DNA from: an uncultured Alphaproteobacteria bacterium
GTDB taxonomy: Bacteria; Pseudomonadota; Alphaproteobacteria; Caulobacterales; Hyphomonadaceae
Direction of reading: 5' to 3'
DNA length: 41,109 nucleotides
NCBI GenBank assembly: GCA_903831255.1
Contig: CAIKWZ010000052.1
Location: 1-41,109 of the forward strand
Made by a program: the position numbers and the translations under genes. The stretch's first letter is position 1, and every line of letters starts with the position of its first letter. Of the stretch, positions 1 through 41,109 are shown in pieces. The notes below the pieces were generated by a model. The model had not been told where the DNA came from. It made no database searches and was given only the letters and a program-made list of their open reading frames with translations.

Positions 1-2564
1 CAATCTTCGAGCGCCTTCACCTCGTTGAGCAAATCGTCAAGCGACACCTGTTCAGGGTTAAGTGCATCCGCTGACGAGTGGAGGTCATCTGATAACCTTC
101 CCTGAGCCGCCATCACGCCCTTTACATCGTCCTCCGTAAGGACACCGAGCTTGAAGATCGAAGTTGGCTTGACCTTGTTGTCGAACCTTTCGAGTACAGG
201 GCGAACGTAGTCGGAAATTGCTTGCTCCCACGCATCCCGCAACTGACCGATCGTGCCCTTGCAGAATGTAGTGCGCTGAGTATCAGTCAGATTATCAAAG
301 CCCGGTTTTGCGGTTTTGAGTGAGGATCGCAGCGAATTACACATCTCAAGGCCAGACTTGGCCTTGTCCGGCAACTCGTTCTCAATGTAACCAGCCTTGT
401 CCTGTTTCCGCCGCACATTTCGATAAGCAATTGGCCGGTTCGCCTTCTCTGCTTCGCGGCGAAGCTCGTATAAGAAGACGAGGTCGTGTGTAAACACGAC
501 AACTTGTCGATGCTCCGACTCTTCCACTAGGCGCGACGCAACCGCGCTCCGGTGAATGTGGTCGAGCGACGACATCGGATCATCAAAAACGATGCCGGAA
601 TACCGCTGCGCTGTCACCAGTTCGGCAAGGAAAGCCGCGAGGGCGACGCAGCGGTGTTCGCCTTCGCTAAAAATCTCGCCGACCTTCGCATCTGGTCGCT
701 CGACCAACGCGACGCGAAAATACGACACGGCCTGCTGATCCTTCACCTTTCGTAGCTCCACAGGCATCCGCGCCAGCTTTAGCTTTTCGATTTCTCGCGC
801 AAATCGACCGCGTAGCGCATCTGTCACCATGCGATCGGAAAGTTCTTTGTTCTTATCGGTTATGGGCTTCTTGGCGGTAGCCTTCAGCGCCGTGTTGATG
901 GCCTCTATTTCTTTGAGGCGCGCAATGTGGGCCTTTATGTCGGCGACAAGCGGCGCAAGAGCAGCGCGCTCCTTGAGTTCGAGATACTCGGATTTCAAAG
1001 CCTTGTAGGCGTCGCTCTGTGTATCGGCGGAAAGTTGTGCCGCCCGCTTCTTGAGATCGGTGGCGAGGGTCCCAAGTGCTTGGAGTGGATCGGCACCGAT
1101 CGGATTCGGTTCGCCGTATGTCCGAACCATCGCTCGAAGCCGCCACAGCAGCGCTACGAAGGCTCTCCGGACCTGCTTTGCGAGAACTAAATCGCCAATT
1201 TCCGTCGCTACAAAACTGCTGCGGTTTCTAACGTCGCCAAGGCGCAGCATTCGCGCCTTTAGCTGAGTGAGCGCTGCATCGAGCTTTATGCGCGCCGCCG
1301 CTTCGTCCGCCTTCGTCGAGCTTTTGACGAACGACTCGAAGGTGTCTTGGCGCGCGATTGCGTCCGCGCTGAGGGGTTGCTGGCAAAGCACGCAGAGCGC
1401 TTCCGGATCGCTCGATGGAAACGTCTTGCCGGGGTAAGCCACAGTGTCCGCATAGGTTCGCGCGGCTTCCCACAATTTTTGCCATACAGCTTGCCCAACC
1501 TCTGGCAATGGCGACGCGCTGAACAACTTTTGCGACGCCACCGACGCGGCATCCACGGCGCTGCTATGGGACTTTCGGAGCGCATCCAATTGGGTGAACG
1601 CCGCTCCATTTGTGACTGCGATTAGCCCCTGAATGCCTTCATGTATGCGTTCGATCTCTACACGTTGATGGTCAAGCCGAGCCACGGCGCGTTTCGGGTC
1701 CTGAGCAAAGTCGGCTTCCAATGTGGTGAGGCGAGCACTCTCCTGCGGGTCCAGCGTGGCGAGTTTGTCGAGTTGTGGAATGTTCGACTTTGCGTTCAGT
1801 CCAACGACGTAGCTGCCCGCAGCCGTCTCTTTGCTCAAAGAGGTGTTTGCAATCGCGAGCGGCACCTGCTTTTCGAGCGCCGCGATCTTGCCGTTGAGTG
1901 CTGTCTTGATGCGGTCTGACACATCGGCCAGCGCTTCCATCAAGCGCATTGGACGCGGAATGTAGGCTACTTCATTGGTGCTTTCGACGTGGATGCTTGC
2001 GCTTCGGGAGTCGAAAATACTTACGGATGGAAGATCACCGTGCGGTTGACCATCAGGCGACCAATTGAACTGCTCGGTAGTCGCACCGCGCGCAAAAGAT
2101 ATCTCGGCAGATTGCGGTGTGTCGCTCTTGTCCTCTAAGTCCCTGTGGATGGAAAACTTTCCATCTCGCGACCGGCATGCGTGCTTCAGCACACGAACAT
2201 AGCCAGACTTTCCGGAGCCGTTGTCTCCGTAAATCACCGTCAGTCCCACGGGTTCAAAAGACAGCTCTTGCTGACTCGCAAGCGCATTGACGGCAGTGGG
2301 GTTCTTTATAGAGACGAGAGAAATGGGCTCTGCGGAGTTTGTTTCTGATGTGATATGAGATTGCGAGATCGGCACATGGGCTCGTGCGGGGTCAAGGCAA
2401 AGCGCCGTGAGTTCCGCTACGGCCTGTTCGTCCAGCGTCTCTCCTGTAACAAGACGACGAAGAGCGTCTCTCTGCCACGCAGGGCGCTTCTCTGCCCAAA
2501 TCAAGAGGTCAGAAAGGGCTGCCTTCTCGGTTAAGGGAGCTAATTGCTTTGAAGCGTCGGTCAC
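1..2564 (-). CDS. SMC/RloC-like AAA ATPase coupled to a type I RM operon (3' end cut off by the window)
   Basis: An open frame of 854 codons runs off the left edge. The proposed start is a GTG at 2564 overlapping the hsdR stop by 4 nt (GTGA). What is visible: a Walker A motif GDNGSGKS at about residues 113-120, a long middle part predicted to be helical/coiled coil, a CxxC (CVLCQQ) near residue 390 resembling a zinc hook, then FSEGEH (ABC-signature-like) near 632, a Walker B/D-loop FDDPMSSLDH near 660, and a switch His in VVVFTHD. This order is that of SMC/Rad50-type ABC ATPases such as RloC and PrrC relatives, some of which sit beside type I RM systems as backup defence. I do not see a convincing anticodon-nuclease motif in the visible C-terminal part, and the end is missing. 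A role in restriction or in guarding against anti-restriction is inferred from the operon. The ATPase class is quite sure; the effector activity is unknown. Confidence 0.85.
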   Translation of the reverse strand, partial: MTDASKQLAPLTEKAALSDLLIWAEKRPAWQRDALRRLVTGETLDEQAVAELTALCLDPARAHVPISQSHITSETNSAEPISLVSIKNPTAVNALASQQELSFEPVGLTVIYGDNGSGKSGYVRVLKHACRSRDGKFSIHRDLEDKSDTPQSAEISFARGATTEQFNWSPDGQPHGDLPSVSIFDSRSASIHVESTNEVAYIPRPMRLMEALADVSDRIKTALNGKIAALEKQVPLAIANTSLSKETAAGSYVVGLNAKSNIPQLDKLATLDPQESARLTTLEADFAQDPKRAVARLDHQRVEIERIHEGIQGLIAVTNGAAFTQLDALRKSHSSAVDAASVASQKLFSASPLPEVGQAVWQKLWEAARTYADTVAYPGKTFPSSDPEALCVLCQQPLSADAIARQDTFESFVKSSTKADEAAARIKLDAALTQLKARMLRLGDVRNRSSFVATEIGDLVLAKQVRRAFVALLWRLRAMVRTYGEPNPIGADPLQALGTLATDLKKRAAQLSADTQSDAYKALKSEYLELKERAALAPLVADIKAHIARLKEIEAINTALKATAKKPITDKNKELSDRMVTDALRGRFAREIEKLKLARMPVELRKVKDQQAVSYFRVALVERPDAKVGEIFSEGEHRCVALAAFLAELVTAQRYSGIVFDDPMSSLDHIHRSAVASRLVEESEHRQVVVFTHDLVFLYELRREAEKANRPIAYRNVRRKQDKAGYIENELPDKAKSGLEMCNSLRSSLKTAKPGFDNLTDTQRTTFCKGTIGQLRDAWEQAISDYVRPVLERFDNKVKPTSIFKLGVLTEDDVKGVMAAQGRLSDDLHSSADALNPEQVSLDDLLNEVKALED

Positions 2565-4885
2565 GATGACGGCCCATCGAACAGGTCGCGCTGAAATCCG
2601 ACGAACGCCTCGCGGATGCTCGATGGGTTCTTGCCTAACTTTACGGTCGCGTCGGAAACGGCTTGGTATTTCAACTCCAAGAGGCTTGCGAGTTTGTCGG
2701 CACCAAGCTCGTCGATTCCGCGCTCGACGTACTGCCCAAGGACGAACTCAAGGAAATCCTGAAGTTTGGAATCGAACGGCGAGAGAACCGCTGCTTTGCG
2801 CGCGGATACGCGTTCGGAACGTGTGATCGCCGGAAGCGCATAGGCGATGTATGCGAGGACATCGAAAAGATCGCTCTTCTCGGCGTTGATCATCTTGGCG
2901 ATTTCGTTGAGCTGATCGCGCCCGTAGCCGCGCTCGCTCAAACCTTCGAGCAAAGCCTGTCTTGTGACCGGATCGCCCCAAAGCTTTCGCAGCTCGGCTT
3001 CGTCTTTGAACAGGGCGGGCAGTTCGCCATATAGCCGCTGAACAAATTCGGCGGCGGACAGCGGACGGCCATCGGGACTGTAAAACATCGTTGCGGACAT
3101 GTGCTGAAGCGTCCGCTCTTTGCCGTCGGCGAGCTTGATCTTGAGCCGCTGCGGCCTTGGTTCGGGTTCTCCGGGTGGCGTTGGATCGCCGGGTTCTCGC
3201 GGTCCGGTCGGCGGGCGCGGTTCGCCGGGCGGTTCCGGTTCCAGCGGCTCGCCGTCCCATTCGGGATCGTTGAAGTGGTAGTAGGCCTTCACGAAGTCGT
3301 AGATCGTGAAATAGTCCTTGCCGTCATAGAGGCGCGTACCGCGCCCGACGATCTGCTTGAACTCGATCATCGAGTTGACGGGGCGCATCAACACGATGTT
3401 GCGCACGTTGCGCGCATCGACGCCGGTAGAGAGCTTCTGAGACGTGGTCAGGATCGTCGGAATGGTCTTTTCGTTATCCTGAAAGGCGCGCAGCCACGTT
3501 TCGCCTTCCGCGCCGTCATTGGCGGTGACGCGAACGCAATAGTTCGGGTCTTTGCTCGTCTTCATCTGGTTGATGAGGTCGCGCACAGCAGCGGCGTGAT
3601 CTTGGGTCGCGCAGAAGACGATGGCCTTTTGGTTCTGGTCGATCATCTCCATGAAGGTCTTGACGCGATAGGCCTCGCGTTCCTTGATTTCGATGATGCG
3701 GTTGAAGTCGCCTTCGGTGTAGCGGCGACCTTCCTCGACTTCGCCGTCGATCACGTCGTCGTCGCGGGTATAGACGTAGTCATCCAACGTCGTCGCGATC
3801 TGGCGCACCTTGAAGGGCGTCAGGAAGCCGTCATTGATCCCCTCGCGTAGCGAGTAGGTGTAAACCGGCGCGCCGAAATAGGCGTAGGTATCTACGTTGT
3901 CGCGGCGCTTGGGCGTGGCGGTCAATCCGAGCTGCACGGCGGGGGAGAAATAGTCGAGGATCGCACGCCAATTGCTCTCGTCCTTAGCACCGCCGCGATG
4001 GCACTCGTCGATGATGATGAAATCGAAGAAGTCAGGCGCATAGTCAAAGAAGCTGGGCTGCGGCTGGCCGTCTGCATTGGTGCCGCTCATGAAGGTCTGG
4101 AAGATCGTGAAGAAAACCGAGCCATTATGCGGCGCGCGGCCAGTCGCCCTTAAGCGGCGAGGGTCGAGCCGCACGCGCGCGTCATCGGCGAACGGCGAAA
4201 AGGCATTGTAGGCCTGATCAGCAAGGATGTTGCGGTCGGCAAGGAACAGGATGCGCGGGCGGCGCGTGGGCTCGCCCGTTCTGTTCCATTTGGCGTGGAA
4301 CAGCTTCCACGCAATTTGAAACGCGATGTAGGTTTTTCCCGTACCGGTCGCGAGCGTCAGCAGAATGCGGTCGCGCTTGGCCGCGATGGCTTCAAGCACG
4401 CGATCAATCGCGATGTCCTGATAGTAGCGCGATGTCCACGAGCCGCCCTTGTCCTCGATGGGCACGCCGGCGAAGCGGTCACGCCACGCATTTTCTTCCG
4501 CGAACGTCCATGCCCAAAGCTGGTCGGGCGTGGGGAAGCCGAGCGTATCGCCCTCCGCGCCCGTTTCCATGTCCGCCTGATAAACGCCAAGGCCGTTGGT
4601 TGAATAAGTAAAGCGGATCGCGAGCTTGGTCGCATAGGCCTTGGCTTGCCCGAGCCCCTCGGTCACATGGGCGTCGCGCTTCTTGGCCTCGACCACCGCA
4701 AGACGATGCCCACGATAAAACAAGACGTAGTCGGCAATGTCGGCCTTGCCGCGCTTGCCCAAGCCTTCAAGGCGACCAGCGGTGATCTGAAACTCGCGCG
4801 CGACGCGGCTGCCCTCAACCAAGCCCCAGCCAGCGGCCTTCAGGGCGGGATCAATCAACTCGGCGCGTGTCTCCGCCTCATTCAT
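2561..4885 (-). CDS. hsdR: Type I restriction endonuclease, R (translocase/nuclease) subunit
   Basis: The 774-aa protein is the DNA-translocating and cutting subunit of a type I RM complex. The N-terminal PD-(D/E)xK nuclease shows D52 and the E66-A-K68 motif in LAVVEAKKR. Superfamily 2 helicase motifs follow: Walker A ATGTGKT at 179-185, FLADRNILADQ near 214-224, DECH at 293-296, TATP at 322-325 and IVGRGTRL further on. A proline/glutamate-rich linker of about 35 residues precedes the C-terminal domain that contacts the M and S subunits. The layout and length fit the EcoEI-like branch. The ATG start overlaps the hsdS stop by 4 nt (ATGA at 4882-4885) and its own stop overlaps the next gene by 4 nt, so all four genes are probably translated from one message. 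All catalytic motifs look intact. Confidence 0.96.
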   Translation of the reverse strand: MNEAETRAELIDPALKAAGWGLVEGSRVAREFQITAGRLEGLGKRGKADIADYVLFYRGHRLAVVEAKKRDAHVTEGLGQAKAYATKLAIRFTYSTNGLGVYQADMETGAEGDTLGFPTPDQLWAWTFAEENAWRDRFAGVPIEDKGGSWTSRYYQDIAIDRVLEAIAAKRDRILLTLATGTGKTYIAFQIAWKLFHAKWNRTGEPTRRPRILFLADRNILADQAYNAFSPFADDARVRLDPRRLRATGRAPHNGSVFFTIFQTFMSGTNADGQPQPSFFDYAPDFFDFIIIDECHRGGAKDESNWRAILDYFSPAVQLGLTATPKRRDNVDTYAYFGAPVYTYSLREGINDGFLTPFKVRQIATTLDDYVYTRDDDVIDGEVEEGRRYTEGDFNRIIEIKEREAYRVKTFMEMIDQNQKAIVFCATQDHAAAVRDLINQMKTSKDPNYCVRVTANDGAEGETWLRAFQDNEKTIPTILTTSQKLSTGVDARNVRNIVLMRPVNSMIEFKQIVGRGTRLYDGKDYFTIYDFVKAYYHFNDPEWDGEPLEPEPPGEPRPPTGPREPGDPTPPGEPEPRPQRLKIKLADGKERTLQHMSATMFYSPDGRPLSAAEFVQRLYGELPALFKDEAELRKLWGDPVTRQALLEGLSERGYGRDQLNEIAKMINAEKSDLFDVLAYIAYALPAITRSERVSARKAAVLSPFDSKLQDFLEFVLGQYVERGIDELGADKLASLLELKYQAVSDATVKLGKNPSSIREAFVGFQRDLFDGPSS

Positions 4886-6096
4886 GCAGCGACGGCCTCC
4901 TTGCCGGTAAGCTTGCCGGAGAAGGCTCTGCGTAGAAGCGCTTCGCGCAGCTCTGAGATACGCACCGATTTTTCCGTATAAACGCGCCGCAAATTTCTTG
5001 ATGCGTCGTCAAGGTCGTTAAGTCGTCTTGAAATTTCACGCTGAGCGTCAAGAGTCGGAATTAGGTGAAAGAACTCGCGTTGCTTTGTAATCGGCACTTG
5101 GTTTCGCGTCGATTGCCTCATGATCTGCTCGTACTGCGAGCGAAATGTGCGAGATCGCATGTAATGCGCGAGGTAATGGTTGTCGATGAAGTCCGAATTG
5201 CACCGATAGTATGTGAGAGATGTGCCGAGAATGACGCGTGGCTCTGTCGTCGAGAGCACCGCCACCGGTCCAACCGTGGCGTTGTGAGCAAAGAGGACAT
5301 CTCCACTCCGTGCGACACCCTTGCGGATGGTGTCAGCGCGAGCGGGCGACAGGTACTTAGCCGCCGACATATCAACGGCATCGTCGTCGATGGCATTTGC
5401 GGAAATGTATGGAACTCCTTCTGAAACGAACTCCTCCTTTCGCGGGTAGTCGCTGCCATGGTTGCCGTCCAGGTGGCTTACAATCCAGCCGCGCTCGATT
5501 AGAGATTCAAGCGTAGCGGCCTCACCACCGCGCGCCGCACCGGCTATCAACGCATCGCACGTTCCATCAATGACCTCCCTCGCGTTGGCGAGGTTGCGCT
5601 CGGCGTTAGCGGCAGCCTTAGCAACCCCCTCGAATGTCTCGTCGAGAATGGCGACGATACGCTTCTGCTCGGCGAGCGGCGGCACTGGCACACTGATCTT
5701 CTCGATCTGCCCCTTGTTGATTGATGGGAAAACCGCCCCCGCATTTCCCGTGAGCTGCGGTTCTATGTACTTGAGAAAGTAGAAAAGATAAGTCGCGTCG
5801 ATTGATCGGCCGACTCGGATTGCCGCCAATCCTCGGCCGATACAGCACCTGTCAGCAGCAAAATTTACAGGCCCCACCGGAGCCCGCACCGACATCAAAA
5901 TGTCTCCGGCAAGAGCCACCTTGGTCGTTTCCCGCGTCCACACTTGCGGCGGCCCGATTACTCGATCTGTGAACTCCTTCTTGCCCTGATAAAATGAGAG
6001 GCCTTCGCCGTTATCGTTGTAGTGAACGCCCTCGGGTGATTGCCCCGCAACAACAACCGCAATGTCTCCCAAATTTTGAAGTGCCCAAGCCGTCAC
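4882..6096 (-). CDS. hsdS: Type I restriction-modification specificity subunit
   Basis: This 404-aa protein recognises the bipartite target DNA for both methylation and cleavage. It has the standard two-half layout. Target recognition domain 1 covers about residues 1-150 and ends in the family signature PLAEQKRIVAILDE, which begins the first conserved helix. A second target recognition domain follows (about 200-365), and a C-terminal helix ends in LREALLRRAFSGKL, a typical HsdS ending. The start is a GTG at 6096 overlapping the hsdM TGA (GTGA), and the stop overlaps hsdR. Both halves are present, so a normal bipartite target is expected; the target itself cannot be read from the sequence. The recognition domains are usually the fastest-changing part of such operons. 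Confidence 0.94.
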   Translation of the reverse strand: MTAWALQNLGDIAVVVAGQSPEGVHYNDNGEGLSFYQGKKEFTDRVIGPPQVWTRETTKVALAGDILMSVRAPVGPVNFAADRCCIGRGLAAIRVGRSIDATYLFYFLKYIEPQLTGNAGAVFPSINKGQIEKISVPVPPLAEQKRIVAILDETFEGVAKAAANAERNLANAREVIDGTCDALIAGAARGGEAATLESLIERGWIVSHLDGNHGSDYPRKEEFVSEGVPYISANAIDDDAVDMSAAKYLSPARADTIRKGVARSGDVLFAHNATVGPVAVLSTTEPRVILGTSLTYYRCNSDFIDNHYLAHYMRSRTFRSQYEQIMRQSTRNQVPITKQREFFHLIPTLDAQREISRRLNDLDDASRNLRRVYTEKSVRISELREALLRRAFSGKLTGKEAVAA

Positions 6097-7538
6097 AGCA
6101 TTCCCCTGATCTGCTGAAGGATGCCTGCGCTCTCAGCGTCGAGCGCCATCATCTCCTCGATGATGTCTTCTGGCTCTCGGTAGGCGACCGCATTTTTGCG
6201 GCTAGGGTTCTTCACCGACATGTCGAGCGTAGCCGCGTCGAGGTCACTGGCCTTCACGATCCAGCTCTTTTCGCCTTCCGCCCGCGTCGCAGCCAAGCGC
6301 ACGAACTCCTCGAAGTCCGCGTCGGTTAGTGACGTGGTCTTGCCTAAATTGCGGCCTGGATCGAGCTGATAGAACCAGATGTCGCGCGTCGGCGCGCCCT
6401 TCTCGAAGAACAGGACCACCGTCTTCACGCCCGCACCCTGAAACGTGCCGGATGGGCAATCGAGCACTGTGTGCAAGTTGCAAGTGGAGACCAGCTCCCT
6501 CCGCAGCGCCGTCGCGTCGCCGTTCGACATCACGGTGTTCTTGATGACAATCGCGGCGCGCCCGCCGGGCTTTAGCATCTTCATGAAGTGCTGAAGGAAG
6601 AGATACGCCGTCTCCCCGGTGCGGATCGGGAAGTTTTGCTGAATTTCCCGACGTTCCGATCCGCCGAAGGGCGGGTTGGCAAGGATCACGTCTTTCTGGT
6701 CGCGCGGCTGAATGTCGGAAAGTGACCGCCCGAGAGAATTGTCGTGCACGATATTCGGCGCGTCGATCCCGTGCAGGATCATGTTCATGATGGCGATGAC
6801 GTAGGCGAGGCTCTTCTTCTCGACGCCGTGGAACGTGCTGCGCTGAAGCGTCTCCAAGTCTTTCGTGCTGCTGGCGTTGGGGCGCATGTAGGCGAAGGCT
6901 TCGCACAGGAAGCCCGCCGAGCCGACTGCGCCGTCATAGATCGTCTCGCCGATCTTTGGTTTCAACACTTGGATCATGGCGCGGATGAGCGGGCGCGGCG
7001 TGTAATACTCCCCGCCGTTGCGGCCCGCATTGCCCATGCGTTTGATCTTGACCTCGTAGAGGTCGGACAGCTCGTGCTTCTCGTCCTGCGATCCGAAGCG
7101 GAGCTGATCGGTTAGCTCCAGCACTGCGCGGAGCGTGTAGCCTGAATTGAACTTCGGTTTGATCTCCCCGAAAATCTCCCCGATTTTGTATTCGATAGTG
7201 TCGGGACTGGCCGCGCGTTGTTTGAAGCCCCGAAGGTAGGGGAACAGCGTGTCGTTGACGTATTCTTTGAGGTCAGGACCGGTCATAGCCGCGTCACGAT
7301 CGAGTGAACCATCGGCCCTCTTAGGAGCAGCCCAGGCTGACCAGCGGTGTTTGGCGTCTATGATGAAGTCGTAGTGCTTGCCTTCGAGTTCGGCTTTCAG
7401 CGCGCGCTCGTGCTCGAGGTCATCAAGGTACTTGAGGAACAGAATCCACGACGACTGCTCGGTGTAGTCCAGCTCCGTCGTGCAGCCGTCTTCTTGGCGC
7501 AACTCGCGATCTATGCTGTTGAATGTTTGGTCGAACAT
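6093..7538 (-). CDS. hsdM: Type I restriction-modification DNA adenine methyltransferase subunit
   Basis: HsdM transfers a methyl group from S-adenosylmethionine to adenine in the host copies of the target. From the ATG at 7538 the protein has 481 aa. It shows an N-terminal HsdM helical domain, then GEYYTPR at about 176-182, a motif I region YDGAVGSAGF at 201-210 and the catalytic motif NPPF at 288-291. The frame stays open 55 codons upstream to a TTG, but that extension is Arg-rich and unlike HsdM. The ATG at 7538 is preceded by a GGGGG tract a few bases upstream and begins MFDQTFNSIDREL, a normal HsdM start, so I chose it. It is the first gene of the M-S-R-ATPase operon, and its stop overlaps the hsdS GTG. 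Confidence 0.95.
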   Translation of the reverse strand: MFDQTFNSIDRELRQEDGCTTELDYTEQSSWILFLKYLDDLEHERALKAELEGKHYDFIIDAKHRWSAWAAPKRADGSLDRDAAMTGPDLKEYVNDTLFPYLRGFKQRAASPDTIEYKIGEIFGEIKPKFNSGYTLRAVLELTDQLRFGSQDEKHELSDLYEVKIKRMGNAGRNGGEYYTPRPLIRAMIQVLKPKIGETIYDGAVGSAGFLCEAFAYMRPNASSTKDLETLQRSTFHGVEKKSLAYVIAIMNMILHGIDAPNIVHDNSLGRSLSDIQPRDQKDVILANPPFGGSERREIQQNFPIRTGETAYLFLQHFMKMLKPGGRAAIVIKNTVMSNGDATALRRELVSTCNLHTVLDCPSGTFQGAGVKTVVLFFEKGAPTRDIWFYQLDPGRNLGKTTSLTDADFEEFVRLAATRAEGEKSWIVKASDLDAATLDMSVKNPSRKNAVAYREPEDIIEEMMALDAESAGILQQIRGML

Positions 7539-7926
7539 GAGCCCCCGGCGTGTCTGGATTGCCCTCCCTGAGGATCGCAATCCGAAATTGAACATTCTCC
7601 CGGTGACGACGAAATTCCAAGCGTCTCCATGAAGTGCCCTCGCTCGCCGCCTGCCACCCGTCACTTCCTCTGGAAGCGACCGCGCTGGCCGCGATTCGGA
7701 CAAATGGCACTTTAGCGCGGTTCGTATTTCGTTCCAACGCCTTTGGTAGCTGGTTTCCGTAAGTCCGACGAAGACGGCGTTTTCGCTGGCCGTCGAGCAA
7801 ACGCTGCGAACACGCTGCGAAGCGGAGACAGAGCGTGCAAAGCCGCCACGAAGATGCTGCGGCGGCGTTTAGGTGCGACCTTGTTAGAGGCGCGGCTCGG
7901 CTTTGGTCGCAAAAAGCGCGAGCCGG
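7539..7926. other. Intergenic leader between the relaxase gene and the RM operon
   Basis: The 388 bp between the relaxase stop and the hsdM start hold no gene I can support. Overlapping frames here are Arg-rich and lack ribosome binding sites. On the minus strand a weak sigma-70-like pair is visible (listed separately), which would give hsdM a leader of roughly 160 nt. The stretch from about 7760 to 7910 has several imperfect GC-rich inverted repeats but no clear U-tract terminator. The RM operon could therefore also receive read-through from the mobilization genes. Confidence 0.5.
7709..7737 (-). promoter_or_regulatory. Possible sigma-70-type promoter for the RM operon
   Basis: On the minus strand TTGGAA (7732-7737) is separated by 17 nt from TAAAGT (7709-7714). 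Each box matches 4 of 6 consensus positions and the spacing is ideal. It is the only candidate I noticed upstream of hsdM. Such weak matches also arise by chance. Confidence 0.25.
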
Positions 7927-9339
7927 TTAGCGTGCGCTTGTCGGCGGCTCCGGCCCCGCCGTGTTGGTCTGCTGCTGCTCTGACGCTTGCTCGCGCTGGC
8001 GCTGCTGTTCGGCCAGTTGGGCGGCGAAGCGTTGAACTTCTTCGTAGTCGCGTGTGCGGCGCGCGAGGTCTTCTCCGAAGAGCAATTCGCGGTCGCGCGC
8101 CTGTTGCGCTTGGCGCTCGGCGAGATCGTCCAATTCGACCTTTTTGCCCGCCTCAAGCCGCGCTGCTTCCTCCGCGTGTTCGCGGTCGAGTGCTTTGACG
8201 ACGGTGTTACGCGCCTCGTCGCGCTCGGCTTGGCGGCGATTAGCCCACGCGGGAGAGACGAACTCGATCACCGCATCGACGATGCGGGCGAAGCCTTTGC
8301 GTTCTGCCTGTTCGTCGTATCGCTCCAGCGCCGCCGTGCGCGTGGCGTCCGATTGCGCCACCTTCGCAGCGATGTCCTGATCGAGCATCGCGCCAACGCG
8401 GTCGCGCTCTGCCGCGTGGAAATCGGCAAGCCGCTGCATGTCCTCGGCGTGCCACGCGCGCAGCGCCTCATCGAGTCTCGCGCCGCTCTTGCCATCGTCG
8501 ATGGGTGGCGATGCGGCGGGCGCTTCGGCGAGAGGCTTTTGCTCGGGCGCGGGTCGTTGCTCTTGCAGCGCCTTCGCCTCCGCGACGGTGGGCAGCGTGT
8601 CGGCGTCCACGTCGGCCATGAGGGCCCGCAGATCCTTGGCAGTCATGCCTTTGATCTGGCGGGCCAAGCTATAGACCTCGCCCGCCTGATCGACGATCAC
8701 GAAGTCGCGCCTGTCGCCTTGGGCGACGATCAGTCCGTGGTCGTCGAGGTTCTTTTGCAGCGCCGTGCCGCTGGTGCTCGCGTGATAGAGCGCCGTTACC
8801 CGATCCTTGAAGGCGCGCGGGTCGTGGCCGCTGCGCTCGGCTTGTTGCCATTCGGCATGGCTGATAGGTGCGCGCTCCTCGGCGGGCTTTGTCACCACGG
8901 CTTCGTGGCCGAACTCCTTTTCGAGAGCGCGGGCGACGCGCTTGTGGGCGTCGTAATTGTTGCTGTCCGAAAGCAGGGTCATGGTGTCGATGTCGGTGCG
9001 CTGCCACACCACATGGATGTGCTGGCGGTCGTTCTTCTCGTGCAGCACGACGACGCGCGGCTGGCCGTCGAGCCCCAATTCGCGCTCAAGCAGATCGACC
9101 GCGCGTGTCCATTGAGCGGCGGTCATGGAGTAGCTGGCGTCGGGGTCGATGTTGGCGTGGTAGAGGCCGTATCGCCCCCGCGTGCCTTCGGCGATGGTCT
9201 GCCACTCGCTGAAGGCGTCGCCGATGGTGGCGGCGGCGGCGGGCTTTTCGAGGACTTCGACGCGCTCGTTGGTGTCCACCCGCTGAAGGTGGGTCTCAAG
9301 CTGTTTTGGCCCGCCCCGACTCTTGCCCTTGATGATCAC
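7927..9339 (-). CDS. Relaxase / mobilization nuclease (MobA/VirD2-like, probably MOBP)
   Basis: This 470-aa protein should nick the element at oriT and carry the strand to the recipient. The start is the GTG at 9339, overlapping the mobC stop by 4 nt (GTGA). The frame is open further upstream, but that part is antisense-like Arg-rich sequence in the mobC region. The relaxase domain is N-terminal: a histidine triad (H100, H107, H109) sits in HEKNDRQHIHVVWQR, the metal-binding motif of HUH-type relaxases, and several tyrosines (Y57, Y60, Y70) are candidates for the strand-cleaving residue. Residues from about 290 on are rich in Ala, Glu, Arg and Gln and look like a long coiled coil. The classification as MOBP rests on the motif and the MobC partner and was not tested by alignment. 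Confidence 0.88.
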   Translation of the reverse strand: MIIKGKSRGGPKQLETHLQRVDTNERVEVLEKPAAAATIGDAFSEWQTIAEGTRGRYGLYHANIDPDASYSMTAAQWTRAVDLLERELGLDGQPRVVVLHEKNDRQHIHVVWQRTDIDTMTLLSDSNNYDAHKRVARALEKEFGHEAVVTKPAEERAPISHAEWQQAERSGHDPRAFKDRVTALYHASTSGTALQKNLDDHGLIVAQGDRRDFVIVDQAGEVYSLARQIKGMTAKDLRALMADVDADTLPTVAEAKALQEQRPAPEQKPLAEAPAASPPIDDGKSGARLDEALRAWHAEDMQRLADFHAAERDRVGAMLDQDIAAKVAQSDATRTAALERYDEQAERKGFARIVDAVIEFVSPAWANRRQAERDEARNTVVKALDREHAEEAARLEAGKKVELDDLAERQAQQARDRELLFGEDLARRTRDYEEVQRFAAQLAEQQRQREQASEQQQTNTAGPEPPTSAR

Positions 9340-9695
9340 CGCGTCGGTGTCCTCAAGGCGGCCAGAATGGCTTGGCGCAACTGCCGGTATTCTGCGACGG
9401 CGGCCAGCACGTCGGGCGTTGCCACCGCGCCGCCCTTGTTGAGCTGCTTGGCGATCTGGTTGAGGTTGCCGCCGATCTTGCCTGTCTGGCCGAGCAGACG
9501 GCGCAGCAATGCCTCGTCCACGGGGATGCGGGTTTTGGCGCGCGGGCCTTTGTCGCCCAATGCTGCGGCGCGCAAGAACGCGCCGACCGTGAGGCCCTTT
9601 TGCATGGCGAGCGCGTCGATGGCGTCCCGCTCTTCGGGTGTAACGCGCACCGTGAAGGTGGCTGTTCGTCGTCGTAGCTCGCTGCCGCTCGCCAT
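9336..9695 (-). CDS. mobC: MobC-family relaxosome accessory protein
   Basis: MobC-type proteins bind oriT, open the DNA near the nick site and assist the relaxase. This 119-aa protein has an N-terminal ribbon-helix-helix-like part (about residues 12-47, TATFTVRVTPEERDAI) and the family hallmark GGNLNQIAKQLN at 75-86. The ATG at 9695 has AAGGGA about 7 nt upstream. The gene overlaps the relaxase GTG by 4 nt and follows the inverted-repeat region that probably contains oriT. MobC proteins often repress their own operon; that would fit here but is not shown by the sequence. Confidence 0.9.
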   Translation of the reverse strand: MASGSELRRRTATFTVRVTPEERDAIDALAMQKGLTVGAFLRAAALGDKGPRAKTRIPVDEALLRRLLGQTGKIGGNLNQIAKQLNKGGAVATPDVLAAVAEYRQLRQAILAALRTPTR

Positions 9696-9774
9696 GTGCT
9701 ATCCCTTCTTCGTCGCGCGTTGCGCGAAAAGCCAAGGGCGTCGTGGGCGGCGGCGCGGCATCCCAGCCGCGCGG

Positions 9775-10073
9775 GGTTTCCAAAGGGAGTACAGCCCTTT
9801 GGTCGTATCCAAGGCCGAAACCTTGGTCGGGTTTCCAAAGGGCGCGAAGGCCGCTTTGGTCGTGGTCTCAAGGGGCGCGAAAGCCCTTTGATCGTCGCCG
9901 GGGTCGAACACCCCCGGTCTGGTTTCCAAAGGGCAGGAACGCCCTTTCGGTCGGAAGCGGGAACGAACCTCCCGCTCAGGTTTCCAAAGGGCAGGATACG
10001 CTCTTTGGTCGGGTGCATGGGGCGAAGCCCCTGCGCTCGGGGATGCAACGGGGGACGCAGTAACCCCCTTGCC
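9775..10073. repeat. Array of related hairpin repeats upstream of mobC
   Basis: Four copies of a 31-35 bp unit start GGTTTCCAAAGGG (or GTTTCC...) and end CCCTTTGGTCG or a variant: about 9775-9805, 9831-9862, 9921-9953 and 9979-10013. Each copy folds on itself (CAAAGGG with CCCTTTG). Between them lie shorter hairpins with other arms but a similar plan, often with a CGAA loop: 9806-9830 (CAAGG/CCTTG), 9863-9894, 9898-9921 (CCGGGG/CCCCGG), 9954-9979 (AGCGGGA/TCCCGCT), 10017-10033 (GGGGCGAAGCCCC core) and 10050-10070. The arms co-vary while the fold stays, so the structure rather than a protein seems conserved. On the minus strand the array would lie in the mobC leader. Reading frames across it are low-complexity and probably spurious. 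Confidence 0.85.
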
Positions 10074-10080
10074 AAGCCAG

Positions 10081-10119
10081 CCAATCGTTAACGATTGGCG
10101 GCGTGCGGTGTGACCGCAC
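10081..10119. repeat. Perfect palindrome and adjacent stem-loop next to the hairpin array
   Basis: CCAATCGTTAACGATTGG at 10081-10098 is a perfect 18-bp palindrome. Four bases on, GTGCGGT (10103-10109) pairs with ACCGCAC (10113-10119) around a 3-nt loop. Paired elements like these near mobC are typical binding sites for relaxosome proteins or a dimeric repressor. Which protein binds is unknown. Confidence 0.8.
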
Positions 10120-10154
10120 ATGGCTTGCAGATTCCCGAATAGCCCCATCATAGC

Positions 10155-10210
10155 AGGAATTTCTTAACTTTCCGTGTGGGCGTTAAGGTTTGCTTCATCC
10201 TTGCTGCTTT
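10155..10210 (+). other. oriT: Candidate oriT with nick region
   Basis: On the plus strand an inverted repeat CTTAAC (10163-10168) and GTTAAG (10182-10187), 13 nt apart, is followed after 6 nt by TTCATCCTTGC at 10194-10204. This resembles the RP4/IncP-type nick region, whose core is ATCCTG^C, except for one extra T. The site lies between the coupling-protein and mobC genes, where oriT is often found in such elements. The resemblance is by eye; the true nick could lie at another repeat in 10070-10230. Confidence 0.4.
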
Positions 10211-10230
10211 GCCGCAAGCGAGGTGGCTGC

Positions 10231-12840
10231 TCAAAAGCTGTGCGCCAACTCGATCACGTCCTGACGCGCCAATCCGGCTCGTTGAACGTGTGCGTATGCG
10301 TGCCATCGTCCCATTGCGATGAAGTCCGCAGGGGTCATTGCAGGGGCTGTCGTGTTTCCCTCGGTACGATAGCGGCGGTCTTGGTCTTCCTGCCGCCATG
10401 CTGCTTGCTGCTGCGCACTAATCGCCGCGAGTTGCACGGCCTGATCGCCGCCTTCAGGGATGAACCGGGTGTCCGTCTCGTAGGTCGGTTTGGCTGACGC
10501 CCCTCCGATGGATGCCCGCCCAAGGAAACCGCGCGCCGCCTTGAAATAAAATTGCGGCCCGCCCGCATCTGCCGGTGGGGCGTTATCGTCCACCGGCTCC
10601 AATGGCGACCATCCGCTAATCAGCTTGCGTTGGTCGATGCTTTCCCATTGGCCGTCGCCGAAAACGCGGTTGCGCTCATATTCGCCCGCCACCCAACAGG
10701 CATAGGAAACTGTCGCCTGATCCTCCGAGCGGAGGAACACCTTGCTCCGTGCCTGTTGCATGAAGTTCTCGGCGGCGTCCTTGCCCATCGCTTGGGTCAA
10801 TGCCGCGACCGTCTGGGTGGCGAAGACACCCGCCAAGCCGGTCGAGCGGGCGACGTTCCAGAAGGTCGCGTCCGAAAGGCCGGTCGTGGGATCGACCGTG
10901 GCCAATTCCTGCACCTCGTCCATGACGACAAGGCAGGGATTGTCCTGCGGGTTGCCGCCCGACTTCTTCATGTCGGCTTCCCGCAGCCGTGCTTCCCGAT
11001 AGAGGACGGTCTTCAAGAGGATCGCCACAAGGCGAGCCTGAAGGCCGTCGTCCATCGTGTTGAGGGTGACGAGCGCGATCTTGCCGTTGAGCGGCGCGTC
11101 AAGGTTCGCGGTGTTGGCGTCCAACCCGCTCACGAAACGCTCGCGCAAGAGCGGCGCTCCGGCGAAGCCGTCCATCAACTGCGAGATGTTGGCGACGATG
11201 CCGGTTTTGGTGTCCTTCGCCATCTCTGCCCATGCTTGGGTCAGATAAGCGTGGCTGGCGACAACATCGGCGCCCGCGAGTTGGCGGGTGCGTTCCTCGT
11301 GGCGGGCGAAGCTGTCGCGGTCGCCCGCCGCGCGCGCCGTTTCCATCCGCACCAGTTGGCCGGTGGTTTCCTTGCCGATGGCGTCAAGCGCGGGCTGAAG
11401 GCGTTTCTCGTCGAGCACGGCCTGATAGGCCCACCAAAGGCTATAGGGATTGAGCGTTTTGGCTTCGGCCTGGCCTTCGGGCGTCGCCGCATAGGCGCGC
11501 CCGATAGTCAGCATATGGCGCATCACGTTCGCCGCCATATCCGGCCAAAAGCTGTCGCCTCGGCCGCCGCCCATTTGCGCGAGGACGGAGCGCAAGGCGG
11601 CGGCGATCTGGTTGGGGGTCAGCTTGGCGGTGATGTTCACGCCAAGCTCGCCTTGGCCGGTGCCGATGCGCAGCACATCCTTGGAGCGGCCAACGCTGGC
11701 CGCGATCTTCTCGGCGTCGCGCCACAAGACGCCTTTGGCGTCGGTGACGTAAGCGCCGAACTTCGGTTCGGCGAGCACTTGGCTCAGGATCGGCTTCAAG
11801 ACGGCGGTGGTTTTGCCGTCGCCTGTGCCGCCAAAGACGAGCACATGCTGAAAGAGCGACTCGCGGTCGAGCGCGATGCTCTGCCCTTTGGTCGGCGCGG
11901 CGAGATCGCCGCGCAAACGCATCGTGCCCGTACCTTCGCCAACCTTGAAGAGCGGCGAGCCTTCCAAGTAGCCGGTTGCGTGGGCCACTTGGCGCACATA
12001 GCCGGTGTGGGCGAGCGCGCGGGCCTCCGCGCGATAAGGCCAGCGCACATGGCTGTCCTTGGAGATCGCCTCATAAGGCGTTGCCGCTTCCTTGCGCCAA
12101 TGCTCGACCGCAGCGGTGGCGACCATGATGCCGATGCCAATGGCAATCAGCAGCCACGCGGCAATCAAGCCAACAAGCGTCACCGCGCCATGCCAGAACG
12201 CGCCAAACGCGCTGGCGGCGACGGTCTGCCAAACATCCCAGCCCGAAACGTACACCGGCTCTTCGCCGGGAAACTGCTCCAGCAGCACTTGCGGGGCGTC
12301 GCCCGCTTGCCCCGCAAACATCATCATGCCGACAACAATGAGCGGCTGCACGATGAGCGCGATGATCGCCGCTGTAAGTCCCAACTGGCCAGCGGCTTTC
12401 GTCATGCCCGCGCTAAAATGGCGGTCGGCCATCCAAGGGATTTCTCGACCGCCGACGAGCTTGCCGTCCTCCCACAGAGGGCGACGAATGTCGTCAGGCA
12501 CTTCGCTGTAGAGAAAAGGGAAGCGCGTCTCCGGCCACATCTCTTGGGCGATGGCGTGGCGGTCGCCAGCGGCGACGCCAACCTTCCGCTTGCCAAGCCG
12601 CTCGATCGCAGCGGCGAACAAGTCGCTAGCGCGCGAAAGGATCGGAACGCGCGCCACAAGCCACGCCGTGGGCGTCCAAAGGACGCTCGCGGCAAGGCCG
12701 ACGACGAACAGCGCGAGGGCGGGCACGATGTTCAACACACCCAAGATGATCGCGCGCGTGAACGGAATAAGCAGCAGCGCAATAAAAACCGCCGCAGCGA
12801 TGGCGAATGGCACAAAGGCCATGAGCGTTTGCACGGTCAC
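10231..12840 (-). CDS. VirD4/TraG-type conjugal coupling protein
   Basis: Coupling proteins bring the relaxase-DNA complex to a secretion channel and power transfer by ATP hydrolysis at the inner membrane. This 869-aa protein begins with hydrophobic segments at about 8-30 and 32-58, with two further ones near 150-176 and 215-245. The ATPase domain has Walker A GGTGDGKT at 337-344 and Walker B CLVVMDE at 636-642. A C-terminal TraG/VirD4-like segment contains LISGWSPL. At 869 aa it is longer than the classic 600-700 aa VirD4 proteins because of the extra N-terminal membrane segments. The start is a GTG at 12840 overlapping the upstream gene stop (GTGA). No channel genes are visible, so it may feed a channel encoded elsewhere. 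Confidence 0.92.
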   Translation of the reverse strand: MTVQTLMAFVPFAIAAAVFIALLLIPFTRAIILGVLNIVPALALFVVGLAASVLWTPTAWLVARVPILSRASDLFAAAIERLGKRKVGVAAGDRHAIAQEMWPETRFPFLYSEVPDDIRRPLWEDGKLVGGREIPWMADRHFSAGMTKAAGQLGLTAAIIALIVQPLIVVGMMMFAGQAGDAPQVLLEQFPGEEPVYVSGWDVWQTVAASAFGAFWHGAVTLVGLIAAWLLIAIGIGIMVATAAVEHWRKEAATPYEAISKDSHVRWPYRAEARALAHTGYVRQVAHATGYLEGSPLFKVGEGTGTMRLRGDLAAPTKGQSIALDRESLFQHVLVFGGTGDGKTTAVLKPILSQVLAEPKFGAYVTDAKGVLWRDAEKIAASVGRSKDVLRIGTGQGELGVNITAKLTPNQIAAALRSVLAQMGGGRGDSFWPDMAANVMRHMLTIGRAYAATPEGQAEAKTLNPYSLWWAYQAVLDEKRLQPALDAIGKETTGQLVRMETARAAGDRDSFARHEERTRQLAGADVVASHAYLTQAWAEMAKDTKTGIVANISQLMDGFAGAPLLRERFVSGLDANTANLDAPLNGKIALVTLNTMDDGLQARLVAILLKTVLYREARLREADMKKSGGNPQDNPCLVVMDEVQELATVDPTTGLSDATFWNVARSTGLAGVFATQTVAALTQAMGKDAAENFMQQARSKVFLRSEDQATVSYACWVAGEYERNRVFGDGQWESIDQRKLISGWSPLEPVDDNAPPADAGGPQFYFKAARGFLGRASIGGASAKPTYETDTRFIPEGGDQAVQLAAISAQQQAAWRQEDQDRRYRTEGNTTAPAMTPADFIAMGRWHAYAHVQRAGLARQDVIELAHSF

Positions 12841-13511
12841 GATTGTCTCCCCGTAGCAAAGGCGGACGCTGGCAAGAGGTCGCGCATGGTCGCCGGTATC
12901 ATCGACGGATCGACCGGCTGTTCATCGCAGGGCTGCGCGCCCGCGATCTGAAGGCAGAGATAAGTCCATTGGCGCGCATCGCCGCGCCGAATGATGCCAT
13001 AGGCGCGCCGCAACATCGGTTGCGGGCGATAGCCGGGATAGCGCATGGCGGCGTCAACGTAGTAGCCGACAAGCACCGTGCGGCCTTCCTGCACGGCGTG
13101 AATTGCGCCCGGCTGCCATGCGCCTTGCCAAAACTCTTCCGCGTTCTGCGCCACCACGGACTCCGGTAAGCGTCCGTTGGTGTTGAGCGCCTGAAGAAGC
13201 GTGGCGACGCTCGATGGCGCTGTCTCGCGGGTAAGTGCGCGCTCCGCATTGGCGGGCGCGGTTTGAACAACGCCCCTGTCTTGAAGAAACGCGATAACGG
13301 CTGAACGCCTTTCAGCGACAAGCGCGTTTTGCGCGTCGGCGACGCTGGTTGAAGGGGTTGCCTGTGGCAAGTACGTCGTGACGACGACGCCAAGAATGAC
13401 GGCGATCACCGCTGCTAAAAACACGAAAGGGACGGCGTTGCGCCATCGTGCGGCGCGCACGTGCCCGTCTGTGACAAGCAACTCCCATTGCGACATGGCA
13501 AAGCCCCGCAT
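12837..13511 (-). CDS. Inner-membrane protein coupled to the TraG gene, function unknown
   Basis: The 224-aa protein has a short cytoplasmic N-terminus, one membrane helix at about residues 27-48 and a periplasmic part of about 175 residues with two Cys (CLQIAGAQPC). A second ATG five codons downstream (13496) is preceded by GGGG and is an equally good start. The gene overlaps the traG GTG by 4 nt, and no other gene intervenes. A single-span protein tied to a coupling protein suggests a partner linking it to the channel, but I recognise no named family. Its function is inferred from context only. Confidence 0.75.
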   Translation of the reverse strand: MRGFAMSQWELLVTDGHVRAARWRNAVPFVFLAAVIAVILGVVVTTYLPQATPSTSVADAQNALVAERRSAVIAFLQDRGVVQTAPANAERALTRETAPSSVATLLQALNTNGRLPESVVAQNAEEFWQGAWQPGAIHAVQEGRTVLVGYYVDAAMRYPGYRPQPMLRRAYGIIRRGDARQWTYLCLQIAGAQPCDEQPVDPSMIPATMRDLLPASAFATGRQS

Positions 13512-13833
13512 GGCGGCCCTGCTTTCGAGAGCCGGATAGTCGAAGGCTATCGCGCGCGGTGCGACCGCGTGAAGCGAACACAGCTTTTGCGCGAGTATCG
13601 GCGGGATTTTTCGAGCGGCGCGAGTCTTCGCGCCTCAATCGTCAGCGCCGCATGGGCGCTGTTGTTGTTCGAGTCCAAGCGAGAGCGAGCGAGAAGCGCA
13701 AAGGCTTCTTCTCCTTTAGGCCAGAGACCTCGGCCTTCTTATGTGCATCCTCGCATCGGTTCGTCGTTATCGCCGCAAGCCTGAAGGCTTCTCCTCTTCG
13801 TTACGCGCGGGTGCGGCTTCTCTGAACGCGCTG
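13512..13833. other. Divergent intergenic region, GC-rich
   Basis: The stretch between the mobilization genes (minus) and the small gene at 13891 (plus) should hold promoters for both directions, but I see no convincing sigma-70 pair. A near-copy of AAGGCTTCTTCTCC occurs at about 13700 and 13785, and a small inverted repeat AGGCC/GGCCT lies near 13720. No protein-coding frame with a ribosome binding site is visible. Confidence 0.45.
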
Positions 13834-13883
13834 CTCCTTGTCTGCGCATGAAGGCCGCGATGGTCGCGGCCCAAGACAAGGAG
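13834..13883 (+). promoter_or_regulatory. Nested hairpin that buries the ribosome binding site of the 65-aa gene
   Basis: CTCCTTGTCT (13834-13843) is perfectly complementary to AGACAAGGAG (13874-13883). Between them GGCCGCGA (13853-13860) pairs with TCGCGGCC (13864-13871) around a TGG loop. The 3' arm of the outer stem contains AAGGAG, the only Shine-Dalgarno sequence for the ATG at 13891. If the stems form in the transcript, translation starts would be blocked. The pairing is directly visible; that it regulates is inference. The palindromes could instead be a protein-binding operator. Confidence 0.65.
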
Positions 13884-13890
13884 AAGAACC

Positions 13891-14088
13891 ATGACTTTCA
13901 TCATCACGCCCTCTGATCTCGCAGGACTAACCGAACAACAACTCCGCGCCAAGCGTTGCGCGATCTTGAACGATCTCGCCGCAAGCGGCCTGACGCTCGA
14001 AGAGTGCCCGCATATCGCCATAAGCCTACGCTTCATCGACGAAGCTCTGGCGCGCGTCGTTCGCCGCTTTCCTAAGCCTCGCTTCTAA
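13891..14088 (+). CDS. Small protein of unknown function (65 aa)
   Basis: AAGGAG lies 7 nt before the ATG, the best ribosome binding site in this part of the element, and the frame is the only plus-strand gene of the element in the window. The protein is soluble and mostly helical by composition, with the stretch SDLAGLTEQQLRAKRCAIL near the start and a basic C-terminus ending RRFPKPRF. Length and charge would suit a small DNA- or RNA-binding regulator, but no family motif is recognised. Its position between the mobilization genes and the integrase region, and its structured leader, suggest a controlled accessory gene. Confidence 0.7.
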   Translation: MTFIITPSDLAGLTEQQLRAKRCAILNDLAASGLTLEECPHIAISLRFIDEALARVVRRFPKPRF

Positions 14089-14104
14089 CCGAAGCGCTCG
14101 CGCT

Positions 14105-14758
14105 TTAGGGGACGACGCCAGTTTTGCGAAGGTCGTTCAAAACGACGAGGTATTGGTTCGCGACAAGCTCGAACGCATATTTGAGATTCAGGACGGGGAA
14201 ATTGCACGTCTTGCCAAAAACTGCGTCAAAGATTGTGCCCAAGCTCCTGCCGTGCGTGTCAAAACTCGTGATGCGGTAGATGGGATAAAGGTAACTCAAG
14301 CGGTCACCATAGTTGTTGCGAAGCGCTGTGAGCATAGTGTTTACGTCAGGAAGACCCTTCGCTTTCGTCCATGTGGGATCAGCGGGTTCTAGCTGACCTT
14401 GGTGCGCCTGCATGAACTTCTGCCAAGTCGGGGCAGACAAATCCGTCATCAGTTTCCGATACGACTCTTTGAAAGAGTTTTTGAGTTCCTCGTAGCGCGC
14501 CGCTTTTTGCGCGGGATCATCGAAGAGATAGAGGACAGTAAAATAGTTCTCTAACAACGAGCGCGTCAGGACGTGCGTGATGTATCGCTCATCGACGCTA
14601 GCGCTTGCGTCCAGTTTAAAGCTGTTTCCCAGCAAAGTTCCCGCTACCGAACAAAAGCGCAGCACTTCTTGTACGAAGAACCCATCGGCGTCGGCACTTA
14701 GCGACGCCTTCCTAAGAGCGGGCAGCTCCGCTGTCAGGTTGTCGAAGTCAGTGGGCAT
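14105..14758 (-). CDS. Protein of unknown function (217 aa), element cargo
   Basis: I chose the ATG at 14758, which has GAGGA 6 nt upstream. The frame stays open 21 codons further, but that part is basic and lacks a ribosome binding site. The protein begins MPTDFDNLTAEL and looks helical. It contains the conserved-looking stretch RSLLENYFTVLYLFDDP and a later FDTHGRSLGTIFDAVFG. This recalls DUF5677-like helical proteins (an Arg/Glu helix pattern), but the match is only an impression. Transmembrane segments and a signal peptide are absent. As a lone gene between transfer and integration modules it is probably cargo; a defence role is possible but unproven. Confidence 0.75.
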   Translation of the reverse strand: MPTDFDNLTAELPALRKASLSADADGFFVQEVLRFCSVAGTLLGNSFKLDASASVDERYITHVLTRSLLENYFTVLYLFDDPAQKAARYEELKNSFKESYRKLMTDLSAPTWQKFMQAHQGQLEPADPTWTKAKGLPDVNTMLTALRNNYGDRLSYLYPIYRITSFDTHGRSLGTIFDAVFGKTCNFPVLNLKYAFELVANQYLVVLNDLRKTGVVP

Positions 14759-14894
14759 ATGCTTCCTCGCATTTTTGCGAAAAGGCGATGGCCGCTCACC
14801 GTTCGGTTTGCTTATGGCCAACGTGCTTCGCGTTCACTCTGCACTTCGCGGGGCTTACGGACCGAGTTGTTCAACTCTCTGACGCCGTTCGCCG

Positions 14895-14910
14895 TCGGCA
14901 GTTCTGCCGA
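14895..14910. repeat. Short perfect stem-loop downstream of the tRNA
   Basis: TCGGCAG (14895-14901) pairs with CTGCCGA (14904-14910) with only TT between. It lies 26 nt after the 3' end of the minus-strand tRNA. No U-tract follows, so it is not a classical terminator. It may be a processing signal or a binding site. Confidence 0.5.
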
Positions 14911-14935
14911 TAATCCAAACAAATGGAATGAGAGG

Positions 14936-15020
14936 TGGTGCCCCCGGTCGGAATCGAACCGACACACCTTGCGGTACCGGATTTTGAATCCGGCGCGTCT
15001 ACCAGTTCCACCACAGGGGC
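14936..15020 (-). tRNA. tRNA-Leu(CAA), intact, element-borne
   Basis: The 85-nt minus-strand gene folds fully. The acceptor arm GCCCCTG pairs with CGGGGGC (one T-G pair), and the D-loop carries GGTAGACGC. The anticodon stem CCGGA/TCCGG encloses TTCAAAA, giving anticodon CAA (codon UUG). The long variable arm is typical of leucine tRNAs, the T-arm is GTCGG-TTCGATT-CCGAC, and the discriminator A is followed by an encoded CCA. It lies just beyond the integrase stop, inside the element if the junction is at 16380/16381. Its body differs from the disrupted host tRNA at 16381-16418, but the anticodon is the same. Confidence 0.96.
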
Positions 15021-15065
15021 AACGTAGGCATCTTAGCCCACAAGCGATTGTTTCTTCAAGACTAT

Positions 15066-16244
15066 TTAAGTCTTTCTTTTGGCAGGTTTTTTAGAATTGG
15101 CCTTTGGCTTTCTCACATTGAGCCTGTCGGCATCGATCATGTCTTTGATGTGGTTCGCGTAGAATTTTTGAATCATTTCCACGCTTGTTCGGCAGTTCTT
15201 CGCAACCGTGTAGATGTCAGCGCCTTCGATCAGGCGAAGGCAGATGTAGGTGTGGCGTAAGCTGTAGGCCGTGCGCCGCTGACCGTCGCGGTCGAACTTC
15301 AGCTTCGTTTCCTCAAGGATGGTGTTGAGGAGTTCGCGCTGCGGCTTGCCGAAAACCTTGTCGGTCGGCTCTGTCAGCTTCTTGCGCTTCACGGTGCGCT
15401 GGAAGGGAAAGACGGCGTTGTGCGTGCTCTTGCAGTAACCAACGCCACGCTTCCCGCGCACGTCAATTTCCAAGATGGTATTTTGGCCTTTGCCGACGAT
15501 GGTGATGTCGCGCAGTTGCAAGTTGGCCGCTTCATCTGGTCGTAGGCCGGTATTGGCCATGAACAGCACATAGTCGTGCAAATCCTCGGCTTCCTTGACC
15601 CATCGTCCCCGATTGTGCCGTGGGTTCTCAATGCGATCTCGCGTCGCCTCGTACAGCGTCTTGTATTCTTCCGGTGAGAACCATGCGCGGCGGGTGATCT
15701 TGCCAGCCGCCTTGTAGGGCATGGCTAGGTCTGGGACGTGAGTAATCCAGCCGTGGCGCTTGGCGGTTTTGAGAACCTGCCGGATAGCGACAATCTCTTG
15801 GTGGAGCGTGCTGCGCGCGGGGGGCTTGCCCGTCTTGCAAGTCTTCGCTCGGTGGATTCGATATTCTTGGATTGTCTGCTCGTCGATGTCGGCGAGATAT
15901 TTGTTGCCCAGATAGGGCAGAATGATCGCGTTCAGCTTGTTCTCGTATTGCTTGACCCAGCTCTCTGCGCGTTGGCCCTCAGTGATGATGGGGTATTCGA
16001 TCAGAAACTTATCGGCGGCATCTTTGAAGCGCTTCCCGCCTTTGAGGACACCGGCGCGCGCTTTGCCGCGAAGTTCGAGATACCAATCTTCTGCAAAGTC
16101 CTTGGCGTGCGAGAGACTGTCGGTCTTCGTCGATACACGCCACTTGCGTCCGTCAAAGCGTGAGTAGCATTGCCAGTATTGGCTTCGCTCTCGCCGATAG
16201 ACGAGGACTTTGCCGCCCATGATCTCGTGTGTTTGCGTGCTCAT
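15066..16244 (-). CDS. int: Tyrosine recombinase (integrase)
   Basis: The 392-aa protein has an N-terminal arm-binding-like part, a SAM-like core-binding domain (about 72-170) and a C-terminal catalytic domain. Visible catalytic residues are R235 in NTGLRPDEA, R330 in YSLRHTY and the nucleophile Y362 in IQKFYANH. The box II His is replaced by Tyr (Y327), and the second His position reads NCR, variants that occur in this family. It sits at the right end of the element, reading away from the junction, which is the usual place for an integrase using a tRNA gene as target. The Lys-rich tail ends at a TAA at 15066-15068. A strong promoter lies upstream. Confidence 0.95.
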   Translation of the reverse strand: MSTQTHEIMGGKVLVYRRERSQYWQCYSRFDGRKWRVSTKTDSLSHAKDFAEDWYLELRGKARAGVLKGGKRFKDAADKFLIEYPIITEGQRAESWVKQYENKLNAIILPYLGNKYLADIDEQTIQEYRIHRAKTCKTGKPPARSTLHQEIVAIRQVLKTAKRHGWITHVPDLAMPYKAAGKITRRAWFSPEEYKTLYEATRDRIENPRHNRGRWVKEAEDLHDYVLFMANTGLRPDEAANLQLRDITIVGKGQNTILEIDVRGKRGVGYCKSTHNAVFPFQRTVKRKKLTEPTDKVFGKPQRELLNTILEETKLKFDRDGQRRTAYSLRHTYICLRLIEGADIYTVAKNCRTSVEMIQKFYANHIKDMIDADRLNVRKPKANSKKPAKRKT

Positions 16245-16274
16245 TGCTGTCGCGCGCGTTCTGCGCCCTTAAAA

Positions 16275-16303
16275 GTGTGTCCAGTGTGTCCACTGTGTGG
16301 CCA
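16275..16303. repeat. Three 9-bp direct repeats in the integrase leader
   Basis: GTGTGTCCA occurs at 16275-16283 and directly again at 16284-16292. A one-base variant GTGTGGCCA follows at 16295-16303. The repeats lie between the int promoter and the int start codon. They could be operator sites for autoregulation or arm-type sites bound by the integrase; the sequence does not decide which. Confidence 0.75.
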
Positions 16304-16330
16304 GCGACCGTCGCTGAACATCACCCTTTA

Positions 16331-16360
16331 AGTATAGCAAATATAAGCGTTTTTTGTCAA
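16331..16360 (-). promoter_or_regulatory. Strong sigma-70-type promoter for the integrase
   Basis: On the minus strand a perfect TTGACA (-35, 16355-16360) and TATACT (-10, 16331-16336, 5 of 6) are separated by 18 nt in an AT-rich stretch unlike its surroundings. Transcription would start near 16324, about 80 nt before the int ATG. It is the clearest promoter in the window, and it lies only about 20 bp from the element junction. Confidence 0.8.
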
Positions 16361-16380
16361 GAAATCGGATTAGTTTTAGC

Positions 16381-16418
16381 TTTTGAGTCCGCTGCGTCTA
16401 CCGTTTCGCCACGCCCGC
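16381..16418 (-). pseudogene. 5' half of a disrupted host tRNA-Leu(CAA), right attachment junction
   Basis: Read on the minus strand, the 38 nt begin GCGGGCGTGGCGAAAC, contain GGTAGACGC (D-loop) and end GCGGACTCAAAA. This is the start of a leucine tRNA through the anticodon CAA and the end of its loop. The next bases (GCTAAAACTAATCC) do not complete the anticodon stem, which would need TCCGC. The gene is therefore cut in the anticodon loop, and the 3' half should be at the other end of the element, outside the window. The crossover core is probably within CTCAAAA (16381-16387). Sequence to the right reads as chromosome. Confidence 0.85.
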
Positions 16419-16588
16419 AAGCCAAGCGACTGATGACCGGCTCTGAGCCGACCTCGAACGGGTTGGTAGCGCGTTTTTGAGCGCTTCGCGAGCCCCATCA
16501 CGCCTCTGGCGCCGGGTCTTCTTCGCGCGGCCCTGTTAAGGTTTAGCGGCGCATTGTCGCAACAGCCAGGGTTTGAAAGGGCCGGTCA
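16419..16588. other. Upstream region of the disrupted tRNA-Leu
   Basis: These 170 bp lie between the tRNA 5' end and the end of the small membrane-protein gene. I see no gene. The former tRNA promoter should be here, but no clear boxes are visible. Confidence 0.4.
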
Positions 16589-16960
16589 CTACTCGCCGGC
16601 GGAGGCCACTTTCCATGCTCGCCGGCGGTTATGGTTTCCGGTCAGAATCCTGACCAGGTCTCCCTTTTCGGTCCACGAGAGGATCAGGAGATAGATGCTG
16701 AGAAACACCGCCCCTCCGAAGAAGGCGAGGCCGGCCAGGGCCAAACCTCCAGGTGAGAAACCGTTACGCCAGGCTGTCCATGCAGCGGACAGCGCCAGCA
16801 TCATCATGAAGTCGAGATTGAACTGACCGCGCCATGTCAGGCTGGCGATGTCCTGAAAAAAAACGGGCAGGAAGTCAGGTCCGTACTGATAGGTCACCGC
16901 CCCGGTATAAACCGCCAGTACGAGCAACATTCCCGCGAGCATCAATCTGAATGCAGCCAT
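16589..16960 (-). CDS. Small conserved-looking integral membrane protein (123 aa)
   Basis: The start ATG at 16960 has GGAGGGG about 6 nt upstream. The protein has three hydrophobic segments, at about residues 4-26, 48-64 and 70-96. Between them is the motif WRGQFNLDFMMML and the phrase WRNGFSPGGL, followed by a short basic cytoplasmic tail ending NRRRAWKVASAGE. Small three-helix proteins of this kind, topologically similar to DUF2834, are common in proteobacteria without known function. No operon partner is visible. It is the first chromosomal gene to the right of the element. Confidence 0.75.
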   Translation of the reverse strand: MAAFRLMLAGMLLVLAVYTGAVTYQYGPDFLPVFFQDIASLTWRGQFNLDFMMMLALSAAWTAWRNGFSPGGLALAGLAFFGGAVFLSIYLLILSWTEKGDLVRILTGNHNRRRAWKVASAGE

Positions 16961-17119
16961 CGAGACCCCTCCATTGCGAACAGACGTGATGATCAGCTTG
17001 TCAAAAGGGGGCGTCCATTACGTCCCGCGTCAAGACAGGGAGTGTCGTCGTCAGAGATCCTGCGGATTGTCCGTCAGCCCATTTCTTTGCGGGCAAGGTA
17101 GGTTCCCGTCGTCTGAATG

Positions 17120-17150
17120 AAAAAGCGGGCCGCAATTTCTTGCGGCCCGC
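17120..17150 (-). terminator. Intrinsic terminator of the 27-codon transcript
   Basis: GCGGGCCGCAA (17125-17135) pairs perfectly with TTGCGGCCCGC (17140-17150) around a TTTC loop. On the minus strand the stem is followed by TTTTT (17124-17120). An 11-bp GC-rich stem with a U-tract is a strong Rho-independent terminator for transcription coming from higher coordinates. Confidence 0.9.
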
Positions 17151-17212
17151 CTCGTCTGATCGAGTGGGGCTGAGCCCCTGACGGTCAAGGCTACTTCGCC
17201 TTCACCGACCTG

Positions 17213-17296
17213 TTACGCGTTGCGAAGTTCGGAGGCTGCTCCGACCCACACCCGCGGTGACAGGGCCCAATATCCCCGGCTCATCGTGACTGACAT
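17213..17296 (-). CDS. 27-aa small protein or leader peptide with an extreme Shine-Dalgarno sequence
   Basis: The frame starts at ATG 17296 and reads MSVTMSRGYWALSPRVW followed by VGAASELRNA, then TAA. Directly upstream AAAGGAGGTGATCCA (17297-17311) is complementary to the 3' end of 16S rRNA over about 13-14 nt, far more than a normal ribosome binding site. Downstream, the transcript contains AAGGC/GCCTT and GGGGC/GCCCC hairpins (17167-17203) and ends at the terminator at 17120-17150. Two Trp codons are present, but no biosynthetic gene follows. It could be a small protein, a ribosome-binding RNA, or a leader peptide. I do not recognise a family with certainty. Confidence 0.65.
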   Translation of the reverse strand: MSVTMSRGYWALSPRVWVGAASELRNA

Positions 17297-17472
17297 TGGA
17301 TCACCTCCTTTCGCTGAATTGACGATGCTTCATCCTGAGGGTCTCACTGTCAGATTGCAACGATTAATCTCAGATCGCCTTCAGGCGGGCTCTTCCCGAG
17401 ACGCGCGGTTCAGCACGTTTTTCCCTTTCAGGTTGGACGACTGTCCCAGCCAGACCTTTCCGGATTGGCGGT

Positions 17473-19302
17473 CTATGAGGCGCCTCGCGTCTTATCGTCC
17501 GCGCGGTCTGGGATGGCGATCCTGACTTCCCATGGAAGCATCTCTGGCGGCAGGCGCCCAAGGTAGGGGAGACCCGGGTCTTCGCTTTGCTTCTGTGGAA
17601 TGGGTCCGGTTGCACGCGTCGCCGGCGTGCGAAGGGTGAATGAGCGCGTCTCTGCAGTCGCCAGGTCAAGGTTGACAGGAACAAGGACGCTGGCCAGCGG
17701 AACGCCGTATCGATCCACGAGCGCTACAAGCATGTCCTGAACTTTTGACGGCGCCGCGCGCTCATTGGAAACCTCGCCCTCGATTTCCAGAAACAAGCCG
17801 CCGCGTTCCTGGGTCAGAGCTGACTTAACGTTGTTGAGGCGGATGCCCTCCTGAGACTGTCCTGCGCGCGTCAGAGACGCCTCGCCTATCCGTCTTAGCG
17901 CTGTCAGTGCGCGTTCCTCGGCCCGACGTGCGTCTTCCAGGTTTGTGTGACTCGACAGCGGTCCGCTGACTGTTTGCTCGACGGCGCTTCTCGCCACCAT
18001 GGCCATCCAAGCTTCGTTGGCGGTCTCGGCCATTGCGAAGGAATCCCGCCAGCCCAGTCTCCTGGACGAACCGATGCAGTCGGGAGCCTCGCTCTTTCTG
18101 CACCTCCACTCGCGCGCGGCCTGGCCTCTGAAGTGTCGGGTCATCGCATTGAGTTCGCCCACAGAGTAGGGGATGTCTGCCGAACCGGCAAAAGTCGCGA
18201 GCCTGTAGGGATCTGTGAGATCTGCGACGCGCTCGTTTAAGGACGTCCGCGCTGCCGCCCTGAACTCCGCTTCATAAGGCGCGAGAACCCCGGCCACCAG
18301 GTCTCCAACCGGTTTGTCGCTCACTGCAGGCTCCAGCCCGGTCAGGCGATCAGAAAGAGACGGATCTATGTAGTCGCAGGATCGATTGTCGCCATAATAC
18401 CGGAAGGGAGGAGCGAAATGAGCTGCGATCTCGTATGCTGTCTCGGGCGGATTCAGGAAACGCAGGCGAAAGGAAGCTTCTTCATTTGGCGCCAGCGTCG
18501 CTACGGGTATCAGCGCCGATTGCCCTGAAAGCACGAAGTCCCATTCGTCGAGTGCGATCATCGTTATCGGTGGAACATCTTCTTCCTGATCGCCATTGTT
18601 GCGCACCGTCCCTGCGATGATGAGGACTTCCCGTCCGTTCTCCAATGTCTTCAACAATCCGAGGTCATTTATCATCAGCGGGCCTGATCGCGGGCCAGGC
18701 AAATCGGACTTCCTGGTGATCAGGTTGAACACGTTGTCCAGGATTGGAATTGGCACGCTCATGGCGTCTCGGACCGCGTCCTGCCTTGCAAGTTCAGCGC
18801 GATCGGCCTCCCGCCCGTCGCCGTCACCCCTGTCGAACGCCTCACGCAGTCTTGCCGCCTCGAGCGTCGCTTCGTGAGCCCGGCGCGCTCGTCCATCCGG
18901 GAAACGGTAAAGAAGAGCGCTGCAGATCATTGAGGCTGTCTGGGCGGATGACAGATTGGGCGCCCTGTGCGGCAGTCGGGCTGTCGTGGAGCGGATCACG
19001 ACCTTGTCGATAATCACCGATCCTGGCGTTTCTGCGCTATCGTCGACCCGTAACGGCTTGATCGCCTGCCGGTCAACGTCCGCGTCGGATGGCTGAGAAG
19101 TGTCAGACTTCTCATCCATCCTTGCAGAGTCTCTCCGAATGTCTTCGGCAGAGGCTATCGCCCTGCCGATGGTCTTTATTTCCGATGCCGGAACCTCCAG
19201 TTCAAAGTTCTCCATCCGCAACGATACGCATCCCGAAAGAAGCAACGAGGCGAGAGCTGTCAAAGCGCGGCAGGTTCTCCCTGACAGGGCTGGAGGCGTC
19301 AT
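17473..19302 (-). CDS. Large exported lipoprotein with two beta-sandwich-like repeats, function unknown
   Basis: I chose the ATG at 19302, with GGAGAG about 10 nt upstream. It gives 609 aa with a lipoprotein signal peptide: a basic start, hydrophobic LTALASLL, then lipobox LSGC with C25. Frames further upstream run into thiC. Two similar segments are visible: ILIIAGTVRNNGD-type (here VLIIAGTVRNNG, near 240-310) and LFLEIEGEVSNE near 515-580. Both have the alternating pattern of DUF3426-like beta domains, with the phrases LAPNEEASFRLRF and ATAETRSFTLRTP closing them. The middle part is helical and contains four Cys (CDYID, CRKSEAPDC). The gene overlaps nothing but follows thiC by 49 nt, so it may be in its operon. 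Confidence 0.75.
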   Translation of the reverse strand: MTPPALSGRTCRALTALASLLLSGCVSLRMENFELEVPASEIKTIGRAIASAEDIRRDSARMDEKSDTSQPSDADVDRQAIKPLRVDDSAETPGSVIIDKVVIRSTTARLPHRAPNLSSAQTASMICSALLYRFPDGRARRAHEATLEAARLREAFDRGDGDGREADRAELARQDAVRDAMSVPIPILDNVFNLITRKSDLPGPRSGPLMINDLGLLKTLENGREVLIIAGTVRNNGDQEEDVPPITMIALDEWDFVLSGQSALIPVATLAPNEEASFRLRFLNPPETAYEIAAHFAPPFRYYGDNRSCDYIDPSLSDRLTGLEPAVSDKPVGDLVAGVLAPYEAEFRAAARTSLNERVADLTDPYRLATFAGSADIPYSVGELNAMTRHFRGQAAREWRCRKSEAPDCIGSSRRLGWRDSFAMAETANEAWMAMVARSAVEQTVSGPLSSHTNLEDARRAEERALTALRRIGEASLTRAGQSQEGIRLNNVKSALTQERGGLFLEIEGEVSNERAAPSKVQDMLVALVDRYGVPLASVLVPVNLDLATAETRSFTLRTPATRATGPIPQKQSEDPGLPYLGRLPPEMLPWEVRIAIPDRADDKTRGAS

Positions 19303-19351
19303 GGTTACGTGTCTCTCCATTTCGGAAGCGAGGAGCTGATCACAGTTTTCC

Positions 19352-21485
<2,134 letters not shown>

Positions 21486-21490
21486 TTTCG

Positions 21491-21596
21491 TTTCCCGTCC
21501 CTCGCGCCGGCATGACCCGGATCAGGTTCTAAGGGTCCCCGGCCGGCGTCTGGCCTGTCTCAGCGCCCAGCCAGGCGCTCCCCTCGGTGAAATCAG
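21491..21596 (-). promoter_or_regulatory. TPP riboswitch (THI element)
   Basis: The minus strand carries the conserved THI-box parts in order: ACCGAGGGGAGC, GCTGAGACAGGC, GGGACCCTTAGAACCTGATC and GGGTCATGCCGGCG, ending GAGGGACGGGAAA. The ligand-binding cores CTGAGA and ACCTGATC match the family. Binding of thiamine pyrophosphate should lower expression of the 77-aa gene and thiC. The 3' stem ends just before the first ATG and includes the purine-rich GAGGGA that could serve as ribosome binding site, so control of translation is likely; no terminator is obvious. Confidence 0.95.
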
Positions 21597-21670
21597 GATA
21601 GGCGACAACTGATCTTATGCAAGCCGGATCATCGTGCCGCGGGCGCTTTTAGAGGCACCGCGCAATGAGG

Positions 21671-22021
21671 TCACAGAATATCGTCGATCCGGCCTTTAGG
21701 CCGCGCGATGACGGCTCCCTTTGCCGTGATCACTATCGGACGCTGGATGAGCGCGGGATGGGAGGCCATGGCCGTGAGGATGTCCTCCTCTCCCGCCCGA
21801 CCTTCATAAAGACCCAGCTCCTGTCCCTTGGCTTCTTTGGGTCTCAGAAGCTCAGACGGCTGAAGCCGGAGACTTTTGAGGGCCTCCTGAATCTTTGGAG
21901 CGTCAGGTCGCTCGCGCAGGTAGAGGTAAAGCTCTGGTTCATACCCCTTTTCCCGGAGGTATTTGACCGCAGCGGTTGATGATCCGCAGGAGGGATTATG
22001 CCAGACGACGACCTTGGACAT
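21671..22021 (-). CDS. arsC: ArsC/Spx-family reductase (probable arsenate reductase)
   Basis: The ATG at 22021 gives 116 aa, the usual size for glutaredoxin-dependent ArsC. The protein begins MSKVVVWHNPSCGSS with the redox Cys at 12, shows YLYLRERPDAPKIQEAL and keeps the LIQRPIV motif whose Arg helps bind the anion. The frame is open upstream to a TTG at 22087, but this lacks family similarity. Members of this fold are arsenate reductases or Spx-like regulators/YffB-type reductases; a single N-terminal Cys and the RPIV Arg favour the ArsC/YffB side. No other ars genes are near, so the physiological substrate is not certain. Confidence 0.8.
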   Translation of the reverse strand: MSKVVVWHNPSCGSSTAAVKYLREKGYEPELYLYLRERPDAPKIQEALKSLRLQPSELLRPKEAKGQELGLYEGRAGEEDILTAMASHPALIQRPIVITAKGAVIARPKGRIDDIL

Positions 22022-22129
22022 TGGGGAACTTTCGACCAGGATACTCTCAGCTCTACGACTGATCGCGAGCGCCGGATCGTCCGTCAAGCGGGACCGGTTC
22101 AGCGTTTCCCGCGGCGGGTGTCGTCAGAC

Positions 22130-22924
22130 TTAGAGATGGGCGTGCCGTGCGATCTTGATCCAGGTCTGTTCGGAGAAAGCGAGAAGGTCATTCTTCTCAT
22201 TAAACAGCGCCGTCCGGGCGTAGTGCTTCCGACCCTCCGAGCCCGCAGCCCAGGCTGCAATCAGAAGCCGACTTCCAGGCGGCGGGCGATTAAGGATCAT
22301 CATGGTCATTCTTCCGAGAAGGATCGGCTCCTCGTTGAGTGCGAAGGCGCCGGGGCAATCAAGCGCCGCCCAGAGAAACTCGCTGGCCGTTAATCCGTCA
22401 TGGTCGGACAGATCTGTTCTTGGCGACCACAACGCCACGCATAAAGAAAATGGATTTGGGTTGTCCGGGGATGAAGCGGAAAGGGGCGCTGGGGATATAC
22501 GAAGTCCGTCATCCGGTCCTCTTGCGGGACCACATACGAAACAGGTCGGAAGGACATGGTCTTCGACACTGCGCGCACCATGGGAATTTCGTTCCACCGC
22601 TGAGAGACCCGGGGAGCGAATGGCTGGCGGTTGGAGCTGCGCGCGGCTTAAAGACATGATCAGCCGATCATCGGCGAGGACGTTTGCGCCGTCGTCTGTT
22701 CGGATGAAGTCCATTTCCTGATTAAGCGGAACCGGAGCTCGCAGGGTGACCTCGACAGCTCCCTCCAGGCGGCGGGCGGCCAGTCCTGAGCAATACCCGC
22801 CGTTTCCTGAGGCGACCGGTCCGTTAAACCGACTGTCGACCAAGATTTTCTCTGATCGGGATGAGGTCATGTTCGGGGCGTTATCAACGTCAAATCTGGG
22901 TCGTGTTTCCGAGAGTTCTTTCAT
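22130..22924 (-). CDS. Hot-dog fold thioesterase-like protein
   Basis: The 264-aa protein has two probable hot-dog halves. The first contains RFNGPVASGNGGYCSGLAA and VTLRAPVPLNQEMDF (entrance helix and first strands). A linker with CFVCGPARGPDDGLRI follows, and the second half carries EFLWAALDCPGAFAL and RMTMMILNRPP. The CFVCGP phrase followed by D-G-L is common in uncharacterised PaaI-like thioesterases. Substrate and partners are unknown. The start could also be the ATG at 22870; neither site has a strong ribosome binding site. Direct neighbours do not form an obvious pathway with it. Confidence 0.7.
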   Translation of the reverse strand: MKELSETRPRFDVDNAPNMTSSRSEKILVDSRFNGPVASGNGGYCSGLAARRLEGAVEVTLRAPVPLNQEMDFIRTDDGANVLADDRLIMSLSRAQLQPPAIRSPGLSAVERNSHGARSVEDHVLPTCFVCGPARGPDDGLRISPAPLSASSPDNPNPFSLCVALWSPRTDLSDHDGLTASEFLWAALDCPGAFALNEEPILLGRMTMMILNRPPPGSRLLIAAWAAGSEGRKHYARTALFNEKNDLLAFSEQTWIKIARHAHL

Positions 22925-22974
22925 CGTCTGCCATGAGGCGCAACCTCGTTTCGGGCAGGTCGATAACAGACCGC

Positions 22975-23541
22975 CTATTGAATGGCGACGGTGTCCGCCA
23001 GCCGGCGGCTCATCTCGACGAGATCGAAGTCCCGGCGGGTTTCGCCTGTGGTCGAAGAAAATGGAAATGGATGGCGACGACCCGTCAGCCGGTATCCACG
23101 ACGTTCATACCAGGCGATGAGGGTTGTGCGCAGGCTGATGACGCTCAGAGACATTTCGACAACCCCCCACTCGTTTTGGGCGTATCGCTCGGCCGCCTGA
23201 AGGACTTTGTGTCCCAATCCAATGTTTCGGGTCTGCGGGTGAGTGGCGAACATTCCGAACGAGGCCCGATGTTCTTTTGAATTCTCAGTGTGGAGTTGAA
23301 TCAGGGCGCATCCGATGATCCGCTCAGGGGCCTGGGCGGGGGAGCTGGCGAGAACGAAGCGGGCATTCTTCGAGGTTAAGAGGGCTTCGACTTCTTCGCG
23401 ACTGGTTCGCGGGCCTCTCAGAAGATGGGACTCAGAATCCCACCTGCCGGCTGTTTCAGGGCTGCGATAGGCGAGCTCCAGAAGACAAGTGATGTCCAAT
23501 GTGTCTGAGGGAGAGGCAAGGGCGAACGCGATCTCGTCCAC
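22975..23541 (-). CDS. GNAT-family N-acetyltransferase
   Basis: GNAT enzymes transfer an acetyl group from acetyl-CoA to an amine. This 188-aa protein spans a full GNAT fold: strand 4 IIGCALIQL and FGMFATHPQTRNIGLGHKVL, where the Q/RxxGxG/A-type loop (QTRNIGLG) binds the CoA pyrophosphate, then helix 3, and a late strand LIAWYERRGYRLTGRRHPF typical of the C-terminal part. The substrate cannot be told. The gene ends about 50 nt before the hot-dog gene on the same strand, so the two may be co-transcribed. Confidence 0.85.
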   Translation of the reverse strand: MDEIAFALASPSDTLDITCLLELAYRSPETAGRWDSESHLLRGPRTSREEVEALLTSKNARFVLASSPAQAPERIIGCALIQLHTENSKEHRASFGMFATHPQTRNIGLGHKVLQAAERYAQNEWGVVEMSLSVISLRTTLIAWYERRGYRLTGRRHPFPFSSTTGETRRDFDLVEMSRRLADTVAIQ

Positions 23542-23582
23542 TGTCCCGTTCCGTCATACAGAGGTCAAAAGGAAGGAGTGCG

Positions 23583-24521
23583 TCACGGTCTTTTGCGCGC
23601 AGCGTCGCTTCGCGCCCCCGCCAGAATGCCCACCATCGAGTAATTGCCCTCATGGCAGGCGAATTCATAAATCTCATCCGCGGATCGCGTGAGCGAGTAT
23701 TCAGCTGTCCAGGGTTCTGAGTAATAGGCCGGATCTGTCACCGTATAACGGTAGACAAGCTCATTGGGTGAGGCGAGCTCGAAGCGTTCGGTTATCACCG
23801 CCTCAGGGCTCAGAACAGTGACGATGCCGTGGGTCGAGGTTTCGGGATCGAGATTTCGTGTTTCGACGATCAGTGCGTCTCCCTCCCAATGAGCGATCGA
23901 GTCTCCGCCGGCGGGACGCATGCTGGAGGGAAGCGGACGACGGTTGATGCCGATGATGCGCAGATCGCTGTAGGCCTCCGTATGCAGGACGATATGCTCC
24001 GGCGTCTGTACGATCCTTCGCAGCATGGAAGCCGTTCGGATCTGCAGCGGCGCCCATCCGACGCCGCCAAGGCAGCGTTCGGTTGTCATTCGCTGCTCGG
24101 GGCCGTCAGCGCCGGACACATATGTGCGCATTCTCGATCTGCCGGCTGCCGTCATCGGCAGACGACCATTGTCCGGTTTGATCACCAGAGACGTTCGATA
24201 CTCTCCTCTGACAATCGCCAGTGTTGAGGCGTCTGGAAAGGCGAGTTCCGGGTCGAGCTGTGTCGGGTTCGCGGCGCGCGCAAGTATTTCCGCCGCCAAC
24301 TTTTCTGCCGTCGGTCCGTCAACAATCAGCGCTTCGACGCCCGACGAGCGCTCGACCGGAGTGAGCCATCGGCTGGCCCATACGCCATGAAAGTCCGGTC
24401 GACCCTCGGCCGTCCTCGGTATCGCGACAGACGCCGCCCCCTGCGCCAATGTCTGCATAGGACTGATCGCCAGGATCGCGATGAGCGCGGTGAGGGAGAC
24501 CGTTCGCAGTCGGGGGTGCAT
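23583..24521 (-). CDS. Exported protein of unknown function (PDFHGVW family)
   Basis: The ATG at 24521 has AGGA 6 nt upstream and gives 312 aa; longer in-frame starts add an Arg-rich stretch without a signal. A Sec signal peptide (MHPRLRTVSLTALIAILAIS..., probable cut after TLA) precedes the mature start PRTAEGRPDFHGVWASRW. Related secreted proteins of Acidobacteria and Proteobacteria share the G-RPD-x-x-G-V/I-W opening and a later HWEGDALIVET segment, but have no known activity that I can name. Cell location is likely periplasmic. It is transcribed divergently from the chemoreceptor gene. Confidence 0.75.
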   Translation of the reverse strand: MHPRLRTVSLTALIAILAISPMQTLAQGAASVAIPRTAEGRPDFHGVWASRWLTPVERSSGVEALIVDGPTAEKLAAEILARAANPTQLDPELAFPDASTLAIVRGEYRTSLVIKPDNGRLPMTAAGRSRMRTYVSGADGPEQRMTTERCLGGVGWAPLQIRTASMLRRIVQTPEHIVLHTEAYSDLRIIGINRRPLPSSMRPAGGDSIAHWEGDALIVETRNLDPETSTHGIVTVLSPEAVITERFELASPNELVYRYTVTDPAYYSEPWTAEYSLTRSADEIYEFACHEGNYSMVGILAGARSDAARKRP

Positions 24522-24879
24522 GTCGTTCCTCTCAGGCTGAGCGACCGACGATCGCTGTGCGTCCTGCTTCCAGAGCTTTATCCGATCCACGCTTCCCCGC
24601 GCGCAGGAAAACCCCATGGAGCGTCGCGTCATGCCTGCCCGACCCCGAGTAGTCTTGCGAGTCATTCGCATTCCGTTAGCTCCTTTGTCCAGGTGAGCCA
24701 AGACGGCTCTTGGGCCGCGTGCCCTCAAGTGACGATCATTGTGTGGGCAAAAAAGCGCCGAGGGTGACTATTTTTTGTTCATTTTGGCTCCGAAATCTAC
24801 GGCCTGTTAATTCCACGAGCGTAACGGAAATTACATTTCGGGGCGGGCGCGCTGCGGAGCACGGCGCCAGGGGAACTAG
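24522..24879. other. Divergent promoter region of the exported-protein and chemoreceptor genes
   Basis: No gene is supported in these 358 bp. A weak plus-strand promoter candidate is TTGGCT (24784-24789), 17 nt, TTAATT (24807-24812). A small inverted repeat GTAA-N6-TTAC lies at 24821-24834. The AT-rich stretch at about 24760-24840 contrasts with the GC-rich surroundings, as expected for a promoter region. Confidence 0.4.
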
Positions 24880-26895
24880 GTGAAAATCATGAAACTTACG
24901 CAGAGATCCAGGGGTTACCTGGTCATTGGCGCTGTGGTTGTTCTGCTCTCGGGCGCCAATCTATGGAAGATGTCGGTCGACTCCGCGGGGGCTCTAGAGA
25001 ATTATCGGGAGAAGTCGAACCTCGACTCCCGTGCGGCAACCAAGGATGTCGCGGCGGCCTTCGGTCACATCTACGCCAATCTCAGGACGATAAGCTTCCT
25101 TCCGAGCGTTCGGGACATCGACCGGCATGGTGAAAACCTCAATGCTGACGCCCTTGAGTCCATCCAGCAGATCTACAACAACCTCGCCAGCAGCGTGGAT
25201 GTGTCCGAGATCTATGTGACGCCCGTCTCATTCGATCCTGATCGTATCGATCCGACGACGGGAGAGACAGAAATCCCGATCCTGATGTTCGATCAGCTGA
25301 TCGTCAATCCAGCGGCGGACACCGGATCTGATGAGGGTTCCCCTGCCGATGAACTCGAGGCGGTCGAGGGGGAGGAGTACACGCTCCTGACGGAACAGAT
25401 GACCTGGTTCCGCGCCAAGCATCCTCGCCTGCTGGCGGAGACTGGTCTTAACGTTCCCATCATAGGGGGACGCAGCGTGCTGACCTGCGATAACAGCGAA
25501 TATGCGACCACGCTGAACGATGAAGACAGAACCGGGATCGTTCTCTCGGTGCCTTTTTATGATCGCGACGGCGTTCTGAAGGGGGCGGTCAGCGCGGTGG
25601 TGCTTAACAACGCACTGCGCGATCTTTTGCCGGATTCAAACTACGCTCTGATCAACAAAACCTACGGTCTGACCATAATGGCCGTGAACGACGGGCAGCA
25701 GACTGAGTCCTTTGAAAGCGTGAGCCTTGGCGTTCCGGATGAAAACCTCCTCTACTCGGAGCTCCTTGAAGTCACCACTCCGGATCCGCAGGGCCAGTGG
25801 GCCGTTTGGGCAGGGTTGTCGGACAAGGCTTTCAGAACCAGTGCGGCGATGAAATCTGTAGACGCTTTTTTCTACATGGCGTTCGCGGTCATTGGTATCT
25901 GCGCGACTGGAGCCGGGTTCGCCTGGAACATGCTCCAGAAGAATCTCTCCGTGATGACCGAGAAGGAAGAGGTCGAGAAGTATGTCCAGGAGGTTCGCAA
26001 GCTGATGGAGACTCAGGAGCGGGACCGGGCTGAGGCGGAAGCCGACAGAAAGCAGCTGATGGACGCCACAGCCGGGGATCTGGAGCGGGAATTCTCGGGC
26101 ATCATCTCTGAACTTTCTAAGACCGCCGACGGTCTCCAGGATGCGGCCTCAACCATGAGCCGGAGTTCGGAAACGACCCGTCAGCAGGCGTCCTCAGCCG
26201 CCGTGACGACCCAGGAGGCTAATTCTCTGACTCAGAATGTCGCAGCCGCCGCTGGGCAGCTCGCTCAATCCGTGATCCAGATCACGGCTGAGGTCGCACG
26301 GTCCGCGTCCGCCGCCAATCTGGCCGTCGTGGAAGCAGACCGAACGGCTGACGCCATGTCAGAGCTTCAGTCCGTTAGCGTCAAAGTGGGCGATGTGGTC
26401 AATCTCATCAACGACATCGCGGAACAGACGAATCTTCTGGCTCTTAATGCGACCATTGAGGCTGCTCGCGCAGGCGACTCGGGCAAAGGATTTGCGGTGG
26501 TGGCGATGGAAGTCAAGAATCTCGCCAATCAGACAGCGCGCGCAACCAGCGACATCGTCAATCAGATCAACGCCATGAAGCGCACCACCCAAAACGCTGT
26601 CGCGGCCGTGACCCGGGTTCGTGACAAAATCACGGAGATGAATTCGATATCCACTGCGATCTCAGCCGCCGTCGAGGAGCAGTCCGCGTCCACCCAGCAT
26701 ATTTCAGAAAGCGTTCAGCGGATCGCTGCGGGTTCTAACGAGGTGACGACAAGCGTGGATCGGATCACTAATTCGGCTGTTGAGTCTGCGGGGATGGCGT
26801 CCCGAGTGATCGACACCGCGCGGTCGGTCGCGAAGAGCTCCACGCTGCTTCGCGATACGGTTGAAGGGTTCACTCGCCGCGTTCGTGCAGGTTGA
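24880..26895 (+). CDS. Methyl-accepting chemotaxis protein
   Basis: This 671-aa chemoreceptor senses ligands outside the cell and controls CheA. Transmembrane helix 1 is at about 12-30, the periplasmic sensor at 31-325 (size and pattern of a double-Cache-like domain) and helix 2 at about 328-351. A coiled coil with [25 protein letters not shown] follows in place of an obvious HAMP domain. The signalling hairpin tip [18 protein letters not shown] lies at 515-532 and is fully conserved. No CheR-docking pentapeptide is seen at the end (RRVRAG). The start may be GTG 24880, with AGGGGA 6 nt upstream, or ATG 24889. The ligand is unknown. No che genes are nearby. Confidence 0.93.
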
Positions 26896-26907
26896 CGGGG
26901 TCGATTT

Positions 26908-27453
26908 TCAGGGCGCGGGTATGAACCGCTCCCTGGTCGGAGGAAAGTAAACCGGAGGGAGCGGGCCTGTTTCGCCGCGCAGGAAGGTGACGCGCGTTTC
27001 CAGCGTCAATGACTGTCTGACAGCGAGCGCTTCCTGCAACGCCTTGTAGTCAGGTCCGTCGCCACCCAGAGCTGCAGGATCGCGGGTCGCGCTCCAGTGT
27101 TCGAGGCTGGCGTAGCGCGTCGAGAGGTAGACCTCGTCGTATTCCCTCGCACCGTCGGGTTCTCCGGGAGCTGGAATGACTTCCCACATTCCGACGATCC
27201 GGGCCCCAATCTTCTCATAGAACGGCCAGACCCCTCTCTGGCTCGCCTCCAGAAACTGCGGGAAGCTTCCCTTCCGGATACGAAAGTATCTGAGGGTCAG
27301 GATTTCATCGCCGGTCTGCGCTTCAAGGTGCCGCACAGGGCCCCGCGCTGGAGACGAGTTTGCGTCTGCGGGTGATTTCGGGGTCTGCCCCCATGCAGAA
27401 GCAAGTCCCGACACGATCATGATTGTCGCGAGCGCAACAAGACGCCGTTTCAT
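26908..27453 (-). CDS. Exported NIPSNAP-family protein
   Basis: The ATG at 27453 with GGAGGG 6 nt upstream gives 181 aa, starting with a signal peptide (MKRRLVALATIMIVSGLASAWG). The mature part has the NIPSNAP ferredoxin-like fold pattern: ILTLRYFRIRKGSFPQFLEA, then the IVGMWEV strand and an EYDEVYLSTRYASLEHW segment. NIPSNAP-like proteins in bacteria are small, often exported, and of unclear function. The cytochrome gene lies upstream on the same strand (107-nt gap), and the chemoreceptor gene converges from the left. Confidence 0.82.
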   Translation of the reverse strand: MKRRLVALATIMIVSGLASAWGQTPKSPADANSSPARGPVRHLEAQTGDEILTLRYFRIRKGSFPQFLEASQRGVWPFYEKIGARIVGMWEVIPAPGEPDGAREYDEVYLSTRYASLEHWSATRDPAALGGDGPDYKALQEALAVRQSLTLETRVTFLRGETGPLPPVYFPPTRERFIPAP

Positions 27454-27560
27454 CACGGTCCCTCCAAGCTTCATCCCCAGATTTGGGAGGGCAGGGTAGC
27501 GTCGGGTCCCGCTTTCGATCAATCCACTCCTTCAGGACCCCTTACCGGCGCTTTTCTGGT

Positions 27561-27896
27561 TCAGGGCTGTGACTGGATGGTCTTCAGGTAGGCTACCAGG
27601 TCCGCCGCATGCGTCTCTCCAAAGAAGAACTGAGGCATCTTCAGGTGGGAGATGTGAACAGCGTCGGTCAGGTCTCGCACCAGCTTATCTTCAGGATAAC
27701 GGTCGAGCACCGTTCGCAGGGGTGGGGCTTTGGGATTGGGGCTTTCGCCTGCGGGACCAGCCGCATGGCAGCTGGAGCAAAGATCGTATGCGACCTTCTG
27801 GCCTTCAACCGGGTCGCCGACGGGCGCCGGTGTAGGCCTGCTTGTGCAGGCGCTCAAGGCGAGGCAGGTCAATGAAACGGTCACGATCGAGCGCAT
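27561..27896 (-). CDS. Lipoprotein c-type cytochrome
   Basis: The 111-aa protein carries a lipoprotein signal (MRSIVTVSLTCLALSAC, lipobox LSAC with C17), so it is anchored to a membrane facing the periplasm. The heme-binding motif CSSCH is at 40-44, and M87 in HLKMPQF is the likely sixth iron ligand, giving a class I cytochrome c. The Met follows a short LVRDLTDAVHISH segment as in small electron carriers. It could pass electrons to an oxidase or dehydrogenase not found here. The start has GAGGGA about 9 nt upstream. Confidence 0.9.
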   Translation of the reverse strand: MRSIVTVSLTCLALSACTSRPTPAPVGDPVEGQKVAYDLCSSCHAAGPAGESPNPKAPPLRTVLDRYPEDKLVRDLTDAVHISHLKMPQFFFGETHAADLVAYLKTIQSQP

Positions 27897-28086
27897 GGAG
27901 TGCTTCCCTCAAGAATGCCCCAGAGCTCTCCAGGACCCCTCCCATGTCATAGAAAGCCGATCTGACCGGAAGTTGCGGCAGATCAAAACCATCGTCCGGG
28001 TCTATCCCGCGGGGAGGGACTGGTTCAGGGGAGGGTCCTCGCCTATCTCTTGGGCTTCCGGTGTCGGGATGTATGGGGCGAAGGAC

Positions 28087-29877
28087 ATGAATCTGATCGA
28101 GCGGCTCCGGAGCGACTGGACCTATCTTGACGGGTTCATGCGCCTGACCAAGGGAACGGAAGGGGTTGATCCGGAGGGTCTTTTTTCCATCGCTGACGCC
28201 ATCGAGGCGAGCTGTGACCTTCATTCGTCGCGAGACTTCATCGTGTTCGAGAATGTCGTTCTCACCTATTCCCAGTTTGACCGGCGCGCCAACCAGTTTG
28301 CTCACTGGGGCCTTTCCATCGGGCTGAAGCCTGGCGACTGTGTCGCTCTCTTCATGGATAACCGACCGGATTATATCGCATTCTGGTTCGGCATGGCGAA
28401 GATCGCGGTCCGTACGGCGCTGATCAATTCCAACCTGTCAGGGCCCGGCCTTGCTCATTGTGTGACAATCGCCTCAGCAAAAGCCGCTGTCATGAACGTT
28501 GAGCTGATCGACGCCTTCTCGACAATCGGATCGTCCGTTCTGCTTGAGAAAGGGGCCTGGGCCCTCGGCGAGACGAGGGAGGGGATTGAGGATCTTGGAT
28601 GCGCGATCAACGCCATGCCAATGCATCGCCCTGACCGGCTTGTCCGCGCTGACGTGCGCTCAACGGATACGGCTCTCTATATATACACGTCGGGAACGAC
28701 AGGCCTTCCCAAGGCGGCCCGCATCACGGGCATTCGTGCGAACGGTCTCATGAAGGTCTTCAAGTTCGCCACTCCGGTGCGCGCGGACGATCGTGTCCTT
28801 CAGGCGCTTCCACTCTACCACGCCACCGGGGGGATGTGTGGTGTGGGATCTGTCATCTTCTCCGGGGCGACACTCATCCTGCAGCGCAAGTTTTCCGCCT
28901 CGCAGTTCTGGCGCGAGGCGATCGATACACGGGCGACCCTGATGGTCTATATCGGCGAGCTGTGTCGTTATCTCATGAATCAGCCCCCTTCGAGTCTTGA
29001 GCGCAGTCACTCAATCGTGCGGGCGTTCGGAAACGGTCTTAGACCCGATGTTTGGGAAGAGTTCGTCAAGCGGACCGGCGTTCGTCGTATCGTCGAGTTT
29101 TACGGATCAACCGAGGGTAATGTCTCCTTCTTCAATCTCGATGGCCGGCAGGGGGCTATCGGACGTATTCCGCCTCTTCTCAGCGGACGAATCCAGTCGC
29201 GACTTCTCAGGTTCGATGTTGAGGCCGAGGCGCCCGTCAGGGGTGCGGATGGTCTTTGCATCGAGGCGGCCGTTGATGAGCCCGGTGAGGCGGTGGGCCC
29301 GATCTCTGCGGAAGCCCGGCAGAGGTTTGACGGGTACAATGACGAAGAGCAGACGAAAAAGAAGGTCCTTCGTGATGTCTTTGCGAAGGGCGACATTTGG
29401 TTTCGAACCGGCGATCTCCTGAAGAAAGACCGAGACGGTTATATCTATTTTGTCGACAGGATCGGCGACACCTTCCGGTGGAAGTCGGAGAACGTCTCCA
29501 CGAGCGAAGTTGAGGTCGCCATTTCGTCGATGCCAGGCGTGGAGCACGTCGTGGTCTATGGCGTTCAGACGCCCGGGCATGACGGTCGCGCCGGCATGGC
29601 CGCTATCACAGCGTCAACCCCGATCGATCTTAAGGATCTTCAAGGACACCTGTCCGCCCGCTTGCCATCGTATGCAAGGCCGGTGTTTTTAAGGCTTACC
29701 CCTGAGGTGGAGACCACAGGAACCTTTAAGTATCGAAAAGTGGACCTTGTCCGTCAGGGTTTTGACCCGATGAACATCTCTGATCCTCTCTTTGTTTTCG
29801 ATGCCGAGGCGGGAGGGTATTCTCCAATCGACGGGGAGATGTTCCGAAGGATCTCTGAAGGCTATATGCGCTTTTAG
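28087..29877 (+). CDS. Long-chain acyl-CoA synthetase, fatty-acid-transport-protein type
   Basis: The enzyme activates fatty acids with ATP and CoA. From ATG 28087 (GGGGCG about 7 nt upstream) the protein has 596 aa; ATG 28069 is an alternative, and an open frame further upstream overlaps the cytochrome gene antisense and is rejected. Adenylate-forming motifs: YIYTSGTTGLPKA at 198-210, FYGSTEGN in the middle, and YFVDRIGDTFRWKSENVST with the hinge Asp/Arg. The late GTFKYRKVDLVRQGFDP is the ending typical of FATP/very-long-chain synthetases and carries the catalytic Lys. Substrate range is not deducible. The selO gene follows 30 nt downstream. Confidence 0.9.
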   Translation: MNLIERLRSDWTYLDGFMRLTKGTEGVDPEGLFSIADAIEASCDLHSSRDFIVFENVVLTYSQFDRRANQFAHWGLSIGLKPGDCVALFMDNRPDYIAFWFGMAKIAVRTALINSNLSGPGLAHCVTIASAKAAVMNVELIDAFSTIGSSVLLEKGAWALGETREGIEDLGCAINAMPMHRPDRLVRADVRSTDTALYIYTSGTTGLPKAARITGIRANGLMKVFKFATPVRADDRVLQALPLYHATGGMCGVGSVIFSGATLILQRKFSASQFWREAIDTRATLMVYIGELCRYLMNQPPSSLERSHSIVRAFGNGLRPDVWEEFVKRTGVRRIVEFYGSTEGNVSFFNLDGRQGAIGRIPPLLSGRIQSRLLRFDVEAEAPVRGADGLCIEAAVDEPGEAVGPISAEARQRFDGYNDEEQTKKKVLRDVFAKGDIWFRTGDLLKKDRDGYIYFVDRIGDTFRWKSENVSTSEVEVAISSMPGVEHVVVYGVQTPGHDGRAGMAAITASTPIDLKDLQGHLSARLPSYARPVFLRLTPEVETTGTFKYRKVDLVRQGFDPMNISDPLFVFDAEAGGYSPIDGEMFRRISEGYMRF

Positions 29878-29907
29878 TCTTGCCTCGGATCCGGAGCGGC
29901 TATCTTC

Positions 29908-31341
29908 ATGACAGTAACCGCCTATCGACCGGAGCGCTGCGCTCTCGAGCTTGACGGCCGCTTTCACGCTGTTGTGGCGCCGGCCGATTTTCCGGAACAC
30001 CGTTTGCGCTGGCGTAATGACCGCTGGGCGTCCCGTGTCGGCCTCGGCGCTCTGAGTCACGAAGAGTGGCTCGCCCACTTCGCTCGATTTGCTCCCCTTG
30101 ACGGATCGTTGCCCGCGCCTCTGGCGCTTGCCTACCACGGTCACCAGTTCGGACATTACAATCCCGACCTGGGGGACGGCCGAGGGTTTCTTCATGCGCA
30201 ACTTCGAGATGGAGAGGGGCGTCTTCTGGATCTTGGCACCAAGGGGTCAGGCAAGACGCCGTGGTCTCGCGGCGGTGACGGGCGACTGACCCTCAAGGGT
30301 GGGGTCCGGGAGGTTCTTGCCGCAAGTTATCTCGAGAGCCTTGGCGTCTACACCTCAAAGGGTTTTTCGCTGGTGGAGACCGGTGAGGCGCTTCACAGGC
30401 AGGATGAACCTTCGCCGACACGTTCGTGCGTCTTCGTTCGCCTGTCTCACAGCCATGTTCGTTTCGGAAGTTTTCAGAAGCACGCCTTTGCGAATGATGC
30501 GGACGCGATCGCCAAGCTGGCGAGCTATTCTCTCCGATATCTGTTCCCCGAGGCGTCTGTCCGCGAGGAACGGCCGCCTGTCGTGCATCTGCTCGAAGAG
30601 ACTGTCGCGGCAAGCGCGGATCTCGCCGCCGCCTGGATGGCGGCAGGGTTCGTTCACGGCGTGCTCAATACTGATAATATGGTCGTGACCGGAGAGAGCT
30701 TCGATTATGGACCGTGGCGGTTTCTACCCGTGTCCGATCCGAATTTCACGGCGGCCTATTTCGATACCGCGGGTCGCTATCGGTTCGGTCGCCAGCCGGC
30801 CGTCGTTGCGTGGAATCTCGCTCAGCTCGCGGGATGCTTCAGTCTTGCTGCAGACGCCAGCGATCTGGAGCCCGCTCTTTCGGGGTTTGAGGCACGTTAT
30901 CGCTCATCGTTCCGCCGACAGGTTTTCACACTGCTGGGGGTCGAGCAGCTTTCGGAGGCGGAGGATATCGCGTTTCTGCAGGACTGGTTCGCATGGATGG
31001 GAGGCTGCGGCGCTTCCTGGCCTCAGGTCTTTTTCGACTGGTTCGGGGGAGGCGAGAGTGAGCATCGCGCCTTAGAGGGTCCGTTGGGTGCGCTTTATCG
31101 AAGCGATTCCTTTCGCGACGTGCGCAGGCGTCTGGGCGCCCGTCGTCCGGTGCGGCCGGAGCGTCTGTCGCATCCCTATTTCAGTCGAACTCATCCCGTG
31201 TCGTGTCTCTACGAGGATGTTGAACGAATCTGGGATGCTATCGCCAGAGACGATGACTGGTCGGATTTTTACGCACATATTCAACTGATCGAAGAGGCTG
31301 GCGACGCTCTCGATATCCGCGCCGCCCCCTTCCGCCGATAG
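29908..31341 (+). CDS. selO: SelO-family protein adenylyltransferase (pseudokinase fold)
   Basis: SelO transfers AMP from ATP to hydroxyl groups of proteins and is linked to redox stress. The 477 aa match the family length. Visible motifs are YHGHQFGHYNPDLGDGRG (76-93), KGSGKTPWSRGGDG (112-125), HGVLNTDNM (250-258, with D256 in the catalytic position) and DYGP (266-269, metal binding). Many bacterial SelO proteins lack the eukaryotic selenocysteine; the C-terminus here ends RAAPFRR without Cys. The gene starts 30 nt after the acyl-CoA synthetase gene on the same strand and is probably in its operon. It converges with acs. Confidence 0.93.
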   Translation: MTVTAYRPERCALELDGRFHAVVAPADFPEHRLRWRNDRWASRVGLGALSHEEWLAHFARFAPLDGSLPAPLALAYHGHQFGHYNPDLGDGRGFLHAQLRDGEGRLLDLGTKGSGKTPWSRGGDGRLTLKGGVREVLAASYLESLGVYTSKGFSLVETGEALHRQDEPSPTRSCVFVRLSHSHVRFGSFQKHAFANDADAIAKLASYSLRYLFPEASVREERPPVVHLLEETVAASADLAAAWMAAGFVHGVLNTDNMVVTGESFDYGPWRFLPVSDPNFTAAYFDTAGRYRFGRQPAVVAWNLAQLAGCFSLAADASDLEPALSGFEARYRSSFRRQVFTLLGVEQLSEAEDIAFLQDWFAWMGGCGASWPQVFFDWFGGGESEHRALEGPLGALYRSDSFRDVRRRLGARRPVRPERLSHPYFSRTHPVSCLYEDVERIWDAIARDDDWSDFYAHIQLIEEAGDALDIRAAPFRR

Positions 31342-31376
31342 GCGATCGCCCGTGTTCAGCGTGTTTGTTCACCGCT

Positions 31377-33347
31377 CTAGCGGTTGAGGCGATTGTCGAT
31401 AAGGTCCTGGACAACCGACGGATCAGCGAGAGTCGAGGTGTCGCCCAGGTTCGAAAACTCGTTTTCGGCAATCTTGCGAAGGATTCTCCGCATGATTTTT
31501 CCCGATCTTGTCTTGGGGAGGCCAGGGGCGAACTGGATGTGATCGGGCGAGGCGATCGGACCTATCTCCCGACACACCCACTTGACGAGAGTGTCATTCA
31601 GCCCGGCGTTGGGTGTTTCTCCAGCCATGAGTGACACGTAGGCGTAGATACCCTGACCCTTCACGGCATGGGGGAAGCCGACGACAGCTGCTTCTGCAAC
31701 GCTGGGGTGCGAAACGAGGGCGCTTTCGATCTCGGCGGTTCCCAGCCTGTGACCGGAGACGTTGATGACATCATCAACCCGACCGGTGATCCAATAGTAT
31801 CCATCTTCGTCCCGTCGGCAGCCGTCTCCCGTGAAGTACTTGCCCGGATAAGTGGAGAAGTACGCGTCCACGAAGCGCTTGTGGTCGCCATAGAGGGTGC
31901 GCGCCTGGCCGGGCCAGCTCTCAAGAATGCACAGGTTTCCTGTTGTGGCGCCTTCCAGAACGACGCCCTTGTCGTCGACGAGCTGGGGACGCACCCCGAA
32001 AAACGGGCGTGCTGCTGAGCCGGGCTTGAGGGCATGCGCTCCCGGCAGCGGCGTCATCATCGTCGCTCCCGTCTCGGTCTGCCACCATGTGTCTACGATC
32101 GGGCAGCGCCGTTCTCCGACAACGCGGTGGTACCACTCCCACGCTTCGGGATTAATCGGCTCTCCGACTGACCCGAGAAGCCGCAGAGAGGCGCGGCTGC
32201 TCGAGGTCACGAACTCGTCTCCAGCCCCCATCAGGGAGCGTATGGCTGTGGGCGCCGTGTAGAAGATGTTCACCTTGTGCTTATCGACGGTCTTCCAGAA
32301 ACGCGATGCGTCGGGCCAGGTTGGTATCCCTTCAAACATCACGGTCGTTGCGCCGTTGGCGAGCGGTCCATAGACGATGTACGAATGACCGGTGACCCAT
32401 CCGACATCGGCTGAACACCAGAACACTTCGCCCGGCCTGTAATCGAACACGACTTCATGGGTCAGAGACGCCCATACGAGATAACCGCCGGAGGTGTGCA
32501 GGACCCCTTTTGGCTTGCCTGTCGATCCTGAGGTGTAGAGGATGAACAGCGGATCTTCCGCATTCATGTCTTCGGGAGTGCACTCATCCGTCACAAGGCG
32601 GGCTTCGTCGTCATAGTAGACGTCTCGTCCTGGCGTCATGGCGATGTCCGCACCGGTGCGTCGCACCACGATTACCGATGAGACGCTGCTCGCGCCCCGC
32701 TCGACGGACAGAGCTTCATCGACATTGCGTTTCATGGGGGAAATGCGGCCGCCTCTGACGCCCTCGTCGGCCGTCACGACACACACGGATGCGCAGTCCA
32801 GAATTCGGCCCGCCAGCGCCTCGGGCGAAAAACCGCCGAACACAACGGAGTGCACGGCCCCGATCCTGGCGCAGGCCAGCATGGCGTAGGCGGCTTCAGG
32901 GATCATCGGCATGTAGATCGTTACGCGGTCTCCGCGGCCGACCCCTCGGGCCTTCAGCACATTCGCGAACCGGCAGACGTGGCTGTAGAGCTCGGAATAG
33001 CTGATGTGGCGGGAGACAGACGGGTCGTCACCCTCAAAAATGATGGCTGTTGCGTCCGCTCGCGCAGGCAGGTGTCGATCGATGCAGTTTGCCGATACGT
33101 TGAGGACGCCGTCCTCATACCAGCGTATAGACAGATCCTCGGGATCGCCTGTCGAGGAGATGTCCCAATTGACATTCCTGACCTTCGTGTAGGGGCGTGA
33201 CCAGCGCAGTCTCTTGCCCTGTGCGCGCCAGAACGCCTCCGGATTTTCAATCGAAGCGGCGTACATCTCCTCATATCGCGCAAGATTGACATGGGCTGCG
33301 GCGGCGAACGCCTCTGGAACGGGATAGACTTTGTCCTTCGAGCTCAT
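31377..33347 (-). CDS. acs: Acetyl-CoA synthetase (acetate-CoA ligase)
   Basis: Acs makes acetyl-CoA from acetate, ATP and CoA through acetyl-AMP. The 656 aa are the normal length. Motifs are complete: [19 protein letters not shown] (nucleotide binding), [28 protein letters not shown] with [16 protein letters not shown], and [11 protein letters not shown] at 611-621. K617 in the last motif is the Lys that is reversibly acetylated in this family to switch the enzyme off. AGGAAG lies about 9 nt before the ATG. The fpr gene lies upstream on the same strand with a 199-nt gap, so acs probably also has its own promoter. Confidence 0.97.
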
Positions 33348-33546
33348 GGGGCGCTTCCTGCGGATTATTCTGAGAACGGGGCGGGTAAAGGGCCGCTCGC
33401 CGCATGCCGGGCACAGTGTCTCAGCCCGAGCCGGGATTCAAGCGGTCGCCTCGGGCCTCCGCAGGCGACATCTCCCGGTTTCTGGGGTGGTGTGTCACCC
33501 CGGGTCCGGTCTGCGTCCCGTCGGCTCGGGTCGTTCGGCGGAGATC

Positions 33547-34350
33547 TCAGCCGACGAAGGCTTTCTCGACCACGAATTGCGCCGGAGAGGCGTTTGAGCC
33601 CTCTGAGAGACCGGCGGCTTCCACGAGGGCGCGGGTGTCGTTGAGCATATCGAGAGAGCCGCATATCATCACGCGGTCCGTCTGCGGGTTCAGCCGGGGG
33701 GCGCCGATCTCGTCAAACAGACGGCCGCTTCGAATGCAGCTGGTGATGCGTTCCTGATTGGGCCATGGCTCCCGCGTCACCGTCGTATAGTGGATCAGGC
33801 GGCCCCGGCTCAGCTCTCCCACCAGCGGGTCCTCGGCCAGGGAGCTGACGATTTCCTGAGCGTAGGCGAGTTCGCCTGCCTCCCTGCAGGTATGCGTCAG
33901 GACGATCTGGGAGAATCGTTCATAGGTTTCAGGGTCTCTGACGATGCTTGCGAAGGGCGCCACGCCTGTGCCGGTTGAAAACAGGTAGAGGCGCTCTCCC
34001 GGGGTCAGGGCGTCGTGCACCAGCGTGCCGACGGACTTTCGACCCAGGAGGACCGTGTCTCCCGGGCGTATCAGCTGAAGGCGGGAGGTCAGCGGTCCAT
34101 TCGGCGCCTTGATCGAGAAAAACTCAAGCTCCTCATCCCATGAGGGACTTGCGATGGAATAGGCCCGCAGGAGCGGCTTTCCTCCGTCTCCTTCGAGACC
34201 GATCATTACGAATTCGCCGGATCGGAAGCGAAACGCCTGCGGCCTTGTTATACGAAAGGAGAACATGCGGTCCGTGAAGTGTCGTACGGAGAGCACCCGT
34301 TCTTCGGTCGGGGCGTTCGGGGATCGGGCGGGTCTGGCTGCGACGTCCAT
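33547..34350 (-). CDS. fpr: Ferredoxin-NADP+ reductase
   Basis: The flavoenzyme exchanges electrons between NADPH and ferredoxin or flavodoxin, often in oxidative stress. In the 267 aa the FAD-binding RAYSIASP, the NADP-binding STGTGVAPFASI and ICGSLDMLND, and the C-terminal FVVEKAFVG are seen. This FVEKAFVG-like ending is the mark of the bacterial FPR subclass. The first 17 residues (Ala/Arg/Pro-rich) are weakly conserved, and the start could be a little downstream. It is divergent from the RND adaptor gene. Confidence 0.95.
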   Translation of the reverse strand: MDVAARPARSPNAPTEERVLSVRHFTDRMFSFRITRPQAFRFRSGEFVMIGLEGDGGKPLLRAYSIASPSWDEELEFFSIKAPNGPLTSRLQLIRPGDTVLLGRKSVGTLVHDALTPGERLYLFSTGTGVAPFASIVRDPETYERFSQIVLTHTCREAGELAYAQEIVSSLAEDPLVGELSRGRLIHYTTVTREPWPNQERITSCIRSGRLFDEIGAPRLNPQTDRVMICGSLDMLNDTRALVEAAGLSEGSNASPAQFVVEKAFVG

Positions 34351-34605
34351 CGGGTGCGACCTGTTGTCTTTTCGCCTGTTCCCTGTGTCCGGGAGGGCGA
34401 TTGCACTGTCGAGCTAATGACCGAGACCTCGATTGGCAACTAAAAGGAGGGTTTAGCGACCCATCACGTCGTGGCGAATTCGCGTCTCTGGGCTTTTTGG
34501 TACCCGAGAGCCCGGAGGTTATCTATAGTGGTACGGAATTCCCGCTGGGGCCGGGGCAAGGCGGCCCTCTCCGGCGAGGGCGGCGCAGAAGAAGGATAAA
34601 GGTCT

Positions 34606-35736
34606 TTGTCGCGTTGGTTGACGATAATCGTCGGCGCAATCGCTCTGCTTGGCGTGTATCTCGGCTTTCGTTCGATGATGCAGGGGCGTGACGCCATCGC
34701 CACAGTTGAGGCGCAGGCTGTTCCAACTCTCGATAAGCCGGTCTCGGGCGGCCGGGCGGCTCGCGACGGCATGCCTGTGGTTGTTCAGAGGTCGGTGGCC
34801 GAAGTGCGACCTCTTTACCTGTCGCTTAGCGGTCGGAGCGAGGCTGCGCGCACCGCCACGGTGAGGTCTGAGGCCAGCGGCGCGATCACATCGGCCCCGG
34901 CGCGGGCGGGGCGCCCGGTCCGCCGAGGGGAGCTCCTGTGCGGCCTGGATGTCGAGGGGTCGGGCGCCCGCATGCGTGAGGCGGAATCCCTGCTCGCGGC
35001 GCGAGAGCTTGATTTCAGGGCGGCTGCCGAGCTGACGGCCAAGGGCTGGGCGTCCGAGGCGCGCCTGGCTTCGGCCAGAGCTAATCTTGAAGGGGCCCGA
35101 GCGGGTCTCGAAGTGGCGAAGATCGAGCTTTCCAAGACCCAGCTCCGTGCGCCTTTTTCCGGTGTTTTTGAGAAGCGTTTGGCAGATATCGGAGATTTTC
35201 TCACTCCGGGCGGCGCTTGCGGCGTTGTGGTCGAGCTTGATCCCATGCTGGTGGTCGCCGAGGCGACGGATAAGACTGTCGGGAGGCTTCGGACCGGTGC
35301 GCGGGCTCGTCTGAGGCTCGCTGACGGGACCGAGGCGCTGGGTCGTGTCAGCTACATCGCCACCACGGCGGATCCTGCGACAAGGACCTATCGGGTCCAG
35401 ATCGAAATGCGCAATCCGGGCGGCGCTATACCGGTCGGCAGGGTCGCCGATGTGAGGATTCAAACGGGAGAGGGCGACGCTCACAAGATTGCCGCCGAAC
35501 TCCTCAGCCTTGACGATCAGGGCCGTATCGGTGTGCGGTATCTCGATGTCGGGGGCGTGGTCAGCTTCCTTCCGGCGGACATTGTTGATGAGACGGCCGA
35601 CGGCGTCTGGATTTCTGGCTTACCCAGAGAAGCGCTGATCGTCGCAGCCGGACAGGAAGCAGTTCGTCCCGGACTGCGGGCTAATCCTGTGTTTGCGGAT
35701 GACAAGGTTTCCGACGACGCACCGTCAGGAAACTGA
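34606..35736 (+). CDS. RND efflux periplasmic adaptor (membrane fusion protein)
   Basis: Adaptors of this family link an inner-membrane RND pump to an outer-membrane channel. The start is a TTG at 34606 with AAGGA about 9 nt upstream. The N-terminal helix (WLTIIVGAIALLGVYLGF) anchors it. Then come the lipoyl-like halves SEASGAITSAPARAGRPVRRGELLCGLD and IELSKTQLRAPFSGVFEKRLADIGDFL, which flank a short helical hairpin (AESLLAARELDFRAAAELTAKG). The beta-barrel part (TYRVQIEM) and membrane-proximal part follow. At 376 aa it is typical, but no RND pump gene follows; the next gene is on the other strand. It may work with a pump encoded elsewhere. Confidence 0.9.
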   Translation: MSRWLTIIVGAIALLGVYLGFRSMMQGRDAIATVEAQAVPTLDKPVSGGRAARDGMPVVVQRSVAEVRPLYLSLSGRSEAARTATVRSEASGAITSAPARAGRPVRRGELLCGLDVEGSGARMREAESLLAARELDFRAAAELTAKGWASEARLASARANLEGARAGLEVAKIELSKTQLRAPFSGVFEKRLADIGDFLTPGGACGVVVELDPMLVVAEATDKTVGRLRTGARARLRLADGTEALGRVSYIATTADPATRTYRVQIEMRNPGGAIPVGRVADVRIQTGEGDAHKIAAELLSLDDQGRIGVRYLDVGGVVSFLPADIVDETADGVWISGLPREALIVAAGQEAVRPGLRANPVFADDKVSDDAPSGN

Positions 35737-35893
35737 TGGTTCCGCGCAGCCGTCCCACTGACTTTATGACGAGAGCTTTTTTCAACGGGCGTCCGGGAAG
35801 GGGGCCCTTTCCCGCTCCGGCGGGCCCGGAGCCTTCAGGGAGCTTCAATTGAGCGCTGATGGCCGGGCGAGGCGCCGGTTCCTGTTCCTGTCG

Positions 35894-37423
35894 TCAGTCG
35901 ATATCCGCGTCGGAGAAGCGGGCTTCATAGTCTGCCGTGCGTGGAAGGGGGGCGTAACCCGAGGCCCGGAAGAGGCGGAGTGTCCGAACCTCATTCCCGC
36001 CGAGCGATACGCTGAGTTCTCCCGCGGGCGTGATGCTGGCGAAATCCGCTGAGATGCGTGGAATGAAATCCTCGCGATAGCTTGCGATGAGAACATTCCT
36101 GTCGTCTCCAGGCCCCATCGCGCCAGCTTGTTCGGCATGACTTCGCGCCTGGTCGAGGCGTCTCCAGCTGCGCAGGGGCGGAAGCTCAAGCGCCCGACCG
36201 TAATAATCTACGCCATGCCAGACTTCCCGTTCGTCGAACATAATCGCCGTGGTGTCAGTGTCCGCTGTCAGCGTTTGAAGCTGGAGAGCTGTTTCCTCCC
36301 ACCCACGGACTCTTTTCAGTCCGCCGGAGGCGTTCAATACATCTGCGATCGACGGGCTCACTGCGAGGGCGGCGATTATCCCACCGATCAGAATGTTGAT
36401 TCCGAGGGAGGCTTTGAGCCAGCGCTTCCAGGGCGCGTAAGCAATCCAGGAGGCGATAAGCACACTGGCGGCGGGATAGGCGGTGGCCGCCCAGTTCGCA
36501 TGGGCCCGCACCGCGATGGCCTGCACGGCTATGACAAGAAGGGGCGGAGCGATGAAGCAGAGGAGCCAGATTTCCCGGCTTTTAGCATGTTCGTTCCCAA
36601 CGGAGCGGCGGATGAAAACTCCAGCCGCCAGGCAGATGAACGACAAAGGGCCGAACACCGCCATCTGATCGATCAGAAACTTCAGTCCATGGCTCAGATC
36701 CGGGCTGACGGCTGAGAGGCTTGCGTTATCAGCGGTGTGACTGACGGTGGCGAAGTCATGAGCTGCGTTCCAGGCGAGGTTCGGCCCGAGGACCATGGTC
36801 GCGACGAGGGCGGCGATCAGTCCAGAGGACGACATGAGCGCTCGGCGCGTCGGCTTATCCATCAGAGCGCTCAGAGCCGCACCAACGAGCAGATAAAGCG
36901 CTGCATACTTCGCCAGCATCGCTCCTCCGAGAGCGAGGCCCAGCCAGACCGCCGTCCACGGGCCGGGATTCTCCCTCAGTCGCCAAAGACAGAGCAAGGC
37001 GGCTGACCACATGGGAAGCAGGACCGCATCCGTCGACATGATCACGGATGACAAGGCGACCCCCGGCATCAGGAGATAGAACCCGGCCGCCCACGCGCCC
37101 ACAGTGGGGGTGAACGCCAGCCGACCGAGGGCGAAAAGGCAGAAGGCGGCGGCGCCATGGGCGAGGGGGGCGAGAAGGCGAACGCCCCATTCCTGATCGC
37201 CGACGAGAGACGAGACCGCTGCGATCCCCCATGCGATCAGGGGCGGCTTCGAGTAATAACCCCAGTCGAGGGTTTGAGCCCAACGCCAGTACTGCGCTTC
37301 GTCCGGACCGAGCTCAATGGGGGATAAAATCACGATGACGGCGCGAAGAATGAGAAGCGCGCCGATTGCGCCCGCGACGCAAAGGCCGGGCCTGCGCTCC
37401 CAGAGGGTGTTCGAGCTGTCCAT
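35894..37423 (-). CDS. GT39/PMT-family (ArnT-like) membrane glycosyltransferase
   Basis: The family moves sugars from polyprenyl-phosphate carriers onto lipids or proteins at the outer face of the inner membrane. The 509-aa protein has about ten or more hydrophobic segments and the N-terminal catalytic loop IELGPDEAQYWRW with D41-E42 after helix 1, followed by DWGYYSKPPLIAW, typical of PMT_2 proteins. The last third is soluble and contains DEREVWHGVDYYGRALELPP. Acceptor and donor cannot be told. Such genes often decorate lipid A or envelope polymers. It is alone on its strand here, divergent from the TonB receptor. Confidence 0.88.
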   Translation of the reverse strand: MDSSNTLWERRPGLCVAGAIGALLILRAVIVILSPIELGPDEAQYWRWAQTLDWGYYSKPPLIAWGIAAVSSLVGDQEWGVRLLAPLAHGAAAFCLFALGRLAFTPTVGAWAAGFYLLMPGVALSSVIMSTDAVLLPMWSAALLCLWRLRENPGPWTAVWLGLALGGAMLAKYAALYLLVGAALSALMDKPTRRALMSSSGLIAALVATMVLGPNLAWNAAHDFATVSHTADNASLSAVSPDLSHGLKFLIDQMAVFGPLSFICLAAGVFIRRSVGNEHAKSREIWLLCFIAPPLLVIAVQAIAVRAHANWAATAYPAASVLIASWIAYAPWKRWLKASLGINILIGGIIAALAVSPSIADVLNASGGLKRVRGWEETALQLQTLTADTDTTAIMFDEREVWHGVDYYGRALELPPLRSWRRLDQARSHAEQAGAMGPGDDRNVLIASYREDFIPRISADFASITPAGELSVSLGGNEVRTLRLFRASGYAPLPRTADYEARFSDADID

Positions 37424-37952
37424 TCGAATCCCCGGTCAGCGGGCTGTCACCGTTCGTTCCTACACGTCGGACGTGTCATTTAGAAGGGCGCTCGATTCGC
37501 GCCGACCGGGTTTAAGGGCGCCTGAAAATGCGGCATCAGGCGTGGCGCCGTCGACACAGACGACTGGAAATTCATGTGAAGGTCGGTCCGTCTCTTTGGT
37601 CTAGGGCTGTGAATAAGTCTCGGAGGGGCGCCGGCGCAGTCGCCGTCTCGCTGCGAGGCCGGCGTTGAATTTTGGACATCTGCCCCATTCCGCGCCCTCG
37701 GTTTGTGTAAAATTTCTATTAATTTCAGCGTCTGCCGATGTGGCGGCTGTCCAGGGGCGGCTGACGCGATCGGGATACCGAACCTCAGGCCTCGTGGAGT
37801 AAGGGCGAATTTGGGCCTTCATTGCGCCGGTTCCGCCTTGAGGGGTGTCAAGAAACATTCATTTTGACCGCATTGAGGAGGACGGCGCATCGGGGTATCT
37901 GCCCCCCCACAAGTTCCAGGGGCGATCGCCCCCGGCTGTCGAGGGGTGAGCA
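37424..37952. other. Intergenic region upstream of the TonB-dependent receptor
   Basis: No gene is supported in these 529 bp. An AT-rich tract at about 37700-37730 (TGTGTAAAATTTCTATTAA) stands out and may hold a promoter of the receptor gene; a clear -35/-10 pair is lacking. A 14-bp perfect palindrome, GGGGCGATCGCCCC, at 37919-37932 lies 10 nt before the receptor's GAGGGG ribosome binding site and could form a hairpin in the leader. Confidence 0.5.
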
Positions 37953-40900
37953 ATGAGCATGTGGAAGAAGTTTGCAGGCGGGGTCGCGTTCTCCGCTATG
38001 GCCGCCGCGCTGGTCCAGCCGGCAGTGGCGCAGGAGACAACTTCAGGGATCGGCGGAACTGTCAGCCTCGCCGACGGGACGGCCGCGGCCAATGCGAAGG
38101 TGGTGATCACAGACACCCGAAACGGTCTGACCCGGACGGTCACGACCGGCGCCACCGGATCGTTTGACATTCGTAATCTTAACGTCGGCGGCCCCTACTC
38201 GGTGTCCGTTTCGGCTCCCGGACAGCAGCCGACCCGGGTCGACGGGGTCAGCATCAGCCTTGGTCAGGCGACCTCGCTCAACCTGCAGTTTTCAGGCGCC
38301 GCAGCAGCGGATGTCGTCGTCGTCACAGCCCAGCAGGTCAACGCGGCCCCGGTCGCGATCGGACCGTCCAGCGTGTTCAGCCTTGCCGACCTTGAGACGC
38401 AGCCTGCGATCAACCGCGACATCAAAGATGTCGTTCGGGCCGACCCGCGGGTCTATCTCGATGAGACCGCCGGCGGCGGCGCGGGAACAGATGGAATTCA
38501 GTGCGGCGGCGCCAGCCCCCGTTTCAACAGCCTTACCGTTGACGGCATCGGCCTCAATGACGGCTTCGGTCTGAACAGCAACGGGTACCCGACGGAGCGC
38601 ATGCCGTTCCCGTTCGACGCTATCAACCAGGTGTCCGTCGAGCTGGCGCCCTACGACGTTCAGTATGGCGGGTTCACGGCGTGCAACATCAACGCCGTGA
38701 CCAAGTCGGGAACCAACAAATTCCACGGCGGCTTCTTCTTCGACTACACCAACGACAGTCTCCGGGGCGACTCGATCGAGGGACGCCAGGTTCTTGTTCC
38801 CGAGTTTGAAGAGAAGCGTTACGGCGCGTCATTCGGCGGTCCGATCATCCAGGACAAGCTGTTCTTCTTCGGCGCTTATGAAAAGTTTGAAGGGTCCAAC
38901 CTGTTCCTGCGCGGGCCTGAAGGGTCAGGGCAGCCGAACATCATTACCGGCTTCACCAAGGCGATCTACGATCAGATCGTCAACGGAGCATCGACGATCT
39001 ACGGGATTTCCAACCTCGGCGGCACGCCGACCGTCAATCCGACCACTGATGAGAAGTATCTCGCCCGTCTCGACTGGAACATCAGCGACCGTCACCGTGC
39101 GGCTGTCACCTATAACTACTCCAAGGGCCTGAACCTGACCGAGTCCGACAGCAACCAGGTGACCCAGTTCGAGTTCGGCAATCACCTCTATGATCGGGGC
39201 GCCGAGCTGAAGGCCTACTCCATGCAGGTCTTCTCCGACTGGACCGACAACTTCTCCACGGAATTCCGGGCCTCCCGCAACGAGGTCGACAACACCGTGA
39301 AGTGCCGCGACGGCGGCAATATTGGCGAGGTTCAGATCCAGTTCAGCGGCCGGACGATCTTCTTCGGTTGCGACGACAGCCGCCATGCCAACGACCTCAA
39401 CTATTCGGTGACGAGCTACAAGGCGAAGGCCAACTACCGCGCCGGCGACCATCTCTTCTCGGCGGGTCTCGAGAAGCAGACCTATGACGTCTTCAACCAG
39501 TTCGTTCAGAACACTGAAGGGACGTTCATCTTCCAGAGCGTTCAGGCTTTCCTTGACGGCACGCCTGCCACCATCCGTTATGGCAACGCCACCAGCCAGA
39601 ACCCGGCCAATGCGTCTGCTTCTTTCAGCTACGATATCAATACGGCCTATCTCCAGGACGAGTTCGAGCTGTTCCCGGATGTCACCGCGACGGTCGGCGT
39701 CCGTTATGACTGGTATACAAACAAGGATCGCCCGCCGCTCAACACGAACTTCGTGGCTCGCAACGGGTTCGCCAATACCGAGAACCTCGACGGCAAGAAC
39801 CTCGTCCAGCCCCGTATCGGGCTTGAGTGGGATGCATCCGACCGTCTCTCGGTTCGCGGCGGTTTCGGTCTCTTCTCAGGGGGCAACCCGAACGTCTGGG
39901 TCTCGAACTCTTATTCGAACGATGGTCTGCGCAATATCCAGGTAGAGGCTCGCGCGCCTCTGGCCGCGGGCTTTGCTCTCGCCCAGAACATCCTCACGAC
40001 GCCTAATTCGGCGGACGAGCGGGGGACTGGCCAGACTGTCAACCCGAACGGCGCGCTGTGGGGCATTCCGAGCTATCTTTACACAGCAGTCGGAAGCGGC
40101 GTCGCCAACTCGACGGTCAACGCGATCGACCCGGATTTCGAGCCGGCTTCGGAATGGAAGATGTCTCTTGGCGCCACCTATGAGGCCAATCTCGGCTCGC
40201 TCGGCGATGACTACATCATCGACGTTGACTTCCTTCGGTCCGCCAGCCTTCAGTCGTCGACTGTTGTCGATCGGGCTCTCGAGCGGGTGGGCACGAACTT
40301 CGACGGCTCGCCGCTCTATAAGCGTATTGATCGAACCGATCCCGACTGTCTCGTGGCCTCGACGCTTAATACATCCGCGTGCTCGACGCGCAGCCAGAAC
40401 GACCTTGTCCTGATCAACGCGGGCGACGCCTACCGGAACATCTACTCCGCCTCTATCCGTAAGGAGTATGACTTCGGTCTGCAGTGGACGCTTGGTTATG
40501 CGCATGTCGACGCTGAAGACAGCCGGTCGATGACGTCCTCGGTGGCGTTCTCGAACTGGACCTCGAACGCGGTGTCCGACATCAACAACACCAATATGTC
40601 GACGTCCAACTATGAGATCCCGAATCGTTTCACGCTTCAGGTCTCCTACGAGAAGGAGTTCTTCCCGGAGTACGCCACGAAGGTCTCGATGTTCGGTCAG
40701 GCGTATCAGGGCCGTCCTTACTCCTACACGTTCGTCAATGGCGGTCTGAACGATGTCTGGGGCGACAGCCAGGAAAGCCTCCACCTGCTTTATGTGCCGA
40801 CGGGTCCGACCGATCCGAACGTGTTCTTCTGCGGCGGCGCGACGCAGGCCAGCCCTCTTTGCCGGGTTTCGACCAGCGGTTCGGGCGCGACCCAGTTCCG

Positions 40901-41109
40901 CAACTTCGACACAGCCAGCTTCTTCAAGTGGGCTGACGATGTCGGGCTTGAGCGCGGACGGACTGTCGGACGTAACGACCAGGAAGGATCCTGGAACAAC
41001 AAGTTCGATATCAAGATCGAGCAGGAAGTTCCCACCTTCTTCGGTAAGGGTTCGCTGTTCGGCGTGATCGAGAATATTGGCAACCTGATCAATGACGAGT
41101 GGGGCGTGC
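37953..41109 (+). CDS. Oar-type TonB-dependent receptor (3' end cut off by the window)
   Basis: The open frame starts at ATG 37953 with GAGGGG 7 nt upstream and runs off the right edge after 1052 codons. A signal peptide of about 26 residues ends ALVQPAVA-Q. A carboxypeptidase-regulatory-like domain follows (IGGTVSLADGTAAANAKVVITD, with GSFDIRNLNVGGPYSVSV) at about 33-105. The plug domain contains FNSLTVDGIGLNDGFG and INQVSVELAPYDVQYGG. The rest is rich in alternating strands of a beta-barrel. Large receptors of this architecture take up peptides, glycans or iron compounds in Caulobacterales and Bacteroidetes. The substrate is unknown. No partner genes are visible before the edge. Confidence 0.93.
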   Translation, partial: MSMWKKFAGGVAFSAMAAALVQPAVAQETTSGIGGTVSLADGTAAANAKVVITDTRNGLTRTVTTGATGSFDIRNLNVGGPYSVSVSAPGQQPTRVDGVSISLGQATSLNLQFSGAAAADVVVVTAQQVNAAPVAIGPSSVFSLADLETQPAINRDIKDVVRADPRVYLDETAGGGAGTDGIQCGGASPRFNSLTVDGIGLNDGFGLNSNGYPTERMPFPFDAINQVSVELAPYDVQYGGFTACNINAVTKSGTNKFHGGFFFDYTNDSLRGDSIEGRQVLVPEFEEKRYGASFGGPIIQDKLFFFGAYEKFEGSNLFLRGPEGSGQPNIITGFTKAIYDQIVNGASTIYGISNLGGTPTVNPTTDEKYLARLDWNISDRHRAAVTYNYSKGLNLTESDSNQVTQFEFGNHLYDRGAELKAYSMQVFSDWTDNFSTEFRASRNEVDNTVKCRDGGNIGEVQIQFSGRTIFFGCDDSRHANDLNYSVTSYKAKANYRAGDHLFSAGLEKQTYDVFNQFVQNTEGTFIFQSVQAFLDGTPATIRYGNATSQNPANASASFSYDINTAYLQDEFELFPDVTATVGVRYDWYTNKDRPPLNTNFVARNGFANTENLDGKNLVQPRIGLEWDASDRLSVRGGFGLFSGGNPNVWVSNSYSNDGLRNIQVEARAPLAAGFALAQNILTTPNSADERGTGQTVNPNGALWGIPSYLYTAVGSGVANSTVNAIDPDFEPASEWKMSLGATYEANLGSLGDDYIIDVDFLRSASLQSSTVVDRALERVGTNFDGSPLYKRIDRTDPDCLVASTLNTSACSTRSQNDLVLINAGDAYRNIYSASIRKEYDFGLQWTLGYAHVDAEDSRSMTSSVAFSNWTSNAVSDINNTNMSTSNYEIPNRFTLQVSYEKEFFPEYATKVSMFGQAYQGRPYSYTFVNGGLNDVWGDSQESLHLLYVPTGPTDPNVFFCGGATQASPLCRVSTSGSGATQFRNFDTASFFKWADDVGLERGRTVGRNDQEGSWNNKFDIKIEQEVPTFFGKGSLFGVIENIGNLINDEWGV

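Follow-up and report, generated by a model that had tools for sequence, protein, structure and literature searches.

Insertion of a relaxase-bearing element breaks a host tRNA-Leu(CAA) gene for which the element very probably carries a replacement

Among mobile elements that integrate at tRNA genes, the closest precedent for the locus considered here is the tRNA-dependent lysogeny of actinobacteriophages, in which a tyrosine integrase acts at a short core, the host tRNA gene is broken and a cognate tRNA is supplied (Guerrero-Bustamante and Hatfull 2024, PMC10865867). The same paper states that tRNA-dependent lysogeny has been shown by experiment in mycobacteriophages, that Gaia, the nearest case, targets tRNA-Leu-CAA through an 8 bp core and has its own tRNA downstream of Int, and it mentions the Lactobacillus prophage Lj965; within it, the word 'intron' occurs in one reference title only. 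In a second paper, Sinorhizobium meliloti prophages resembling Mesorhizobium phage vB_MloP_Lo5R7ANS inactivate tRNA-Leu(UAG) centrally and carry a foreign tRNA-Leu(UAG) (PMC11476347). The principle of breaking a tRNA gene and supplying another is known, from actinobacteriophages (PMC10865867), and so the idea of a new strategy, put forward in the initial annotation of the present DNA, survives in part: what is new is a relaxase-bearing, non-phage family, with CAA replacements that lack the target core and group I intron-like inserts that split the core in UAA replacements. A literature search, mostly at title and abstract level, found no published link of tRNA replacement to relaxase-bearing elements and none of tRNA-Leu introns to integrases. 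The present case takes tRNA-dependent integration beyond phages, to elements with a relaxase in Pseudomonadota and Acidobacteriota.

The window, i.e. the whole stretch of 41,109 nt that was analysed, is the complete contig C52 of a 76-contig genome, G000 (completeness 99.99, contamination 2.03). Its minus strand holds, from 16418 to 16381, nt 1-38 of the native host tRNA-Leu(CAA), a 5' half that stops after the CTCAAAA loop, is followed by AT-rich DNA and, from its sequence and the empty site of a relative, marks the left attachment junction. The last 9 nt of this half (16389-16381) read GACTCAAAA, the core common to both tRNA halves. The 3' half, which the initial annotation had predicted for the other end of the element (TCCGC...CCA), lies on another contig of the same genome, at G000:C33:125183-125217 (-), where it reads GACTCAAAATCCGCC...CGCCCGCACCA and is preceded by unrelated DNA, with the junction at C33:125226 (-). 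In the same-genus genome G014, an intact tRNA-Leu(CAA) of the GCGGGCG type occupies the empty site (L021:6714-6797 (-)), and its opening 38 nt equal those of the window with 0 mismatches. By blastn, positions 1-3688 of the G014 stretch align with the window at 80-81% identity in two pieces, up to base 16381, and positions 3680-10416 align with C33 at 84.5% over 6.7 kb, from base 125226 downwards; the two alignments overlap by 9 nt, namely the core. Host flank extends from 16419 to 41109, and its first ~3.65 kb beside the junction, the part covered by the comparison, is collinear with the uninterrupted G014 site. The insertion leaves the halves of the host tRNA-Leu(CAA) apart and the gene broken; the split in the anticodon loop that had been claimed for it is borne out by the 38-nt half, the C33 half and the intact G014 gene. 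Genomic islands of the kind treated in Islander likewise combine a tyrosine integrase with a tRNA gene as site, and they reportedly restore their target (PMC4383910), whereas the present target stays broken: with both junctions and the empty site compared, no restoration by the element is seen at this locus. Classic restoration at this site is ruled out by the C33 junction.

The integrated element fills positions 1-16380 of the window and runs off the left end of the contig, and a further 4171 nt of element DNA leads up to the other junction (C33:125227-129397). Next to the left junction are a sigma-70-like promoter, TTGACA-18-TATACT with 1 mismatch (16331-16360 (-)), ahead of the integrase, such promoter-like sites not being enriched over the family (40/62 loci vs 37.8 expected from shuffles), and three direct repeats like GGACACACTT (16273-16302 (-)), which comparison with shuffles suggests are probable arm-type integrase sites; three more occur in the C33 arm (shuffle means 0.47 and 0.60). 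There follow a tyrosine recombinase (integrase) of 392 aa, identified by family match (15066-16244 (-)), a TraG/VirD4-like type IV coupling protein (10231-12840 (-)), a MobA/VirD2-like relaxase (7927-9783 (-)), the type I restriction-modification genes hsdM-hsdS-hsdR (2561-7703 (-)) and an AAA ATPase of the PADLOC candidate defence type PDC-S06 (3-2564 (-)), which runs off the contig end. The C33 part encodes an AbiLi-like ATPase and an RloB/AbiLii-like partner, and the cargo of the two parts is rich in defence genes (type I restriction-modification, PDC-S06 and the AbiL-like pair). About 9 nt, noted by eye, are common to window positions 1-9 and C33:129389-129397, and continuation of the PDC-S06 frame across them is conceivable; the contigs were kept unjoined. 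An integrative and mobilizable element would have an integrase and a relaxase but lack a full mating-pair apparatus; integrase, relaxase and coupling protein are present here, and no mating-pair family was seen among the ORFs scanned, though the element may extend beyond the C52 and C33 parts. No named phage structural or packaging family was matched by ten element proteins compared with PHROGs, several of the matches being to families of unknown function, and the integrase had 0 matches in 50,697 phage records; in place of the features of a temperate phage, the element has a relaxase and a coupling protein. It is like the systems of tRNA-dependent lysogeny in having a tyrosine integrase at a host tRNA gene (judged from family and junctions, with activity predicted from sequence), in supplying a cognate tRNA and in using a core too short to rebuild the tRNA (9 nt here, 8 bp in Gaia; PMC10865867). 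It is unlike the actinobacteriophages in that no phage genes were found and a relaxase and coupling protein are carried, and in that its family has a conserved integrase-tRNA cassette and replacements split by intron-like inserts. The S. meliloti cases differ by being described as prophages, in two strains and with another anticodon (PMC11476347).

Behind the integrase gene, after 45 nt, begins an intact tRNA-Leu(CAA) with encoded CCA (14936-15020 (-); ARAGORN and Rfam), identical to the native gene at 64/87 aligned columns, in agreement with the initial annotation, which described a complete tRNA of the same anticodon but a different body. Its loop reads TTCAAAA vs the CTCAAAA of the target core, a C-to-T change at position 32 that leaves leucine CAA identity in place. 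In the window's genome, Rfam reports 40 tRNA hits, and the nine of at least 82 nt were typed as tRNA-Leu UAG, CAG, GAG and the window's CAA, four Ser and one Tyr; a pattern search returned one uninterrupted CAA/UAA gene, which is the element's copy. The same annotation held that a second intact host tRNA-Leu(CAA), or the element's tRNA at this place in relatives lacking the element, would speak against a replacement; none of the former was found by ARAGORN, Rfam, typing or pattern search, and the native gene occupies the site in the element-free G014, where no second match turned up.

These findings very probably reflect a strategy in which the element cuts the host tRNA-Leu(CAA), carries its own cognate copy and may keep that copy protected from its own integrase. 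Recombination by the integrase at the 9-bp core, found at both junctions, has left the host gene as two useless halves; the complete tRNA-Leu(CAA) behind the integrase, if expressed and functional, would let the element survive in the cell; and the change at position 32 should keep the integrase from recombining with the supplied gene. In the UAA class described below, a group I-like insert interrupts the supplied gene in the same loop; it would be spliced from the RNA and could give the same protection. All evidence is sequence comparison, from which we infer function, expression, splicing and proofing. The alternative of an ordinary tRNA-site island, with 14936-15020 as the rebuilt host gene and 16381-16418 as a displaced fragment, would give the layout usual for islands (PMC4383910), and intact tRNAs do stand beside the integrases of relatives at Lys, Arg, Met and Phe genes (9 of the best 80 loci); it is scarcely credible here, given that the acceptor stems of the two tRNAs are mismatched, the native 3' half sits at the far end of the element on C33, the empty site carries the GCGGGCG gene and the same 85-nt tRNA accompanies a relative in another target. 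That relative, a MAG of Hyphomonadaceae (L055/G061), carries exactly this 85-nt tRNA beside a broken tRNA-Leu(CAA) of another body than the window's target; its integrase is 94% identical, and its DNA is 88-91% identical across the regions of integrase, coupling protein and relaxase. The tRNA therefore belongs to the element.

Cutting and replacing of this kind recurs across the integrase family. From 84,980 genomes, one scan yielded 280 pattern matches and 259 confirmed relatives, many of them in MAGs, and the best 80 loci were analysed. A tRNA gene lies directly downstream of the integrase in 54 of these 80. A UAA 5' half is combined with an insert-bearing tRNA-Leu(UAA) in 27, a CAA half with an intact tRNA-Leu(CAA) in 18 and a CAA half with an insert-bearing tRNA, read by eye as CAA, in one (L121); a CAA half without downstream tRNA occurs in ten, all titled Acidobacteriota, and in four a UAA half is present and the contig ends 37 to 270 nt past the integrase. 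In eight more, the script found a downstream tRNA and no half (three UAA with insert, two CAA, L106, which is a UAA replacement without insert, one UAG and one Ser(UGA), L123, whose 5' half was later seen by eye), and three have neither half nor tRNA. The remaining nine (L069, L093, L095, L100, L116, L127, L128, L132 and L133) have an intact class I tRNA (Met, Arg, Lys or Phe) before the integrase; therefore, a single integrase family includes both restoring and swapping forms. The median distance from half to integrase is 140 nt (60 loci), and from integrase stop to replacement tRNA 57 nt (54 loci). In a class-wide sample, the integrase was present in 13/385 genomes, the window's own included, and these, by eye, comprise swapping (UAA, UAG) as well as restoring (Met, Arg) forms.

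Wherever both ends could be scored, window included, the broken and supplied anticodons agree (47/47, with L121 scored CAA from a reading of the spliced loop, and 46/46 without it). The integrase tree implies at least eight changes of target, over which broken and supplied tRNA shift together, and independent contrasts on well-supported branches agree in 5/5 (p 0.0625, five pairs being unable to reach 0.05). It is with these counts that one may judge the proposal that the tRNA is cargo with some other use, such as codon supply or resistance to tRNA-cutting defence, and fits the broken gene by accident: phage tRNAs have been proposed to counter tRNA-degrading defences (PMC10865867) and defence genes are aboard the element, but neither 47/47 matching anticodons over repeated target switches nor a fixed place right behind the integrase would be expected of such cargo, which makes this account very improbable. 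The earlier view that the element supplies a replacement for the tRNA it breaks is strengthened by the family-wide agreement of anticodons and by the element's copy being the sole CAA gene. Edaphobacter lichenicola M8US30 provides an example in which a single contig spans both junctions, at a distance of 33.2 kb; strain M8UP30, compared with it, has an intact tRNA-Leu(UAA). Upstream, the flanks share 87.8% identity over 1.5 kb, and downstream the tRNA's 84 nt are identical, with one 119-nt piece aligning beyond.

If the supplied gene has to escape the element's own integrase, the core is where this might be seen. The 9-nt core GACTCAAAA is present in 44/51 native CAA genes vs 0/13 replacements of the elements targeting it (Fisher p 6e-9), a comparison chosen after the whole-arm identity data were seen, with 3/13 replacements from Acidobacteriota and with control genes unscreened for element-borne copies (pattern matched in 52/104 alphaproteobacterial genomes; 51 kept, the window's copy being excluded). 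Collapsing the replacements to lineages gives 0/9 (p 8e-7). Among all CAA replacements, window included, 1/19 (L092) has the same 9 nt as its own target, and the serine locus L123 also keeps the core in its replacement. Identity of the whole anticodon arm between target and replacement does not separate the classes (0/19 vs 4/28, p 0.14; re-pairing expects 0.94).

Replacements of the UAA class are marked by inserts. An insert at the anticodon loop, splitting the core, is found in 30/31 UAA replacements vs 14/237 of the native background (p 7e-28, uncorrected for kinship and with taxa that differ between the sets); the 14 baseline intron genes are those without integrase in the locus, and become 13 if L206, with an integrase 2.2 kb away, is counted as element-borne. 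For that background, an uninterrupted UAA match was found in 223/385 genomes and the intron motif in 29, and the 30 background intron loci that were read comprise 18 tRNA-Leu(UAA), six with a tRNA-Arg(CCU)-like anticodon loop and six unresolved. The conserved motif GTGTAGAGACTAGACGGGCAGCRCC (up to 3 mismatches) occurs in 30/31 insert-bearing replacements (30 UAA plus L121, which is the miss). All four element inserts tested match RF00028 at E 6e-10 or better, one of them above the gathering score of 50 (L121, 51.1 bits, the best; L066 43.6, L089 44.1 and L134 44.3 bits), and a gathering-level Rfam scan of nine loci, four with such an insert, reported no intron. Like the group I introns of bacterial tRNA-Leu(UAA), the family inserts lie in the anticodon loop and are RF00028-like; unlike them, they belong to replacement tRNAs that neighbour an integrase. 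Setting the insert aside, target and replacement of L089, L101 and L104 agree at each of the 32 nt compared; therefore, only the insert separates the two. The uninterrupted UAA replacement of L106 reads CACTTAAAA vs GACTTAAAA at the site beside its integrase. The genome of the window itself has a tRNA-Leu(UAA) split by an insert (G000:C42:~15670-15995 (-), L035), missed by ARAGORN and Rfam, with no related integrase within the surrounding 16 kb. This insert is group I intron-like (42.8 bits, gathering score 50; E 1.3e-9), and it pairs with the intron of element L125 in a weakly resolved tree, in which 10/52 inner branches are well supported and the bootstrap has not settled.

From these sequence patterns, we infer that changed cores and inserts alike may be proofing against the element's own integrase. 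A rival reading accepts the breaking and replacing and holds that the changed cores and introns were captured from donors that already had them: 13/18 intron-bearing tRNA-Leu(UAA) genes of the class sample have no such integrase nearby, L092 and L123 keep the core, and the arm-identity test is not significant. The contrasts in core (0/13 vs 44/51) and insert (30/31 vs 14/237) tell against capture, as do the insert that alone breaks the site in L089, L101 and L104 and the altered bases of the uninterrupted L106, and it is regarded as a possible but rather doubtful account. Under proofing, a more general conjecture, to which about even credence is given, is that widespread tRNA-swapping elements must hide the spare tRNA from their own integrase by core-base changes or a group I intron, that the cassette selects for and spreads tRNA-Leu(UAA) introns, and that integrase-free intron genes, e.g. 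that of C42, may be leftovers of decayed elements. Shielding of a tRNA gene from a site-specific recombinase could then be what selects for a group I intron in bacteria, and may help explain the scattered tRNA-Leu(UAA) introns and foreign core tRNA genes of some bacteria.

Loss of the native gene was assessed by a genome-wide copy search covering 14/18 CAA loci plus the window, ten UAA-class genomes and 4/10 replacement-less loci. For the CAA class, window included, the element copy is the only one in 12/15 genomes, two give no match and are uninformative, and one has a second gene; for the UAA class, there is no match in 5/10, the 3' part only in 3/10 and a second intact gene in 2/10. Three of the genomes tested, G088, G064 and G068, hold a further intact gene of the same type as the broken one. 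Addiction and tolerance had both been suggested for the replacement, and of the two, letting the host tolerate the insertion is the simpler function, because precise excision should restore the host gene. The replacement-less loci of Acidobacteriota, in which CAA is broken (L084, L085, L086, L090, L099, L102, L109, L110, L111 and L114), lack a tRNA in the first 600 nt downstream of the integrase, ARAGORN finding none in the surrounding stretches examined; an intact CAA match is absent in 4/4 of the genomes tested, and therefore CAA loss is survivable.

Several loci show further arrangements. Two tRNA-Leu(UAA) 5' halves stand in a row before the integrase in L129 (6054, 7820) and L098 (7602, 7836), as though one element had inserted into the replacement tRNA of another that came before it. 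In L169, from the class-wide sample, the half is accompanied by a 3' part that pairs poorly, and an insert-bearing replacement follows downstream. In L123, a burkholderial MAG, tRNA-Ser(UGA) is likewise broken and supplied (7831 and 9303), and another tRNA-like sequence with an insert lies at 12049-12159. At L066:9483-9565, Rfam LOOT RNA (RF03000) matches the 3' part of the intron (28.1 bits, gathering 46.4), and this RNA family may partly describe such introns. In L022 (G053), a CAA 5' half and an intact tRNA-Leu(CAA) enclose two family integrases arranged in tandem.
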